Assembly: GCF_000482865.1 (NCBI RefSeq)
Contig: NZ_KI519516.1
Span: 19,755-83,754 of the forward strand
DNA: 64,000 nucleotides
DNA from: Actinokineospora inagensis DSM 44258
Lineage (GTDB): Bacteria; Actinomycetota; Actinomycetes; Mycobacteriales; Pseudonocardiaceae
Direction: 5' to 3'
Numbering within the stretch: position 1 is the stretch's first letter; the number at the start of each line of letters is the position of its first letter. The notes below the pieces were generated by a model that was given only the letters and a program-made list of their open reading frames with translations, was not told where the DNA came from and ran no database searches. A program made the translations under genes and the position numbers. Below, piece by piece: positions 1-64,000 of the stretch.

Positions 1-175
1 CGGGTAAGGCCACGCTTTCCAGTGGCCCCGCCTTTTAGCCTTACCCAGGCTGCCGCTAGGGGCCCCAAACAAAACAACTTCACCACAACGGGCACTTCAG
101 CTTTAATCTGGCGCCAATGGCCGGCGTCGCCGCCAGGCGACAAGGCCGAACCCCGAGGCGCAGCCGAGGCCCAGA
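1..175 (-). repeat. Intergenic structured repeat element, copy 1 (cut by window start)
   Basis: Read on the minus strand, this is nearly identical to the elements at 47744-47990 and 57766-58012. It contains the conserved 30-base arm (63-92 on the plus strand) and the small hairpin whose strands read GGGTAAGGC and GCCTTACCC, beside position 1. The partner 30-base arm lies outside the window. The element begins directly behind the stop codon of the gene ending at 182, so it sits at a 3' end, as copy 2 does. Its AT-rich core (AAACAAAACAACTT) stands out in a GC-rich background and is conserved. No coding potential is apparent. Confidence 0.75.
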
Positions 176-181
176 GACCCC

Positions 182-1495
182 TCACCCCTCCAACCTCCCC
201 GACAACGAGATCGCAGGCGTACAGTCCCCCTTCTCCACAGGATTCTGACAACTCACCGCCAACACCACCGACTCCCCAGCGGTGAACGTCAACGCCTCCA
301 CCCAGTGATGATCCAAGTCCCGGAAGTTCCCCAGCCCGAATTCGAACATCGTCGTCCGATCGTCCCGGTTCCGCCGAACAACCCGCAATGTCCCCGCATC
401 CGCCCGAGGGTTCTGCAGAATCAGATCCGTGACCTGCAACGTCTTCCCATCCGGCACCACATACGGAAACTCCTTGAACCGCCGAGGATCCGAATCAATC
501 GGCGCGTCAGCCGCGATTCGCGTGTCAAACGGAACAACAGCAGGCGCCGGAGGCGCCGCCGACCGCACAGGCACAGTCGGGTCGGCCGCAGCGGGCTGGG
601 CCGGGTCAACCCCTTGCGCCCGAAGGGCCCGGTCGGCGTTGCCCTTCGCCTCTCCTGCCTGTTTCTGCGCCCCAACCGCGTTCTGCTGCGCCGACTGCGC
701 GACCTGTTTGATGTCGGCCGACTGCTTCGCCGCCGCGTCTGTGGCAGCGGAACGCACGGCGGGCTTCAACACGGTGAACCACAACGCGATCACCACAAGC
801 AGGAACGCCAACAGTATCGCCAACGCGGGCAGGACCCACTTGGGAAGTAACTGACGTTGGACATAGGTCGCCTCAGCCGTGACGGCGGCACCAGTGGCCG
901 GAGTCACCACAACCTTGAACGGATGCCGAACAGGCTGCCCACGCAAGAATCGGCGGATCGGCTTCACCCGAAGCCGGACATAGGCGGTCGTACCAGGCGC
1001 CAGTGTCAGTTCCGGGTGCGCGAAAGCGAAACGGACCTCGGCCTCGGGGTCGCTGGCCGCCAACACGAGACTCGCGGGCTGGTTGCCCGAGTTCTCAACG
1101 GCGACCTCGAAAGTGGCGCCCGAAGCGCCCTCCACCTTCGCGGGGACGATCTCCGCGGTGAGCTCGTCGAACGGTTCGACCGCCAGCTCGCCCTCGGTCA
1201 TCACCGAACCCTCGGGGTCCTCCTGCGAGAACACCCGAACCCCGAAGGGAAGGGTTCCGGCGGGAACCTCGGCCGACCGGGGCGGGGCGAAGGTGATCGT
1301 GATGGTGGTGGACTCGTCCGGGAGCAGGTTGACGTTGTCCGGGGTGGCGGTGGCCCACCGCGCGGGTGGGCCGATGACGTCGATCGCGAAGCGGTCGACG
1401 ATGCCGCCCGCGTTGCGGATGGTGACGGTCGTGGTGACCTGGTCGCCCGCTCGGACCGCCAGGGTGGGCGTGGACAAGGTCGCGGAGGCACCCAT
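182..1495 (-). CDS. CIS-linked membrane protein with Ig-like N-terminal domains
   Basis: This 437-residue protein was not recognised as a named family. Residues 1-105 and about 110-215 read as two beta-sandwich modules of the NEW3/COG1470 type, with motifs such as TVTIRNAGG and VENSGN. One strong transmembrane segment (about 228-250) follows. A polar Ala/Gln-rich linker of coiled-coil character (about 255-300), a Pro/Ala stretch and a C-terminal beta-rich domain with two Cys complete it. There is no signal peptide, so the Ig-like part is probably cytoplasmic and the C-terminal domain external. It is the last gene of the minus-strand CIS cluster and follows the VWA gene by 27 bases. A role in anchoring or receiving the particle at the membrane is inference from position. 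Confidence 0.7.
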   Translation of the reverse strand: MGASATLSTPTLAVRAGDQVTTTVTIRNAGGIVDRFAIDVIGPPARWATATPDNVNLLPDESTTITITFAPPRSAEVPAGTLPFGVRVFSQEDPEGSVMTEGELAVEPFDELTAEIVPAKVEGASGATFEVAVENSGNQPASLVLAASDPEAEVRFAFAHPELTLAPGTTAYVRLRVKPIRRFLRGQPVRHPFKVVVTPATGAAVTAEATYVQRQLLPKWVLPALAILLAFLLVVIALWFTVLKPAVRSAATDAAAKQSADIKQVAQSAQQNAVGAQKQAGEAKGNADRALRAQGVDPAQPAAADPTVPVRSAAPPAPAVVPFDTRIAADAPIDSDPRRFKEFPYVVPDGKTLQVTDLILQNPRADAGTLRVVRRNRDDRTTMFEFGLGNFRDLDHHWVEALTFTAGESVVLAVSCQNPVEKGDCTPAISLSGRLEG

Positions 1496-1522
1496 CGCGG
1501 GCTCCTTAACTACGAGGCGCGG

Positions 1523-4084
1523 TCAGCGCAGGATGAAGGTGCGCGGATCGCCGCGGAGGACGAACGCGACCGGTTGCAGGGAACGGATCATGACGACGTA
1601 CGGGGTGGCCTGGACGCGGCCGAACGGCGAGCCGCCTGCCGGGTCGGCGCCCAGGGCGCGGGGGCCGAGGGTGTCCTTGTGGAAGACCAGGACCTGGGAC
1701 TGGAACGTGCCGTCCGGCTTGACCCGCACGGTGCCGGGCAACTCGGAGATGCCGACGTCCCAACTGAGGCGGACGGTGGCGTCGGGCGGGAAGTCGGTGC
1801 CGTACGCGTTGGTGACCTCACCCTGCGGGCCCGCCGACGGATCAACCCGCAGGGTCGGCTGTTTCACCACGATCCGCCCGGTCGCGGTGTTGTCATTGGG
1901 ATCGATGTCCGGCCCGGTGGTGCTGACGGTCGCGGTCACCGGCACGTCCACCGCCGCGCCGGCGAGGTACGCGCCCTGCACCTGCACGCTCTGTCCGGGC
2001 GCGAGAGTCCCGAGGTCGCACGCCGTGGGGCAGCCCGCCGGGGCCCCCGCGACCAACCCGGTCGGCACCGGCGCGGTGAGCCGAACCCCGGTCATGGGAA
2101 CGGGTCCGCCGTTGCGCACCGTGTAGGTAACCGTGACCGGGAGCCCGCCGACGTAACCGGGCGACGGTAGGGCTGTCAGGCTCAGCGACAAGGCACCCTT
2201 GGGCTCAGGCGTCTTCGTGATCGTAAGAACCGTGCGAGCGCTCACGGGCGGGTTGACCCCGTCATCCACCGTCAACACCAGCGTGTACTTCCCCGGATCA
2301 GCGCAGGTGATGTTTGTGGACAGTTGGTCGGTCGCGGTGAACGAGCACTGCGGGTCCACCGACCAGGTCACCTTGGATTCCGGGCTGTCCGGATCGGCGA
2401 CAGTGCCCTTGATGGGGATAGCCGTGTCTTCCTGACCGGTATAAGGCCCCCCGGCGTCGACTTTCGGTGGAACGTTGTCGAAGGTGACCGTGGTCGTATC
2501 GGATACCTCCTCGTTGACGCCATCGTTGGCGGTAAGGACAACGGTGTACGTGCCGTGTTGGTTGCACGTGATCGTGGTGCGCAGGGCCTGCGGGTTGGCG
2601 ATCGCGCAGTCGGGAACGGGTCCCCCCGTCTGAAGCGGAAGGACCGACCACGTCGTGGTCAACGAAGGTCCATCGGGGTCGGTCGCCGTACCGGTGATCT
2701 GGACGGGCGTGCCCTGCCCACCGGAGTACGGGCCACCCGCGTCGACTGTCGGCGGCGCGTTGCGCACGTGCAGGATCGCCGTGTTCCGCACCGGCCCGTT
2801 GACCCCGTCCGACCCTGTCAGCGACAACACGTAGGTGCCAAACGTGGTGCACCGCACCGTGGTGTTCAACGCCGACGGGTTCGCGACCGTGCATTCCCCG
2901 CTGTTCGGGTTGACGGTCCACGTGGTGGTCTGAGTCGCCCCATCGGAGTCGGTGAAGGTCCCGGCGATCGGGATGTCCGCGTTCTGGAGGCCGTCATACG
3001 GCCCACCCGCGTTCACCACCGGCGGCGCGTTCACGATCACGTTCCGACACTGGACAGCGCTACCGTCACCGTAAACATCCTTACCCCGGGCAATCACGCA
3101 CACCCGGTGATTCCCCGAAGCCAGGTCGACGGTGGTGTCGTAGGGCGTCGTATACGGACCCGTGTGCGGTAGCCCCGGCACGGAGATCTGCCGCTCGGTC
3201 CCACCGTCGACGCTGACCGACACGCTGTTGAGCGACGACCGGACCAAGTTGGGCACGACGTCCGGCAGCGTCGTCGCGTCCCCGACCTCGCTGCAGCCGC
3301 CGTGTGTGTGGTCGCCGATGTAGCCCAGGGTCGTCGAGTCGGAGACGGTGCCACAGGTGGCGGCGGTGCCCACCGCGAACGTGTGGAACTTGATGGTGTC
3401 CACGACCGGGTCCAGCGCGTCGGTGACCGAGCCGCCGTTGTTCTGCCCGTCCGACATGAAGATGATCAGCTTGTTGTGCTCGGGCATGGTCGCGGCGACC
3501 CGCTTGGCCACGGTCACCGCCTCCGGGTACCGGGTGTACCCGGAGTCGACGTCGAAGCGGGTGTACTTCCCGATGCCACCGGACGTGCCGTTGTCCAGGC
3601 TCTCCAACACGGTCGAGGTGTCGTAGACGTTGTCGTGGTCGGCGTCCGTGCCGGGCCGGACGTACTCGTCGACCGGGTTCGAGTCGGACACCGGCGGACT
3701 CAGGTCAGCGGTCTTCGCGTCCCCGCCGAACGCCACGACGGCCACCGACCCGATCGACCCCTCGTGCACGGCCTGCTGGATCACCCCCTCCCCCGCCGCG
3801 ACCTCGCAGCCCAGCGTGGTGCGGGTGCCGCACACGGAGTCCGTGCTGCCGGAGACGTCGACGACCAGCACGATGCCCGTGTCCGGCGGCAACGTCGTGT
3901 CGCCGATGGACGCCGTGCCGCGCACCGGAACGGCGCCGGGCGGCACGACCGCGCCCTCGGTCGGCTCGCTGATCGTCATGCCGACCGTCGTCGCCCGCTG
4001 CGCCACCGCGGCCGACCCGGGCACCAGCGCCGCGATCAGCACACCGACCACGCCGAGCCGCAGTGCGGCCACACCCCACCTCAT
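1523..4084 (-). CDS. Secreted VWA protein with PKD-like repeats
   Basis: This 853-residue protein has an N-terminal signal peptide (hydrophobic run LGVVGVLIAALVPGSAAVA). A von Willebrand A domain follows, with an intact MIDAS-type motif DVSGST. Three Ig/PKD-like repeats each begin with a VDAGGPY-type motif and contain a D(P/S)DG motif. Then come a CARDB/DUF11-like domain (YTVRNGGPVPMTGV) and a C-terminal IPT-like beta domain. Cys pairs in the VWA and PKD parts suit an exported protein. The ATG overlaps the stop of the preceding zinc-ribbon gene (ATGA), so the two are probably translationally coupled. VWA and PKD domains usually mediate protein or glycan contacts. A surface adaptor for the CIS is plausible but unproven. 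Confidence 0.8.
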   Translation of the reverse strand: MRWGVAALRLGVVGVLIAALVPGSAAVAQRATTVGMTISEPTEGAVVPPGAVPVRGTASIGDTTLPPDTGIVLVVDVSGSTDSVCGTRTTLGCEVAAGEGVIQQAVHEGSIGSVAVVAFGGDAKTADLSPPVSDSNPVDEYVRPGTDADHDNVYDTSTVLESLDNGTSGGIGKYTRFDVDSGYTRYPEAVTVAKRVAATMPEHNKLIIFMSDGQNNGGSVTDALDPVVDTIKFHTFAVGTAATCGTVSDSTTLGYIGDHTHGGCSEVGDATTLPDVVPNLVRSSLNSVSVSVDGGTERQISVPGLPHTGPYTTPYDTTVDLASGNHRVCVIARGKDVYGDGSAVQCRNVIVNAPPVVNAGGPYDGLQNADIPIAGTFTDSDGATQTTTWTVNPNSGECTVANPSALNTTVRCTTFGTYVLSLTGSDGVNGPVRNTAILHVRNAPPTVDAGGPYSGGQGTPVQITGTATDPDGPSLTTTWSVLPLQTGGPVPDCAIANPQALRTTITCNQHGTYTVVLTANDGVNEEVSDTTTVTFDNVPPKVDAGGPYTGQEDTAIPIKGTVADPDSPESKVTWSVDPQCSFTATDQLSTNITCADPGKYTLVLTVDDGVNPPVSARTVLTITKTPEPKGALSLSLTALPSPGYVGGLPVTVTYTVRNGGPVPMTGVRLTAPVPTGLVAGAPAGCPTACDLGTLAPGQSVQVQGAYLAGAAVDVPVTATVSTTGPDIDPNDNTATGRIVVKQPTLRVDPSAGPQGEVTNAYGTDFPPDATVRLSWDVGISELPGTVRVKPDGTFQSQVLVFHKDTLGPRALGADPAGGSPFGRVQATPYVVMIRSLQPVAFVLRGDPRTFILR

Positions 4085-5070
4085 GGCTGCTCGAACAACT
4101 CGACCTCGGACAGCGCCACGTCGGTGCCCTGCAGCGACCGGTGGATGTCGACGACGTGCACCTCGACCTGGGTGGCGCCCGCGCTGTTGGCCAGGTCCAC
4201 GGTCTGCGCGTCCGGTGTGTCGGCGAGCGCGACGTCGTAGGTCTTGCCGGTCGAGTAGACCAGGTGCAGCCGGGCGGGCCGGTGCGTGGCCTGGAACTGG
4301 GCCGGATCGCCGACCCGGACGATGGCGCGGCGCAGGTCGACCGGGTGGTCGAAGGTCAGCACCAGCACCGGTGGCGCCCCGGTCATCGGCGCCGCCCAGT
4401 AGGTGTTCTTCGCGTTGTCGACGGCGAGCGTCGCGTCGTGCCCGGGGGTCGCCGCCGTCGCGGAGATCTTGGTCGGTCGGACCGGTCGCAGGTCGGCGCC
4501 GAACTGCCGCTCGACCCACTTGCGCCCGGCGACGACCTCCTGGTTCACCGAGGTCCGGAACCCGGGGACGATCCCGTACAGCACGGCGAGGACGGCGAGG
4601 ATCGCCACGAACACCCGCCGCAGCCACCGCCCGATCGCGGCGAGCACGCCCCGACGACGGGGTCCCTTCCGCTTGCGGCTGAGCCGGACCCGTTTCCACC
4701 ACGGCGGCTTGACCTGTTCCGGTTCGTCCAACGGCCGCCCGCAGCCCATGCAGATCCGGCGGGACACCGGGTTGCGGGTGCGGCAGCCGACGCAGACGAC
4801 GTCATCCTCGGCCAGTTCGCGGTGCTCGGTCTGCGCCCGGGGCCGCAGCGGCCGCGCGTCCGCCGGTTGCTGCGCCCCCGGGTGATCGACCTCCGGCGCA
4901 TCGGCGGCGACCGGGGCCGAGGTCGCTGAGGTCGCCGACGTCGCTGTGGTCACCGCGGCCGGTTGCCGGTCCGGCTCGTGGCCGGACCACTCCAGGAACT
5001 CGCCGCACCTCGGGCAGAACTGCGTCCCCTCGGCGGAGCGCTCCCCGCACTTCGCGCAAACAATCATCAC
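4081..5070 (-). CDS. Zinc-ribbon, single-TM protein with C-terminal discoidin-like domain
   Basis: This 329-residue protein carries two zinc ribbons: CAKCGERSAEGTQFCPRCG at residues 5-23, and CVGCRTRNPVSRRICMGCG at about 92-110. They are separated by an Ala/Thr-rich disordered stretch. A very basic segment (WWKRVRLSRKRKGPRRR) leads into one transmembrane helix (about 145-165). The C-terminal 150 residues form a beta domain of F5/8 (discoidin/galactose-binding) character, with motifs NTYWAAP, VLTFDHPVDLRRAIVRVGD and SEVELFE. The layout predicts cytoplasmic ribbons and an external carbohydrate-binding-like domain. It starts within the stop of the tail-protein-I gene. Such a protein could tether the particle to the membrane; this is inference. 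Confidence 0.75.
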   Translation of the reverse strand: MMIVCAKCGERSAEGTQFCPRCGEFLEWSGHEPDRQPAAVTTATSATSATSAPVAADAPEVDHPGAQQPADARPLRPRAQTEHRELAEDDVVCVGCRTRNPVSRRICMGCGRPLDEPEQVKPPWWKRVRLSRKRKGPRRRGVLAAIGRWLRRVFVAILAVLAVLYGIVPGFRTSVNQEVVAGRKWVERQFGADLRPVRPTKISATAATPGHDATLAVDNAKNTYWAAPMTGAPPVLVLTFDHPVDLRRAIVRVGDPAQFQATHRPARLHLVYSTGKTYDVALADTPDAQTVDLANSAGATQVEVHVVDIHRSLQGTDVALSEVELFEQP

Positions 5071-5666
5071 CCGTTCTCCCGCCCATCCCCCGTCACGACC
5101 CGAACCTCCACCCGCACGTGGACCGGCACGAACTCGGCCACCGCCGCCCGCACGGCCACCACGTCCACCGACCCGTCACCTGAGCCACCGACCGAGCCAC
5201 CAACTGAGCCATCCAGCGGGCCGTCGACCAGGACGTCCACCCGCACCACCCCGGGATCCGACCCGGGCAGCGGGCCGCCGTGCTCGGCCCGCACCACGCA
5301 GCCGCCGCTGTCGTCGACCCGCACCCGCAGGCCGGTCAGCACCCGCACCTGGTCGGCCAGGCCGGCCGCGGTGCCGCGCAACCGGTGTGTGCGGACCGCG
5401 CCCGCGACCAGCGCCCGCCGCTGCGCCACGCTCCACCGCTCGTCGACCTCCAGCGCCACCCAGCCGCCGAGCCAGTCCAGGAAGTCCGGGGCGGTCAGCG
5501 CCGGGTCGAACAGGTCGGCGTAGGCGTCCAGCACGGCGAACACCGGCGCGAACACCTCGTCCAGGGCGGCGGTGAACCGCTGGGTGAACTCGTTCTCGGC
5601 GTAGATCCCGGGCAGCCGGTCGCCGATCGGGTGGCGGACCGGGACGTCCGCGGACGCGGTGCGCAC
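5067..5666 (-). CDS. CIS baseplate protein, phage tail protein I family
   Basis: This 199-residue protein resembles the tail-protein-I/TIGR02242 family (P2 gpI-like; Afp12/Cis12 position). Recognisable features are LPGIYAENEFTQRF near the N terminus, the central block DFLDWLGGWVALEVDERW, and the family's helical block RRALVAGAVRTHRLRGTAAG. The family builds baseplate wedges around the spike. Near the C terminus is a Gly/Ser repeat (SVGGSVGGSGDGS), a low-complexity insertion not usual for the family. It lies 3 bases after the J-type baseplate gene and overlaps the zinc-ribbon gene start. Confidence 0.85.
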   Translation of the reverse strand: MRTASADVPVRHPIGDRLPGIYAENEFTQRFTAALDEVFAPVFAVLDAYADLFDPALTAPDFLDWLGGWVALEVDERWSVAQRRALVAGAVRTHRLRGTAAGLADQVRVLTGLRVRVDDSGGCVVRAEHGGPLPGSDPGVVRVDVLVDGPLDGSVGGSVGGSGDGSVDVVAVRAAVAEFVPVHVRVEVRVVTGDGRENG

Positions 5667-5669
5667 GGC

Positions 5670-7604
5670 TCAACTCCTCGTCACTCGAACCTGGTGCTGG
5701 TAGCTGAACACCAGCGCGTCGCCCGCGATGTCGATCCGCTGCACCCGGTTCCCGCGCTCACCGGTGACCGAGTTGGCGGCGAACAACATCACGTCCTCGA
5801 CCATCTCGACCCCGTCGAGCCGCTGCAGCACCGCGAACATCTCGCCCTCCTGCACCGGCCTGCCGAAGGGCCAGCCGTCGCCGTCGGGGCCGCCGCTGAT
5901 CGGGTTGAGGTAGTCGTGCAGGGCGCGGGTGGCGCGCTCGGTCAGGCCCTCGGCGACCACCTTCGGCCGGGACCGCAGCCGCGCGACCACGGTGACGCCC
6001 TGGTAGAACGGCGGCTCGACCACGACCCGGGCGCCGAGGCAGCGGCGGGCGGACAGGGTGCGCTCGACGTCGGCGCGCAGCCGGTCGGGCAGCTTCAACC
6101 AGCCGAACGACAACTCGCCGGTGGTCGGGATGTCCGGCACGACCAGCACCCGCACCCCGTTGGGGCTGTCCGGGTCCTCCGCGCAGCGCACCCGGGCCAC
6201 CTGCGGTGAGGCGCCCTTGGTGAGTTCCTCGTAGTCGTGCGCGGTGACGGCCCGTTCCAGGGTGCGCAGGGTCAGCGGACCGCGGACCGCCGCGTCCCGC
6301 ACGCTCTCGCCGTCGACCCCGCCGGTCGCGGGGTGGTGGTTGGTGACCCCGCTGACGAACGGCACCGGGTCGCGCAGCACGGCCAGCATCCCGCGCGCGA
6401 CGTTGCCACCGCGGCCGCCGCCGGTCCGGTACTCCGGGACGCGGATGGCCGACGCCTTCGCCGGGACCGCGCCGTAGTAGCGGAAAGCGCCGTCCGGCTG
6501 GCGGATCGCGGGGCCGAAGACGATCTCGCCCGCGATCCGGTCCAGGGTGAAGTGCCGGTCGGCCGGGCCGGAGTCGGCGAACGAGGCGACCTCGGTCCAC
6601 TCCTGCCAACCGTCGGCGGTGGCGACCTCGACGGTCAACGGCGTGCCCGCCACCACCGGTCGCCGCGCCAGCGGGAACCGCTGTCGGGGCACGCCTTCCG
6701 ACACCCCGAGCACCTCGTCCCGCACGACCTCGGCGTGCACGGCGGTCCCGGTGGCACCCACCGTCGCGGCGGTGACGGCCCGCAACGTCGGGGGTGCCTG
6801 GTAGAACGGCTGTCCGGGCTCCGGTTTCGTTGCCCGACAACGAATCCAGCCCGCCCGGTGGATGCCGACGACAGACGCGGCGTGGGTCGGGGGGAGGTGC
6901 AGCTCGACGTCGCCCGCCGTGTTGAAGCCGCCGGTCGTGTCGTGGGCGACCGCGCAGGACGCCCACTTGTCGCCGTCCCACGCCTCCCACGCCAGCGGCG
7001 GGTCCTTCGGGTCGATGCCGACACCGGCGACCTGGCACTCCATCCTGAGCAGCACCAGCCCGCCGGGCACGGCGTCGGACAGTCCGAAGTAGACCGTGTC
7101 GTCCGGCTCGGGCGGCGTGCCGAACAGCGCGGGCTCGCGGCCGTCGACCACGTCGTCGGTGCGGTCGACCGGCGGCCGGTCCCCCGACGAGGTCGCCAGC
7201 CTTGCCCACGCGCACGGCCGGATCTCCAGGGTCCGCTCCAGGGTGAACACCACCGGCTCGACGCCCTCCACCCGCTGGGTCGCGACCTGGCTCCCCGCCT
7301 GCACGACCACCGGGTTCTCCTGCGGCGCGGACAACCGGAACGTCGCGGGCACGCGGGCGGCGGCGGGCGGGAACAGGTCGACCCCGATCAGGTCGAGGAA
7401 GCGCAGGTAGGCCTGCTCGGGCATCCGGTTCACCCGGTAGATCAACTGGTCGACCATGGCGGCGAAGGTCTCGATCAGCGTCACCCCGGGGTCGGACACG
7501 TTGTGGTCGGACCACTCCGGGCAGCGCTGCTGCACCCGCCGCTTCGCCTCGTCCACCAGGTCCTGGAACCGGCGGTCGTCCAGGTTCGGGATCGGGATGG
7601 CCAT
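5670..7604 (-). CDS. CIS baseplate protein, gpJ-like (Afp11/Cis11 type)
   Basis: This 644-residue protein is the large wedge component of contractile-tail baseplates. Residues 1-100 (PNLDDRRFQDLVDEAKRR, NVSDPGVTLIETFAAMVDQLIYRVN) are the hallmark N terminus of the CIS/phage baseplate-J family. A beta-rich central domain and the block PLTLRTLERAVTAHDYEEL near residue 430 follow, then a C-terminal region with YLNPISGGPDGDGWPFGR. The ATG at 7604 is chosen because it overlaps the gp25 stop and matches the family start (MAIPIPNLDD). With gp25 and the gpI homologue it would form the wedge that triggers sheath contraction. Confidence 0.92.
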   Translation of the reverse strand: MAIPIPNLDDRRFQDLVDEAKRRVQQRCPEWSDHNVSDPGVTLIETFAAMVDQLIYRVNRMPEQAYLRFLDLIGVDLFPPAAARVPATFRLSAPQENPVVVQAGSQVATQRVEGVEPVVFTLERTLEIRPCAWARLATSSGDRPPVDRTDDVVDGREPALFGTPPEPDDTVYFGLSDAVPGGLVLLRMECQVAGVGIDPKDPPLAWEAWDGDKWASCAVAHDTTGGFNTAGDVELHLPPTHAASVVGIHRAGWIRCRATKPEPGQPFYQAPPTLRAVTAATVGATGTAVHAEVVRDEVLGVSEGVPRQRFPLARRPVVAGTPLTVEVATADGWQEWTEVASFADSGPADRHFTLDRIAGEIVFGPAIRQPDGAFRYYGAVPAKASAIRVPEYRTGGGRGGNVARGMLAVLRDPVPFVSGVTNHHPATGGVDGESVRDAAVRGPLTLRTLERAVTAHDYEELTKGASPQVARVRCAEDPDSPNGVRVLVVPDIPTTGELSFGWLKLPDRLRADVERTLSARRCLGARVVVEPPFYQGVTVVARLRSRPKVVAEGLTERATRALHDYLNPISGGPDGDGWPFGRPVQEGEMFAVLQRLDGVEMVEDVMLFAANSVTGERGNRVQRIDIAGDALVFSYQHQVRVTRS

Positions 7605-8044
7605 CAGCGGACCTCCCCGGCGGCGGGCCGCTCGGCGCCCGGGATGAGCGGTGGCTCGTGCGTGGGGATCACGTAGAACGGGAAGACCAGGTTGCGCGGG
7701 TCGTTGCGGTCGCGCAGCGTGTACCGGATGTCGATGAGCAGCATGCCCTGGTCGACCGCGTCGAACCCGACCACCACGTCCTCCAGCGCGATCCGCGGCT
7801 CCCACCGCTCCAGCGCCGAGCGCACCTCGTAGGCGAGTTGACCCGCGGTCGCCGCGTCCGCCGGGGCGAACACCAGGTCGTGGATGGCGCAGCCGAACTC
7901 CGGGCGCATCGGCCGCTCCCCCGGCGAGGTGCCCAGGATCAGCCGGATGCTCTCCACGATCTCCCGGTCGCCGCCGACCAGCGCGACCGACCCGGTGGCG
8001 TCGGTGCGCACCGGGAACGCCCAGCCCCTGCCGATGAACTCCAC
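7604..8044 (-). CDS. CIS baseplate wedge protein, GPW/gp25 family
   Basis: This 146-residue protein has the normal length for gp25/Afp9. Typical motifs are IVESIRLILGTSPGERPMRPEFGC, with the family's LxTxxGERxxxPxFG-like signature, and a downstream ERWEPRIAL block. gp25 links sheath and baseplate and nucleates sheath polymerisation in T4-like tails. It starts 1 base after the PAAR gene stop and its own stop overlaps the gpJ start codon. Confidence 0.93.
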   Translation of the reverse strand: MEFIGRGWAFPVRTDATGSVALVGGDREIVESIRLILGTSPGERPMRPEFGCAIHDLVFAPADAATAGQLAYEVRSALERWEPRIALEDVVVGFDAVDQGMLLIDIRYTLRDRNDPRNLVFPFYVIPTHEPPLIPGAERPAAGEVR

Positions 8045-8045
8045 G

Positions 8046-8327
8046 TCAACCTCCGATGAGGACGGTCGGGCAGCCGAGCAGGATCGGCGCCCCGCAGCCG
8101 GACATGTCCCCCATCCGCGCCGCGGGCCTGCCGCCGATCAGCACGGTCGGGCACCCGGGCGGCACGATCGGGGTCGGCGGGTGCGGGGGCGGTGGTGGGA
8201 ACGAGCACGCGTGCAGGTCACCGACGACCGACGCCGGTTTGCCGCCGATCAACACCGTGGGCACGCCGGGGCCGGTGATCGTGCCCGGGTGCCCGGTCGG
8301 GTCCCCGACCCGCGCCGCTGGTGGCAT
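8046..8327 (-). CDS. PAAR-repeat spike tip protein
   Basis: This 93-residue protein belongs to the PAAR family, which caps the VgrG-like spike of contractile systems with a metal-bound cone. It contains PAARVGDPTGHPGT at the N terminus, a Pro-rich loop (PPPPPHPPTP), a second ARMGDMSGCG motif, and three PTVLIGG repeats. His and Cys residues in GHPG, HAC and SGCG could bind the metal. There is no C-terminal extension, so it is a bare tip and not a PAAR-fused toxin. It lies between the spike and gp25 genes. Confidence 0.95.
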   Translation of the reverse strand: MPPAARVGDPTGHPGTITGPGVPTVLIGGKPASVVGDLHACSFPPPPPHPPTPIVPPGCPTVLIGGRPAARMGDMSGCGAPILLGCPTVLIGG

Positions 8328-8349
8328 GGCCCGCCTCCTGCTCGATCCG

Positions 8350-10119
8350 TTAGTTGATCTTGACTACGCCGCCGCGGACCGTGGTGGCCCCGCTCGCGCT
8401 CAGTTCCGCCTGCCCCTGGCCCTTCACCGCGACCGTGGCGCCCTCGGCGGAGAACTCGGTCGCCGCCTTGACCTTCACCGTCTGCCCGGTCAGCTCCAGC
8501 GGGCCCTGACCGGCGTCGACGGTGATGCCGTTGGGCGCCTTCACCGTGATCGTCTTGGCGCTGGTGATCTCGATGGACCCGGCGGTCTGGTCCAGCTTGA
8601 CCACGCACTTGCCGTCCCCGGTGGCCACCGTGATCCCGTCCGCCTCGACGAACTCCACCTTGTGCGCCTTGCGCGAGACGAACCCGCGCACCGCGATCTC
8701 ACCGGACCCGCCGTCCACCACCGGTTTGCTGAACTGCGGCACGGTGTCCTTGCCGTTGTGCAGCGACCCGAGGACGAACGGGGCGTCGAAGTCGCCGTGC
8801 TCGAAGCCGACCAACACCTCGTCGCCGACCTCGGGCAGCATCATCGCGCCCCGGGCCTTGCCCGCGCCCCACTCGGTCATCCGCGCCCAGGTGCTGGTGT
8901 AGTCGTCGGACAGCCACGGGAAGGTGAGCTTGACCCGGCCCAGCTTGTCCGGGTCGCGCACATCGCTGACCACCCCGATCACAAGTCCACTGTGGACTTT
9001 CTGGTCCCGGCCACCGGAGGCCAGACCGTAGAAGGACCGCTCCTGCCTGCCGGACACGGTGAACTCGGTGGTGTAGCCGACCTCGTCGCTGAACAGGTGG
9101 TGGGTGCTGGTGAGGGTGTACTTGCCCACGAACGGCTCGCCCACGTTCGCCAACGACACCTGAGCGCCCGCCCGCAGCTTCGGGTTGCCCTTGGCGACCC
9201 CGTCCAACTCGACGCAGGCGGCGCCGAAGTCCTCCGCCAGCGCCTTGGCCATCGCGGTCGCCGCGCCCTGGGTGCCCCTGGTGGTCACGGCCGCCATCGG
9301 TGGGCTGCCGACCTTGTTCGCGATCTCGACCGGATTGGCACCGGCGACGTCCATTCCGGCGTGCTTGGGCGGCGCGGTGGCGGTCACGGCCTGCTTCGCC
9401 TTGACGTCCCAACCACGCACGCCCACCTCCGGTACCTGCTCGGCGGCGGTGACGCTCGCCCGGAGGCTGACCAGGTTGCGGTGCGCCTCCAGGACCAGCG
9501 GGTCGGCGGTCGCCTTGGCGGACTGGCCGGGCGCGGCGGAAGGCTGCTCGGGGAGGCGGAAGCTGAGCTTCTTGTCCGACACGGTGATCTGCGCGCCGAC
9601 GTCGTCGGCCAACCGGGACAGGAACTCCCAGTCACTCAGGTTGTGCTGGCTGAACTGGGTGTTCGGGGCGCCGCCGTAGCCCGCGACGTCGTCGATCGTG
9701 CCCGCCTGCAGACCGGCGCGGGTGGCGACCTTGCGGACCACGTCGGCCACGGTCATCTCCGGGTAGACCGCGACCCGCCTGCCCCGGAACAGCCGGTGCG
9801 CGTGGTCGTAGCCGCGGACCTCGGTGAACGTGCCGACCCGGTCCAGGTCCAGGGTGACCGCGGTGACCTCGCCGGTCAGCAGCGGCTGCGGACCACCCGG
9901 ATCGGCCGTCTGCACCTTCACCTCGACCGGGGCGCCGATCTTGGCGCCGGTCTTGGTGAGCACCACACCGCCCGGGTCGCGGAACCGCAGGACGAACACG
10001 GCGGGCAGGTTGCGGCTGTCGTCCACATAGGCCAGTGTGAGCATCGCCTTGACGTCGGCGGGCAGTTGCCGCCCCCCGATCGACACGACCAACGTGTTGG
10101 CGAAGCTCTCATTGGCCAC
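8350..10119 (-). CDS. VgrG-like spike protein (Afp8/Cis8)
   Basis: This 589-residue protein is of the VgrG/gp27-gp5 fusion type. The N-terminal ~330 residues are gp27-like (VSIGGRQLPADVKAMLTLAY; NLSDWEFLSRLADDVGA). The gp5 OB-fold follows at about 375-460, with the diagnostic DKLGRVKLTFPWLSDD, EVGDEVLVGFEHGD and LGSLHNGKD. The last ~110 residues are short valine/threonine-alternating repeats expected for the triple-stranded beta-helix. There is no lysozyme or toxin extension. The 3' end lies 22 bases before the PAAR gene that would cap it, and the start overlaps the LysM gene by 11 bases. Confidence 0.95.
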   Translation of the reverse strand: MANESFANTLVVSIGGRQLPADVKAMLTLAYVDDSRNLPAVFVLRFRDPGGVVLTKTGAKIGAPVEVKVQTADPGGPQPLLTGEVTAVTLDLDRVGTFTEVRGYDHAHRLFRGRRVAVYPEMTVADVVRKVATRAGLQAGTIDDVAGYGGAPNTQFSQHNLSDWEFLSRLADDVGAQITVSDKKLSFRLPEQPSAAPGQSAKATADPLVLEAHRNLVSLRASVTAAEQVPEVGVRGWDVKAKQAVTATAPPKHAGMDVAGANPVEIANKVGSPPMAAVTTRGTQGAATAMAKALAEDFGAACVELDGVAKGNPKLRAGAQVSLANVGEPFVGKYTLTSTHHLFSDEVGYTTEFTVSGRQERSFYGLASGGRDQKVHSGLVIGVVSDVRDPDKLGRVKLTFPWLSDDYTSTWARMTEWGAGKARGAMMLPEVGDEVLVGFEHGDFDAPFVLGSLHNGKDTVPQFSKPVVDGGSGEIAVRGFVSRKAHKVEFVEADGITVATGDGKCVVKLDQTAGSIEITSAKTITVKAPNGITVDAGQGPLELTGQTVKVKAATEFSAEGATVAVKGQGQAELSASGATTVRGGVVKIN

Positions 10120-10873
10120 GGGTGATCTCCTCCAGCGCGGGCACCCGCAGTCGCGTCCCGGGCCGCACGGTCATCGGGTCGTCGATGTCGTTCAGCTCGG
10201 CGATGTCCCGCCAGAAGTTCGGGTCGCCGTACGCGCGGTAGGCCACCGACTGCAGGGTCTCCCCGGCGACGATGGTGTGCGTGGCGCGGACAGCGAGCGT
10301 CCCGGACGTCGGGTTCTGACCGCCCTGCTCGCCGGAGATCTCCTCCAGGTTCACCGTGCACACCGCGCGGACCGGCAGCCCGGCCGGGGTGAACAACACG
10401 TACTTGGCGGTGACACTGCTGACATACGCCGGGAACCCGGTCATCCCGCCCCACTTGAACACCACCCACGGCGGCGAGCCCTTGCCGCTCTGCCTGCTCT
10501 CCTCCGTCGGCACGCAGCACGCGAACACCTGCTCGACCGTCTTGACGACCTTGTCGCCCATCGTGTCGGTCGCGTCCAGGAACATCTCCAGCGTCAACTT
10601 GCACGGGTCGGCGCCCTTGAACTCCGGCGGGCCACTCTTCTTCGCGTTGCGCTGCGCGTCCCGCCCCCACTTGGCGTTCTTGGTGATCGACAGTTCCTTG
10701 GGGTTGAACTGGAACGGGATGTCGAACATGAACGCGCCCGGCTTGGCCGTGCTGCCCGCCTGCGGTGGCATGTGGACGGCCAGCTTCGCCCGCTGCAGGT
10801 TCGCGGGCGCCCCCGCGCCGTAGGCCGACGGCGCCGACGACCCGGCGGAGACGAAGGTGACCGGCGACGCCAT
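10109..10873 (-). CDS. CIS LysM-domain baseplate hub protein (Afp7/Cis7)
   Basis: This 254-residue protein has an N-terminal region typical of CIS hub proteins (FMFDIPFQFNPKELSITKNAKW, where FNPKELS is a family signature). A C-terminal LysM domain (about 195-250) follows, with HTIVAGETLQSVAYRAYGDP and IAELNDIDDPMTVRPGTRLRVP. In contractile particles this LysM protein glues spike, tube and baseplate together and does not act on peptidoglycan. Its start overlaps the stop of the second tube gene and its end overlaps the spike gene. Confidence 0.93.
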   Translation of the reverse strand: MASPVTFVSAGSSAPSAYGAGAPANLQRAKLAVHMPPQAGSTAKPGAFMFDIPFQFNPKELSITKNAKWGRDAQRNAKKSGPPEFKGADPCKLTLEMFLDATDTMGDKVVKTVEQVFACCVPTEESRQSGKGSPPWVVFKWGGMTGFPAYVSSVTAKYVLFTPAGLPVRAVCTVNLEEISGEQGGQNPTSGTLAVRATHTIVAGETLQSVAYRAYGDPNFWRDIAELNDIDDPMTVRPGTRLRVPALEEITRGQ

Positions 10874-11304
10874 CAGGCACCCCGACCGAGGAACCCGTGG
10901 TGCGCGAGCTCCAGTGTCTCGGTCGCGACCTTCGGCGAGTCAGCCGAGAGCTGCGGCCCGGTCCACCGCACCGGCACCACGTCCAGCAACGACCAGCGCG
11001 CGATCACCTTGCCCTCCAAGGTCCGCGCCTCGATGGTCGCCGTCTTGCGCCGCACCCCGCCCGCCATGCTCGCGATCCACTGGGTGATCTTCGCGCTGTC
11101 CGCGGTCACCGGCCGGGAGAACTTCACGTTGCCGTACTTGATCCTGGTCGGCAACTGCCACACGAACCCGTTGTTGCCGCCCTCTTCCCGCTGCTCCATC
11201 ACGAACTCGCAGCCGAGGCCGTCACAACTGCTGAACGCCCCCAGGCTCGCGTCGTCGATCTTCACCACGTAGCAGACGGCGACGGCCTCTTCGATGCTGG
11301 TCAT
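10873..11304 (-). CDS. CIS inner tube protein, second paralogue (Afp5/Cis5-like)
   Basis: This 143-residue protein is of the T4 gp19/Hcp-like tube fold family. The N terminus (YVVKIDDASLGAFSSCDGLGCEFVMEQREEGG) and LPTRIKYGNVKFSRPVT match tail-tube proteins, as does the C-terminal VATETLELAHHGF. It differs clearly from the main tube protein at 14782-15225. It is probably the minor tube-initiation protein joining tube to hub. This agrees with its place directly upstream of the LysM hub gene, with which it shares an ATGA-type overlap. Confidence 0.9.
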   Translation of the reverse strand: MTSIEEAVAVCYVVKIDDASLGAFSSCDGLGCEFVMEQREEGGNNGFVWQLPTRIKYGNVKFSRPVTADSAKITQWIASMAGGVRRKTATIEARTLEGKVIARWSLLDVVPVRWTGPQLSADSPKVATETLELAHHGFLGRGA

Positions 11305-11314
11305 GTCGGCTCCC

Positions 11315-14191
11315 TCAGTGCCACCGGTCGGTCGCCCGACCCCAACGTTCCCGGTCCAACCGCAGCTCGGTCTTCAACCGCCGCAACAACGGGTCGAACA
11401 ACTTCCGCACCAACTCCTCCGGCGCCGCCTCCGCCTTCGGCGCCTGCGGAGCGGCCGTCGGCCCGCGCTCCGGCGGCGGTTCAGCGGCGGGCTCGTCCGC
11501 CACCCTCGCCACGGTCACCGTCTGTTCCGGCTCCGCCCACTCCGGCTGCGCGGCTGGTGGGTTCACCGGGACCGGATACGGCTCAGCACCACGCTGAACA
11601 ACCACCCCAGGCGACTCGACCCCCGACGACCAAGTGAACGCACTTTCCGGGAGCGGAGCCGTCCTGGCCCCACCCGGTTCACCGCTCTGCTGCACCGTCA
11701 AGCTCCCCACACCAACAAGCGGCCGGTCCACAGCCTCGACCCGCACACCCACCGCCGGAATCGACCGACCGACCGCTGTCTCCGAAGTCCCCACGGCCAA
11801 CCTCTGCACCGGGGCACCCGCAACCCGCGCGACCTCCACATCCGACCTCGGCATCGACGCTGCGTCGGCCCGCACACCCAACAGCTCGCCGATCGGCGCG
11901 ACACCCACCGCGCCAACAACCGGACGCGCGGCCTCCGGCACAGGAGACCTCTGCACCGAGGCGCTGTCGACCGGCGTACCCGGCAGCTCAACACCCGCCG
12001 CACGAACAACCCGGTCCACAGGCGATCCACCGACCGACCGCTGCACAGGCGCGCTCCCCGGCTGCTCGGCACCGACCAGCGGCCGAACACCCCACTCCAC
12101 CGATCGCCCAACCACCACAGGCGGAGCTGCTTCAGCGTGGAAGGGCTCGACAACCACGTCCGTGGGCGGGGAGTCATCCAGGGTTTCGACCGGCGACGAC
12201 TGGACCACCGGCGGCTCAGTACCCACCAGTGGCCGGTCAACCGACTCCAGCGACCCGGACTCCGCAACACCGGGCGCGACCGGCGCCTCGGCTTGTGTAC
12301 TCGCGAACGACGCGCCAAGCCCCCGCACCTGCGGCACACCAAGCCCGGGAACAGACTCCGAAGACACCGCGCGCTGGACATCCACACTCGGGGCACCAGA
12401 CCCGACCAACGGCTGGTCCAGCCTCGCCGAGACAGGTACCGCCGCATCGTCGGGTGACCCCATGAACGGCTCCCCCAGCCCGATCCGCCGCTGCACCACC
12501 GGTCGACTCACCTCAGGCGCCACCACCGGCCGATCCACCACCCCCCGAGACTCCGACACCACGGCGGGCTCGCCCACCGCATCGGCCCCCGCAGGCTCCG
12601 AGACCAACGCACGCTCGGATACCAAAGCACTTTCCGACACCACAACCGGTTCCGGCACCACCACTACGGCAGGTTCCGTAGCCGTGAAAGGTTCCGCCAC
12701 CACAGGTATCTCTGACTGCACTGCGGATTCCGGCACAGCAGCACGTTGCACCGCGACAACCGGTTTCGCGGCCACGGCAGGTTCCGACCGCCGGACAGGT
12801 TGCAGCACCGAGCCAGGCTCCACTCTCGCGGCGGAACTCGGCACGACAGCACGCTGCACCACCACTGGGGGCTCAGCAGACACGGCACGTTCCGACGCCC
12901 AAACTGGTCCTGCTGTCACATCAGACCCTGACACCACGACACCGTTCGGCACCGCTACTGCAGGCTCCAACGGCATGCCAGGTTCCGGCGCCAAGCCAGA
13001 TTCTGCTCTCGCGGCGGAACCCGATACCACCGCACGCTGCAAGGCCACCGCAGGCTCAGCAGGCACGACGCGATCCGGCTCCGAGCCAGGTCCCGCTATC
13101 ACGTCAGACCCCGATACCACGGCACGTTCCGACGTCACCACCGCAGGTTCCAACGGCATACCAGGTTGCGGCGCCAAGCCAGACTCCACCGTCGCAGCGG
13201 AACCCGACACCACCGCACGCTGCACCGCCACCACCGTAGGCTCAGCAGGCACGGCACGTTCCGACACCACCACCGCAGGTTGCGGCGGCATGGCAGTCTG
13301 CGGCGCCGAGCCGGGCTCAACTGCCACAACGGAATCCGGCACCACCGCACGTTGCAACGCCACAGGCGGTTCCGGCCGCACCGCAGGTGTCGAAGGCAGG
13401 ACACGGTCCGGTGCCGTCAGAGCGGACCCCGACACCAGAGCACGCCGCACCGCCACGGCTGATTCCGCCGTCACGACAGGTTCCACTGGCACGGCACGGT
13501 CCACCGCCGGAGCGGGCTCCACCGGCAAGGCGGCCTCAGACACCACAGCGCGCTCCGGTTCCGCCATCACCGCCCTTTCCGAAGCCACCACCGACTCCGG
13601 TACAGCACCGGGCTCGGACGCGACGGCACGTTGCACCCCCGCAACCGGCCCCGTCAGCACCGGAAGTTCCGGTGCCACAGCGGATCGCGGCACCACCACC
13701 GGCACAGGAACTTCCGGTGCCACAGCGGGTCCCGCGACTGACCCTGCCGACACGGGAAGCTCCTCCGCCACTACGGGTTGGGGCGCCGCTACAGGCTCGT
13801 CGATCTCCGCGACCGGCCGGACGAACACGGTCGGGTCGTCCGCAGGTATGTCGATCACCGGGGCGAACGGGGCCGGTTCCACCGCCCGCTGCACCGGCCC
13901 GAACCGCAACCCGCCACTACGATCCACAGTGGACAACCGTGGCCCCCGCCCGGCCAACGGCAGTTCGGCGGGGCGCACCACCTCCGCCGACCCGCTCGGC
14001 TCGTCCGAGGCGACCCGGTGCGCCAGCGGCCGGAGGAAGGACGGGTTCTGCCACGCGGTCAGGCCCGAGCTGAACCGCTGCACCGGGTTCACCAGCGGGT
14101 GGTCGCCGAGTACCCGGTCGAGCGGGGGCAGCGCGCGCCAGTCCGCCCGCACCACCGGCAGGGCGGTGGGCTTGCGCCGCCACGGCCACAT
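11315..14191 (-). CDS. Long disordered, VQR-repeat protein of the CIS cluster
   Basis: This 958-residue protein was not recognised as a named family. A short conserved-looking N terminus (MWPWRRKP; DHPLVNPVQRFSSGLTAWQN) and C terminus (EELVRKLFDPLLRRLKTELRLDRERWG, probably helical) flank about 800 residues of low complexity. That middle is Val/Ala/Pro/Glu/Ser-rich and almost free of Cys, Lys and aromatics. A tripeptide VQR or LQR, usually followed by Ala or Ser, recurs about fourteen times. A second block repeats (R/Q)P(L/V)VG. The DNA at 12.6-13.8 kb is correspondingly repetitive. ATG 14191 has the DUF6760 stop just upstream. The two termini suggest a structural partner of tube or hub. Cargo, tape-measure substitute and scaffold all remain possible. 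Confidence 0.75.
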   Translation of the reverse strand: MWPWRRKPTALPVVRADWRALPPLDRVLGDHPLVNPVQRFSSGLTAWQNPSFLRPLAHRVASDEPSGSAEVVRPAELPLAGRGPRLSTVDRSGGLRFGPVQRAVEPAPFAPVIDIPADDPTVFVRPVAEIDEPVAAPQPVVAEELPVSAGSVAGPAVAPEVPVPVVVPRSAVAPELPVLTGPVAGVQRAVASEPGAVPESVVASERAVMAEPERAVVSEAALPVEPAPAVDRAVPVEPVVTAESAVAVRRALVSGSALTAPDRVLPSTPAVRPEPPVALQRAVVPDSVVAVEPGSAPQTAMPPQPAVVVSERAVPAEPTVVAVQRAVVSGSAATVESGLAPQPGMPLEPAVVTSERAVVSGSDVIAGPGSEPDRVVPAEPAVALQRAVVSGSAARAESGLAPEPGMPLEPAVAVPNGVVVSGSDVTAGPVWASERAVSAEPPVVVQRAVVPSSAARVEPGSVLQPVRRSEPAVAAKPVVAVQRAAVPESAVQSEIPVVAEPFTATEPAVVVVPEPVVVSESALVSERALVSEPAGADAVGEPAVVSESRGVVDRPVVAPEVSRPVVQRRIGLGEPFMGSPDDAAVPVSARLDQPLVGSGAPSVDVQRAVSSESVPGLGVPQVRGLGASFASTQAEAPVAPGVAESGSLESVDRPLVGTEPPVVQSSPVETLDDSPPTDVVVEPFHAEAAPPVVVGRSVEWGVRPLVGAEQPGSAPVQRSVGGSPVDRVVRAAGVELPGTPVDSASVQRSPVPEAARPVVGAVGVAPIGELLGVRADAASMPRSDVEVARVAGAPVQRLAVGTSETAVGRSIPAVGVRVEAVDRPLVGVGSLTVQQSGEPGGARTAPLPESAFTWSSGVESPGVVVQRGAEPYPVPVNPPAAQPEWAEPEQTVTVARVADEPAAEPPPERGPTAAPQAPKAEAAPEELVRKLFDPLLRRLKTELRLDRERWGRATDRWH

Positions 14192-14193
14192 GG

Positions 14194-14412
14194 TCACCGT
14201 CCCTGTGTGATGCGGGTGTTGATGCGGGCGATCTCGGCCACGTAGCGCAGCCGGTCGGGGTGTTCGAGGTCGAGGATGTCGTCGAGGGGCCAGTGGAAGT
14301 GGTAGGCGACGTACGCGACCTCCTCCTGGAGCCGGTCGGGCGCGTACGTCAGGATTCCCCCAGGCGGCCACCGGCCACGTCGACGGCGAAGCCGTGACCG
14401 CACTGCGGGCAC
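14194..14412 (-). CDS. DUF6760 small CIS protein (start uncertain)
   Basis: The recognisable part is DRLQEEVAYVAYHFHWPLDDILDLEHPDRLRYVAEI. This matches the small DUF6760 proteins found beside tube genes in actinobacterial CIS clusters. The family begins about ten residues before DRL, so translation probably starts at CTG 14352, overlapping the stop of the gene ending at 14349; that gives 52 residues. The only ATG/GTG starts in frame are GTG 14412 and GTG 14403. They would add an Arg-rich segment translated out of the upstream gene's zinc ribbon. The aromatic, acidic helix pair resembles small tail-assembly chaperones, but the function is not established. Confidence 0.7.
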   Translation of the reverse strand: MPAVRSRLRRRRGRWPPGGILTYAPDRLQEEVAYVAYHFHWPLDDILDLEHPDRLRYVAEIARINTRITQGR

Positions 14413-14777
14413 GTGACCCCGGCGCGGGTGTGGCCCTCGCTGTTGACCCGCCGGTAGAGGTCCTGCAGGAACGCCAGGTCGGTGGCGAACAGGTTCTCGA
14501 TGACACCGGCGTGGATGTCGGTGACGTCGCCGAGGCGGGTCACCACCCTGGCCAGCAGGACCACCGTCAGGTAGGCCGGGTTCTCCCGGACCCGGTCGTC
14601 GCGCAGGGGGACCAGTTCGTCCCGCGCGGTGGCCAGGCGCATGGTGCCGGTGACGTGGGTGACGCCGTTGTCGTCCAGGTAGCCGCGCGGGAGTTCGAAG
14701 GCGAACTCGGTGCGCAGGTCCCGCCGCGGCTCGGTGGCGCGCGGCGGGTCCTGCACGGCGGTCGTGGTTCGGCGCAT
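14349..14777 (-). CDS. CIS tail-assembly-type protein with C-terminal zinc ribbon
   Basis: This 142-residue protein has a core FELPRGYLDDNGVTHVTGTMRLATARDELVPLRD followed by the helical segment PAYLTVVLLARVVTRLGDV and FATDLAFLQDLYRRVN. It is the same general type as phage tail-assembly proteins encoded between tube and tape-measure genes. The C terminus carries CPQCGHGF, half of a zinc knuckle. It follows the tube gene by 4 bases. A chaperone or assembly role is inferred from position and family resemblance. Confidence 0.7.
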   Translation of the reverse strand: MRRTTTAVQDPPRATEPRRDLRTEFAFELPRGYLDDNGVTHVTGTMRLATARDELVPLRDDRVRENPAYLTVVLLARVVTRLGDVTDIHAGVIENLFATDLAFLQDLYRRVNSEGHTRAGVTCPQCGHGFAVDVAGGRLGES

Positions 14778-14781
14778 CCGG

Positions 14782-15225
14782 TTACTCGACTTCCATCATC
14801 TCGTAGGTGACGACGAGCTTCTCGGTGAGCACGCTGGTGTCCCCGGCCTTGAGCGAGCCGATCTCCAGGGACTTGGGCCAGGCGTTGGTGAGCTTGTAGC
14901 GCTTGATCGGGCTGCCCTCGTAGTCGTAGACGATGATGGCGCCGCCCTTGCGCGCGTTGGCCATCTTGCCGAAGTGCGCGTCCTTGACCCACTTCTCGAA
15001 GCTCGTGTCGCCGGTGAGGCCGCGGGTCAGGGTGACCTCGCCCGCCTTGGGCCGACCGGGCAGCTTCTTGATGACGTACTTGCCGTCCGCGGTGTTCTGC
15101 TTGAGCTCGATGACGTCCTGTTCCATCTTCAGGCCGGACACCTCGTTGATGGCCTTGATCTGGATGCCGTCGACCTCGAGGCCGAACGAGTGGCCGACCG
15201 AGGTGTCGAGATCGGGGAGTGCCAT
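14782..15225 (-). CDS. CIS major inner tube protein (Afp1/Cis1-like)
   Basis: This 147-residue protein is of the gp19-like tail tube family. Matching segments are GHSFGLEVDGIQIKAINEVSGLKMEQDVIELKQ, GEVTLTRGLTGDTSFEKWV and LTNAWPKSLEIGSLKAGDTSVLTEKLVVTYEMM. Hexamers stack to form the tube pushed out on contraction. It lies 18 bases after the sheath gene, the classic sheath-tube order. The normal length and undisturbed frame suggest a working gene. Confidence 0.95.
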   Translation of the reverse strand: MALPDLDTSVGHSFGLEVDGIQIKAINEVSGLKMEQDVIELKQNTADGKYVIKKLPGRPKAGEVTLTRGLTGDTSFEKWVKDAHFGKMANARKGGAIIVYDYEGSPIKRYKLTNAWPKSLEIGSLKAGDTSVLTEKLVVTYEMMEVE

Positions 15226-15243
15226 GCGCTGCCGCCCTTTCGG

Positions 15244-16773
15244 TTACTCGTTGACCAGGCTGGTGCCGCCGGAGAGCTGGGCCAGCCGGAACACCACGAA
15301 CTCGGCGGGCTTGACCGGCGCGACGCCGATCTCGCACACCACGTGCCCGGAGTCGATGCTCTCCGCGGGGTTGGTCTCCTGGTCGCACTTGACGTAGAAC
15401 GCCTCGTCCGGGGTGGACCCGAACAGCGCGCCCCTGCGCCACTCCATCACCAGGAAGGAGCTGATGGTGCGCCGGATGCGGGCCCACAGCGCCTCGTCGT
15501 TGGGTTCGAACACCACCCACTGGGTGCCGTTGAGGATGGACTCCTCCAGGTAGTTGAACAGCCTGCGCACGTTGAGGTAGCGCCAGTCGCTGTCGCTGGA
15601 GAGGGTCCGCGCGCCCCAGACCCGGATGCCGCGGCCGGTGAACGAGCGCAGGCAGTTGACGCCGACGGGGTTGAGCAGCGCCTGCTCGGCCTGGGTGACC
15701 ACGCTCTGCAGGGACAGCACGCCGCGCACGACCTCGTTGGCGGGTGCCTTGTGCACGCCGCGGGTGCCGTCGTTGCGCGCCCAGACCCCGGCGAGGTGGC
15801 CGCTGGGCGGGACGAACACGGCGCCGTCACCGGACGGGTCGGCGACCTTGATCCACGGGTAGTAGAGCGCGGCGTAGCGGGTGTCGTAGTTGACGTCGTC
15901 GCGCCACTGCTTGGCCTGCTGCGGGTTGAGCGCGGGCGGGGTGTCCAGGATGGCCAGCCGGTCGCCCATCAGCTCGGCGTGCGCGATCATCGCGGTCTGC
16001 ACGGCCTGGACGCCCTCCAGGTCGATCAGGTCGCGCTGGTAGAGGCCCATCAGGTCGGGCACGGCGACCATGGTGACCTCGTCGATGACCTCCAGGCCGC
16101 CGAAGCCGGTGCGGTCGGCGACGTCGCCGACGATGTCGTCCGCGCTGATCGACTCGACGGTGGCGGGTGGCGGCGCGAGTAGCACGCTCCCCCGGTCCGG
16201 CTTGACGAGCGCGCCCGCGGCGACCTCCTCGACGGTGATCAGCGCCGACTTCTCGCGGACCACGGTGACGATGTTCTCCTTGCCGCGCTTGGTTGTCGCG
16301 CTGTGCGTCTCGACGACCTTGCCGTTCTGCTTGACGAGCAGGGTGAAGCGGTCGTCGGGGGCGTTCTCCTCGGTCGGGTCGGCGACCTCGACGGTGATCT
16401 CGTCCGCCTTGCCATCCCTGCTCTCCGCCGGGGGCAACTGCTTGACGGCGACGCGGTAGTTGCCGAGTCGCGCCTGCGCGGGCTCCGGGCCGGAACCGTT
16501 GCCGTTCTCGCTGGCGCCCACTCGTACGACGTAACAGGTCGTGCCGCCGTTGAGGAAGTAGCCGAAGACGGCTTGGGCGAGGTAGCCGCCGTCGACGAAG
16601 TCACCGAAGGTCTGGGTGAACTGGCCCCAGTTGGTGACCAACGTCGGTTCGTCGTAGGGGCCGCGCTCGGCGAGGCCCACGAAGGCGGCGACGGCGGTCC
16701 CGACGCCCTCGATCGGCCGCGACCCCGACTCCACCTCCTCGACGTACACACCCGGGGAGAGGTAATTGGGCAT
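15244..16773 (-). CDS. CIS tail sheath protein
   Basis: This 509-residue protein has the canonical sheath start MPNYLSPGVYVEEVESGSRPIEGVGTAVAAFVG. The C-terminal polymerisation domain includes NCLRSFTGRGIRVWGARTLSSD, WRYLNVRRLFNYLEESI and the final arm KPAEFVVFRLAQLSGG. A variable surface domain (about 120-230) lies between them. ATG 16773 is chosen over longer options because it restores the family N terminus and has a strong ribosome site (GGAGG) 7-11 bases upstream. The 154-base gap to the ATPase gene probably holds its promoter. Only one sheath gene is present, as in actinobacterial CIS, whereas Afp/PVC have several. Confidence 0.97.
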   Translation of the reverse strand: MPNYLSPGVYVEEVESGSRPIEGVGTAVAAFVGLAERGPYDEPTLVTNWGQFTQTFGDFVDGGYLAQAVFGYFLNGGTTCYVVRVGASENGNGSGPEPAQARLGNYRVAVKQLPPAESRDGKADEITVEVADPTEENAPDDRFTLLVKQNGKVVETHSATTKRGKENIVTVVREKSALITVEEVAAGALVKPDRGSVLLAPPPATVESISADDIVGDVADRTGFGGLEVIDEVTMVAVPDLMGLYQRDLIDLEGVQAVQTAMIAHAELMGDRLAILDTPPALNPQQAKQWRDDVNYDTRYAALYYPWIKVADPSGDGAVFVPPSGHLAGVWARNDGTRGVHKAPANEVVRGVLSLQSVVTQAEQALLNPVGVNCLRSFTGRGIRVWGARTLSSDSDWRYLNVRRLFNYLEESILNGTQWVVFEPNDEALWARIRRTISSFLVMEWRRGALFGSTPDEAFYVKCDQETNPAESIDSGHVVCEIGVAPVKPAEFVVFRLAQLSGGTSLVNE

Positions 16774-16927
16774 GGTCTGCCTCCAAGGAGTCGGCCGCTG
16801 ACGAAACTGATACTGGCCCCGGAAACCGTTGCCTCCCACGGCCCTCAGGCGGCGTGCGGGGGAACCGGCCGTTGCCCTAAGAGGCAGGCGGTCGCGTCCC
16901 AATCGTGATCGTGCGCGCGGTAACGGG

Positions 16928-18931
16928 TCAGCCCGCCAGCGCGACCCCGAGGTACGGGCCGAACTCGCGTTCCAGGCACAGTCGGCCCAGCTTCCGGTAT
17001 TCCCGCGCGACCGCCCCGACCAGGCGGGCCATGGACACGGGTTCACCGCGGTCCGCGGCCAGGTACGCGGCGGTGACGGCGGCGGACCTGATGTGGCCAC
17101 CGGCGAGTTCGAAGGAATCGGCGAGGAAGTCGAGGTCCAGGTCGTCACCGCGGGGCAGGACCGGGCCGAGGCAGCGGTCCCACAGCGTCCGGCGCAGCGA
17201 CTCGTCCGGGACGGGGAAGTCGACGACGACGTCGAGCCTGCGGGTGAACGCGTCGTCCAGGTTGGCCCGCAGGTTGGTCGAGAGCAGCGCGATGCCCTCG
17301 AAGGTCTCCATGCGTTGCAGCAGGTAGGCGCTCTCGATGTTGGCGTAGCGGTCGTGCGCGTCGCGGACCTCGGAGCGCTTGCCGAAGATCGCGTCGGCCT
17401 CGTCGAACAGCAGCACCCCGTTGACCCCGGCGGCCTCGGCGAAGATCCGCTCCAGGTTCTTCTCGGTCTCGCCGACGTACTTGTCGATCACGGTGGCCAG
17501 GTTGACGGTGTAGAGGTCCATGCCCAGCGACCCGGCGATGACCTCGGCGGACATGGTCTTGCCGGTGCCGGAGTCGCCCGCCATCAGCCCGGTGACGCCG
17601 CGGCCCCGGCCGCCCCCGGGTCGCATCCGCCACTCGTCCAGGACGCGGTCGCGGTGCCGGGCGCGGGCGGCGAGTTCGCGGAGGCCGGCCAGGATGGGTG
17701 CGGGCAGGACCAGGTCGTCCCAGCCCACGGCGGGTTCGATGCGGCGCGCGAGGTGCTGGAGTCCGGCCGCGTTCTGACTCCGGGCTCCCGCGCGCAGGTG
17801 GTTCGCGTTGACGGGGCTACCGGAGGCGATGGCAGCGAGCTCGGCGGCGTGGGCGGCATTGCGGATCTGACCGGGTCCCAACACGAAGTGCGCGGTGACC
17901 GAGCCCGGGTCGGTATCCGGTGCGAGCTTGCCCGCAAGACAGGACTGCCAGATCTTCGTCCGTGCCGGGGCTGAGAGGGGACGGACGTCAACCTGGACCG
18001 GTGGCGTAATGCTCCACTTTGGATCCCACACCGAGGTCCCGTGAAGAACCACGGGGACAGCGGGATGGTCGAGCGGGGCAAGAGGCAAGGGAGTGCCCTG
18101 AGTACCAACGGGACCGATGACGATGCCCGCGCCACGCAAGAGGGCTTCCCGGAGCAGCGCTCGGGCGGTGTCGTGGGGATGGTCGGCCGGGAGCCGCTGG
18201 GTGTCCACGGTCAGGGCGGCGAAACCCGCGTCGGACAGTGCTGTCGCGGCGGTCTCGCGGGCTCCGCAGCCGGGGTGCTCACGCAGGTAGACGGATCGAA
18301 CGCCACCCGCGAACGCGCGCGTGAGGTGGTCGGTGCCGGGCAGGGCGTCCAGGTCGGTGGCGACGGTGGCGAAACCGGCGATGCCGGGGTCCAGGCGGGT
18401 GTCGCCGAGCAGGTGGGCGACGACCCGGTCCGGGACACGCAGGGAGCGGGACAGCAGGGGGCGGTCGCGGTCGTCGACGACGAGCAGGCCGGAGGTGATC
18501 AGCGGCGCGTCCGCGTCGAGTCGGGCGCGGGCCGGGGCCGACGCCTCCGGGATGCCGCACAGCCGCAATGCGAGGCCGACGCTGGCGCGGCGGCGAGTGA
18601 CGTCGTCGTTGAGGTAGCCGTAGAACTGCTCGTAGCGGCTGTCGATGTCGGGGGCGACGGCGATGAGCAGCAACTCGGCGTCCAGCGGGGTAAGAGGCAC
18701 GAGTTCGGTAAGACGATCGGACACGCCTGACGGATCGAGGTCGCCGGGGAGCGGGAACGGCGAGCGCGCGTCGGAGAAGAGAGCGTCTATGGCTTCCTCG
18801 GAGAGGTAGAGCCCACGAAACGGGTCATCCGGGTTGGGGTCGCCCGCGCGTCTTAATGCCACGGCCTCACGGATGCGTTGCTCCAAGGCGGCAAGACGGT
18901 CGAACAGGTGCAGGACGCTGGTGTCGGTCAC
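16928..18931 (-). CDS. CIS AAA+ ATPase (Afp15/Cis15-like)
   Basis: This 667-residue protein has an N-terminal helical region and a degenerate first ATPase-like domain. A C-terminal AAA+ domain follows, with Walker A GDSGTGKT at 452-459 and Walker B VLLFDEAD at 506-513. Sensor and arginine-finger motifs (LLSTNLRANLDDAFTRRLDVVVDFP) are present. This ATPase is a signature gene of extracellular-type CIS and is thought to help particle assembly. Its start lies within the stop of the DUF4255 gene, so cap and ATPase are coupled. All catalytic motifs look intact. Confidence 0.95.
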   Translation of the reverse strand: MTDTSVLHLFDRLAALEQRIREAVALRRAGDPNPDDPFRGLYLSEEAIDALFSDARSPFPLPGDLDPSGVSDRLTELVPLTPLDAELLLIAVAPDIDSRYEQFYGYLNDDVTRRRASVGLALRLCGIPEASAPARARLDADAPLITSGLLVVDDRDRPLLSRSLRVPDRVVAHLLGDTRLDPGIAGFATVATDLDALPGTDHLTRAFAGGVRSVYLREHPGCGARETAATALSDAGFAALTVDTQRLPADHPHDTARALLREALLRGAGIVIGPVGTQGTPLPLAPLDHPAVPVVLHGTSVWDPKWSITPPVQVDVRPLSAPARTKIWQSCLAGKLAPDTDPGSVTAHFVLGPGQIRNAAHAAELAAIASGSPVNANHLRAGARSQNAAGLQHLARRIEPAVGWDDLVLPAPILAGLRELAARARHRDRVLDEWRMRPGGGRGRGVTGLMAGDSGTGKTMSAEVIAGSLGMDLYTVNLATVIDKYVGETEKNLERIFAEAAGVNGVLLFDEADAIFGKRSEVRDAHDRYANIESAYLLQRMETFEGIALLSTNLRANLDDAFTRRLDVVVDFPVPDESLRRTLWDRCLGPVLPRGDDLDLDFLADSFELAGGHIRSAAVTAAYLAADRGEPVSMARLVGAVAREYRKLGRLCLEREFGPYLGVALAG

Positions 18932-19587
18932 TGTGCCTCCCTGCGCACCCGGGTCATGGCGACCCGTTCCAGGGGCTGGTCGGGTGTGGCGTCTTCCGGC
19001 ACGTTGTGCCCGACAGCGCTGTCACCGTTGACATTGAGCCGAACACCCTCGTGGGCAGGCGGGCCCGCCGGGAACACCCGGCCGGTCTCCATCGGCGCGG
19101 ACACGACGACATCCAGCGACGGCTTGAGCTCGCCACCGAGCGCGGTCCACACGTCGGCAAAGGCACGGTCTTCCGGCGGCGGTAGGGCTACCGTCATCGG
19201 TATGGGCAATGCGAGGGCGGCGAGGGTGCCTTCCAGCAGCTCAGGTGGGATCGCCTCATAGCGGAGGAATCGGCTTAAGAGGGACGAGAGCAATCTGTGC
19301 TCGTCTTCGGGACGTTGCGTCCATGCGGAAACGAGGTAAGAGAGCTTGAAGTACCTGGGCGGCAAGTGGCGCGCGGTAACGACACCGTTGACGTACTCGT
19401 TCTGCAGTCCACGCGTTCGTCGGCGTAGATCCTCGCGCACGTCGTAGAGGTAGACGTTCACGGTAGGGGCGTTGCGTCGGGAAGCCCATTCCTTCGTGGG
19501 GGCCTCGAACGCCACATCCGCCTCGCCGCTGAGCAACGGGTCGTCGCGCACCAGCCGCCGAAGGCAGAGGTCAACCTCGTGGATCAC
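18928..19587 (-). CDS. CIS tail terminator/cap protein, DUF4255 (Afp16/Cis16-like)
   Basis: This 219-residue protein shows DUF4255 features: VIHEVDLCLRRLVRDD at the start, TVNVYLYDVREDLRRR, and PPRYFKLSYLVSAWTQRPEDEHRLLSSLL. The family terminates tube and sheath at the end opposite the baseplate. GTG 19587 is preferred because GGGGAGG lies just upstream and the family begins there. It is the first gene of the minus-strand CIS cluster. The 159 bases up to the divergent amidase gene should contain both promoters, though no convincing -35/-10 pair could be fixed. Confidence 0.92.
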   Translation of the reverse strand: MIHEVDLCLRRLVRDDPLLSGEADVAFEAPTKEWASRRNAPTVNVYLYDVREDLRRRTRGLQNEYVNGVVTARHLPPRYFKLSYLVSAWTQRPEDEHRLLSSLLSRFLRYEAIPPELLEGTLAALALPIPMTVALPPPEDRAFADVWTALGGELKPSLDVVVSAPMETGRVFPAGPPAHEGVRLNVNGDSAVGHNVPEDATPDQPLERVAMTRVRREAQ

Positions 19588-19746
19588 ACGTCCTCCCCGC
19601 CTCACCGAGCACCGGCACCCGACTATCGCGCGGCGACACCCGCGTCCACACCCGTCGAAGCCCAGGCTTGGGGGAACGGGCGCCTTCCCCAACGGGCAAC
19701 TGGTAGTTGTTGACGGCCCCGCGCGCACACCGTTTGACTGACGCGA

Positions 19747-21306
19747 GTGCGCGCGAAGCGGCTGTTGGCCCTTGTCGGCCTCACTGTCCTGACGACAACA
19801 ACCTCGCTGGTAGTGTCGGCCCCCGTGGCGGACGGCTCGACCCCGGGCTTGGACCTGGACCGGGCGACGATCCCCCAACTCCAGCACCTGATGGACCACG
19901 GCGACCTCAGCGCCGTGCGGCTCACCCAGGCCTACCTGGCCCGGATCCGGACCGTCGACCCGAAGGTGCACGCGGTCCTCAAGGTCGACGACACGGCGCT
20001 CGACCAGGCGCGGGCCAGCGACAAGCGCCGCCGCTCCGGGCACGTCCGCGGGCCGCTGGACGGCATCCCGGTCCTGCTCAAGGACAACATCGACACCCGC
20101 GGCCTGGCCACCACCGCGGGCTCACGCGCCCTGCTGGTCCCACCGCCGTCGGCCGACGCGACCCTGGTGACCCGGCTGCGCGACGCGGGGGCGGTCATCC
20201 TCGGCAAGGCCAACCTGTCCGAGTGGGCGAACTTCCGCTCGACCCACTCGACGTCCGGCTGGTCCGGGGTCGGCGGGCAGACCAACAACCCCTACGTGCT
20301 CGACCGCAACCCGTGTGGTTCCTCGTCCGGCTCGGGTGCGGGCGTCGCGGCGAGCCTGGCACAGGTCGCCATCGGCACCGAGACCGACGGGTCCATCGTG
20401 TGCCCGTCGGCGCAGAACGGCGTGGTGGGCCACAAACCCAGCCTGGGCCTGGTCAGCCGCACCGGGGTGGTGCCGATCTCGCTCGAACAGGACACGGCGG
20501 GCCCCATCGCGCGCAACGTCGAGGACGTGGCCATCACCCTGTCCGTCCTCCAGGGCCGCGACCACGCCGACAAGGCCACACTCGCCTACCCCGCCGACCA
20601 ACCGTCGAACTACGCCCGCTTCCGCACCGGCCTGCGCGGTGCCCGAATCGGCGTGTGGCGCCTGTCCGGCATCGACAAGGACGTCGACCGCGTCGTGGAC
20701 GACAGCGTCACACTCCTCACCGACCACGGCGCCACAGTGGTGGATGTCGATCTCCCCTACCAGGACCAGATCGAGGCCGTCGAGTACCCGGCCCTCACCA
20801 CCGAGATCGCCCGCGACCTCCCCGCGTACCTGCGCCACCGCCCGCAGGCCCCGCAAACCATGGCCGCGCTGGTCGACTTCAACCGCAAGGACCCCGTCGA
20901 GCTCAGCAAGTTCGGCCAGGAACTCTTCGAGCAGGCCCTCACCGCCCCCTCCCCCACCGACCCCACCTACCGCGACCAACGCGCCACGGCAACCTCCCTC
21001 GCCCAACGCTCCATCGACGAAACCCTGGCCAAGTACCACCTCGACGCCATCATCGCCCCCACCAACAGCCCCGCCTGGCCCACCAACTACCAAGCAGGCG
21101 ACGCCTACATCCTCGGCTCCAGCACCCCCGCCGCCGTCGCCGGCTACCCCGCCACCACCGTCCCCGCAGGCTACGCGGGCGAACTCCCCATCGGCCTCAC
21201 CTTCTTCGCAGCCCACTGGTCCGACGCCACCACCCTCACCCTCGCCGCCGCCTACGAACACGCCAACCCCATCCGCCACGCCCCACGCTTCCTGGCCACG
21301 ACGTAG
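19747..21306 (+). CDS. Secreted amidase-signature family enzyme
   Basis: This 519-residue protein has a signal peptide (about residues 1-29, LLALVGLTVLTTTTSLVVSAP). The amidase-signature triad is intact: Lys in PVLLKDNIDTRG, the cis-Ser/Ser pair in NPCGSSSGSGAG, and ETDGSIVCPSAQNG. The family hydrolyses amides through a Ser-cisSer-Lys mechanism; the substrate cannot be predicted. GTG 19747 gives the signal peptide at the very N terminus. It stands alone, divergent from the CIS cluster and followed by 283 bases before the dpd operon. Confidence 0.93.
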   Translation: MRAKRLLALVGLTVLTTTTSLVVSAPVADGSTPGLDLDRATIPQLQHLMDHGDLSAVRLTQAYLARIRTVDPKVHAVLKVDDTALDQARASDKRRRSGHVRGPLDGIPVLLKDNIDTRGLATTAGSRALLVPPPSADATLVTRLRDAGAVILGKANLSEWANFRSTHSTSGWSGVGGQTNNPYVLDRNPCGSSSGSGAGVAASLAQVAIGTETDGSIVCPSAQNGVVGHKPSLGLVSRTGVVPISLEQDTAGPIARNVEDVAITLSVLQGRDHADKATLAYPADQPSNYARFRTGLRGARIGVWRLSGIDKDVDRVVDDSVTLLTDHGATVVDVDLPYQDQIEAVEYPALTTEIARDLPAYLRHRPQAPQTMAALVDFNRKDPVELSKFGQELFEQALTAPSPTDPTYRDQRATATSLAQRSIDETLAKYHLDAIIAPTNSPAWPTNYQAGDAYILGSSTPAAVAGYPATTVPAGYAGELPIGLTFFAAHWSDATTLTLAAAYEHANPIRHAPRFLATT

Positions 21307-21443
21307 TCGATATCCGTTCCCCCCATTCGTCCGTTGTTCTCCAAACCACTGACGCACGTTCGGACCCGCAGAATGGTCGCCCGCCAAACGCGGTTACGCA
21401 CAGTGTCACAATGCGGGACCGATCCCCCGTAACGAACGGCTGG

Positions 21444-21458
21444 TGACGTGCGACGTCA
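21444..21458. promoter_or_regulatory. Palindrome upstream of the dpd operon, candidate operator
   Basis: TGACGT-GCG-ACGTCA is a perfect 6-3-6 inverted repeat. It is extended by GTGAC/GTCAC half-sites around it. It lies about 130 bases before the chosen dpdE start in the 283-base gap after the amidase gene, where no gene is seen. No regulator gene is part of the operon. If dpdE used the longer GTG start at 21443 the site would be coding, but that extension is Ser/Gly/Arg-rich and looks untranslated. Confidence 0.4.
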
Positions 21459-21589
21459 AGGTCACTCGCCAGGGATCGGCGAATAACGAAACGAGGCGGT
21501 CCGCCAACTCGGGTGCCACGTCCCCCGTTACCCTTCGATCCCCCGGCGAGGGCCGCGGGTCAGGGGTTTACGATGGGGATGATGTCACC

Positions 21590-24500
21590 ATGTCAGGCGG
21601 GCGCGCGGGCGTGCTGAGGGAATCTTCGTCACCGACCAGATATGTCGGCAACTGGGTCCGAGTCGACGGCGAGACCACCGGGTTCGGATTCTGCAAAGCG
21701 AAACTCCCCAACGGCGCCCAGGTCGTCTACACCGATATCCCCGGCGCGGCGGAAACCGAGGTCGTCGTCCCGGTCGAGAGATTGGTGCTGTCCAAGTTCT
21801 CCCCTGGTACCCGGGTGTGGATCCGGGGCAACCGCTACGGCTGGGTGTCCGCCGAGGTCGTGGCACCGACCGGGTTCGGCGAGTACCAGGTTCGGGCGGC
21901 CGGGTCGAGCGAGATCCTCCGGCTGCCCGGCGCCCAACTGATGGTGCGGTGGGACAAGCCCCTGCGGGACCCGGTCGAGGCGCTGGCCAAGGGGCTCTGC
22001 GACTCCCCCGAGTACTACACCACCCGCAAGGACTTCCTGGATCACCTGGTCCGCCAACGCGGCGCGGCCCGCGGTCTGTCGGCGGCGTTGTCCGCACCCA
22101 TCCGGCTCTACCAGCACCAACTGGACACCGCCGCCCGGGTCCTCGGTGATCCGGTCCTGCGCTACCTGCTCGCCGACGAGGTCGGTCTGGGCAAGACCAT
22201 CGAGGCTGGTCTCGTCCTGCGGCAGTTGCTGCTCGACGATCCCGGGATGACCGCGTTGGTGTCCACGCCTTCGACGCTGGTCAAGCAGTGGCAAGAGGAG
22301 TTGACCGATCGGCTGGCGCTCGGCGCGGCGCTCGAGGGCGGCCGGGTCGTGGTGACCCCGCACGAGGAACTGCCCAACCAGGCGAACCTGACCCGCTACG
22401 GCTTGGTGATCATCGACGAGGCGCACAAGGTGATCGACCCGCTGGGGCGGTCTCCGCGGACATGGAACCTGCTGCAGCACACGCGCGGACTGCTCCTGCT
22501 GTCCGCGACACCGATGCGGGGCAACCTGCCGACCTTCCTCGGCTTGCTGAACCTCATCGATCCAGTGGCCTTCCCCTCGTACAACCCCGACGCATTCGAG
22601 AAGCGCATAGCGCACCGTGAGTCCTCGGCGAACAGCGTGCGCGTGCTCAGCGCGCGCCGAGCCACACCTCGCCAACGCCGCAACGCGCTGGCCGACCTGG
22701 AATCGTTGCACGGCTCGGACGAGATCTTCACCCGGATGGCGCAAGAGTGCCACGCGGCCGACGAGTCCGATCTGGCGCCGTGGCGGGCTTTGGCCGAGTA
22801 CGTGCGGGAGACCTACCGGATCAGCAGGCGGATGATCCGACATCGCCGAGGCGGCTACGCCGCACTCGAGTACCCGGTCGCCGGGCGGCAGCTGACCACT
22901 CTCACGATCTCCGACCCGGCGCGGGACATCGTCGACGACTACCTGGACCGCCTGCGGGAACTGCACACCGACCCCGCCGCGAACCCGGCGTATGCGAACG
23001 TCCTGACCCACGCCCTTGGCGGCCCTCGAACGCTGGCGCACCACCTGGACAGATACCTGGGCATGGTCCGCCCGGGTGGCGCGTCGGCCCGGTTCCGGGC
23101 GCTCGCCGAGTCGACCGCCGCCCGCCTCGCACTGGTGGACACCGGGACAAGGCAGCGGACCGCGCTCGAGGTCACCGACGACCGGATGCGGAATGGGCAC
23201 AAGGTCGTCGTGGTCGGCACCTCCACGGCGGTGGCAGCCGACTTCCTGGCGGCCGCGGTCGACAGGTGGGGTGATCTGGTCCGCGGCCACCTCGACACCA
23301 TGGACCAAGCGGACCGCGACGACGCCGTGCTGGAGTTCCTGGAGTCGAAGGACGTGCAAGTACTCGTCGGCGACTTCACCCTGGAGGAGGGGCGGAACCT
23401 GCAGCGGGCACAGGTCCTGGTCAACCTCGACTTGCCGCTGGACGCCAATCGGCTCGAGCAGCGGATCGGCAGGTTGGACCGGTTCACCGAGCGCGGCGGC
23501 ACGGCTGAGGTCATCGTGTTCGACGAGCCGGGCAGCGACTGGCAGACCAACCAGATCAGGCTGTTCCGCGACGGTGTCGGGATCTTCGCTGACTCCGTCG
23601 CCACGCTGCAGATCAGGCTGGCGGCCCTGCTGAACGAAGTGATCGACTCGGTGGTCGAACTCGGGAGCGCCGCGTTCGCACCCGACCTGGACGCCTTGCG
23701 GAACGACCTCACCCGAGAACGGAAGATGGTCGACCTGCTGGAGGAGCTTGAGTCGATCACCACCGCCACCGACTTCGACGAGGCCGGTATGGCGGAGTTG
23801 GCCAGCGCGGACAACGACGACGCCGGGCTCCGCGCCGCCTTCGCCAGACTGACCCGGTCCCCGCGGGGTGGGATCTGGCTCAAGCCGGTCGACGGGCGAC
23901 CGGACGGCGTGGTCCGGTTCGAGATCGACGCGGGCAGGCTGGGACAGGCACGGGCACGCCGGATACCCGGTCTGTCCGAGGAAGACTCCCAGGAGGTCAT
24001 TCCGCTCCTGAGCACTCCGCGCGCCTACGCCCGCGACGTCGCGGTGTCCCGCCGGACACCGCCGCTGCGCGTCGGTGAACCGCTGGTGGACTGGCTCGAC
24101 CAGCACCTGCGTGTGGACGAACGCGGCCGGACCAGGGCGATGGTGCGCCCGACCGACACGGTGGACCTGCCCGAACTCTGGTTGGTCTGCGACTTCTTGG
24201 TCGAGTTCGACGCGTCGCACCTCGACGAGAAGGACGACGCGGTTCGCAGGCGCCTGCGCAGGCGAGGTGACGCGCTGCTGCCACCCGAGGTCGTGCGGAC
24301 GTGGACCAGCGTCGATGGCGTGGCGGACCCCGACCTGGTCACCAACGTCCTCGACGCGCCCTTCACCGAGGCCGACCATGTCCTGCGTGGACAAGCCTGG
24401 GACGCGGTGCTGCGGGCGCTGCCCGATTGGGCTCAGCAGTGCAGAACCGGCTATGAGGTGGCCAATCGCCACCTCAGCACCCACCCCGCGCTCACCGAAC

Positions 24501-24721
24501 GCCCGGCTGAGGCCGCGCGGCGGGCCGACTCCGAGGTCGACGCCCGACTGAGGGTGCTACGGGCTCGCTCGCACCGACTGCCGACCGTCGCCGAACGTGA
24601 GGGGGCCCGTCGCGACATGGTCCGCGATCAACAGTTGGGCGCGGCTCTGCTGCAAGGGGTCACCAATCCAGCGGTGTCGGTCATCGCTTGCGGTGGGATT
24701 GTGCTGTGGCCACGAGCATGA
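21590..24721 (+). CDS. dpdE: DpdE-like SNF2/RapA-type helicase
   Basis: This 1043-residue protein has an N-terminal beta-rich region (YVGNWVRVDGETTGFGF). The SNF2 helicase core follows: Walker A VGLGKT at 198-203, DEAH at 276-279, SAT-like motif LLSATPMRGNLP, and the C-lobe NRLEQRIGRLDRF near residue 620. This is the RapA-like arrangement. A long C-terminal region of unknown fold ends the protein. DpdE is the SNF2-type protein of the Dpd island, whose D-K genes are needed for restriction of DNA lacking the 7-deazaguanine mark. The assignment rests on this domain plus the exact order of the following seven genes. Start 21590 gives the conserved N terminus; GTG 21443 is possible. Confidence 0.88.
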   Translation: MSGGRAGVLRESSSPTRYVGNWVRVDGETTGFGFCKAKLPNGAQVVYTDIPGAAETEVVVPVERLVLSKFSPGTRVWIRGNRYGWVSAEVVAPTGFGEYQVRAAGSSEILRLPGAQLMVRWDKPLRDPVEALAKGLCDSPEYYTTRKDFLDHLVRQRGAARGLSAALSAPIRLYQHQLDTAARVLGDPVLRYLLADEVGLGKTIEAGLVLRQLLLDDPGMTALVSTPSTLVKQWQEELTDRLALGAALEGGRVVVTPHEELPNQANLTRYGLVIIDEAHKVIDPLGRSPRTWNLLQHTRGLLLLSATPMRGNLPTFLGLLNLIDPVAFPSYNPDAFEKRIAHRESSANSVRVLSARRATPRQRRNALADLESLHGSDEIFTRMAQECHAADESDLAPWRALAEYVRETYRISRRMIRHRRGGYAALEYPVAGRQLTTLTISDPARDIVDDYLDRLRELHTDPAANPAYANVLTHALGGPRTLAHHLDRYLGMVRPGGASARFRALAESTAARLALVDTGTRQRTALEVTDDRMRNGHKVVVVGTSTAVAADFLAAAVDRWGDLVRGHLDTMDQADRDDAVLEFLESKDVQVLVGDFTLEEGRNLQRAQVLVNLDLPLDANRLEQRIGRLDRFTERGGTAEVIVFDEPGSDWQTNQIRLFRDGVGIFADSVATLQIRLAALLNEVIDSVVELGSAAFAPDLDALRNDLTRERKMVDLLEELESITTATDFDEAGMAELASADNDDAGLRAAFARLTRSPRGGIWLKPVDGRPDGVVRFEIDAGRLGQARARRIPGLSEEDSQEVIPLLSTPRAYARDVAVSRRTPPLRVGEPLVDWLDQHLRVDERGRTRAMVRPTDTVDLPELWLVCDFLVEFDASHLDEKDDAVRRRLRRRGDALLPPEVVRTWTSVDGVADPDLVTNVLDAPFTEADHVLRGQAWDAVLRALPDWAQQCRTGYEVANRHLSTHPALTERPAEAARRADSEVDARLRVLRARSHRLPTVAEREGARRDMVRDQQLGAALLQGVTNPAVSVIACGGIVLWPRA

Positions 24722-27270
24722 AATCGCGGGACTCCACCGTCCTCGGCCATGGCCCGGCCGAGGACGACCGACTACGTGCCATGTTGCTCGACCCCGGGGC
24801 GGAGCACGGGTCCTTCGCCGACGACCTCTACGCCCGGGTGGCACACCTGTGCCGCACCCACGAGGGCAGCGATCTCGACTTCGCCGTCCTGGTCCGGCAC
24901 CTGCTCCGCCGGTGGAGCATGGCGGGCAAGCAGTCGGCGCTCCTGGCCACGGCCGCCGTCCTGTCCACCCGGCTCCGCGCGGCAGCGGCGGCAACCGACC
25001 TGGTGGAGGTCAACCCGGATGAATGGCGGGCAGTGCCGTGGCGTCCGGACTGGCTCGCCGACAACGGCGACGGCGTCAGCGGCGGCCCGGACAGCGCGGC
25101 GGTCGCCGGAACCGCCGATCAGGTCCGGTTCCACCAGGTCGACCTCCCCGCCGACCCGTTCTTCGAGAAGATCACCGGATTCACCTCCTACCGGACCCCA
25201 GGCCAGCAGGCCGCCGCACGAGCCGTGATGACGGTTCCGCCGGGCAGCACGATCACCGCGATGCTCCCGACGGGATCGGGGAAGACGCAGGTCGCGTTGT
25301 GCCTGGCCGAACGGTGGACGTCGAGCGTCTGCCTCATCGTGGTCCCGACCGTGGCATTGGCCCACGACTTCGAACGTCGGTTCCGTGACCACTACGCGGG
25401 CAGGAACGATCGGGTGAAACGGGAGGACCTCGTGTTCGCGTGGACCGCGGACACCCCGCCGGACACCAGGCGGCGCATCCGCGACGCGATCGTCCACGGC
25501 AGGCAACGGATCCTGGTGACCTCGCCGGAGTCCGTGACGCGCTCGTTGAGCGAGACACTGAAGCAGGCAGCGGCCAATGGCAGGCTCAGCGGACTGGTGA
25601 TCGACGAGGCCCACCTGGTCACCCAGTGGGGCCGTGACTTCCGACCCGAGTTCCGCACCCTGGCCGCCCTGCGGCGGGACCTGCTGGCCGAGGTGAACGA
25701 GGCTGATCGACCGCCCGTGACGTTGCTGCTGAGCGCCACGCTGGGCTCCACCGAACTGAACGACTTGCACATGCTGTTCGCCAAGCCCGACCCGATGACG
25801 CTTGTCGCGGCGAACGCGCTCCGGCAGGAACCGGACGTGTGGACCGCGGAGTCGTCGACCTCCGAGCAAAGGGCACAGAGGGTCCTGGAAACCCTCGCCC
25901 GCACCCCCCGTCCAGCTATCCTGTACGTGACCCGACCGGAGGACGCCGATCACTGGGCCACCAGGCTCCGCGCGGCGGGTTACGCCCGTCTGTCCGTTGT
26001 AACCGGCAAGACGAGCAACGACAACCGTGCACAGGTACTGGCCGACCTGCGCAGCGGTCCCGGGGAACCCGCACAGACGGACCTGGTGGTGGCCACCTCA
26101 GCGTTCGGGTTGGGTATCGACTACGCCCACCTCCGGACAATCGTGCACGCTTGTTTGCCGGAGACCGTAGACCGTTGGTATCAGGAACTCGGGCGCGGCG
26201 GGCGGGACGGTCACGCCTGTGCGGGTTTCCTGCTGACCGCCCCGGAGGACACCGACATGGCCGCGCGCCTCACCACGAAGGTCCTGTCGGCCGAAACCGC
26301 GTGGAAACGGTGGACCGACCTGTGGACGCACCGACGAGCACTCCGCAACGAGCAGTTCGTCGATCTCGAGGGCAGCACCGGCTCAGTCCAGGAAGGCAGC
26401 TACAACCGCAAGTGGAACGCCCAGTTGGTGCAAGGCTTGGTGGAGCTCGAGGCGATCGAGCACCATTTGGTCCACTTCGACGACGTTCTCACGTTGAGCG
26501 GGGACAACGACGTGCGCACGGACTGGGTCGCCGTTGATCCGATCCGAGCCGACCTCGCTGAACTGGACTACTGGAGACAGCACTGGGAGACGTGGCAACG
26601 AGACCAGTGGAAGCGATCCAATGCGTCTCTGACGGCCGTGCGCCGCGTGGTCGAGGGGCACGTCGCCGCGTGTGCTGAGATCGCGCGGTACTACCAGCCC
26701 GACCAGCAGGTGCTCGACCGGCACGGTCCAGCCGCCCGGTGGGTGGCACCCGAGGCCAAGTGCGGTCGGTGCCCGCGGTGCCGGCGGGACAAGGTGGAAC
26801 CACCTGGCGATCCGGCACCACGCCCGCTGCAAAGGTGGCCGATCGACGGTCCCGAACCCGACCTCGGCGGCCTCTCCGCACTGCGGCTCGACCCCGGGCT
26901 TGTCCTGCTGTCCGCTCCCGATCCGGTGGCAGTCGCACCCCAGCTCACCCCGTCGCTGGTCCGCCGCGGCATCAGGCACCTGGCCGGTCCGGTCGGTGCA
27001 CTTCCCCCGGTGGACGTGCTGTTCCACGACCAGAGCCCCGTGTCCCCCCTCTCGTTGACCCCACATGGGGCGTTCGTGGTTTACCCACTCGGGAAACGGA
27101 TCTCGCCGTTGTGGCTCAATCGCGGGAAACGGCTGAGCGCCCGAGATCCGGAGCGACCACCCGTGGACATCCTGTTGGTACCGTCCGACGCCCACATCGG
27201 GGACTTGGACGTGGTGCGGGACCTTCGCGCAGTCGATGCGTTGACCGCCTTGCAGATTCTCGGAGAGTGA
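24718..27270 (+). CDS. dpdF: DpdF-like RecQ-family helicase
   Basis: This 850-residue protein contains Walker A TGSGKT (185-190), the RecQ-like motif II block VIDEAHLVTQWGRDFRPEF (DEAH 296-299), LLLSATL, and motif VI YQELGRGGRDG near residue 490. A Cys cluster KCGRCPRCRRDK near 680 could be a zinc site. The domain content fits DpdF. Translation probably starts at ATG 24718, which overlaps the dpdE stop in an ATGA; TTG 24688 is an alternative. The C-terminal 150 residues are of unknown function. Confidence 0.88.
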   Translation: MKSRDSTVLGHGPAEDDRLRAMLLDPGAEHGSFADDLYARVAHLCRTHEGSDLDFAVLVRHLLRRWSMAGKQSALLATAAVLSTRLRAAAAATDLVEVNPDEWRAVPWRPDWLADNGDGVSGGPDSAAVAGTADQVRFHQVDLPADPFFEKITGFTSYRTPGQQAAARAVMTVPPGSTITAMLPTGSGKTQVALCLAERWTSSVCLIVVPTVALAHDFERRFRDHYAGRNDRVKREDLVFAWTADTPPDTRRRIRDAIVHGRQRILVTSPESVTRSLSETLKQAAANGRLSGLVIDEAHLVTQWGRDFRPEFRTLAALRRDLLAEVNEADRPPVTLLLSATLGSTELNDLHMLFAKPDPMTLVAANALRQEPDVWTAESSTSEQRAQRVLETLARTPRPAILYVTRPEDADHWATRLRAAGYARLSVVTGKTSNDNRAQVLADLRSGPGEPAQTDLVVATSAFGLGIDYAHLRTIVHACLPETVDRWYQELGRGGRDGHACAGFLLTAPEDTDMAARLTTKVLSAETAWKRWTDLWTHRRALRNEQFVDLEGSTGSVQEGSYNRKWNAQLVQGLVELEAIEHHLVHFDDVLTLSGDNDVRTDWVAVDPIRADLAELDYWRQHWETWQRDQWKRSNASLTAVRRVVEGHVAACAEIARYYQPDQQVLDRHGPAARWVAPEAKCGRCPRCRRDKVEPPGDPAPRPLQRWPIDGPEPDLGGLSALRLDPGLVLLSAPDPVAVAPQLTPSLVRRGIRHLAGPVGALPPVDVLFHDQSPVSPLSLTPHGAFVVYPLGKRISPLWLNRGKRLSARDPERPPVDILLVPSDAHIGDLDVVRDLRAVDALTALQILGE

Positions 27271-27276
27271 AGACCG

Positions 27277-28149
27277 GTGGACTTCCTCAAGACCCATGTC
27301 CGCGCCAGCGCGCAAGCACTGTTGATCATCTGCCGTTACCTCGGTGCACGGCCGGAAGGGCGGACTGTCGCCCAACTGCAGCAGGACCTGCAGCCGGAAG
27401 CGCTGGTGAAGCAGATCAGCCCGAAGGACAGTTCGCTGTTGCCCTCGCTGAAGATCGGCGAGTACCTGGGCATGGTGATCGCCGGCGGCGACTCCACTGA
27501 GGTGTGGTCACCCGGCCCCAGGGCCGAGGCCGCCTTGCTGGTTGACACACCCGGTCAGACAACTGCCTTCTACGTTGCCGTCTTGCAGGCGATCGGGTCC
27601 ACCGCGCTCGCAGACCTGGACTCGGACAACCGTCCGTCGGACGTGGCCATGGGACTGACCTGGTTGGGTTCCCTCGACCCGTACGACCGGATCGCGGCAA
27701 CCGCGGCCGATGCGGACCCCGTGGTGCAAGCCGCCCAGATGGCGGCGGCGATCGGCAACGGTACGCAGTGGCCGCAGTTCACCAGGTGGGCCAAGGTCCT
27801 CGGTCTCGTCACCGCGACCGCGGGCGGCCGGAAGTCGATGCTCGCTCCCGACTGCACGCGCGTGCTGCACCACCTCTTGCCCGCGCTACCGCGTGAGGCT
27901 GAGGCACGCCGATGGATCGACGAGGTCCACACGCAGATCCCGGTGTTGGGGCCGCGACTGGTCGCCGAACTCCCGCAACCCCCGGACACCACCTACGTCG
28001 GCGGCTCGCTCGCGCTCGCGCTGACCAAACTCGACCACACCGGGAAGATCAAACTGGTGGGCACCGCGGACGCGACTTCCAGCGTCATCGTGCGGTTGGG
28101 CGGACACGACCGCGTGGTCGGGCACATCCAGGTCCTGGAGGCGGCGTGA
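27277..28149 (+). CDS. dpdG: DpdG-like protein, function unknown
   Basis: This 290-residue protein has no catalytic motif that could be recognised. It is mainly helical and slightly acidic, with short motifs such as ICRYLGARPEGRTVAQLQQDL near the N terminus that could be a winged-helix. The name is given from its position between the RecQ-like and ATPase genes, as in the Dpd island. GTG 27277 has GGAGAG upstream. The stop overlaps the next start in GTGA. Confidence 0.75.
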   Translation: MDFLKTHVRASAQALLIICRYLGARPEGRTVAQLQQDLQPEALVKQISPKDSSLLPSLKIGEYLGMVIAGGDSTEVWSPGPRAEAALLVDTPGQTTAFYVAVLQAIGSTALADLDSDNRPSDVAMGLTWLGSLDPYDRIAATAADADPVVQAAQMAAAIGNGTQWPQFTRWAKVLGLVTATAGGRKSMLAPDCTRVLHHLLPALPREAEARRWIDEVHTQIPVLGPRLVAELPQPPDTTYVGGSLALALTKLDHTGKIKLVGTADATSSVIVRLGGHDRVVGHIQVLEAA

Positions 28150-31100
28150 CGACATTCGAGGGATTCCGCTGCTGGACGGCCGAATCGGTCCGGGAGACCG
28201 TCTACTCCGACATCGGAGCGCTGCCCAGCGAGGCCGACGCGCTGTTCCTGGCCGCCCACACCCCGATGTCCCTGGTGCACCTGCGCGGTACCGAGATCGT
28301 CGACGGCGACGGGTCCGAGCGAGACGTGCTCAAGGCGCTGCAGGCCGGGTTCGGCGACGCGAACCGCAACACCCTCATCGCGGTGACCGGGGAGTCCGGT
28401 GCGGGCAAGAGCCACGTCGTCCGCTGGGTGCACGCCCACCTGCCCACCGAGCTGGACAACTGCCACGTCCTGTACGTGCCACGCGCCATCCAGACGATCC
28501 GAGACCTGCTGCGCAGCATCGTCGTAGGTCTGCCCGCCGACAGCGGCCACAAACTGATGGCCAGGGTGGAGAACGCGATCGGTGGGATCAGTGAAGCACA
28601 GTTGCGCGACCGGCTGTTGGAAGAGACCCGCTTCGCCCTGACCTGGACGCTACCCGCCGAGGAAGCCGCGCCGGACGAGACCGAGGACGAACGCGAAGCA
28701 CGGCAGGACCGCAACTTGCTGTTGGGCGAACCAGACGACAACGACAAACGCAGGCACGGGTTGGCCGACCTGCTGCAGGTCACCAAGATCAACGAGGCGT
28801 TGTTGCGACCGGGTGGCACGCTCGACGACATCGTCAAGTCGCTGTTCGCCGAGGTGTCCCGGCGCGACAACGCGGGGTTCCAGCTCGGCGACCTCCCGAT
28901 AGGCGTACCCGGCATTCGCAGCGCGGTGAGCAAGTACGAAGAACTCTCCGAGCTGTGGGACCTGGTCTCCCAGGAACCGCAGCAGGCACTGGACGTGCTC
29001 AACCGCGCTGTCGAGAGCGGTCTGGCCACCGCGATCGGGCTGAACCCGCGCGAGGGCGAGACCCTGGACGACCTGTTCCGAGAGGCCCGCCAGACCCTCC
29101 GCGCCCAGGGCAAGGAACTGGTCCTGCTGTTCGAGGACCTCGCCCAGTTCGGCTTCATCAGTGGCGAACTGTATGACCAGTTCGCCACCCAGCCCGGCAC
29201 GGACATGGCCCCCCTACGAGCGGTCTTCGCCGTGACGGATGGCCCGTTCAAGAAGATCGTGCGTACCGTCAATACCCGGATCACCCACCAGTTCGCGGTT
29301 TCCGACACGGCGCTGCCGCGACGCGACGCGTTCATCGCCCGCTACCTCAACCTGGTGCGCCTGGGCCACAGCCGGGTCGACGCCGCGTGGCGGCGGGCAG
29401 ATCGGGACGACGACACCTGGCTGCCGAACGCCTGCGACAGCGGTCCCGACGGTGCGCCGTGCCCCGTGCGGGCCCAGTGCCACTCGGGGTTCGGCAACGT
29501 CGCGATCGAGGGTCTGGGCGAAGTCGGTCTCTACCCGTACAACGCGGTGGCTCTGCGGCGGGCGTTGGACCGGCCCACGACGCCGGACAAGCCTCGCACG
29601 CCTCGAAGCGACATCGACGTGTGCGTGTCCGAGACCCTGGTGGAGACGCACGCCCACCTCGGTCGCGGCACCTTCCCGCACGAGCGCGTCTTCACCAGGT
29701 TCGATCACGAGCACGAGTTGCCCAAAGCGGCCCTGGACGACGGTAGGGCAGGCGAGGAAGGGGCGCGGTACTTCCGCACGGCGGTGCTCTGGGGTGACGT
29801 CCAACGTCCGAACCCGGTTGTGCTCGCGGCCTTCGGACTCGCAGGCACGAACAGTACCGACGCAGGGTCCACGAAGTCGGCCAAGCCGGATCCACCCGCC
29901 GCTCCCAAGCCCGCTCCACGACCTCAAACGGCCGCGACTCCGGCCGGCGCTCCGGCGACCCAGGCACGCAAGCAGAAGAGTCCGCTGCAGCCGTTGTTCC
30001 AGTGGGAAAGCGGTTCTCAACTGACCGAACGTGACGTCAAGAAGTACCGGTCCGCGCTGTACACGCTCGTCCTCACTCGCGTGGACCTCGACCGGGACCT
30101 GATCAACCTGACCGACGGCCTCACCAGCGAACTGTTCAGCGGGTACTTCAAGGTCACGTCCTTCCACTTCGGAGTGGACGCCTACGGCCAGCGAGCCGGA
30201 ACGGACAGCATCACCTTCGACCTGGAACGCCGATCCGAGGACGTCAAGGTCCTCGCCGCCGCCAGGTGGTACGTCGACCACGGGCACTGGGACCCCGAAC
30301 AGGGCGACTGGGAGTGGCCCACGAGCTACACGACGCTCGACCTCATGGTCAGCCTCGAAACCCGGCTCGACGAGTGGGCCGAGACTGTCCGCACCGGCTT
30401 CCTGGCCAAGGTCCGGGTGAAGGACCTGGCCAGGGCCGCGCTCGGAGTCCACGCCGTCGCCCTGCTCTGCACCGGTACCGACCCGCGCGACCTGAGGACG
30501 GTGCGCGCGGCGCTCGCGAATCCGGTGGCGGTCAACATCGCCAACGCGTGGGCGGACGTCGCGAACCTGGCCAGGTCGGTGCTGGGGCAAGACACGATCA
30601 GCGAGATCATCGAGGGGTTCACCGGCTCACGCCAGGGCGCCGGCGCGACCCAACTCGTCGACGTCGCCACGCTCGAGATCGGCCTGCGACAGGCCGTGAC
30701 AACCCCGTCCGCGTTCCTGGACCAGGTGGTGAACAACTTGCGCACCGTCGAGCCCCGGCTGGTGAAAGCCGCGAAGGAGATGCTCACCGCCATCAGGCGG
30801 GCAGGCGCCGCGCTCGTGGACTCGGTCACCGAAGCCCAGGGCGTGTTGACCGACACCCTCCAGGGAGCCAAGCCCCGGTTGGTCGTGGGACCTGCGCAGG
30901 AACTGGCCAGGCAGGCGCTCACCAGCGGTCTGTTCCGGCCCGCGGAGGGCCGCAACGCGTTCTTGGAATCGGTCGACGTCCTCCAGTCCACCCCGGACGA
31001 CTTGCCGTTGACGTGGCGGCCATCGGACGGTTCCGACCAGACCGACAACGCGGTGCACATCCAGTCCTGGGCGGGCGCGGCGATTCGTGCTGCGGGCGCG

Positions 31101-31268
31101 ATGGCGGTGGTCCACGACGCGGTGCTGCGCACCGAAGAGGAGTGCAGGCGCAACACCCCGGAGTCCGACGACATGGAACGGCTGGAACAGCGAGTGCAGG
31201 GCAAACTGGACGAGTTGACCGGACTACTGGCGCGGTTCGGTTCGGAGGCGGGTGCGCTCGATGGCTAG
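28146..31268 (+). CDS. dpdH: DpdH-like P-loop ATPase
   Basis: This 1040-residue protein has Walker A GESGAGKS at residues 82-89 and a likely Walker B, ELVLLFEDLAQFG, near 325. This is the arrangement of a large STAND/AAA-like ATPase. A Cys group (NACDSGPDGAPCPVRAQC) near residue 435 could bind zinc. A Pro/Ala linker (about 580-610) separates the ATPase half from a C-terminal helical half of unknown function. DpdH is the ATPase of the Dpd restriction set. The start codon lies inside the dpdG stop. Confidence 0.85.
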   Translation: MTTFEGFRCWTAESVRETVYSDIGALPSEADALFLAAHTPMSLVHLRGTEIVDGDGSERDVLKALQAGFGDANRNTLIAVTGESGAGKSHVVRWVHAHLPTELDNCHVLYVPRAIQTIRDLLRSIVVGLPADSGHKLMARVENAIGGISEAQLRDRLLEETRFALTWTLPAEEAAPDETEDEREARQDRNLLLGEPDDNDKRRHGLADLLQVTKINEALLRPGGTLDDIVKSLFAEVSRRDNAGFQLGDLPIGVPGIRSAVSKYEELSELWDLVSQEPQQALDVLNRAVESGLATAIGLNPREGETLDDLFREARQTLRAQGKELVLLFEDLAQFGFISGELYDQFATQPGTDMAPLRAVFAVTDGPFKKIVRTVNTRITHQFAVSDTALPRRDAFIARYLNLVRLGHSRVDAAWRRADRDDDTWLPNACDSGPDGAPCPVRAQCHSGFGNVAIEGLGEVGLYPYNAVALRRALDRPTTPDKPRTPRSDIDVCVSETLVETHAHLGRGTFPHERVFTRFDHEHELPKAALDDGRAGEEGARYFRTAVLWGDVQRPNPVVLAAFGLAGTNSTDAGSTKSAKPDPPAAPKPAPRPQTAATPAGAPATQARKQKSPLQPLFQWESGSQLTERDVKKYRSALYTLVLTRVDLDRDLINLTDGLTSELFSGYFKVTSFHFGVDAYGQRAGTDSITFDLERRSEDVKVLAAARWYVDHGHWDPEQGDWEWPTSYTTLDLMVSLETRLDEWAETVRTGFLAKVRVKDLARAALGVHAVALLCTGTDPRDLRTVRAALANPVAVNIANAWADVANLARSVLGQDTISEIIEGFTGSRQGAGATQLVDVATLEIGLRQAVTTPSAFLDQVVNNLRTVEPRLVKAAKEMLTAIRRAGAALVDSVTEAQGVLTDTLQGAKPRLVVGPAQELARQALTSGLFRPAEGRNAFLESVDVLQSTPDDLPLTWRPSDGSDQTDNAVHIQSWAGAAIRAAGAMAVVHDAVLRTEEECRRNTPESDDMERLEQRVQGKLDELTGLLARFGSEAGALDG

Positions 31269-31971
31269 CCGCCTGCCGGACTGGCTCACCGAGGCCGCGC
31301 GAACCGTCGAGCGGGCAAGCGACGACAAGGTCAGGCAGAACCGGATGAACCACCTGCACGAGGTCGACACCACCGTGACCAAGATGCTGGGCAAGCTGGC
31401 TCCGCTGGCCGCCGCGGCCGAAGTGGGAGCGAGCCGGTGGTGGCCGGGCGCGAGTCCACCCGCGGAGACCTTCGGGAAGGTGGCTACCGCGCGCAAGTCC
31501 CTCGACACGCGCCCGTGGAACGCTGCGGAGGCCGCGCTCGACAAGACCATCACCGCGCTCGAGGCCGACCTCAGGTTGGCCTGGCGCACCTACGTGGACC
31601 GGGTCATCAAGGGTGGGAAGTCCGGGCTCCGGGACCTCGTCAAGGTGTTGGGGTCGGCGCCGGGGCTCACCGAGGTCGCAGCGGAAGTCGACAGCGCTCT
31701 GGGCGCCCTGAACAAGGTGCGCTTGGCGTTGCCGGACGAGCAGGCGATGGCGACGGTGACTGCCGCGGCCGAAGCACTTGACCGACTGGCGGACCTCTTG
31801 CCCGCCGACGTCCAGGAGTTCGTCGACGCCGCCACCCAGGAGGGCGCGGAACTGTCCGCGCTGACCCCGGAGGTGATGTCCTGGCTCCTGACGAACGGCG
31901 TCGTGGGCGAGTTCCGCGTCGTTGTCGGTGGACAGGCCACGACCAAGGGACGGGGGCACACTCGTGGCTGA
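31261..31971 (+). CDS. dpdI: DpdI-like protein, function unknown
   Basis: This 236-residue protein is predicted almost wholly helical, with heptad-like stretches (about residues 10-60 and 80-190), and no recognisable catalytic motif. It overlaps dpdH by 8 bases and dpdJ by 8 bases. Its size and place between the ATPase and the DEVH helicase match dpdI. ATG 31261 is preferred; GTG 31252 is in frame. Confidence 0.7.
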   Translation: MASRLPDWLTEAARTVERASDDKVRQNRMNHLHEVDTTVTKMLGKLAPLAAAAEVGASRWWPGASPPAETFGKVATARKSLDTRPWNAAEAALDKTITALEADLRLAWRTYVDRVIKGGKSGLRDLVKVLGSAPGLTEVAAEVDSALGALNKVRLALPDEQAMATVTAAAEALDRLADLLPADVQEFVDAATQEGAELSALTPEVMSWLLTNGVVGEFRVVVGGQATTKGRGHTRG

Positions 31972-34900
31972 CAACCAACTCCGCCGAGACCTGGAGGCGT
32001 TGAGCCGCCTGGAGTTGCACGAGGCGGAACTACTGGCCTGGGGAGCGGTCGGCGCCGAGTGGACCGCCGACGAGATCCAGGACGTCCTCGACCGGACGAA
32101 TGCCGATCCAGGCGTGCTCCAGCGGTTGGTGGACAAGGCCCTGGTTGTTCGGACACCGAACCAGGGGTACCGCACCCGCAGTGCGGAGACGATGCGGTTG
32201 TTGGCAACCCTGCGGCAGGCGTTCGGCAACACGCGGGTCACCGAGGGCAAGTCCCTGGTGCTCGACCACCGATACCTGCACCGGCCGCGGCGGCGGCCAA
32301 AGCGGGACCTGCCCGCGGAACGGGCACTGACCGGCGCGTACCGCTACCTGGAGGGCAACGGCGAAGCGGTGGTACGAGCGATCGCGCCTCCGCACATCTC
32401 GGGGTTTCAGCAGCGCAGCACCGAGACCGTCCTCAAGGCGTTGAGCGGCCGCGATTCATCCGGTGTGATCGTGACCGCGGGCACCGGTAGCGGCAAGACA
32501 CTGGCCTTCTACCTCCCGCTGTTGGCCTGGCTCGCGGACCAAGCGGCCAAGCAAGGTGAGCCTGGCACACTCGCCTTGGCCCTGTACCCGCGCAACGAAC
32601 TGCTGAAAGACCAACTACGGGCTCTGCTGCGGTACCTGGAAACCGCAGCACGCGCGGGCGCAGGCCCGACGCTCAGCGTGGCGACGTGGTTCGGACCCAC
32701 TCCCGTGGACGCCCGCAGTGTCAAACACGTGTGGGACCTGAGGGGGAAGGACTACCTCTGCCCGTACCTGCGCTGCCTGCGGTGCAACGGCGACCTCGTC
32801 TGGCGTGCGTCGGACATGTCGGCCAAGCCCGTCCGTGAACGGTTGGAATGCGTCCAGACGGGCTGTGGCGCTCGCGTCGACGGAAGCGTTCTGCGGCTGA
32901 CCCGCGACAGCGCACAACGACAGCCCGCGCACATCATGTTGACCACGACGGAGTCACTCAACCGGCAACTGTCGGCACCGGGAAACCTGGTCGCCTTCGG
33001 TGTCGTGGCACCGCCAGGGGCGAAAAGGGGTCCCACTCTCGCCACAGTTCTGCTGGACGAGGTGCACACCTACGAGGGACCCACCGGGGCGCAGAACGCG
33101 ATGCTGTTCCGCAGGCTCAAGCACCGGCTGAACCGCGATCTCGTCTGGGTGGGACTCTCGGCGACGCTGCGAGAGCCGGAGCCGTTCCTCGCGCGCCTGG
33201 TCAACCTGAAGTCGTCTGCGGTGGACTCGGTGAGCCCGCGGCCGGACGAAATGGAGGTAACCGGTGCCGAGTACCTGGTCGCGTTGCGGCACAACCCGCA
33301 TTCCAGCACCGGCCCGCTGTCACTGAGCATCCAGACGGCCATGGCGCTGACGCGCGGCTTGGACGCCCCGCAGAACAACCCCATCGACCCGCCCCTGTCG
33401 TCCAACGGCGTGTTCGGCACCAAGGTGTTCGTGTTCACCGACAAGCTCGACAGCACGAACCGGCTGTACTGGGACTTGTGTGACGCAGAGGGAACGGCTC
33501 TGTCCAAGCGGCGACCCAGGTCGCTGGCGCACCTGCGGTCAACCGGGCAAGGCGAACTGAAGGCAGAACACCAGGAACCGCCGGACCTGCGCGACCAGGC
33601 AGGCCAGTTGTGGTGGCTGGCCGAGCACCTTGGCCACAAGATCGACGACGACCAAGCGCTGAAGGTCGGGCGGACCAGTTCGCAGGACCGCGGAGTGGCC
33701 GCCGAGGCGCAAGTGGTGGTTGCCACCGCGACCCTGGAGGTCGGCTTCGACGACGACCAGGTCGGCGCGGTGATCCAGCACAAGGCCCCGCACGACGCGG
33801 CGCAGTTCCTGCAGCGGAAGGGGCGCGCGGGTCGGAGTGTGCAGACCCGGCCGTGGACCGTGGTCGTGTTGAGCGACTGGGGTCGCGACCGGCAGGCGTG
33901 GGACGCGTACGACGCCATGTTCGATCCCGAGTTGCCGCCCCGCACCATCCCGGTGGAGAACCTGTACGTGCTGCGGATCCAGGCGGTGTACGCGCTGCTG
34001 GACTGGCTCGCCTTGTCACTGCGGTACAAGGGCCGGGAGTCCACCTGGACCGACCTGTCCGGTTCCGCCGAGCAACTGTTCCCCACCAACACCAACGCCC
34101 GGGAAGCGGCCGAGGCACGGCAGCGGCAACTGCGGTCCGAGTTGCGCGGACTCCTCGAGAACAGTGGCAAGCGGGTCCTGCTGCGCAGGCACCTGCAGCG
34201 CGCCCTCGGTCTGGGCAGTGACGAGCAGGCCGAGTCCCTCGTGGACACCCTGCTGTGGGAGTCACCCCGCCCACTGCTCCTCGCCGTGGTGCCGACCATG
34301 CTGCGCAGGCTGGAGGACAACTGGCGGGGTGAACCCGTGGGCATGGACAACGGGCTGCAGACCCGGACGCCGCTGCGCGACTTCGTTCCCGGCAACCTGT
34401 TCGACGACCTGCTGGTGCCCGACGTGGAGTTCACCGTGCCGGGGCGTCGCGGGAAGTCCGAGATCCAGCACCTGCCCGCGCTGCGCGCCCTGCGCGAGTT
34501 CTGCCCCGGCAACGTCAGCAGGCACTTCGGGGTGTACTTCGACAACAAGCGGCACTGGATCCCGCTGCCTGCCATCGCCCCAGGCGAGCCCGCGCGTCGG
34601 GTCGACATCAAGGACGTCTACAACGCTCGGTTCGTCGACCGGGTAACCGTGGGCGACCTGGCGGTCGACGTCCACTCGCCGGTCAGCGCGACACTCGAAG
34701 CCGTGGACAACGGCGTCAAGGACGCGTCGTCGATGATCCCCGCGTGGGAGTTCCACGTGAGCAAACTCGGCTCCGGCAACCAGGTCAGCCTGGACCGCGG
34801 CGCCGAGCGGTTGCTCAGTGGCCTGACCGCCCACCTGCACGTCCAAGGGGGTGGTGTGCGGACCATTCGGTACGCCCGAACCGCCCGCGGTACCTTGTGG

Positions 34901-36373
34901 AACCCGGCCGCGGAGCCCGTCCACCTGGAGTTCGGGGTCGGTGGCGCCACCGATTGGGTACCCGCCGCGCTCGGTGTCGACCTGCACTGCGATGCCCTGG
35001 AAGCGGTTGTCGAGGTCCCCGCCGAACCCGGTGAACCGACGCGCGTCGAACGAACCGGCAGGCTCCGGTACATGGTGCTGGTCGAGGCCGAGCTCCCGGA
35101 GACGATGTCCGTCTTCGACCGCGACCTGCTCGCCCAGATCCTCATCGCGGCGATCGTCCACGCCCAGGTCGGGGGTCCGGGGCTGCGCGAAGGCGCGGAC
35201 TGGTCGACCGCCCTGGTCTCGGCCGCCCAGACCCTGGGTATCGTCGGCAACGGGCACGACGACGCCGCCAAGGCCCGGGCGTGGCGCGAATGGCTCACCG
35301 ACCACGACGTCGTCGCGGCGGTACGCGAGGTGGCAGGCGAGGTCTTCGCCCCAGACCGCTCGCCGAAATGGCTCGCCTGGTGGCGCGAGACCTACACGGT
35401 GACCGCTGCCCACTTCGTGTTGAACGCGCTGTCGGCCCGATGCCCCGGCATCGACCCCGATGAGGTCGTGGTCGACTTGGACCCCGAGCACGACGACCGG
35501 TTCTGGCTCTCGGAACGTTCGCCAGGCGGTACCGGCCAGATCGAGGCGTTCCAGCGGGAACTGGCACGAGACCCGAGCGCGTTCAGCCGGGCGCTGGAGG
35601 ATGCCATGCTGCCAAGCGCGTTGGAGACCGTGGACGAGCAACTGACCGCCCTGTTGCGGGCTCCGTCGACCGGGGTGACCGCCGCGCTCGACGAACTCCG
35701 CGACGCGTGGCGATCCGGGCACGAAGCCGTGACAGCCGCCGTGGCCAACGTCGAACGGGCCGCCAAGGACAGTGACATCTCCCTCGACGGTCCCGCCCGA
35801 GTCACGTTGAGCACTCGCGTGGCGGGCCCCGGCGCGCACCCCAACCTGGTAGGCAAGCTCCGGGACTGGCTGGATCTGCGCGACCAGGCCGCCGAGGCCG
35901 CGGAGTTGGCGATCGACCCCAGAACGCTCGGAGTGCTCGTCGCCACCGACAAGAGCGCCGACGACCTCTTGCACCTGGGCGCGGACACCGAGGAGCCACG
36001 TCGGGCCAGGGCGGTGAGCAACGTGTTGTGGCCGTGGGGCGCCGCTTCCGGTTCGCCGTCGTCGTTGTACGGGACCGTGCCGGAGATCGCACCGTCCTTG
36101 GTCCGCTCGCACGTCCGGTTGAGCCCCAGCACCATCCAAGTGTCCACTTGGGACGAGAAGATCCGCGCGGCGGTGCACGCGGCGCTGATCGACGCGGGCG
36201 AGATCGTGGTGGCGGTGCGGCAGTCGGCACGCGATCTGCTCCGCACCGTGCTGCTGGACCTGCAAGTCCAGCCGATCGAGGTGGGTGCGCTGCTGGCACA
36301 CCCGGTGACGGTCGGGCTGCGGGAGAGCACCAACATCGTCGAGGTCCGCGTGCTGCTGCGGGAGGCGCTGTGA
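31964..36373 (+). CDS. dpdJ: DpdJ-like DEAD/DEAH-box helicase with Cys-rich insertion
   Basis: This 1469-residue protein has an N-terminal winged-helix-like region and then an SF2 core: GTGSGKT at 173-179, DEVH at 365-368, LSATL, and motif VI QFLQRKGRAGRS near 615. Between motifs I and II is a Cys cluster (CPYLRCLRCNGDLVW, then CVQTGCG) that looks like a zinc-binding insertion. The overall plan resembles large Z1/DrmA-like helicases of defence systems. About 800 C-terminal residues have no recognised domain. It is the largest gene of the operon and overlaps both neighbours. Confidence 0.85.
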   Translation: MADNQLRRDLEALSRLELHEAELLAWGAVGAEWTADEIQDVLDRTNADPGVLQRLVDKALVVRTPNQGYRTRSAETMRLLATLRQAFGNTRVTEGKSLVLDHRYLHRPRRRPKRDLPAERALTGAYRYLEGNGEAVVRAIAPPHISGFQQRSTETVLKALSGRDSSGVIVTAGTGSGKTLAFYLPLLAWLADQAAKQGEPGTLALALYPRNELLKDQLRALLRYLETAARAGAGPTLSVATWFGPTPVDARSVKHVWDLRGKDYLCPYLRCLRCNGDLVWRASDMSAKPVRERLECVQTGCGARVDGSVLRLTRDSAQRQPAHIMLTTTESLNRQLSAPGNLVAFGVVAPPGAKRGPTLATVLLDEVHTYEGPTGAQNAMLFRRLKHRLNRDLVWVGLSATLREPEPFLARLVNLKSSAVDSVSPRPDEMEVTGAEYLVALRHNPHSSTGPLSLSIQTAMALTRGLDAPQNNPIDPPLSSNGVFGTKVFVFTDKLDSTNRLYWDLCDAEGTALSKRRPRSLAHLRSTGQGELKAEHQEPPDLRDQAGQLWWLAEHLGHKIDDDQALKVGRTSSQDRGVAAEAQVVVATATLEVGFDDDQVGAVIQHKAPHDAAQFLQRKGRAGRSVQTRPWTVVVLSDWGRDRQAWDAYDAMFDPELPPRTIPVENLYVLRIQAVYALLDWLALSLRYKGRESTWTDLSGSAEQLFPTNTNAREAAEARQRQLRSELRGLLENSGKRVLLRRHLQRALGLGSDEQAESLVDTLLWESPRPLLLAVVPTMLRRLEDNWRGEPVGMDNGLQTRTPLRDFVPGNLFDDLLVPDVEFTVPGRRGKSEIQHLPALRALREFCPGNVSRHFGVYFDNKRHWIPLPAIAPGEPARRVDIKDVYNARFVDRVTVGDLAVDVHSPVSATLEAVDNGVKDASSMIPAWEFHVSKLGSGNQVSLDRGAERLLSGLTAHLHVQGGGVRTIRYARTARGTLWNPAAEPVHLEFGVGGATDWVPAALGVDLHCDALEAVVEVPAEPGEPTRVERTGRLRYMVLVEAELPETMSVFDRDLLAQILIAAIVHAQVGGPGLREGADWSTALVSAAQTLGIVGNGHDDAAKARAWREWLTDHDVVAAVREVAGEVFAPDRSPKWLAWWRETYTVTAAHFVLNALSARCPGIDPDEVVVDLDPEHDDRFWLSERSPGGTGQIEAFQRELARDPSAFSRALEDAMLPSALETVDEQLTALLRAPSTGVTAALDELRDAWRSGHEAVTAAVANVERAAKDSDISLDGPARVTLSTRVAGPGAHPNLVGKLRDWLDLRDQAAEAAELAIDPRTLGVLVATDKSADDLLHLGADTEEPRRARAVSNVLWPWGAASGSPSSLYGTVPEIAPSLVRSHVRLSPSTIQVSTWDEKIRAAVHAALIDAGEIVVAVRQSARDLLRTVLLDLQVQPIEVGALLAHPVTVGLRESTNIVEVRVLLREAL

Positions 36374-36900
36374 ACCGGGTCATCCGCAAGTCGCACGCGC
36401 AGAGTTCGGTTGAGGTGTTCAACCTGCTGGTCAGCCTATTCACCGCCGAACTCGTGCGGCCCAGCCGACACCTGTGGCTGGTGTCGCCGTGGATCACCAA
36501 CGTCGACCTGATCGACAACTCCGCGGGCACCTACCCGGTGCTGTCCCGATTCGGGCACCGTCCAGTCCGACTCGCCGAGATCGTCGCGGTCCTCGCCGCC
36601 AACGGCGCCAAGGTGATCGTGGCCACGACGTCCGACAGGCGCAATGAGGCCTTCCTGCACCGGCTGCGCGACTTGGCGAACGACCTCGATGTCGTCGACC
36701 GGGTGCGGATCGTCGTCGACCCGGACCGCAAACTGCACGCCAAGGCGGTGACCGGCGACAACTACGCGCTGGTCGGGAGTATGAACATCACCTACAACGG
36801 CATTCACTTCCTGCAGGAGGACGTGGAGTTGAAGACCGACCCGGCTTACGTCGCCCAGGCCAGGATGGACGCCGACCACAGGTTCGGGGGCCTGCGGTGA
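36370..36900 (+). CDS. dpdK: DpdK-like phospholipase D-family protein
   Basis: This 176-residue protein carries one HKD signature: H123 in KLHAKAVTGDNYALVGSMN, i.e. HxK, then D, then GSxN. PLD-family nucleases with a single HKD act as dimers, so it is the best candidate for DNA cleavage in this operon. The N-terminal LWLVSPWITNVDLID block is typical of the fold. DpdK is the PLD protein of the Dpd island; DISARM carries a comparable protein (DrmC). GTG start and TGA stop overlap both neighbours. Confidence 0.88.
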   Translation: MNRVIRKSHAQSSVEVFNLLVSLFTAELVRPSRHLWLVSPWITNVDLIDNSAGTYPVLSRFGHRPVRLAEIVAVLAANGAKVIVATTSDRRNEAFLHRLRDLANDLDVVDRVRIVVDPDRKLHAKAVTGDNYALVGSMNITYNGIHFLQEDVELKTDPAYVAQARMDADHRFGGLR

Positions 36901-39044
36901 TCAAGGCGACCGGGCTACGCCGGTGCGTCGGCGATCTCGCCGTCTACCGAGCCTTCCAGGACACCTTCGAGGTGCTGATCGACGAGCAACTGCGCAAGCT
37001 CACCGGGGCGCCCGGTGAGTGGGTGGTCATCCCGCTCAACAAGCGCAATCCCCAGGGCTTCTACCTGCTGTCGGCGGATCTCGAAGGGCAACGCCGCGGC
37101 CGGGAGGTGCTGGACGCCTTTCTCGGGCCGACGACCGCGGCGCTGACCAGCATGCGGCTGAGCAAGCTGCAGCAGGTCGACCGAGACCTCGAAACCGCCG
37201 GGGTCGCCCACCTCTCCTACGTGAAACGGGTCGCCGACCACCAGAAGATGGTGGACCGGATCCGAATCGCCGTGTCGACCATCGCCTCGAAGGACGCCCG
37301 CCCGCGGCCCACCCTGGTTCCCCACCTGTACCGGCTGCGTGACTTCCGGTTCGCCCTGGCACAGCAGAACTCGACCGAGGCGAACAACGCACTGCATGAC
37401 CTGCAACTCAGCGGGCAGTTGAGCCTGGAGAACCTGCGGTTCCTCGAGGTGGAACTGCACGGCCGCCTCGGCCGCTGGGCGGAACTGCGGCGACTGCACT
37501 ACTTCAACGAACTGCTGATCACCCGCAGGCCGCGCGCCATCAACGAACTCCTGCTGGAGATGATCTGGCAGATCGACATCGCTAACATCGGTGTCGACCG
37601 ACCGCTGTCCGAGATCGCGGACGAGGCCGATCTGACCTCGTTGTTCGGGGCTGTCATCGGGTCGCTGGACGTCCCCGGCACGGAGCCCGGCCGGAAGGTC
37701 GCCGCCATCGCGGCCGCCAACGCGGGCGACGAACAACGCCTGACCCGCATCCTCGACGCGGCGGGCCCGAGCGAACGCGACGACCTCCAGCGGCTGTTGG
37801 ATCGACGCGAGACTCCGGCGCCCACCTCGCCACCTGCCGTGGGTCTGTACGAACTGCACAGCCAAGGTCAGTTCACCGCAGTGGTCCAGCGCTACATCGA
37901 ACACCCAGAACCCGGCACGACGATGTTGGCTGTGGACGCACTCCTGAGGATGGAGGACCGCGAGTACGCACCTGCCGTACTCGCGGCGGTGGAGGGCTTT
38001 CACGCTTCGAACCTGTTGCCACAGTTGACCCGCGGCAACAGGCGGGACATCGAAGACCTGCGCGCGCTCGTTGACTCGACCTGCTCGGACTGGGCCAGTT
38101 GGCTGCACCGCGTGGGTGCGGGACCGTGGCCGGACGCCGAACGCATCTTGCGCGCGAGCCACGAGGACTGGCCCGATCTGGAGACCCTCACCGCGGACGA
38201 GGCGGACCAAGCGGCCGAAGACCTGCTCCACGCGTCGATCGTGGCCAACGCCGACCAAGTGATCGCGTCGCTCGACCTGCTCTGCCTCGCCGCCGCCCGC
38301 ACGACCTCGAGACCGCACCTGGCACAGTTCAGCGAATGCGTGCTGGAGATCCTGAAGAACCAGGAGAACATCAGCGGCCCCGTTCGCCACGCCTACCTCG
38401 GCCTACTGGACAGCATCCTGGCAACTGGCCCGACCGCCGACCGCTACGAGAGCGCGATCGAGGGTGCGAGCACCTTGTGGACGCTGATCGCCGCCCCCAT
38501 CGCGGTCGATTGGGGCATCGATCTGGTGGACCTGTTGGTGGCCAATCCGAGTCCGAGTCCCGGGACGATGATCAGCGTGATCAGCGCGGTACTCGGCCGG
38601 ATCCGGGACATGCCCGTCGACCGGTTGAGCCTGCGGCAGCGCACCGCGGTCAACCACCAGGCCGAGCACGCAGGCCTGCCTGTCGTGTCGGCTACCGCGC
38701 CGACCACGGAACCCGACACAGCCTGGTCGACCCTGGCCAACAGTGAGATCGGCATCTATACCCTGCGACCCGACGCCGTCGACCAGTTCCGGGATCGCCT
38801 CCAGCGGATGCAGGTTCCCAAGTCGGTCACCGTCACCGGCAACAGCGACAAGGTGTCCACACCGATACTGCGTGCGCTCGCAGGACGCGCCGACTACATG
38901 ATCGTCGACACCTGGCACGCCGCCCACGCCGCGACCAACGCGATCGACGAGATACTGCCGCGTGACCGGCAACTCCTCCCCGAGGGTCGGGGCGTCTCCG
39001 CCTACATCCGCGTGCTGGAAAGTGCATTGTCCCAACACGTCTGA
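36897..39044 (+). CDS. dpdD: DpdD-like protein, last gene of the dpd operon
   Basis: This 715-residue protein has no recognised catalytic motif. Long helical stretches in the middle (about 150-460) suggest a repeat scaffold, and a C-terminal alpha/beta region is rich in TVTGNSDKV and DYMIVDTWHAAHAATN-like segments. The name comes from size and neighbourhood. In the founding Dpd island dpdD sits beside the modification genes dpdA-C; here it follows dpdK and those genes are missing. The stop is 17 bases from the convergent broken MFS gene. Confidence 0.75.
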   Translation: MIKATGLRRCVGDLAVYRAFQDTFEVLIDEQLRKLTGAPGEWVVIPLNKRNPQGFYLLSADLEGQRRGREVLDAFLGPTTAALTSMRLSKLQQVDRDLETAGVAHLSYVKRVADHQKMVDRIRIAVSTIASKDARPRPTLVPHLYRLRDFRFALAQQNSTEANNALHDLQLSGQLSLENLRFLEVELHGRLGRWAELRRLHYFNELLITRRPRAINELLLEMIWQIDIANIGVDRPLSEIADEADLTSLFGAVIGSLDVPGTEPGRKVAAIAAANAGDEQRLTRILDAAGPSERDDLQRLLDRRETPAPTSPPAVGLYELHSQGQFTAVVQRYIEHPEPGTTMLAVDALLRMEDREYAPAVLAAVEGFHASNLLPQLTRGNRRDIEDLRALVDSTCSDWASWLHRVGAGPWPDAERILRASHEDWPDLETLTADEADQAAEDLLHASIVANADQVIASLDLLCLAAARTTSRPHLAQFSECVLEILKNQENISGPVRHAYLGLLDSILATGPTADRYESAIEGASTLWTLIAAPIAVDWGIDLVDLLVANPSPSPGTMISVISAVLGRIRDMPVDRLSLRQRTAVNHQAEHAGLPVVSATAPTTEPDTAWSTLANSEIGIYTLRPDAVDQFRDRLQRMQVPKSVTVTGNSDKVSTPILRALAGRADYMIVDTWHAAHAATNAIDEILPRDRQLLPEGRGVSAYIRVLESALSQHV

Positions 39045-39060
39045 CCTATTTGGCGAACAC

Positions 39061-39945
39061 TCAGGTCAAGACGAGCGCTTTCTGCGTCGGGAACTTGCGC
39101 AGGCCGAGCAGGGCGGTGCAGCCCGCGGCGAGGAGGCGGGCCGGGGTCAGGCGGCGGGTAAGGGTGGCCGTGGTGAGGCCCGCGATGAGGCCGCCGATGG
39201 CTTGGACGCCGCGCAGGAGGCCGACTTCGGTTTCGCCTTCGCCGAGGGGGCCGGTGACGAAGACGATGAACAGAACCAGGAACATGCCTTGCGCCAGGGC
39301 GATCAGGACGAGGATTGCGCTGACTGCCCGGAGTCGACCTCGGGTGAGTTCGGTGACGCCGTCGAGCCAGCGGTGGGTGGTGGTGCGGGTGGCGGCGGTG
39401 GGCATGGAGGCAAACAGCAGTGCCGCAGCGACGGTGAGGGCGCGATCGGCAGTGATCACCCAGGCGAGGCCGAAGACGCCGAGGACCAGGCCGTCGAGGG
39501 CGCTGCCCACGAGTCGGGCGGCGCTGCTGTTGAAGCCCATCAAGCCGTTGGCGGCGGCGAGTCGAGCGGTGGGACGACGGCGGGAACCAAGGCGCTGCGA
39601 ACGGGTTCAAAGATGGCACCGGCCGCGGCTTGACCGACCAAGACCGCGACGACGACAACGGAATCGCGGAAGTCGGCAGTGGGACCAGAACAGCGGCCTG
39701 GCCCACGCACACGACGAACAGGACACGGCCGCAGTCGAAGCGTTCGGCGAGGGCGCCGGTGAGTGGACTGAGCAGTATCATCGGGAGCATGCCCGCGACC
39801 ATGGCCAATGCGGTCGACCCGGCGGAACCGGTGCTCTAGTAGATGTAGACGGGCAGGGCGACCTGGACCATCCACTCGGCGGTTCCTCGAACAGGCCCGC
39901 CAACCACAGCCGGACGAACCGACGTTGTCGCATCAGGTCTTTCAC
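39061..39945 (-). pseudogene. Broken MFS transporter gene
   Basis: Fragments of one MFS protein are spread over all three frames of the minus strand. VKDLMRQRRFVRLWLAGLFE is at 39945, then, after a frameshift near 39890, TAEWMVQVALPVYIY and an in-frame TAG near 39837. AMVAGMLPMILLSPLTGALAERFD follows, then a shift near 39680 to VVVVAVLVGQAAAGAIFEPVRSA. Next comes a break near 39545, and finally LVGSALDGLVLGVFGLAWVITADRA through to the stop at 39061. At least four inactivating changes are present. The GTG start overlaps the stop of the ArsR-type relic, so the pair was once an efflux/regulator operon. Confidence 0.85.
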
Positions 39946-40490
39946 GAGCCGGGATTCCCGTCTGCCTCGATGTGGAGGAATCCGCACCAGGACGCGTGCA
40001 CCAGGCGGGCGTCGGCGGGAGCGTCTTCGCGGATGGTCGACACGAATGGTCGAACCAGCGCTTCGATGTCCTCGCTCAGCGCGGTCAGTTCGGCCGGGGT
40101 CACCCGCAGCGAGCAGTGGTTTGAGCTGGGCCGCGCGCAGCCAGTGCGGGTCGACCTCGTTCACCGAGTCGACGAATCGCTGGGTCAGCGCGAGGCCGTT
40201 GCCGATGGGCACGCCGAACACCCCCAACTGGGCGGCCTGGACCGCCAGGTCGCGGTCGAGTTCACCCAACTCCAGGCCGACCTGGGTGGCCTGCCTGCCA
40301 CAGCCGCTCCCGCCCGTCGCGCCCGCCACCGGCTCGACCAGGCCCCACTTGCCGAGCTGCCGCAGGTGCCAACTGCAGTTCGACGCCGCTGCGCACTCGC
40401 TGGCGGTGCACGGACCACCGACTCAGGTAGCTCAACAGGGCGGAGCGCAGCGGGTGGGCCAGCGCCCGCAGCACCTCGACATCGCGGACC
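39942..40490 (-). pseudogene. Frameshifted ArsR-type regulator gene
   Basis: The N-terminal winged helix DVEVLRALAHPLRSALLSYL is in one frame. After a one-base shift near 40416 it continues as GPCTASECAAASNCSWHLRQLGKWGLVEPV in a second frame. After another shift near 40120 it continues as LRVTPAELTALSEDIEALVRPFV in a third. It resembles ArsR/HTH_20 regulators with a C-terminal ligand domain. No start codon remains in the helix frame. Decay matches that of the adjoining MFS gene. Confidence 0.8.
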
Positions 40491-40513
40491 CCGCAGCCGC
40501 TCGGGTAGGGACG

Positions 40514-40554
40514 CCGTGGGTGCGGGGATCCCCCAGGCACCCCCGCACCCACGG
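40514..40554. terminator. GC-rich terminator hairpin after the ankyrin gene
   Basis: A perfect 14-bp stem (CCGTGGGTGCGGGG with its complement) closes a 13-base loop, 15 bases past the stop of the minus-strand ankyrin gene. There is no U-tract, as is common for actinobacterial hairpin terminators. Confidence 0.7.
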
Positions 40555-40568
40555 CAGGCTTCGCGGTC

Positions 40569-41498
40569 TCAGGACCAGTAGTCGACATCCGGTAAGCGCA
40601 CCCAGACGTCCGGCTCACCGGTGATCGCGCGGCCGTCCACCGGCTGGAGGTCCGCGTGAGCGCAGCAATAGCCGATAGCGTTGCGCTGGTAGAGATAGGC
40701 GAGCAGGACCTCCCTCGATGAGTCCCCGGCGGACGGGTCGCCGCCGGGGTGCAGGTCCCAGCCCACGACCTCGCCGTCCACGACCAGGCTGCCCTGGTTG
40801 CCGCTCTTGGGGTTGGCGTAGAGCGAATAGCACCGCGTGCCCCGCGACAGCCGCCGCGAGACCCCGGGCGTGTTCGGTTGAAATCCCCAGGGCTGGGCAA
40901 CGACGCAGCCACCGGGGACGTCGGTGAGGCCGACGAACAGCAGGCTGCCGCTCAGGTCCGACCACGGATCGGCGGGCGGCCCGTCGACCGGTTCGGCGTC
41001 GAGCCTGCGCACGGCCTCGGCGACATCGACACCCCGCGCGCAGCACAGCCCCAGACCCTCGACGTACCCGAGATCGCCCAGGGCGGCGATCAGGCGCCTG
41101 CTCTCGACCACGGCCTCGACCTCCGCGGCGGACAGCACATCCCGGGGTAACGGGTCCCGTGCCAGAGCCATGATCCGGTTCGGTGTCCAGCCCGCCATCA
41201 CGTGGCGGTCGGTATCGGCACCAGCGGCCACCAAGAACCGGGCGTTGTCGAAGCGGCGGGCGAACAGAGCCGGCCACAGTGGGGTCACGCCCGCTGACAA
41301 GGGGTCCACGTCGTCAACCACGCGCAGGAGTTCGGCGACCACTTCCGGAGAACCGTCCTCGGCGGCCATGTGCAGCGGGCTGCCCCGCCAGCCGCCACCG
41401 GCGTTCGGGTCGGCGCCCGCCGCCAACACTGCTCGCACCTTCCCGAGGTCACCCCAATCCGCCCAGCCGATCTGTTCCCAGGCCGAGTTCTCGACCAT
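40569..41498 (-). CDS. Ankyrin-repeat protein
   Basis: This 309-residue protein has two to three ankyrin repeats at the N terminus (about 15-110). Typical motifs are VRAVLAAGADPNAGGGWRGSPLHMAAEDG and GVTPLWPALFARRFDNARFLVAAGADTD. Residues 150-309 form a domain that was not recognised, with several Cys and aromatics (GVSRRLSRGTRCYSLYANPKSG). There is no signal peptide. The gene is complete, with GGGGGA ahead of ATG 41498, and stands between two degraded genes. Target and function are unknown. Confidence 0.82.
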   Translation of the reverse strand: MVENSAWEQIGWADWGDLGKVRAVLAAGADPNAGGGWRGSPLHMAAEDGSPEVVAELLRVVDDVDPLSAGVTPLWPALFARRFDNARFLVAAGADTDRHVMAGWTPNRIMALARDPLPRDVLSAAEVEAVVESRRLIAALGDLGYVEGLGLCCARGVDVAEAVRRLDAEPVDGPPADPWSDLSGSLLFVGLTDVPGGCVVAQPWGFQPNTPGVSRRLSRGTRCYSLYANPKSGNQGSLVVDGEVVGWDLHPGGDPSAGDSSREVLLAYLYQRNAIGYCCAHADLQPVDGRAITGEPDVWVRLPDVDYWS

Positions 41499-41604
41499 CG
41501 TTCCCCCTGGTCACGCGCTCTACGTCGGTAGACAGCCGATGGTGCCATGGCCCACCGACAATTCCCGGAGCGCGACCGGGGTCCGGCTCAGTTGAAGACC
41601 CGAG

Positions 41605-41850
41605 GGTGGAGGTCGGCGATGTGTCGCAGCGGTGGCCGTTGATCTTGCAGTACTGCGGTACCTCGGATCCGGTGACCAGGAACCCGAAGGTCACCGAGCC
41701 GCCCGCGGCCACGGCGCCGTTGTACTCGCGGTTGCTGAACGTGTAGTGGTTGCCGCTGCTGATCATCGTGGCGTCCCAGTAGGACCCGGGGGTGGTGCCC
41801 GCGGGCAGGTCGAACTCGATCTTCCAACTGGTCAGGGCGGTCGAACCGGT
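41605..41850 (-). pseudogene. Fragment of a carbohydrate-binding module (CBM2)
   Basis: About 80 residues match the second half of a family 2 cellulose/chitin-binding module: SWKIEFDLPAGTTPGSYWDA, SGNHYTFSNREYNGAVAAGG and VTFGFLVTGSEVPQYCKINGH. The N-terminal strands, a signal peptide and any catalytic domain are missing, and the frame upstream is unrelated. This is a relic of a secreted glycoside hydrolase or LPMO. The 340 bases from here to the diguanylate cyclase RBS show no other gene. Confidence 0.75.
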
Positions 41851-42362
41851 AGCGAGCACCCGCGACAGCAAGTGGCCTAGACCACTACGGTCAGTGTGCC
41901 GAGGACCGCCGAGGCCAGGACCCTTTTCCCAGTACGGTGCGAGCTGCGCCATCCGGAGGAACCGGCGTCGCACTGCCCCACTGGCCCGGTCGATCACCGC
42001 GCACCGTGTTCGCTCATTCACTCGATCATCGAGTCATACCACCATCTGCCGGTCAACGCTCCGCCGAACACGTGCCGGAGGCTGGTCCGACCACCGTCAT
42101 CGGGGTACGCCGGTTGAGTGGTTGGCGGCAATCGCGGTTCGGTTTCGCCTCCTGGGATGACCAGGTGCCCTAGGGTTTGCGGTGGAAGCTCGCGCTCGCG
42201 GGGGGAGCGCCGGGCGACGGCTACGCGGAACGGGTCCCGGGGGGTGCCCGTCGTACCGTCACCGGTCGGGCCGGTCAGGATCGCCCCTCCCTCGCCCAAG
42301 CGAGATCACGCACAGGCGTCCTCCCGCGCGGGAGGAGCCGCACTTGGGGAGGTGCGAGCGGT

Positions 42363-43838
42363 ATGGGGGGAACCGACACCGCTTGGGGCTGCCGCTCGCG
42401 GCCGCCCACCATTGTCATGGGGCCGCCGCCGCGCCGGGAACCGCGGCGGCCCGAGCCCAGACCGGACCGGGAGCCCGAGCCGGGCGGACCGCCGCCGTCC
42501 GAGCCGGGGCACCGGCTCGACCCGCCGACCACGGCGGTCCTGGTCGCCATCGACCTCGCGGGGCTGCTCGGCATCGTGTGCGCGATCCACCACTCCCCCG
42601 GCGCGTCCGTCACCGACTGGGTCTTGTTCGCCATGTTGACCGCGTGCGCGCTCGCCTACACCGAGCTGACGGCGGCGGGCGCGGAGCGGCGACGGCGGGC
42701 CCGGGAACGGCACGGCTCGGTCGGGATGGTCGACCAGGCGTCCATCTGGTTCTTCGGCGCCGCGTTGTTGTTACCGCCGATGCTCGCCGCGTTGGTGGTG
42801 GTTGTAGTGCGGATTCGCGGGGCGCACTTGATCCGGCGGCCCGCGGCGCTGTGGATAGCGAACATGTCGGCGGTGTTGCTGTCCGTCGCGGGCGTTAGCG
42901 TCGTCCGAGCGGTGATTGCGGACGACGCCTGGCCGCGCGATTTCGCCTCTTACGCCTCCGAGCACGGATTACGGGTAATGGCGTTGCTGGCGATATCCGC
43001 CGTTGTCTACTTTGTCTTGGAAGCCGCGCTGGTGGGTGTTTACCGCGGTGTCCGGTCGAACCAGTGGACGCTGCGCGAGACGTTGGGCAGCCGCGAGGAC
43101 AACCTGTTCCTCGCGCACACGTTGCTCGTCGGGCTGGGCGCCGTGGTGGCGGGCGCGATCATGCCGGTCGCGCTGATCGGTGTGCTGGCCGTCGCGGTCA
43201 TGGAGACGCGGACGCTGGGCAGGCTCGCCGCGCGGACCGCCGACCGCGACCGGTTGCGCATCGACGCCACGACCGACCTGTTGACCGGACTGCGCAACCG
43301 GCGCGGGTTCGAGCCGACGGCCACGGCGGCGTTGGCGCTCGACCAGGCAGCCTGCAGGCCGACCGCGGTCCTCATGCTCGACCTCGACCACTTCAAGCAG
43401 TGGAACGAACGCCTCAGCCACTTCGGTGGCGACCAGGTGCTGCGCGCGGTGGCCGACGTGCTGCGCGGACAAACCCGTGCGGGTGACCTCACGGCGCGTT
43501 GGGGCGGCGAGGAGTTGGCCGTCGTGCTACCGGACACCACGCTGTTCGAGGCGAACGCGATAGCCGAGCGGATCCGGGCGGCGGTAGAGGCTTTGGACAC
43601 CTGGATCGTGCCCGCGACGGGTGGGCCGCGGCTGCGGCTGGGCGCGGACATGCCGCCGTGCACCGTGTCCATCGGCGTGGCGTGCGCGCCTGAGCACGGT
43701 ACGACCCTCACCTACCTGCAGGAACTGGCGGACCGCGCGCTGGGCACGGCGAAACGCAACGGCCGCAACCAGGTCGTGCTGCTCGGGCACGCCGTGCCGG
43801 GGCTGCCGACGCAACCCGGGCCGGAGGCCCGGTCGTAG
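42363..43838 (+). CDS. Membrane diguanylate cyclase (GGDEF)
   Basis: This 491-residue protein has a Pro/Arg-rich cytoplasmic head (about 1-55) and a membrane region of about six hydrophobic segments (about 58-285). A C-terminal GGDEF domain follows, including ATTDLLTGLRNRRGFEP, MLDLDHFKQWNE and the active-site loop GGEEL near residue 381. An I-site RAGD lies five residues before the loop, so product inhibition by c-di-GMP is likely. No EAL domain is present. ATG 42363 is chosen because GGGGAGG lies about ten bases upstream; GTG and ATG codons further up are in frame but lack one. Confidence 0.9.
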   Translation: MGGTDTAWGCRSRPPTIVMGPPPRREPRRPEPRPDREPEPGGPPPSEPGHRLDPPTTAVLVAIDLAGLLGIVCAIHHSPGASVTDWVLFAMLTACALAYTELTAAGAERRRRARERHGSVGMVDQASIWFFGAALLLPPMLAALVVVVVRIRGAHLIRRPAALWIANMSAVLLSVAGVSVVRAVIADDAWPRDFASYASEHGLRVMALLAISAVVYFVLEAALVGVYRGVRSNQWTLRETLGSREDNLFLAHTLLVGLGAVVAGAIMPVALIGVLAVAVMETRTLGRLAARTADRDRLRIDATTDLLTGLRNRRGFEPTATAALALDQAACRPTAVLMLDLDHFKQWNERLSHFGGDQVLRAVADVLRGQTRAGDLTARWGGEELAVVLPDTTLFEANAIAERIRAAVEALDTWIVPATGGPRLRLGADMPPCTVSIGVACAPEHGTTLTYLQELADRALGTAKRNGRNQVVLLGHAVPGLPTQPGPEARS

Positions 43839-44195
43839 CTCCCGGCGGAACATCCGGAATCCGCGACGGCGGCCGGCCACGATGCCCGGTTCGGGCCCAT
43901 CGACCCCAGCGGCACGGCCCGGCGATCGACCGTCCTCTTCGGACTTCAGCTCCCGCGGGCGAGTGACCTTCGTCGCATTCAGTGCTTCCGGTGCCACAGA
44001 CCGGAGCGCTCCGACGTTGACCCCGTAGACGGTGTCCAAGGTCAAGAAGCCGTGGTGAGAGGGGCTGTGCCCGACCACGGCCGGGGTAGGCGCAGCCGGG
44101 TGCGACGGCTGCCGGTGGCGGCTGCGCGCGACACGCCTGCAACAAATTCGCCGTGCCGCTGTGCACGGGGCCCATCGGCGTACTACGCTAGATGA

Positions 44196-44240
44196 AGTTC
44201 CGCGCTCCCGGTAACCCCCAGGCCGGTTGAGCGCGGAACT
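44196..44240. terminator. Bidirectional terminator-like hairpin
   Basis: A perfect 12-bp stem (AGTTCCGCGCTC and its complement) carries a second small CCGG/CCGG stem in its loop and is followed by CCTTATTTC. It lies in the 710-base gap (43839-44548) after the diguanylate cyclase, where no convincing gene is seen. Confidence 0.6.
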
Positions 44241-44293
44241 CCTTATTTCACGGGCCGCCAGTTCACCGCGGCGCGGGCACGGGAGCACCGGCC

Positions 44294-44330
44294 CCGTGTG
44301 GCGGGGCACCCCCTGGACCCCGCCACACGG
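44294..44330. terminator. Second GC-rich hairpin in the same gap
   Basis: A perfect 13-bp stem (CCGTGTGGCGGGG and its complement) has an 11-base loop. With the hairpin 54 bases upstream it probably insulates the XRE cassette from read-through. Confidence 0.55.
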
Positions 44331-44406
44331 AACACCCCCACACACAGTGGCTCGGTGGGTGGCCGAACGTCGACCAGGAACCAGCGTGGTTGGTGCCTCT
44401 AACTCA

Positions 44407-44478
44407 GGGTTAACCCTTGCGGGTCATCGTAGCCGGCACTGTGGGCGGATTGTCAACTGACAGTTACCCTGCGACACT
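44407..44478 (+). promoter_or_regulatory. Candidate promoter and palindromes of the XRE cassette
   Basis: TTGTCA (44450-44455), a 17-base spacer and GACACT form a plausible -35/-10 pair. TGTCA-AC-TGACA (44451-44462), overlapping the -35, and GGGTTAACCC (44407-44416) are perfect inverted repeats and could be regulator sites, possibly for autoregulation by the XRE protein. A 64-70 base leader would follow. Confidence 0.45.
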
Positions 44479-44548
44479 GAACAGGGTGGCATTGGCCATC
44501 GATGTGACTCCATGGGATTCCAGTGCACTCCACTGTCGGGGGGATGGC

Positions 44549-44986
44549 ATGTCCAGCGGCGCCAGCACGCCGTTGACCGCGCGGTTGGACCGGCTGTTCC
44601 GGCTGAGCAGGCCGCAGGGCAGGCAGTGGTCCAACGCCGAGGTCGCCGCCGAGATCAAGAGGGCCGATCCGGAGCTGCGGGTCAGCGGGGCGTACCTGTC
44701 GATGCTGCGCACCGGTCGGCGCACCAGCCCGTCGATGGACCTGCTGCAGGCGTTGGCCCGGTTCTTCGGGGTGAACCCGAGCTACTTCTTCGACGACGAG
44801 GACGGCCAGGGCGAACGGGTCCGCGAGCAGCTCGAGCAGTTGGCCATGCTGCGCGACCGCGGCGTCGTCGGCATCGCCCAGCGCGCGATGGGCCTGCCGC
44901 GGTCGAACCTGGATCTCATCGCCGCGCTGCTCGACCAGGCACGCAGGCAGCGCGGCCTGCCCCCGGTCACCGACGACGAGGGCTGA
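44549..44986 (+). CDS. EspR-like XRE-family regulator
   Basis: This 145-residue protein has an N-terminal helix-turn-helix (about 10-75) with LTARLDRLFRLSRPQGRQWSNAEVAAEI, VSGAYLSMLRTGRRTSPS and LLQALARFFGVNPSYFFDD. A helical C-terminal half contains RDRGVVGIAQRAMGLP. Both halves resemble the mycobacterial EspR regulator, which dimerises through its C terminus. ATG 44549 is preferred because a G-rich ribosome site lies just before it. The ImmA/IrrE gene follows after 5 bases. By analogy with phage ImmR/ImmA pairs the peptidase may cleave this regulator. Confidence 0.85.
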   Translation: MSSGASTPLTARLDRLFRLSRPQGRQWSNAEVAAEIKRADPELRVSGAYLSMLRTGRRTSPSMDLLQALARFFGVNPSYFFDDEDGQGERVREQLEQLAMLRDRGVVGIAQRAMGLPRSNLDLIAALLDQARRQRGLPPVTDDEG

Positions 44987-44991
44987 ACCCG

Positions 44992-45501
44992 GTGTCGCGG
45001 CGGGACCTGCGCGCGGTGCGGCGGGAGTGCGCCGCCACCCTCGCCGCGCTGGACCTGCCCGCCCGGATGGACCTCGCGGCGCTGTGCGAGCACCTGGCGG
45101 CGGCGCGCGGGCGGCCGCTGCACGTGGTCCCGGTGGCGATGGGCGCCTCGCAGCCGTGCGGGCTGTGGGTGGCCACCCGGGACGCGGACTGGATCTTCTA
45201 CGACGAGGCGACCACCCGAGCGCACCGGGAGCACATCATCCTGCACGAGATCGGGCACATGATCTGCTGCCACCGCGGCGGCGGGCAGTTGGACGCGGAC
45301 ACCGCGACCGCGTTCTTCCCGGACATCGACCCGCGGCTGGTCCGGGACATGCTGGCCCGCACGGGCTACAGCGACGAGCAGGAGCAACAGGCCGAGGTGA
45401 TGGCGTACCTGCTGGCGCGCAGGCTGCGCGACCACGGCACCCGGCACGGCGACGAGGTGGCCGCCCGGATAGCCGACTCGCTCGACCACTCGGCGACGTG
45501 A
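44992..45501 (+). CDS. ImmA/IrrE-type metallopeptidase
   Basis: This 169-residue protein has the zinc-binding motif HEIGH at residues 85-89, with a helix containing EQEQQAEVMAYLLA near 130 that would supply the third ligand. The size and motif fit the ImmA/IrrE family, which cleaves XRE regulators or acts as a toxin-like partner. GTG 44992 gives a start 5 bases after the regulator stop. The active site looks intact. Confidence 0.85.
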   Translation: MSRRDLRAVRRECAATLAALDLPARMDLAALCEHLAAARGRPLHVVPVAMGASQPCGLWVATRDADWIFYDEATTRAHREHIILHEIGHMICCHRGGGQLDADTATAFFPDIDPRLVRDMLARTGYSDEQEQQAEVMAYLLARRLRDHGTRHGDEVAARIADSLDHSAT

Positions 45502-45511
45502 GCGTCCTCGG

Positions 45512-46600
45512 GTGAACGGACTGCTCTACCCGCTGTGCGCCGGGATCGCGTGGGTCAGCTTGCTGTTCAAGCTCCCCGCCCTGCTGCGCCGAACCGGTGG
45601 CCCGGCGGCGGTCGCGGTCGGCTTCTTCTACCTGTTCATGGGCGTCACTTTCACCATCAGTGACCCGAGGGTGTGGGCCGCCCTTGATCGGGTGACGGGG
45701 GTGTCGAACCTGTCCCTGTTGCTGTCGCAGGGCAGCGTGATCGGCGTGGCGGCGAGCCAACTCGCGGCGCTGACCTTCTGGGCGCGCGACCCGGACCAGG
45801 CCCATCCGGTGGTGCGGCGGCAGATCTGGGGTTTCGCCGCCGTGTTCCTGGCGATGGCCGCCTTGTTCACCGCCGCCGACCTCACCGAGGAAGACACGAC
45901 CACGGCGGCGGTCCGCTTCTCCGGCCAGGGCCTCTACTCGGTTTACCTGATGCTCTACGTAACCGCGTTCGCCGTGACCGAGTACCTGATCGTGGTTCGC
46001 TGCCTGCGGTATGCCCGCGCCGTGGACGGGCGTTGGCTCCCTCGGGGCCTGCGCTTGGCGGCCATCGGCGCCGGTGGTGGACTCGCTTACGTCGTCGCTC
46101 GTTATGCCGACGTGCTGGCGGGTCCGTTGGGGGTCGATCCGCAGCGCTGGGAGTTGGTGGCCAGGCTGGGTGCGGGTCTCGGCGGCATCTGCACGCTCAT
46201 CGGCTGGAGCCTTCCCGGGTGGGGGCCGCAGCTCGGGGCCCTCCGGGGGCGTTGGCGTGACTATCGTTCGTACCAGGCGCTGTACCCGTTGTGGGTGGCG
46301 GTCACGCGGGCGAATCCGGAGCTCGCGCTGGATCCGGGCGCTGGGCGTCGGGCGGTTCGGGACCTGAACTTCCGGCTGCATCGACGGGTTATCGAGATCC
46401 AGGACGGGCTGCGCTGGCTCCGGCCGGCATTTCCGTCCCCAGACGAGACTGGCAGGCGCGCTGCTGTCGCCATCGCTGCCGCGCTGCGCTCGCCCGGGGG
46501 GACGATGTCTGTCTGGAATCCGGACGAAGAAACCGACACCGCCTGGTTGGTCCGCGTCGCCCAGGCGTTTGACGCACTCCCGAAAGGCACGGCACCGTGA
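45512..46600 (+). CDS. MAB_1171c/DUF6545 membrane protein
   Basis: This 362-residue protein has seven predicted transmembrane segments in the first ~230 residues. A cytoplasmic domain follows with the DUF6545 signature ([50 protein letters not shown]). The family regularly accompanies XRE and ImmA/IrrE genes in actinobacteria; its biochemical role is unknown. GTG 45512 follows the peptidase gene by 10 bases, and the stop overlaps the P450 start (GTGA). Confidence 0.85.
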
Positions 46601-47736
46601 ACGAACCGTTCGGACCCGACTTCTACGCGGACCCGTATCCGACGTACGCACGGCTGCGGGCTGATGGCGGCGTTCATCGGATGTCCACACCGGACGGTTC
46701 GTTGGCGTGGCTCGTTACCCGCTACGACGATGTTCGTGCTGGTCTTGCCGACCCTGCGCTGTCGTTGAACCGTGCGAATGCTGGTGAGGGGTATCGGGGT
46801 TTCGCCCTACCTCCTGCGTTGGACGCCAATCTGCTCAACCTCGACCCGCCTGATCACACTCGGCTCCGTACTCTCATCGCCCGCGAGTTCACACCCCGGC
46901 GGGTTGAGTCGATGATCCCAGCCATCACCGCTGCTTGCGCTGAGACGCTGGCTGCGCTGCCCTCGGGTGAACCTGTCGACCTGATCGCGGAGTTCGCTGC
47001 TCCGCTTCCGCTGCGGGTTATCGGTGATCTTCTCGGCGTTCCGCCTGCTGATCGTGCGCGGTTTCGCGGGTGGACCAGTACTCTGCTGACGCCACAAGCG
47101 CCGTCGGCGGCCCGCGACGCGGTCATCAACATGCACCGGTTCCTGGTCGAGTTGGTCGCCGCGAAACGTGCGGAGCCGGGGGATGATCTGCTGTCCGGTT
47201 TGGTCGCCCTGGAAGACGCCCTCAGCTCGGATGAACTGGTTTCCATGGCGTTTCTGGCGTTGTGGGCGGGGTATGAGAATCTGGTCAACCTGATCGGGAA
47301 CGGGGTGCGGGCGCTGTTGAGTGTGCCGGATCAGGTCGCCGGGATGGACTTGGCGGTGGCGGTGGAGGAACTGACTCGGTTTGACCAACCCCTGCAGTGG
47401 GCGATTCGGCGGTTTCCGGTTCGGGATGTGGTCATTGGCGGGGTGGAGATTCCGGCTGGGGATACGGTGTTGTTGGGGATCGCTGCGGCGAATCATGATT
47501 CGTCGGTTTTCGGGGATACGGGGTTGGATCTTCGGCGGAGGGTGAATCCGCATGTGAGTTATGGGTATGGGATTCATCGGAGTTTTGGGTCGCGGTTGAG
47601 TCAGGTGGAGGCTGGGGTGGCGTTTGGGGGGTTGCTGGATCGGGGGGTTCGGTTGGCGGTGGAGATGGGGGCGTTGCGGTGGGTGCCGTCGTTTCGGAAT
47701 CGGGGGTTGGTGGAGTTGCCGGTGATTTTGGGGTGA
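46597..47736 (+). CDS. Cytochrome P450 homologue lacking the heme-ligand Cys
   Basis: This 379-residue protein is of clear P450 fold: [22 protein letters not shown], helix-K EELTR, and the meander plus heme loop [18 protein letters not shown]. In the heme loop (consensus FGxGxHxCxG) the Cys is Ser329 (codon AGT). In the I-helix the usual AG-x-(D/E)-T becomes AGYEN (residues 224-228), so the conserved Thr is Asn. Length and reading frame are normal, so decay is not obvious. A functional heme-thiolate enzyme is unlikely; a pseudoenzyme or binding protein is more probable. It overlaps the DUF6545 gene and closes the cassette. Its 3' half is lower in GC and rich in G-T codons. Confidence 0.88.
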
Positions 47737-47743
47737 AGGGGCT

Positions 47744-47990
47744 CTGGGCCTCGGCTTCGCCTCGGGGGTCGGCCTGGTCGCCTTCGGCGACGCCGGCGCT
47801 TGGGCGCCAGATGAAAGCTGGGGTGCCCGTTGTGGTGAAGTTGTTTTGTTTGGGGCCCCTAGCGGCAGCCTGGGTAAGGCTAAAAGGCGGGGCCACTGAA
47901 AAGCGTGGCCTTACCCGCCAGCCGGCTTAGGCCACCGCTCCCCCCAAACAAAACAACTTCACCACAACGGGCGGTTGGGATCGGCGGGTT
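47744..47990 (+). repeat. Intergenic structured repeat element, copy 2
   Basis: This is a complete copy of the repeat at position 1. It holds a perfect 30-base inverted repeat with arms at 47826-47855 and 47942-47971, 86 bases apart. Between them is an inner hairpin of GGGTAAGGC (47872-47880) with GCCTTACCC (47908-47916). A GC-rich outer stem region around GGTCGCCTTCGGCGACGCC precedes the left arm. It starts a few bases after the P450 stop codon. It could fold as a large RNA hairpin or act as a terminator or mobile intergenic element. Confidence 0.8.
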
Positions 47991-48200
47991 TCGAGGCGCG
48001 CGGGGCCAGTGTGGGACTTCGCTGATATGGGGCGGGTTTCGAGGCGCGTGGGGTGGGCTGGCGGCCTTTGTTGATATGGGGTGGGTTTTGAGGCGCGCGG
48101 GGCGAGAGTGGCGTTTCGTCGATGGGGTGTCGGCTTCGGGGAGTGAGGTGTGGGCTGGTGGCCTTTATTGATATGGGGCGGGTTTCCGGGGGCAGGGTGC
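47978..48200. repeat. Degenerate tandem repeats following copy 2
   Basis: Several units of about 45-60 bases follow the element. Each contains GGCGGGTTTCGAGGCGCG or a close variant, then a TTCG(C/T)TGATATGGGG-like junction. The same units follow copy 3 (58000-58165). No gene is seen in the 495 bases between the P450 stop and the Lrp-type gene. Confidence 0.7.
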
Positions 48201-48231
48201 GGTGTGGCGCTTTATCGGTGTGCAGGTGGGG

Positions 48232-49134
48232 TTAAGGGCGGTGACCGGCGCGTTTGAGGGCGGTGGTGATGAGGGTGACTTCGGCGGAGGGGATGTCGGT
48301 GAGGGAGGTGACGAAGTGGTAGAGCTCGGGCATGTCTTTGCAGAATACGGCGGCCATGAGGTTGGTGGGGCCGGTGGTGGCCAGGACGCCGTGGACCTGG
48401 GGGGTGGCGGCGAGTCTGGCGCCGACGGCGGGCAACTGTCCTGGTGGGACGGTCATCCAGATGTTGGCGTCGACGGTCAGGCCGAAGGTGCGGGGGGTGG
48501 TGATCACGCAGGTGCGGAGGTAGCCGGCGGCGGCGAGGCGGTCGAGGCGGCGGCGGAGGGTGGATTCGGGGGTTTTCAGAGTTGCCGCCAGGGTGGGGGT
48601 GGGGAGGCGGGCGTTGGTTGTCAGTTCGGTTATCAGGTGGTGGTCGAGGGGGTCGAGGGATAGCGGGGTTACGGATACGTCGGGGGTGAGGGCATCCGTT
48701 TCCGCCTTGGTGAGGAGGCCGGTTCGCCAGTCGGCGGCGTCGGAGAAGACGTGGAGGACTGCGAGGGATTGGAGGGTGGTGATGGCTTGGGTGGTGGGCA
48801 GGCGTGGGACTGGGCCGACGGTGACGGCGATGATTTCCTCGGCGCCCGCCACGATGTCGATGAACAGGACTTCGGGGTGGCGGGACAGGGAGTCGGCGAT
48901 CACCTCGACGCGGCCGCGCAGGACGCGGAGGCGGAGCATGGTGACCTGGGGTAGGCCCAGGCGGGGGTTGGGGACGCGGACCACGCGGAGAACTGCCGAC
49001 AGGCGGGTCAGGCTTCGGGTGACGGTGCGGGGAGAGATGTCCAGGACCTCGGCGATCCGGGTGGGGCCCGCGCGGCCGTCGACCTGGAGGGCGGAGGCGA
49101 TGCGTTGGTCCAGTTCTGACAACTCCGGGGGCAT
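48232..49134 (-). CDS. Lrp/AsnC-family regulator with two HTH-ligand units
   Basis: This 300-residue protein is about twice the usual Lrp length. The N-terminal HTH is LDQRIASALQVDGRAGPTRIAEVLDISPRTVTRSL. A first RAM-like region (LRGRVEVIADSLSRHPEVLFIDIVAG) follows, then a second HTH (LDHHLITELTTNARLPTPTLAATL), then a second RAM-like region (HGVLATTGPTNLMAAVF). The duplicated plan is common in actinobacteria. ATG 49134 starts the first HTH. It is divergent from the inositol-monophosphatase-like gene, with 72 bases between them, and may control it. Confidence 0.88.
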   Translation of the reverse strand: MPPELSELDQRIASALQVDGRAGPTRIAEVLDISPRTVTRSLTRLSAVLRVVRVPNPRLGLPQVTMLRLRVLRGRVEVIADSLSRHPEVLFIDIVAGAEEIIAVTVGPVPRLPTTQAITTLQSLAVLHVFSDAADWRTGLLTKAETDALTPDVSVTPLSLDPLDHHLITELTTNARLPTPTLAATLKTPESTLRRRLDRLAAAGYLRTCVITTPRTFGLTVDANIWMTVPPGQLPAVGARLAATPQVHGVLATTGPTNLMAAVFCKDMPELYHFVTSLTDIPSAEVTLITTALKRAGHRP

Positions 49135-49206
49135 CGGGAGTCCAGTTTCGCTCAGATCGATGGATATCAGCAGCGTATCCGATCGCGGGGCGCTGATGCT
49201 GGGGAC

Positions 49207-49944
49207 ATGCTGAACACAGTGATCCAGATCGTTGAGGATGTCGCGGCGGGGATTCCGGTACGGGAGGCGCCGCCTGCGGCCACGTTGGCCGAGTTGACCG
49301 AGGAGTTCCACGCGCTCGACAAGCCGCTCGCGGAGGCGCTCCACGAGAGGTTGGGGCGGGTGGCGCCGCAGGGGTGGGTGGTGGACGCGATGGACGGGGC
49401 GGTGCAGTACCTGCAGGGTCTCCCGCAGTGGTGCGTGTCGGTGGCGCTCGTCCGGGACGGTCAGCCGGTTCTCACCGTGCTGCACTCCCCCGTCCTCGGC
49501 GAGACCTATGCCGCTGAGCGCGGGAAAGGCGCGTGGCGGGACGGCGAACCGATCCGCCCGTCGGCGAAAACCGACCTGGCGGCCGCGCTCGGAGGGACGA
49601 GCCACCCGCCCGCGAACGACCCGCAGCAGGCAGCGCACGACGCGGCGGGGCGGGCGTTGCCGGGAATGTTGAAGCGAATCGCGGCGGTGCGGAACCTGGG
49701 GCCGACGTCGTGGCAGGTGGCGGATGTGGCGGCGGGACGGATGGACGTGTTCTGGGAGTTCGGGCGCGACCCGGAGAACCTGGTGGGGCCAAGCCTGATC
49801 GCGGTCGAGGCAGGAGCCCGGCTGACCACCGCCGGGGGCGGGGCGTGGACACCGGACGCGGACAGTTTCCTCGTGGCGGCACCGGGGTTGCACGCGGCGG
49901 CTCTGGCGGCGATCTCGTCCGGGGTGGGTGACGATCACCAGTAG
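49207..49944 (+). CDS. Inositol-monophosphatase family protein
   Basis: This 245-residue protein has the metal motif VVDAMDGAVQYLQGLP (family consensus DP(L/I)DGTxNF) and a C-terminal ADVAAGRMDVFW...GPSLIAVEAGA region. The consensus Pro is Ala, and Thr of DGT is Ala in DGA. The second conserved WD pair is replaced by DPEN. The metal-ligand Asp residues remain, but activity may be altered. It is divergent from the Lrp-type regulator. GGGGAC precedes the ATG. Confidence 0.8.
   Translation: MLNTVIQIVEDVAAGIPVREAPPAATLAELTEEFHALDKPLAEALHERLGRVAPQGWVVDAMDGAVQYLQGLPQWCVSVALVRDGQPVLTVLHSPVLGETYAAERGKGAWRDGEPIRPSAKTDLAAALGGTSHPPANDPQQAAHDAAGRALPGMLKRIAAVRNLGPTSWQVADVAAGRMDVFWEFGRDPENLVGPSLIAVEAGARLTTAGGGAWTPDADSFLVAAPGLHAAALAAISSGVGDDHQ
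49878..49939 (+). repeat. 62-bp direct repeat, unit A (3' end of the phosphatase gene)
   Basis: The last codons of the phosphatase gene are repeated downstream at 50095-50156 with 60 of 62 bases identical. Unit A is coding; it ends five bases before the stop codon. Confidence 0.85.
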
Positions 49945-50094
49945 CCGAAGGCAGGACGCGCACACCCGACGTGAACCGTTCGTCATGGCAGCACCAAGGT
50001 CGCACCCAGCCGCCCCGGCGGCGAACGTGCCGGGATCGATGACGATCACCGGTGCGGGGGTGTGGCCCTCGACCCGAGCAGGTTCCTGACGCGA

Positions 50095-50156
50095 GGCACC
50101 GGGGTTGCACGCGGCGGCCCTGGCGGCGATCTCGTCCGGCGTGGGTGACGATCACC
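50095..50156 (+). repeat. 62-bp direct repeat, unit B (non-coding copy)
   Basis: This near-identical copy of 49878-49939 sits in the 383-base gap after the phosphatase gene. It lacks a start and is not part of a recognisable gene, so it looks like a partial tandem duplication whose intervening DNA has diverged. Confidence 0.85.
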
Positions 50157-50327
50157 GTTGGCGGGGTGGGCAGGCTGGTGGCAGGCGGAGCGAGCGGGGC
50201 CATTGATGGCACGGAAAAAGGTCCCGGGCCCGTCTCCGGTGTCGGGTCCGCGCACCGCCGCGAAGTCGGGGCGCGGGGGGTGGAATAGCGGGCCCGGCAC
50301 CGGACCATTCCACACAAAGGGGTCGTC

Positions 50328-50501
50328 GTGAGAAGTGTTGACAACGCGCTCGCCGAGTCCGAACCGGGATACCGGCGGCGAAAACGCGGAATGCCCGCCG
50401 CTGTCCGACTGCTGTTGCTCTCCTGTGCGATCGGCCTCGCGGTCGCGGTGGCCGCGTTGCCGTCGGCCGCCGCCCTGGCCGACCTGATCACCCGCGCTTG
50501 A
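50328..50501 (+). CDS. Small membrane protein (57 residues)
   Basis: A GTG-initiated frame encodes a basic, charged N-terminal half (RSVDNALAESEPGYRRRKRG). One hydrophobic helix follows (AVRLLLLSCAIGLAVAVAAL), then a short Ala-rich tail. A ribosome-site-like AAAGGGG lies a few bases upstream and a strong terminator 12 bases downstream. These two signals make a genuine small gene likely. No family was recognised. Confidence 0.5.
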   Translation: MRSVDNALAESEPGYRRRKRGMPAAVRLLLLSCAIGLAVAVAALPSAAALADLITRA

Positions 50502-50513
50502 CCGACTTACCAG

Positions 50514-50545
50514 AGCGCCCCCGGTCCACCTGGACCGGGGGCGCT
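50514..50545 (+). terminator. Rho-independent-type terminator
   Basis: A perfect 15-bp stem (AGCGCCCCCGGTCCA and its complement) has a two-base loop and is followed by TTTGCG. It lies 12 bases past the small membrane protein stop. The following 270 bases up to the LuxR gene show no further gene. Confidence 0.8.
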
Positions 50546-50815
50546 TTGCGTCGCCGGAACAATGCCCGGCGGGAGCGAATCCGGCTGACCATTCCCACAT
50601 CTACCGGCAATACTGTGAACGCCGACAAAGCGGCCCACATCACAGGCGCGGAGCCGGAAAGCGCAGGCGATCTTGATCTATCGCCCGGCGGAGGTGACGC
50701 CGGTCATTCAGCCGCACCGATCTACTCGCCGACAAGAAGATATCGGCCCCGGCGCGCGGTATTCGCCGGAATCAGCCGGGGCGAGGCCACGTGAGAACAG
50801 GGAGCACCACCACCG

Positions 50816-53377
50816 ATGTCCGACCACTTGCAACAGCCCATGCCAGCCGGGAAGGTGCGGGTCCCCAGCACCAGCGCGACCGGACCGTGGCGGGACCGCC
50901 AGATCGCCACCCTGGAGCGGGGGGTGCTGGCCGGGGGCACACCGCCGCCGGTGACCGTGGTGCACGGCCCCGCCGGGTCGGGCAAGACGGCGGCGCTGGC
51001 CGCGTGGGCGGGGGCGACCGCCGCGCCGGTGCGGTGGGCGACCGTCGACCAGCACGACAACGACCCGGACCGGCTGGTGGCGACCCTGCACGCCGCTCTC
51101 GGCGTCGCGGCGCCACGTCCCGAAGCGGACCCGGCCGCCGAACTGGTCCGCACCGTGGAAGCGTTGCCGCACCGCACGTGCCTGGTCCTCGACGACACGC
51201 ACGAGCTGCGTGACCCGGCCGTGCTGCACGTGTTGGGCACGCTGATCCGGCACACCCCGGACAACCTGCGGCTGGTGCTCGCCGGGCGCACTCCCCCGGT
51301 CCACCTGTCCCGGTTGATCCTGGAGGGCAGGCTGCACGAGGTCGACGGCTCGGACCTGGCGCTCACCACGTCGGAGGCGCGGACGCTGCTCGACGACTTG
51401 GGCGCCGAGCACGTCGAACCGCTGCTGGAGCGCACCCAGGGCTGGATCGCGGGCACCCGGCTCGCCGCGCAGTGGTTGGCCGGGCAGCCCGCGGATTCCC
51501 GTGACCTGTCCGGGTTCCCGGCGGAGGACCCGCTGGCCACCGACTACATCGCCGAGGAGGTGCTCGGCGCGCACCCGCCGCACACCCGCCAGTTCCTGTT
51601 GTCCACCAGCGTGTGCGACCGGGTCAGCATCGACCTGGCGACGGCGTTGTCCGGCCTGCGGCACGCCGGGACGGTGCTGCACGGTTTGGTGCGCGCCAAC
51701 TCCATGGTCGTCCGGTGCGACGACGGGCCCGGCGAGTGGTACCGCTACCACCCGCTGCTGCGCGACCACCTGCGCGCCGAGCTGGCCAGGACCAGGCCGG
51801 GCGCGCCACAACGGCTGCACCGGGCGGCCGCGCGCTGGTTCCGCGACGAAGGTGACCTGGCGACCGCGTTGGAGCACGCGGAATCGGCGCAGGACGAGGA
51901 GTTGATCGCCGAACTGGTCGAGGTCTACGGGGTTCGGGCGGTCACCCGCGGCCAAGGGCACCGGTTGAGCGCCGCGGTGGCGACGCTGCCGGAGACCCGG
52001 TTGTCCAGTCCGTTGTTCGCCGTTACCGCCGCTCTTGCCGCGTTGGAGCTACCGGATGTCGCCGCCGCGGAAGGGTTCCTCGCGCGGGTGGACGACAAGG
52101 ACAGAGGACCCTGGCCTGATCGCGTCCGGTCGTTGTACGAGACTGTCCTACTGCGGCGAGCCCAATTGGGCGCGGTAGCCGTTCCGCCGCAAGGTAGAGC
52201 GATCCCGACCGGTGACGCGTATGTGGACGTCTTGGCACGTCAGGCCCGCGGGACCGCGGCGTTGTGGTCAGGTGACCTGGAGACGGCGGAATCCGAACTG
52301 AGCCGGGTCGTACAGACGTGCCTACGGGAAGGGCTGCCGTGGCTGGCCATGCGCACGAAGGCGCATTTCGCCGTCTCAGCCGCGTTGCGATCGGACCTAC
52401 CGGAGATGGAACGGCGCGCGCGACGAGCACTACACCTGGCTACCGCCCACGGTTGGGAGCGGACGTGGCCGTGCTCGATCGTCTACGTGCTGCTCAGCGC
52501 TTACGCCTATCAGCAAGGTAAAACCGAGGAGGCCAAGAAGTTCATCAACCTCGCAACGGAGACGGCGCCCTCTCACCAAGAACCGACTGTCACCCTGGCT
52601 TCGCACTGCCTGGCCGCCTTTGTGGAGTTCGACGACGCGGCCGACCCGCACGCCGTAGTGCGAACGGCGGTGCAACAGTGGCATCGCATTGGCGGACGCC
52701 GACTCTGCCCGCAGTTGGTGGCGTTGCTGCTACCGACGTTGGTACGGCTAACGCTGCGGGTGGGTGAACCCGGCCGCGCGGTCGAGTTGGTCGACAGCGC
52801 CCAGACCGCGATCGATGGCCACGCCGAGTCCGCGCTGCTCCAAGCCCTCCTGCACGCACACCACGGCCGGGTCAGCCACGCTCGCAAACTCCTCGCCCCC
52901 GTGCTGGTCGGGAAGGTGCCCGCGCTGACGCCCACCACCCGGATCGACGCGTGGCTGCTGGAGGCCACCCTGGTCGACCGGTCCGAGAACCCGAACCGGG
53001 CGCACGAGGCCGTCGCGCAGGCCCTGCACGCCGCCGAGCCGATCCACGCGGTGCGCCCGTTCCTCACCACTCGCCGGTCCGTGCGCGACATCCTCGCCGA
53101 GGGCGCGGGCCGGTTCGGCCGGTTGGACCGGTTCGCCGTGCGCACCCTCTCCGTGCTGCCCGTCGACACCGCCACCGCGACCGCCGACCCGCTGACCGGC
53201 CGCGAGCTCGAACTGCTGCTGGAACTGCCGTCGATGCGCACGGTCGACGAGATCGCCGAGTCGATGTTCGTCTCGGCGAACACGGTCAAAACGCACCTGC
53301 GTGGCATCTACCGCAAGCTCGGCGTCCGGCAGCGCCGCGACGCCGTGGTCGCCGCCCGTCGCCAGGGCCTGCTCTGA
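50816..53377 (+). CDS. LAL-type LuxR-family regulator
   Basis: This 853-residue protein has an N-terminal STAND/NB-ARC-like ATPase, with Walker A GPAGSGKT at 51-58 and Walker-B-like CLVLDDTHEL near residue 122. A long TPR-type helical region (about 350-770) follows, then a C-terminal LuxR HTH (791-853) with LTGRELELLLEL and VSANTVKTHLRGIYRKLGV. This is the MalT/LAL plan, in which effector binding drives ATP-dependent activation. It has its own promoter region after the terminator at 50514. The target genes are unknown. The small ORF pair just downstream may be co-transcribed. Confidence 0.92.
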   Translation: MSDHLQQPMPAGKVRVPSTSATGPWRDRQIATLERGVLAGGTPPPVTVVHGPAGSGKTAALAAWAGATAAPVRWATVDQHDNDPDRLVATLHAALGVAAPRPEADPAAELVRTVEALPHRTCLVLDDTHELRDPAVLHVLGTLIRHTPDNLRLVLAGRTPPVHLSRLILEGRLHEVDGSDLALTTSEARTLLDDLGAEHVEPLLERTQGWIAGTRLAAQWLAGQPADSRDLSGFPAEDPLATDYIAEEVLGAHPPHTRQFLLSTSVCDRVSIDLATALSGLRHAGTVLHGLVRANSMVVRCDDGPGEWYRYHPLLRDHLRAELARTRPGAPQRLHRAAARWFRDEGDLATALEHAESAQDEELIAELVEVYGVRAVTRGQGHRLSAAVATLPETRLSSPLFAVTAALAALELPDVAAAEGFLARVDDKDRGPWPDRVRSLYETVLLRRAQLGAVAVPPQGRAIPTGDAYVDVLARQARGTAALWSGDLETAESELSRVVQTCLREGLPWLAMRTKAHFAVSAALRSDLPEMERRARRALHLATAHGWERTWPCSIVYVLLSAYAYQQGKTEEAKKFINLATETAPSHQEPTVTLASHCLAAFVEFDDAADPHAVVRTAVQQWHRIGGRRLCPQLVALLLPTLVRLTLRVGEPGRAVELVDSAQTAIDGHAESALLQALLHAHHGRVSHARKLLAPVLVGKVPALTPTTRIDAWLLEATLVDRSENPNRAHEAVAQALHAAEPIHAVRPFLTTRRSVRDILAEGAGRFGRLDRFAVRTLSVLPVDTATATADPLTGRELELLLELPSMRTVDEIAESMFVSANTVKTHLRGIYRKLGVRQRRDAVVAARRQGLL

Positions 53378-53392
53378 AACCGGAGGTCGGTC

Positions 53393-53598
53393 ATGCGCTC
53401 CCAGTGGACGGCCCGCCGGTGAACCGCCGGTCCCGGGCGAAGACGCTGATGACGGTGTTGTTCGTGCTCGTGCTGCTGGCCGCGCACAAGCGGTCGGCGC
53501 AACCGCAGGACCCGCCTGACCCGGTGGTGACCGCCGTGCTGACGGTGTTCGAGATCCCGGGCCTGTGGGACCTGGGCGGGCGGCTGCTGTCCCGCTGA
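53393..53598 (+). CDS. Small hydrophobic protein behind a 9-codon leader ORF
   Basis: GGAGG precedes ATG 53393, which opens a 9-codon frame (MRSQWTARR). Its TGA overlaps GTG 53419 in GTGA. The second frame encodes 59 residues: a basic start (VNRRSRAKTLM), a hydrophobic helix (TVLFVLVLLAA) and a tail with two short amphipathic segments ending in GRLLSR. Translation of the main frame would be coupled to the leader. It lies 16 bases after the LuxR/LAL stop. No family was recognised. The 257 bases from here to the MarR gene hold its promoter. Confidence 0.4.
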
Positions 53599-53819
53599 GC
53601 ACCCCCGGCCCCATTCGCGGCCACGCCGTCCATCCTGGTCCCGCTGGACGGCGGCGCCGCGACCGGGCCGCCCCTGGCGAAGATCAACAGAGCTGAGCAG
53701 CCCCCGTTTTCCAGCCTAGGAGGGAGGACCGACGGTGCAGGCCTGACGCGGGACAGGCTGTCACCCGGTCCGCTCCAGGCGGAGCAGGCGACCGATCGGA
53801 GGGCGGGGGTCACATCAGC

Positions 53820-53849
53820 TTGATAAATCAGATTTAATAAGCCTACTGT
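53820..53849 (+). promoter_or_regulatory. Leaderless promoter of the MarR operon with internal palindrome
   Basis: TTGATA (53820-53825), an 18-base spacer and TACTGT (53844-53849) form a near-consensus promoter. Transcription would begin at or within a base or two of ATG 53856, so the MarR mRNA should be leaderless. AAATC-A-GATTT (53825-53835), a perfect inverted repeat, lies between the two hexamers, where a MarR dimer would block RNA polymerase. The stretch is strikingly AT-rich for this chromosome. Confidence 0.75.
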
Positions 53850-53855
53850 AACTAC

Positions 53856-54293
53856 ATGGCGGACGACGAGGTGGCCGCGCGGGTGGCGGCGGAGCTGAAA
53901 GTCGCGGTGGGCCGGATCGCGCGGCGGTTGCGGCAGGCGCACGCCGTGGGCGAGTCGACGTTGTCCGAGGTGTCGGTGCTGGCCAGGTTGGACCGGGAAG
54001 GGCCCGCAGCGCCGGGGGTGCTGGCGGACAACGAGCGGGTCCGGCCGCAGGCCATGGCGACGACGCTGGCCGGGTTGGAGCAGCGGGGCCTGGTCACCCG
54101 GGCGCCGGACCCGGCGGACGGGCGGCGGGTCGTGATGACGCTGACCGACGCGGGTCGCGCGGTGGTGCTGGACCGGCGGTCGGCGAGCGTCCAGCGGTTG
54201 GCGCGGGCCATCGAGGCCGGGTTCACCGCCGCCGAGCGGGACCGGCTGGCGGCGGCGCTCCCCCTGCTCGACCGGTTGGCCGACCGGCTGTGA
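53856..54293 (+). CDS. MarR-family regulator
   Basis: This 145-residue protein has the winged helix typical of MarR: STLSEVSVLARLDREGPAAPGVLA, RPQAMATTLAGLEQRGLV and the wing DPADGRRVVMTLTDAGRA. The stop overlaps the exporter start (GTGA), so it is the first gene of a regulator-exporter-hydrolase operon. It probably represses its own promoter through the palindrome at 53825-53835 and responds to a compound moved by the exporter. No effector can be named. Confidence 0.92.
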   Translation: MADDEVAARVAAELKVAVGRIARRLRQAHAVGESTLSEVSVLARLDREGPAAPGVLADNERVRPQAMATTLAGLEQRGLVTRAPDPADGRRVVMTLTDAGRAVVLDRRSASVQRLARAIEAGFTAAERDRLAAALPLLDRLADRL

Positions 54294-55984
54294 CCGCGAC
54301 CGTCGAGGCGACCCCCGAGCGGTACAAGTGGATCGCGCTGTCCAACACGACGCTCGGCGTGCTGATCGCCTCGGTGGACGGGTCGATCGTGATCATCTCG
54401 ATGCCCGCGATCTTCCGCGGCATCGGCCTCGACCCGCTGGCGCCGGGCAACATCGGCTACCTGCTCTGGATGATCCTGGGTTACCTGCTCGTGTCGGCGG
54501 TGCTGGTGGTGGCGCTGGGCCGGTTGGGTGACATGTTCGGCCGGGTCCGGATGTACAACGCCGGGTTCGCGGTGTTCGCGGTCGCGTCGCTGGCGTTGTC
54601 CCTGGATCCGATGACCGGCAGCGGAGGCGCGCTGTGGCTGATCGGTTGGCGGGTGGTGCAGGCGTTCGGCGGCGCGACACTGACCGGCAACTCGGCGGCG
54701 ATCCTGACCGACGCGTTCCCGGCCCGGCAGCGCGGGATGGCGCTGGGCGTCAACCAGATCACCGCGCTGGCGGGCCAGTTCCTCGGGCTGCTCGCGGGCG
54801 GGCTGCTGGCCACGATCGACTGGCGCGCGGTGTTCTGGGTGAGCGTCCCGATCGGCGTGGTCGGCACCATCTGGTCGTACCGCAGCCTGCGCGAGGTCGG
54901 GGAGCGCCGCCCGGCCCGGATCGACTGGGTCGGCACGCTGGCCTTCACCACGGGCACCGGTGTGGTCCTCGCCGCGATCACCTACGGCATCCAGCCCTAC
55001 GGCGGCCACGCGACCGGCTGGACCAACCCGGTCGTCCTCGGCGGCCTCGCCGGTGGTGTGCTGCTGCTGGTCGCCTTCTGCGTCGCCGAGACCCGGGTCG
55101 CGCACCCGATGTTCCGGCTCGGGCTGTTCCGGATCCGCGCGTTCGCCGCGGGCAACCTGGCCGCGCTGCTGACCGCCGTCGCCCGGGGCGGCATGCAGTT
55201 CATGTTGATCATCTGGTTGCAGGGGATCTGGCTGCCGCTGCACGGGTACGACTACGAGCGGACCCCGCTGTGGGCCGGGGTCTACCTGCTCCCGCTGACC
55301 GCCGGGTTCCTGATCGCCGGGCCGGTGTCCGGGTTCCTGTCCGACCGGTTCGGCGCGCGGTTGTTCGCCACCGGTGGACTCACACTGGTCGCGCTGGCGT
55401 TCCTCGGCCTGCTCGCGTTGCCGGTCGACTTCTCCTACCCCGAGTTCGCGCTGCTGTTGTTGCTGTCCGGGATCGGGCAGGGCATGTTCTCGGCGCCGAA
55501 CACGTCCGCGATCATGGGCAGCGTGCCGCCGTCGGAGCGCGGGGTGGCCTCGGGGATGCGGTCGACGTTCCAGAACTCGGGCACGTCGCTGTCGATCGGG
55601 GTGTTCTTCTCGCTGATGGTCGCGGGACTGGCGGGCAGCCTCCCGCGCACGCTGACCGACGGCCTCACCGCCCAGGGCGTCCCCGCGGCCACCGCCGCGC
55701 ACGTCGCCTCGCTGCCGCCGGTCAGCACGCTGTTCGCGGCATTCCTCGGCAACAACCCGATCCAGCACCTGCTCGCGGGCAGCGGCGTCCTGGACACCTT
55801 GCCCGCGCACAACGTCGCCGTGCTGACCGGGACGACCTTCTTCCCCGGGCTGGTGTCCGAACCGGTCCACACCGGACTGATCACCGTGTTCGGCGCGGCC
55901 GCGGTGCTGACGGTCCTGGCCGCCGTGGCGTCCGCGCTGCGCGGCCGCCACCACCCCGAGGCCGCGCCGACCGAGAGGAACTGA
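54290..55984 (+). CDS. DHA2 (EmrB/QacA) family MFS exporter
   Basis: This 564-residue protein has about fourteen predicted transmembrane segments, as in the DHA2 drug:H+ antiporters. Family motifs are ALGRLGDMFGRVRMYNAGF (motif A), WRVVQAFGGATLTGNSAAIL (motif B-like) and GVNQITALAGQFLGLLAGG (motif C-like). A hydrophilic loop near residue 200 separates the bundles. GTG 54290 overlaps the MarR stop. Export of a hydrophobic compound is inferred from family and regulator; the substrate is unknown. Confidence 0.93.
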   Translation: MTATVEATPERYKWIALSNTTLGVLIASVDGSIVIISMPAIFRGIGLDPLAPGNIGYLLWMILGYLLVSAVLVVALGRLGDMFGRVRMYNAGFAVFAVASLALSLDPMTGSGGALWLIGWRVVQAFGGATLTGNSAAILTDAFPARQRGMALGVNQITALAGQFLGLLAGGLLATIDWRAVFWVSVPIGVVGTIWSYRSLREVGERRPARIDWVGTLAFTTGTGVVLAAITYGIQPYGGHATGWTNPVVLGGLAGGVLLLVAFCVAETRVAHPMFRLGLFRIRAFAAGNLAALLTAVARGGMQFMLIIWLQGIWLPLHGYDYERTPLWAGVYLLPLTAGFLIAGPVSGFLSDRFGARLFATGGLTLVALAFLGLLALPVDFSYPEFALLLLLSGIGQGMFSAPNTSAIMGSVPPSERGVASGMRSTFQNSGTSLSIGVFFSLMVAGLAGSLPRTLTDGLTAQGVPAATAAHVASLPPVSTLFAAFLGNNPIQHLLAGSGVLDTLPAHNVAVLTGTTFFPGLVSEPVHTGLITVFGAAAVLTVLAAVASALRGRHHPEAAPTERN

Positions 55985-55991
55985 CCGACTC

Positions 55992-56540
55992 ATGGCCGAC
56001 ACCGCGTTGCTGGTGATGGACGTCCAGAACGCCATCGTCAACCGGTTCTCCACCGACACCGACTACCTGCCCCGGGTGCGCCGCGGCATCGACGCCGCCC
56101 GCGCCGCGGGCCTGCCGGTGTTCTTCGTCCGGGTCGGCTTCCGCCCCGGCTTCCCCGAGGTCAGCCCGAACAACGCCTCGTTCTCGGCGATCCGCGACCG
56201 GGGCGGGTTCAGCGCGGCGGACATCGAGATCCACCCGGCGCTGGGCGCGGGCGCCGACGACGTGATCGTCACCAAGCGCCGCATCAGCGCGTTCACGGGC
56301 AGCGACCTCGGCGTCCTGCTCCGCGCCCACGACATCCGTCACCTGGTGCTCGCGGGCATCTCGACCAGCGGGGTGGTCCTGTCCACCCTCCGCGAAGCCG
56401 CCGACCTCGACTACCGCCTCACCGTCCTGTCCGACGGCTGCCTCGACGCCGACGAGGAAGTCCACCGCGTGCTGCTGACGAAGGTCTTCGCCCGCCAGGC
56501 CGCGGTGACCACCGTCGACGAGTGGGTCGCAGGGCTTTGA
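55992..56540 (+). CDS. Isochorismatase-like hydrolase lacking the catalytic Cys
   Basis: This 182-residue protein has LLVMDVQNAIV (Asp10) and Lys95 in VTKRRISAF, two of the family's catalytic residues. In the third motif, GISTSGVVLSTLREAADLDY, the position of the nucleophilic Cys is Val128. Isochorismatases of the EntB/PhzD type also work without this Cys, so vinyl-ether hydrolysis is possible but amidohydrolase activity is not expected. It is 7 bases behind the exporter and part of the MarR operon, which suggests processing of the exported compound. Confidence 0.88.
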   Translation: MADTALLVMDVQNAIVNRFSTDTDYLPRVRRGIDAARAAGLPVFFVRVGFRPGFPEVSPNNASFSAIRDRGGFSAADIEIHPALGAGADDVIVTKRRISAFTGSDLGVLLRAHDIRHLVLAGISTSGVVLSTLREAADLDYRLTVLSDGCLDADEEVHRVLLTKVFARQAAVTTVDEWVAGL

Positions 56541-56558
56541 GCGGCACCGGCTGCCGGT

Positions 56559-57353
56559 CTAGCGGTTGCGTTCGTTGAGCAGAGCTTCAAGCTGTTGCTC
56601 GGCCCAGAGGTCCTCTGCGACCTCCGACTCGGTGGAGCCGATGCCGATCGCGAGCAGGGTGAGGGCGGTGACGACACCCAAGACCATGGCGAGGGGGCCG
56701 AAGAACGCGTAGGCGTCGAGGCCGGTGGAGAGGGTCGGGGTGGGGTCGAGGCCGCTGACGAGCATCGCGGCCATGCCGGTGTAGTGCATGCCGGTGACGG
56801 CGACACCCATGATCAGCGCGGCGGCGGCGGTCGCTGCGACGCCGCGGACGTTCAGGGTCGCCCAGAGGGCGGCTGTCGCGGCGACCACGGCGATCACGAC
56901 GGACAGGACGACCAGGGTGACGTTGTAGGCGACGTTGGCGCTCATCTGGATGGCGGAAATGCCGAGGTAGTGCATCGACGCGACGCCGAGACCGGTGACC
57001 GTGCCCGCGGCGGCCAGCCGGAGACGGGTGGCTTTGCCCCTGGACACCGCCACAAGCCCGATGGCGACGATCCCGATGGCGACGACGAGGCTGAGGATGG
57101 TGCGGGTCAGGTCGTAGCGGATGACGGCCCCGTCAACGGCGAAACCGAGCATGGCGACGAAGTGCATGACCCAGATACCGGTACCGCCGATGGAGACGGC
57201 GCCGAGAGCGAGCCACGACCTTCGCGACCAGCCGCGCTGTCTCGCACGAGCGCGCTGGGTGCTGAGCAGGCCGAGGGCGCAGCCGAGACATGACACGAGG
57301 TAGGCGAGGACCGGGGTGACGGGTCCTGCTGAGAAGTGCTGCACGTGGTCCAT
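56559..57353 (-). CDS. MHYT-domain membrane sensor
   Basis: This 264-residue protein has seven predicted transmembrane segments and three MHYT-type motifs: MHF at 63, MHYLG at 127 and MHYTG at 189. These are thought to bind copper and sense diatomic gases or redox state. Met and His are kept in all three; the first motif has Phe for Tyr. There is no attached GGDEF, EAL or kinase domain, only a short acidic tail, so it must signal through a partner or act alone. It converges on the isochorismatase-like gene. Confidence 0.9.
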   Translation of the reverse strand: MDHVQHFSAGPVTPVLAYLVSCLGCALGLLSTQRARARQRGWSRRSWLALGAVSIGGTGIWVMHFVAMLGFAVDGAVIRYDLTRTILSLVVAIGIVAIGLVAVSRGKATRLRLAAAGTVTGLGVASMHYLGISAIQMSANVAYNVTLVVLSVVIAVVAATAALWATLNVRGVAATAAAALIMGVAVTGMHYTGMAAMLVSGLDPTPTLSTGLDAYAFFGPLAMVLGVVTALTLLAIGIGSTESEVAEDLWAEQQLEALLNERNR

Positions 57354-57560
57354 GGCCGTCCGATGTCTTGAGGGTTCATCGGATACGACCATGCGGGGTG
57401 GGGGTGGACCAATTCCGGAGCGTGAGAGATGGGTCATAGGTGGTGTCGCTTGTGGACTGGCTGGACCAGCGGTTATGTGGATTTACCCGTTGCGGTGGGT
57501 TGATCTTGTCGCGGAGAGTGATGGGGTGTGGGGCTGTCGTCTTGGTCCGCGAGGGCGGCG

Positions 57561-57599
57561 GGGTCTTGGGGTGGGGTCTTGGGGTGGGGTCTTGGGGTG
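57561..57599 (+). repeat. Three perfect 13-bp tandem repeats
   Basis: GGGTCTTGGGGTG is repeated three times without a mismatch. It is G-rich with four runs of three or more Gs in each two units, so a G-quadruplex is possible on this strand. It lies in the 817-base gap (57354-58170) that contains no recognisable gene. Confidence 0.85.
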
Positions 57600-57621
57600 G
57601 GAGGCAGAGTGGCTGGGACTG

Positions 57622-57755
57622 TCGGTGGGGTTGTCTAGGCTGTGAATTCAGGGGCTCAAGTTCAGGTTGATCATGGTTCTTGAGCGACTGGGCGATCTTG
57701 TCGGTGGGCTTGGTTAGGCTGTGTATTTGGGGGCTTTGTGCTCGGTTGATCTTGG
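57622..57755 (+). repeat. Imperfect 55-bp direct duplication
   Basis: The segments at about 57622-57675 and 57700-57755 share GGTGGG(G/C)TTG, TAGGCTGTG, GGGGCT and GGTTGATC(A/T)TGGT in the same order, with diverged bases between. A shorter relic (GGTGGGTTGATCTTGT) is at 57500. No coding signal is seen. Confidence 0.65.
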
Positions 57756-57765
57756 TGTGAGGGGG

Positions 57766-58012
57766 CACTGGGCCTCGCTGCGCTCGGGGTTCGGCCTGGT
57801 CGCCTGGCGGCGACGCCGGCCATTGGCGCCAGATAAATGCGAAGTGCCCGTTGTGGTGAAGTTGTTTTGTTTGGGGCCCCTAGCGGCAGCCGCAGGTAAG
57901 GCTAAAAGGCGGGGCCACTGGAAAGCGTGGCCTTACCCGCCAGCCGGCTTAGGCCACCGCTCCCCCCAAACAAAACAACTCCACCACAACGGGCAGTTGG
58001 GATCGGCGGGTC
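57766..58012 (+). repeat. Intergenic structured repeat element, copy 3
   Basis: This copy has the same layout as copy 2. The 30-base arms are at 57847-57876 and 57964-57993 with one mismatch, and the GTAAGGC/GCCTTAC hairpin is inside. It lies 3' of the convergent uncharacterised gene at 58171. Conservation of the AT-rich core among three copies contrasts with the divergent flanks. Confidence 0.8.
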
Positions 58013-58165
58013 CCGAGGCGCGCGGTGCCAGTGTGGGGCTTCGTCGATCAGGGGTGGGTTTTTGGGCGCGCGGTGTGGGTGTGGGGTGGGCTGGCGGCCT
58101 TTGTCGATGTGGGGTGGGTTTCGAGGCGCGCGGGGTTGGGGTGGTGCTTCGTTGATGGGGGGACA
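58000..58165. repeat. Degenerate tandem repeats following copy 3
   Basis: Three to four units of 45-60 bases contain GGGTTTCGAGGCGCG(C)GG-like cores, matching those after copy 2. Read on the minus strand they translate into RAP(R/K)NPP(H/L)ID-like repeats, but without start or ribosome site, so they are treated as non-coding. Confidence 0.65.
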
Positions 58166-58170
58166 CTTTT

Positions 58171-58671
58171 CTAGGCGTATTTGGTGGTGAGGTCGGTGAA
58201 GAAGGCGGTGGCCAGGGCCTGGAAGGCGGGTTCTCGGATGGTGATGGGGTCGCCTTCGGTGTAGCCGAGGGTGGAGGTGGTGGGGGTCCACTTCATGCCG
58301 GTCACCGTGAAAACTCCGTCGTTGGTGAGGAGGGAGGTGGCGAGGAAGCGGACTTCGGTGAGGGGGTTGCAGTCTTTCTTCTCCTTTGCCCTGAGGCGGT
58401 GGACGAAGCTCATTTCCAGGGCCAGGAGGAGGTTGTTGAAGAAGACCGGTTCGAACGCGGCCATGGCGTCTGAGTTCGGGGCGGCGGCGTGGACGGCGTG
58501 GTAGGTGGTGATGTGGTTGGCGATTCGGGTGCGGCAGGTGGTGATGTATTCCGGGGTGTAGGCGCTGACGGCGAGCAAGGGGGCTCCGGGGGCAGGGGAG
58601 GGGGCGCGAGGCTGGCGCCCGCGAAAAGGGGCGAGAGCGGGTAGGGGGAGGGAGGCGGTGTGGGTGGCCAC
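58171..58671 (-). CDS. Conserved actinobacterial protein of unknown function
   Basis: This 166-residue protein has a Pro-rich N terminus of doubtful translation, followed by a compact domain. Characteristic blocks are FEPVFFNNLLLALEMSFVHRLR, EKKDCNPLTEVRFLATSLL and GYTEGDPITIREPAFQALATAFF. Similar uncharacterised proteins of about 120-130 residues are common in actinobacteria, so the true start may be nearer AYTPEYITTCR (about 58560). It is mainly helical with no catalytic motif or membrane segment. It stands alone, divergent from the ABC importer. Confidence 0.7.
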   Translation of the reverse strand: MATHTASLPLPALAPFRGRQPRAPSPAPGAPLLAVSAYTPEYITTCRTRIANHITTYHAVHAAAPNSDAMAAFEPVFFNNLLLALEMSFVHRLRAKEKKDCNPLTEVRFLATSLLTNDGVFTVTGMKWTPTTSTLGYTEGDPITIREPAFQALATAFFTDLTTKYA

Positions 58672-58784
58672 CGGGGGGAGAGAGCCGAGCGCCGGGGTGT
58701 CCGGCGGAGGGGCATCAGGTCATGGTGCCATGTGGGGTGGGTGGGGGCGAGGCGCGCGGGGTGAAGGGGGGTGTGGTTTAGACC

Positions 58785-58813
58785 TTGTCAGGGTCTGGGG
58801 TGGCTTCTACTAT
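58785..58813 (+). promoter_or_regulatory. Promoter of the ABC importer operon
   Basis: TTGTCA (58785-58790), a 17-base spacer and TACTAT (58808-58813) match the housekeeping-sigma consensus well. The expected transcription start near 58820 leaves a leader of about 60 bases that contains the palindrome at 58846. Confidence 0.7.
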
Positions 58814-58845
58814 CGGCCGACACGTTGCTCTCCATGAAATAAGGG

Positions 58846-58860
58846 TTGCGCTTGGCGCAA
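58846..58860. promoter_or_regulatory. Perfect palindrome in the importer leader, candidate operator
   Basis: TTGCGC-TTG-GCGCAA is a perfect 6-3-6 inverted repeat about 25 bases downstream of the likely transcription start and 18 bases before the ATG. This is the usual place for a sugar-responsive repressor site. No LacI or GntR gene is nearby, so the regulator would be encoded elsewhere. Confidence 0.65.
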
Positions 58861-58878
58861 TTCGGACGGGGATGAGAG

Positions 58879-60165
58879 ATGCGGGTGCGGCATTGGATGG
58901 GCTTGGTGGCGGCCACCGTCGTCGTTGTGGGGTGTGCGCCGGTGCAGTCGGGGGTGCAGCGGGCGGGGACTGATGACCTGGGTGGGCAGGTGCGGGTGTG
59001 GTTGTTCGACGAGGTCAACCGGGCGCCCAAGGAGAAGGTGGTGCAGGAGGCGGTTGCCGAGTTCGAGGGCAAGCACGCAGGGGTGACCGTCGATGTGCAG
59101 TACATCCAGGTGGCGGCGCGGGCGGAGCGGTTCAAGGCGGCGTTCAGCGATCCGGCCAGCGCGCCCGATGTGGCCGAGTTCGGGAACACCGACATCGCGG
59201 GGTATGTGGCGGCGGGCGGGTTGGCCGACATCAGTCAGGAGATGTTGAACTGGACCGACGTTCACGACATCACCGCGTCCGTGCTCGACGCGAGCAAGGT
59301 TGACCGCAAGCTTTACGGGGTGCCCTGGTACGTGGGAGTGCGGGCGCTCTACTACCGGACGGATGTGTTCAGCCTGCTCGGCATCCAACCACCATCCACT
59401 TTGGACGAAATTGCCACGGTGGCGCGGCGGGTTCGGGCGGCGCGGCCGGACTTGTTGGGGATCTCGGTTGGCGGGAAGTACACCTATGGCGCGCTTCCGT
59501 TCATCTGGGCCAAGGGTGGGGACATCGCGGCGCACGCGAACAACAAGTTCAGCTCCACGTTGACCACGCCCGAGGCACGGGCGGGGGTCGCGGCCTACAC
59601 CGACCTGTTGCGCGACGACATCTGTCCGCCCGCCCAGTGCGCGGGCAACGGCGGTGACGCGAGTGTGGAGGCGTTCCGGGCGGGCAAGGCGGCGATGACC
59701 ATCGGGGGTGACTTCAACCGGCGGTCGGTCGACGCGAGTGCGGCGGCGGGCAAGTACGCCGTGGTTCCGTTGCCCGGTGAGACCGCGGGCTCCGTCGCGC
59801 CCGCGTTCGGTGGTGGGAACCTGTTGGGGTTGCTGGCGGGCACGAAGCACCGGACGTTGGCGAACGAGTTCGTCCAGTTGCTGGCCGGGAAGCGGTACCA
59901 GCGGAAGATGTACGACGCCATGGGGAACCTGCCCACGTTCGCCGACGTGCAGCGCGAGGTGGCGGCAGCCGATCCGTTCCTCAAGCCGTTCGCGGCGACG
60001 CTGGCCAACGGGACGCGGTTCGTGCCGGTCACCCCGGCCTGGGCGAAGATCGACGCGCAGGCCGTGCTGCCCACGATGTTGCAGGAGATCGCGAGCGGCA
60101 CCAAGAGCGTGGCCGCGGCGACGTCGAGTGCGGCGGACGCGATGAACGCGGCCTTCGGCTCGTGA
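58879..60165 (+). CDS. ABC importer solute-binding lipoprotein
   Basis: This 428-residue protein has a lipoprotein signal peptide with lipobox VVGC, so Cys19 would be lipidated. The rest is a family 1 carbohydrate-type binding protein: VRVWLFDEVNRAPKEKVVQEAVAEFEGKHAGVTVDVQYI, VAEFGNTDIAGYVAAGGLADI, GVPWYVGVRALYYRTDVF and WAKGGDIAAHANN. GATGAGAG lies before the ATG. It heads a three-gene operon with two permeases. The sugar cannot be named from sequence. Confidence 0.93.
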   Translation: MRVRHWMGLVAATVVVVGCAPVQSGVQRAGTDDLGGQVRVWLFDEVNRAPKEKVVQEAVAEFEGKHAGVTVDVQYIQVAARAERFKAAFSDPASAPDVAEFGNTDIAGYVAAGGLADISQEMLNWTDVHDITASVLDASKVDRKLYGVPWYVGVRALYYRTDVFSLLGIQPPSTLDEIATVARRVRAARPDLLGISVGGKYTYGALPFIWAKGGDIAAHANNKFSSTLTTPEARAGVAAYTDLLRDDICPPAQCAGNGGDASVEAFRAGKAAMTIGGDFNRRSVDASAAAGKYAVVPLPGETAGSVAPAFGGGNLLGLLAGTKHRTLANEFVQLLAGKRYQRKMYDAMGNLPTFADVQREVAAADPFLKPFAATLANGTRFVPVTPAWAKIDAQAVLPTMLQEIASGTKSVAAATSSAADAMNAAFGS

Positions 60166-61058
60166 TCTCCGGACCCGCGGCCCGCGGGCAGGGTCGGACC
60201 GCGCTGCTCTACCTGGTCCCGGCCCTGCTCGTGCTGGTCGCGCTGCTCGGTTACCCGCTCTACCAACTGGTCACCATCAGCCTGTTCGACTACGGGCAGG
60301 AACAGGTCAGCGGGGGCGCGCCGCTGACCTTCCTCGGGGTGGGCAACTACCGGACCTTGTTCAGCAGCGCGAAGTTCTGGACCGTGCTCGGCCAGACAGT
60401 CGGGTTCGCGGCGGTGTGCGTCGCGGGCAGCGTGCTGGTCGGCGCGGCGCTGGCGGTGTTGGCGAACCGGGTGCGGCGGTGGGTCAGGATGTGCCTTTTC
60501 CTGGCCGCGCTCGGCGCGTGGGCGACGCCCGCGGTGGCCGGGTCGACGGTGTGGCTGTTCCTGTTCGACGCGAACTTCGGGCTGGTCAACCACCTGCTCG
60601 GTCTGGACGGCTTCTCGTGGACCTACGGCAGGTGGACCGCGTTCGGGCTGGTGGCGGGCGAGGTGGTCTGGTGCTCGTTCCCGTTCGTCATGATCACCCT
60701 CTACGCCGGCATCCGGGCGATCCCCGGTGAGGTGCTGGAGGCGGCGACGCTGGACGGGGCGTCCGGGTGGCGGACGGCCACCTCGGTCACGCTGCCGCTG
60801 CTGCGCCCGCTGCTGGTCGTGGTGACCGTCCAGTCGGTCATCTGGGACTTCAAGGTCTTCACCCAGGTCTACGTGATGACCGGCGGTGGCGGCATCGCCG
60901 GGCGCAACCTCGTGCTCAACGTCTACGCCTACCAGGAGGCGTTCGCCGCTTCGGAATACGGCCTGGGGTCCGCGATCGGGGTGGTGATGACGCTGATCCT
61001 GTTGGCCGTCACCGGATTCTACCTGCGCGCGCTGCGCCGTACCGGGGAGGAACTGTGA
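60162..61058 (+). CDS. ABC importer permease, MalF-like
   Basis: This 298-residue protein has six predicted transmembrane segments and the ATPase-contact loop LEAATLDGASGWRTATSVTLPLLRP (EAA motif). The start overlaps the binding-protein stop (GTGA) and the stop overlaps the second permease start. No ATP-binding subunit is encoded in the operon, so a shared multitask ATPase elsewhere is expected, as is common for carbohydrate importers in actinobacteria. Confidence 0.93.
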   Translation: MISGPAARGQGRTALLYLVPALLVLVALLGYPLYQLVTISLFDYGQEQVSGGAPLTFLGVGNYRTLFSSAKFWTVLGQTVGFAAVCVAGSVLVGAALAVLANRVRRWVRMCLFLAALGAWATPAVAGSTVWLFLFDANFGLVNHLLGLDGFSWTYGRWTAFGLVAGEVVWCSFPFVMITLYAGIRAIPGEVLEAATLDGASGWRTATSVTLPLLRPLLVVVTVQSVIWDFKVFTQVYVMTGGGGIAGRNLVLNVYAYQEAFAASEYGLGSAIGVVMTLILLAVTGFYLRALRRTGEEL

Positions 61059-61894
61059 AACGGGGGCGAACCCTTGCCGAGATCGTGACCGTGGTGGTCG
61101 CCGCCGTGGTCGCGTTCCCGCTGTTCTGGATGGTGCTCACCGCGGTCAAACCGCCCGACGAAGTGGTGTCGACCACCCCGCGACCGTGGACGCTGCACCC
61201 GTCCCTCGGCAGTTTCACCCGGGCGCTGACCGTGGCGGACTTCGGCCGCTACTTCGTCAACAGCGTGGTGGTGGCGATCGCCGTCGTGGTGCTCAGCGTG
61301 GGTATCGCGTTCCTCGCCGCCGCGGCGCTCACCCGATTCCGGTTCCGCGGCCGGACTGTGCTGCTGGTCATGCTGTTGGTGGTGCAAATGGTGCCCGTCG
61401 AGGCATTGACAGTGCCGTTGTTCTTCCTCATGCGCGAGCTGGGGCGGACCGCGCCCGCGTTGGGGCTCAACCACTTGGGATCGCTGGTGCTCGTGCATCT
61501 GGCGTTCAGCCTGCCGTTCGCGATTTGGCTGTTGCGCGGATTCACCAGGGCGGTGCCGGTGGAACTGGAGGAGGCCGCCACCCTCGACGGGGCGAGCCGG
61601 TTCACCTTTCTCCGGCGGGTGCTGTTCCCGCTGGTCGCGCCCGGTCTGGTGGCCACCAGTGTGTTGTCGTTCACGCACGCCTGGAACGACTTCCTGTTCG
61701 CCAAGACGTTCATCATCTCCGACGCGCGGAACCAGACGCTGCCGTTGGCGCTGCAGGTGTTCGTCCGCCCGGACGACCCGGACTGGGGCGCGGTGATGGC
61801 CGGTTCCACCCTGATGACGATCCCCGTGCTCATTTTCTTCGTTTTGGCGCAACGCAGGTTGGTGGGTGGTCTGGCGGGCGCGGTGAAGGGCTGA
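61055..61894 (+). CDS. ABC importer permease, MalG-like
   Basis: This 279-residue protein has six predicted transmembrane segments, the EAA loop LEEAATLDGASRFTFLRRVLFPLVAP, and the N-terminal LFWMVLTAVKPPDEVVSTTP typical of MalG-type permeases. GTG 61055 is within the preceding stop. The 130 bases that follow, up to the iron-enzyme gene, show no terminator hairpin. Confidence 0.93.
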   Translation: MKRGRTLAEIVTVVVAAVVAFPLFWMVLTAVKPPDEVVSTTPRPWTLHPSLGSFTRALTVADFGRYFVNSVVVAIAVVVLSVGIAFLAAAALTRFRFRGRTVLLVMLLVVQMVPVEALTVPLFFLMRELGRTAPALGLNHLGSLVLVHLAFSLPFAIWLLRGFTRAVPVELEEAATLDGASRFTFLRRVLFPLVAPGLVATSVLSFTHAWNDFLFAKTFIISDARNQTLPLALQVFVRPDDPDWGAVMAGSTLMTIPVLIFFVLAQRRLVGGLAGAVKG

Positions 61895-62024
61895 CCGGGG
61901 ACGATAGCCGGGTGGAATAATGGTCATCACCCAATGCGACTGGACGGCGCGGGACCGTTCTCGTTAGCGTCTTGCGCGTCTGGTGCCGATCGGCGCCGAT
62001 CCCCACCGAAAGGGAACCAGTCCG

Positions 62025-62780
62025 ATGACGCTGGCCGAACAGCCCACCAGGACCGACTTCACCGGGCGCGTCGCCGCCGTGGTCGCCGACATCGACACGG
62101 CGGCGGCCATCGACAACGACTTCTACCGGCTGTGGATGGGTGGTCCGCTGACCTACCGCCAGGTCCGGGTGTTCGCCCGGGAGTACTTCGCGCGCACCAG
62201 GTTCACCGCGGTGATGGTGGCCCTGTCGGTGCTCAACACAACCGACCTGGCCGCGCGTGTGGAGTGCGTGAAGAACCTGTACTCCGAGTACGGCAACGGC
62301 AACGTCGAGAAGGCGCACCCGGTGCTGCTGGAGAGCTTCCTCGGCGACCTGCTGAGCAGACTCGCTGGCCGCCCGGTGACCGTGGCCGAGGTGGCTCTTG
62401 AGCCGGAACTCCCGTCAACCGCGGCGTTTTCGACCGGGCAGCGCGAGCTGTTCTCCGCCGACGACGAGCGGGTGGTGCAGGGCGCGCTGCTGGCCCAGGA
62501 GCACCTGGCGTTCGCCATGCTGACCCGGCTCTACGAGGGGGTGCGCAACTACAAGCCGCTGTGGCCGCGCGAGGACGACTTCCACGAGGCGTGCGAGTAC
62601 TTCTACGTCCACATCGGGGAAGCGGAGAAGGAGCACAAGCGGGAGGCGGTGATCTCGGCGGCCAGGGTGTGCCGCACCGAGGACGACTTCGCCGTCGTGC
62701 TGTGCGGCTACGACCGGTTCCTGGCGCTGACCGCCGGGTACTGGCGCGGTGTGCACGACGCGATCGTCGCGCAGGAGTAG
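62025..62780 (+). CDS. Heme-oxygenase-fold iron-containing redox enzyme family protein
   Basis: This 251-residue all-helical protein is of the TenA/heme-oxygenase-like (HDO) type. Candidate metal ligands lie in NLYSEYGNGNVEKAHPVLLESF, QEHLAFAML and FYVHIGEAEKEHKREAV. The last segment holds the His and Glu/His expected in HDO sites, with one residue more spacing than the usual HxxxDxxH. HDO proteins include diiron oxidases (UndA, SznF, CADD types). Start ATG 62025 follows GAAAGGG; an upstream ATG 61983 is less likely. The gene may be linked to the importer or stand alone. Confidence 0.75.
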   Translation: MTLAEQPTRTDFTGRVAAVVADIDTAAAIDNDFYRLWMGGPLTYRQVRVFAREYFARTRFTAVMVALSVLNTTDLAARVECVKNLYSEYGNGNVEKAHPVLLESFLGDLLSRLAGRPVTVAEVALEPELPSTAAFSTGQRELFSADDERVVQGALLAQEHLAFAMLTRLYEGVRNYKPLWPREDDFHEACEYFYVHIGEAEKEHKREAVISAARVCRTEDDFAVVLCGYDRFLALTAGYWRGVHDAIVAQE

Positions 62781-63102
62781 TTCGCGGATTGTCCTTGGTG
62801 ACGAACCGCACTATTTCTCCGGCATAACTGGGAACGGGCGCGAAAAAGGGAGTCCGATTGCCGACCACTATGTCCGCAGTACACCTGGCAGACCGATCTC
62901 GACACGGGTAAGCTGGTCAAAACAATCAACCGCGCCGGATGTGATCACCCGATCGGCGGTAGCCGCCCCGAGTTCGCCGTCGATATTTTTGCGGTACTCG
63001 CGTTTTTTGGCGACGGCCGGAGCGAGCACTCCTTTCCCGCTGGACCTGCCGACCGGGGATTGCGATGCCCATTGAGTGCGGCGCCGCCGAGGCGGTGCGG
63101 CG
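62781..63102. other. Intergenic stretch without recognisable gene
   Basis: These 322 bases show no supported coding frame on either strand. They include AT-rich patches (GTCAAAACAATCAACC at 62916; GATATTTTTGCGG at 62982; GCGTTTTTTGG at 63001) and presumably carry the LysR promoter. No hairpin of terminator strength was found. Confidence 0.5.
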
Positions 63103-63105
63103 GTG

Positions 63106-64000
63106 GTGAGCGACCGGTTCCCGGGGACCGAGCGGGTCCGGAGCTTCCTGGTGCTGGCGGACGAGCTGCACTTCGGCCGCGCCGCGCGCTACCTGCACCT
63201 GAGCCAACCCGCGCTGAGCCAGCAGATTGCCGCGTTCGAGCGGGAGATCGGGCTGCGCTTGTTCCACCGCAGCACCCGGTCGGTGCGGTTGACCGAGGCG
63301 GGCCGCGACCTGCTCGCGGTGGCGTCGTCGGCGATCTCGGTGCTCGACACCGGGCTCGCCGACGTGCGCCGCCGCGCCGGGGCCGACCAGCGGGCGGTGC
63401 GCATCGCGCACGTCGGCTGGGGCACCGGTGAGGTGATCTCCCGCGCCGCCCGGCTGCTCGCGCACCGCCCGATCCAACTGGTGCCCACCTACACCAACTT
63501 CGGCAACCAGCTCAACCAGTTGCGCCACGGCCAGGTCGACACGGCGCTGCTGTGGCGGCCGTACCTGCCGAGCAAGCTGCCCGGCGGGGTCGAGGAGGTC
63601 TCGGCCGCGGTGGTGCCGACCTGCCTGGTGCTGCCGTGGGACCACCCACTGGCAGGCCGGGGTTCGGTGTCGCCCGCCGAGTTGGCCGGGGAGCGGCTGA
63701 TCCGGGTCGGCATCGAGGACGACCTCCCGGCGTCCGGGCTGCGCTTCGTCGAGCACACCGCCGAGTACGCGGTCGACACGCTGGCCGCCGTGTCGGCCGG
63801 GGTCGGCCTGGCGCTGTGCCCGAAGCTGGCCGAGTGGGACCGGGTCAACCAGGACCTGGCGTTCGTGCCGATCGACGGCATGGACGCGGAGCTGGTGGTC
63901 GCCTGGCGACCGGCCGCGGACGACCCGATGCTGTGCGCCGCGGTGCAGGGGTTGCGCGCCGCGGGCCAGGCGGCGGCCGAGGCGGGGGACGCCGCGAGCT
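63106..64000 (+). CDS. LysR-family regulator (cut by window end)
   Basis: The N-terminal 298 residues are present; the C terminus is beyond the window. The LysR winged helix is clear: VRSFLVLADELHFGRAARYLHLSQPALSQQIAAFEREIGLRLFHRSTRSVRLTEAG. A ligand domain follows (GQVDTALLWRPYL, LVLPWDHPLAGRG, TLAAVSAGVGLALCP). Either GTG 63103 or GTG 63106 may start it. The latter overlaps the TGA of a 14-codon ORF (63065-63109, starting at ATG), so translation may be coupled to that leader. Confidence 0.88.
   Translation, partial: MSDRFPGTERVRSFLVLADELHFGRAARYLHLSQPALSQQIAAFEREIGLRLFHRSTRSVRLTEAGRDLLAVASSAISVLDTGLADVRRRAGADQRAVRIAHVGWGTGEVISRAARLLAHRPIQLVPTYTNFGNQLNQLRHGQVDTALLWRPYLPSKLPGGVEEVSAAVVPTCLVLPWDHPLAGRGSVSPAELAGERLIRVGIEDDLPASGLRFVEHTAEYAVDTLAAVSAGVGLALCPKLAEWDRVNQDLAFVPIDGMDAELVVAWRPAADDPMLCAAVQGLRAAGQAAAEAGDAAS

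Follow-up and report, generated by a model that had tools for sequence, protein, structure and literature searches.

A stretch of 64,000 nucleotides from the genome of Actinokineospora inagensis DSM 44258 (C1:19755-83754, hereafter the window; genome of 7.28 Mb in 97 contigs, 99.2% complete) carries the genes of a Dpd restriction machine and none of the genes that would mark the host DNA, which raises the question of what self signal this machine responds to. The original prediction, made from the window alone, left two possibilities: a modification half unlinked to the operon, or a D-K machine that reads another self/non-self signal and would be a new type of defence. Here we demonstrate that the genes are present with intact motifs, that they co-occur and that the two halves lie apart, and conclude that the genome very probably encodes a complete Dpd restriction-modification system at separate loci, split but otherwise ordinary. 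In the scheme reportedly set out in a 2016 PNAS paper, preQ0 is inserted into DNA, ADG is formed and unmarked DNA is restricted. DpdB acts beside DpdA in the modification. The parts of the published accounts drawn on here (PMC6884629, PMC11888242, PMC12707154) give the same picture, in which DpdA swaps guanine for preQ0, DpdC makes ADG, and D-K acts on DNA lacking the mark. The operon in the window comprises the following genes:

21590..24721, + strand: dpdE, SNF2-type helicase (PADLOC DpdE 1183.7 bits; SNF2 and Helicase_C domains)
24688..27270, + strand: dpdF, DEAD-box helicase (PADLOC DpdF 717.9 bits; DEAD and Helicase_C)
27277..28149, + strand: probable dpdG (weak DpdG match, 13.1 bits, E=0.01; aligned members; position)
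27912..31268, + strand: dpdH, AAA ATPase (PADLOC DpdH 1155.7 bits; AAA_16; Walker A)
31252..31971, + strand: probable dpdI (the DpdI profile's best place genome-wide, E=0.60; aligned members; position)
31922..36373, + strand: dpdJ, YprA-family helicase (PADLOC DpdJ 1299.2 bits over 1460 residues)
36028..36900, + strand: dpdK, PLD-family nuclease (PADLOC DpdK 165.6 bits; HxKx4D motif)
36897..39044, + strand: dpdD (PADLOC DpdD 625.8 bits)

As had been proposed, these eight genes correspond in order to dpdE-F-G-H-I-J-K-D, with E, F, H, J, K and D matching PADLOC profiles at 166-1299 bits, and close relatives carry homologues of all eight in unchanged order. The expected motifs are intact, namely GxGKT in DpdE, DpdF and DpdJ, Walker A in DpdH and HxKx4D in DpdK. 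The boundaries of dpdF, dpdH, dpdJ and dpdK are those of mechanical open reading frames (ORFs): the dpdF start is uncertain, more distant dpdH homologues start nearer 28120, and the DpdJ match and the PADLOC DpdK match begin at residues 24 and 116, respectively. For dpdE, an ATG is present at 21590 and the alignment of the Crossiella ORF begins at that residue; by tblastn, the Crossiella alignment runs six residues further upstream. The assignments of dpdG and dpdI are tentative and draw on weak profile matches, gene position, relatives' homologues and alignments. Each of two DpdG profiles matches seven of eight alignment members at E<=1 (best 1.8e-6). Genome-wide, the DpdI profile scores best inside the dpdI ORF (window 31774-31920), at an E level of 0.60 that one of 14 control genomes also reaches; the ORF searched alone has no profile match of its own, and two of eight aligned members match the profile (best E 7.1e-5). 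With G and I weakly matched, the D-K restriction genes of Dpd are present in the window. The reported absence of modification and preQ0 genes was likewise confirmed: tblastn with DpdA, DpdB, DpdC, FolE2, QueC, QueD and QueE found none in the window (E<=0.01), nor did the same seven queries in the 19.75 kb before and the 20 kb after it.

Elsewhere in the genome, contig C14 carries a modification locus:

C14:13596-14375, - strand: folE2 (226 bits)
C14:14385-15086, - strand: queC (244 bits)
C14:15195-16133, divergent from folE2/queC: dpdC (369.7 bits)
C14:16130-17407, divergent from folE2/queC: dpdA (603.1 bits)
C14 from 17400 to a 10-N scaffold gap at 17736: 5' part of dpdB (127.9 bits over 112 aa)

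A second contig, C17, holds queD, queE and a second queC together, beside a TGT gene and an FmrO-like rRNA methyltransferase gene. With dpdC, dpdA, dpdB, folE2 and queC on C14 and queD and queE on C17, the Dpd and preQ0 gene set is therefore present, dpdB in pieces; the required dpdA, dpdB, dpdC and preQ0 supply were all found genome-wide, and what is absent is the single-island layout of modification and restriction genes (C14 vs C1). The modification half is indeed unlinked and, at the genetic level, finding dpdA-C away from the window is what the original prediction had said would make the system a split but ordinary one.

The C14 dpdA is an intact ORF that dpdC overlaps directly, with no dpdB1 between them, and its residues C368, C370, C373 and H395, which correspond to the zinc site in TGT-family enzymes, do not vary in 16 of 16 DpdA sequences. 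The TGT on C17 was rejected as a DpdA on its scores (147.3 bits to TGT vs 19.6 to DpdA). QueE on C17 scores 30.6 bits, below the curated profile cut-off of 206.1, and shares 70-80% identity with the QueE proteins encoded next to queC in relatives' dpd clusters. In a search of 13 loci, the C14 locus of this genome gave no QueE or QueD match, while both are present in 10 of 12 loci from 11 relatives; L083 has just a portion of QueE, at its edge, and L118 has neither, with both found in another part of the same genome (L117). By analogy with described Dpd systems, from which the modification chemistry and the restriction are carried over, FolE2, QueD, QueE and QueC would make preQ0, DpdA with DpdB would exchange guanine in DNA for it, and DpdC would convert part of the inserted preQ0 to ADG. 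The D-K genes of the window would then supply a helicase/ATPase/PLD-nuclease machine attacking DNA without the mark, in which the domains suggest helicase roles for E, F and J, an ATPase role for H and a nuclease role for K.

The lack of dpdB1 and of local queD/queE at C14 might weaken or alter modification, and one alternative goes further: that the system is decaying, its modification impaired by these losses and its D-K machine inactive. The locus does depart from its relatives, where two dpdB ORFs flank dpdA in 15 of 15 loci; dpdB1 and dpdB2 are old paralogues, B1 forming one group (12/12 rows, support 100/100, in a tree of 12 loci), and in this genome dpdB1 is missing beside dpdA. We nevertheless consider decay improbable, because the eight restriction genes, dpdC and dpdA all have open reading frames, the motifs tested in them are intact, and QueD and QueE are present on C17; an active D-K machine without marking would be expected to harm its host.

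The co-occurrence of restriction genes with dpdA bears on the signal that the machine reads. In the order sample, DpdE reached at least 160 bits in 10 of 397 genomes (next best 76.7) and DpdA at least 577 bits in 10 of 397 (next best 33.4); these are the same 10 genomes, and neither full protein occurs there without the other. Because at E<=0.001 the DpdE profile also matched 7 of 14 control genomes, and the DpdA profile 1 of 14 in one search and 3 of 14 in another, only this high-scoring class was counted, and 172 order genomes with a best DpdE match of <=76.7 bits and 16 with a best DpdA match of <=33.4 bits were set aside. Named carriers of this DpdE have DpdA in 7 of 7 cases; one of eight named loci was left out (L016, on a MAG contig of 3.3 kb; 38%), and Saccharothrix sp. 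ALI-22-I is G389, which was counted once together with G401 (identical contig and coordinates). In the phylum sample, DpdJ was found at E<=1e-30, a level at which DpdJ and DpdA matched 0 of 14 controls, in 2 of 396 genomes, and DpdA in those same 2. Across the order sample, named relatives and phylum sample (10 + 6 + 1), dpdA is present in 17 of 17 distinct genomes with a full DpdE or DpdJ, the proteins by which, rather than by the whole D-K set, these genomes were scored. In a divergent restriction group, D, G and I queries were often without a match (e.g. D and I in G204), so that for this group "D-K" stands for no less than E, F, H, J and K; in G434 the search covered J, K and D, all of which were found.

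These counts weigh heavily against the reading in which D-K here uses another self signal, as a new kind of defence, and the C14 dpdC-A-B genes are incidental. It could appeal to the separation of the halves, to the lack of dpdB1 and local queD/queE at C14, and to a possible exception outside Actinomycetota: a Nostoc sp. C057 plasmid whose annotation lists dpdE, F, G, H, J, K and D, and which does not appear among the 20 listed of 25 DpdA-matching plasmid records, a comparison confined to plasmids. However, dpdA accompanies the restriction genes in all 17 genomes, in the order sample full DpdA and full DpdE never occur apart, and the DpdA of this genome is an intact ORF on a branch (0.23) not longer than that of Crossiella (0.24). 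We regard another signal as very improbable. The operon is a correctly named Dpd restriction operon and does not constitute evidence for a new defence type; of the original interpretation, the Dpd D-K identity and the unlinked modification half hold, and the proposed other self signal is unsupported. This removes one candidate novel defence type, and calls of a "missing half" at the level of a window need a whole-genome check.

Split but otherwise ordinary Dpd systems are in the minority. A single contig carries both halves within some 20 kb in 12 of the 17 genomes, and the halves are separated in three: this genome, its genus mate G204 and Crossiella sp. SN42. Linkage is undecidable in the remaining two, G014 and Micromonospora sp. 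C31 (G402), which were not counted as separated since both halves end near contig ends. The halves lie at ~9-16 kb of the 273-kb C98 and ~166-182 kb of the 216-kb C121 in G204, and at ~14-21 kb of the 281-kb C56 and ~129-147 kb of the 707-kb C1 in Crossiella, positions that imply a separation of at least about 43 kb and 143 kb, respectively. That the split is an assembly error and the halves are truly adjacent is hardly credible: the assembly does have 97 contigs, a 10-N gap inside the C14 dpdB and N runs in the first 19.75 kb of C1, and contig ends explain the apparent split of G014, but the 64-kb window contains no N, it and the fetched flanks lack modification genes, the last 30.7 kb of C47 and 20.4 kb of C48 (candidate dpdB continuations) hold no D-K gene, and the halves in G204 and Crossiella are far apart.

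In the DpdE tree this genome groups as sister to Crossiella (100/100), a relationship that the DpdA tree recovers with moderate support (89/85). The flanks of their split halves show no common neighbourhood, so a single shared origin of the split does not follow. Linkage is the usual Dpd layout (12/17), but Dpd function is not known to require it. We recognised no paper on separated dpd halves in the literature looked through, although such reports may well be in print; the GATOR-GC survey, in the part of its account used here, required dpdA and dpdB and examined windows around them, a design by which unlinked halves would escape pairing. This strain, G204 and Crossiella sp. SN42 represent cases where marking and cutting are separately deletable.

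DpdE falls into two deep groups, that of this genome and a divergent one whose identity to it is 30-39% across the aligned regions. The DpdE tree holds 14 of 16 rows; G150 and G017, whose short loci gave no single ORF, were placed in the divergent group by profile score and tblastn identity alone, and neither tree includes G434. The restriction group, which was defined from DpdE once both trees had been inspected, switches 5 times on the DpdA tree; starred branches force at least 4 of these switches, and shuffling the labels gives a similar number (mean 5.5, with counts as low in 239 of 500 shuffles). Constraining the nine carriers of the restriction group to one clade on the DpdA tree was rejected (p-AU 5.8e-9). 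Within one genus, G189 and G295 have modification loci 97% identical over 7.1 kb and DpdE proteins with 38% identity across 430 residues. Restriction and modification modules are shuffled relative to each other, and this reassortment supplies evidence that one D-K module can be exchanged for another against a common mark. The simplest reading would be that different D-K modules work with that mark; D-K appears to be an exchangeable module needing only a generic mark, in which case linkage would be unnecessary for function.

The dpdB pieces point in a further direction. Searched against the whole genome, the DpdB profile found no place beyond four pieces, on C14, C79, C47 and C48; the profile that found near-full bodies on C47 and C48 matches 1 of 14 controls. 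These two B2-type genes are identical over their first 480 bases as assembled and 56% identical in their C-terminal halves, and the C-terminal half of the body at the C48 end has 80% identity to a genus mate's dpdA-linked dpdB2. C14 and C79 supply different upstream neighbours for dpdB. By gene content, two putative joins suggest themselves: C14-C48 would be the dpdA-linked dpdB copy and C79-C47 one integrative element; the latter would carry genes for an AAA_33 kinase, DpdB, a Prim-Pol, an excisionase-like protein, an integrase and an FtsK-like protein. G150 has an off-locus dpdB 1.2 Mb from its dpd locus, where tblastn likewise shows Prim-Pol-like and integrase-like genes alongside. Matches to dpdB (E<=1e-10) occur only in the 10 Dpd-bearing genomes of the 397 and in none of the other 387; extra dpdB copies in integrative-element contexts were found in 2 of 10 vs 0 of 387 (Fisher p 5.7e-4, a count made after the data were seen). 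Among plasmid records, 17 have a dpdB match, and the contexts from Nonomuraea, Euzebya and one of four Variovorax show no dpdA in the stretch displayed, where gene tables are incomplete. The IMG/VR record L152 was rejected as a lone dpdB, being a linked dpd island (J, K, A, C, B, queC and queE match). Element-borne dpdB copies may help their elements evade Dpd, a testable lead on how mobile DNA survives the system. A bolder proposal, in which D-K is a plug-in module reading a generic 7-deazaguanine mark and swapped freely, and the dpdB of conjugative integrative elements serves as anti-restriction by timely marking, is speculative and seems to us rather unlikely as a whole.

Among known systems, DISARM has YprA-family, SNF2 and PLD components in common with this operon and was rejected on PADLOC scores (DrmD 111 vs DpdE 1184, DrmA 55 vs DpdJ 1299 and DrmC 24 vs DpdK 166 bits). 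BRIGADE, in the part of its description used here (PMC12458937), resembles this system in combining Dpd-like effectors with a 7-deazaguanine cluster, but is described there only from halophilic archaea and with ARMADA-like YprA helicases; the best profiles here are those of Dpd, and BRIGADE was considered but not adopted. The YprA helicase scores 1299 bits to DpdJ and <=67 bits to DruE profiles, and PADLOC 2023 showed no ARMADA profile. The closest counterparts are the dpdA-K islands of Salmonella Montevideo and Kineococcus radiotolerans, as far as the portions of their accounts used here describe them (PMC11888242, PMC12707154, PMC6884629). The present system differs from these in its separate modification and restriction loci, in lacking dpdB1 and in having queD/queE only in a second 7-deazapurine cluster, and shares with them D-K, dpdA-C and the preQ0 genes in one genome.

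In the modification locus of A. inagensis on contig C14, no dpdB1 separates dpdC from dpdA, and the two genes have a four-base overlap (L003:15195-17735), a layout that differs from that of all 15 relatives' loci examined. The genome carries a second dpdB copy and a second 7-deazapurine cluster, and dpdB also occurs on plasmids, as listed below.

C79 (L099:1-1027) and C47 (L098:5215-10687), second dpdB copy
C17 (L005:7982-11670), second 7-deazapurine cluster
L153:11962-13068, Nonomuraea plasmid dpdB, close to dnaE
L156:7352-9116, Euzebya plasmid dpdB, directly following an AAA ATPase gene
L155:9920-11487, Variovorax plasmid dpdB with a DUF6884 gene, adjoining type I-E CRISPR genes
L154, 9425-30740, Nostoc sp. 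C057 plasmid, dpdE-F-G-H-(unnamed)-J-K-D
Window 40569-41498, ankyrin-repeat protein, shortly downstream of the dpd operon
Window 42177-43838, GGDEF protein, likewise

The second dpdB, surrounded by genes for an AAA_33 kinase, Prim-Pol, an excisionase-like protein and an integrase, is apparently part of an integrative element; the two copies share 480 identical initial bases as assembled, the remainder having diverged. A comparable dpdB lies outside the dpd locus in G150, a Dpd-bearing genome of the same order (L147:10932-11972). The C17 cluster comprises QueC, QueE and QueD genes facing those for a TGT (147 bits) and an FmrO-like rRNA methyltransferase.

The minus strand of the window also carries a contractile injection system gene set (5067-18931), encoding a sheath, two gp19-type tube proteins, a CIS_tube/LysM protein, PAAR, baseplate proteins and an AAA ATPase.

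In the stretches shown of the three dpdB plasmids, dpdA is not present around dpdB; the Euzebya arrangement is as on C79. The Nostoc plasmid, absent among the DpdA-matching plasmid records listed (20 of 25), has the gene order of the window operon and is possibly another separated Dpd system.
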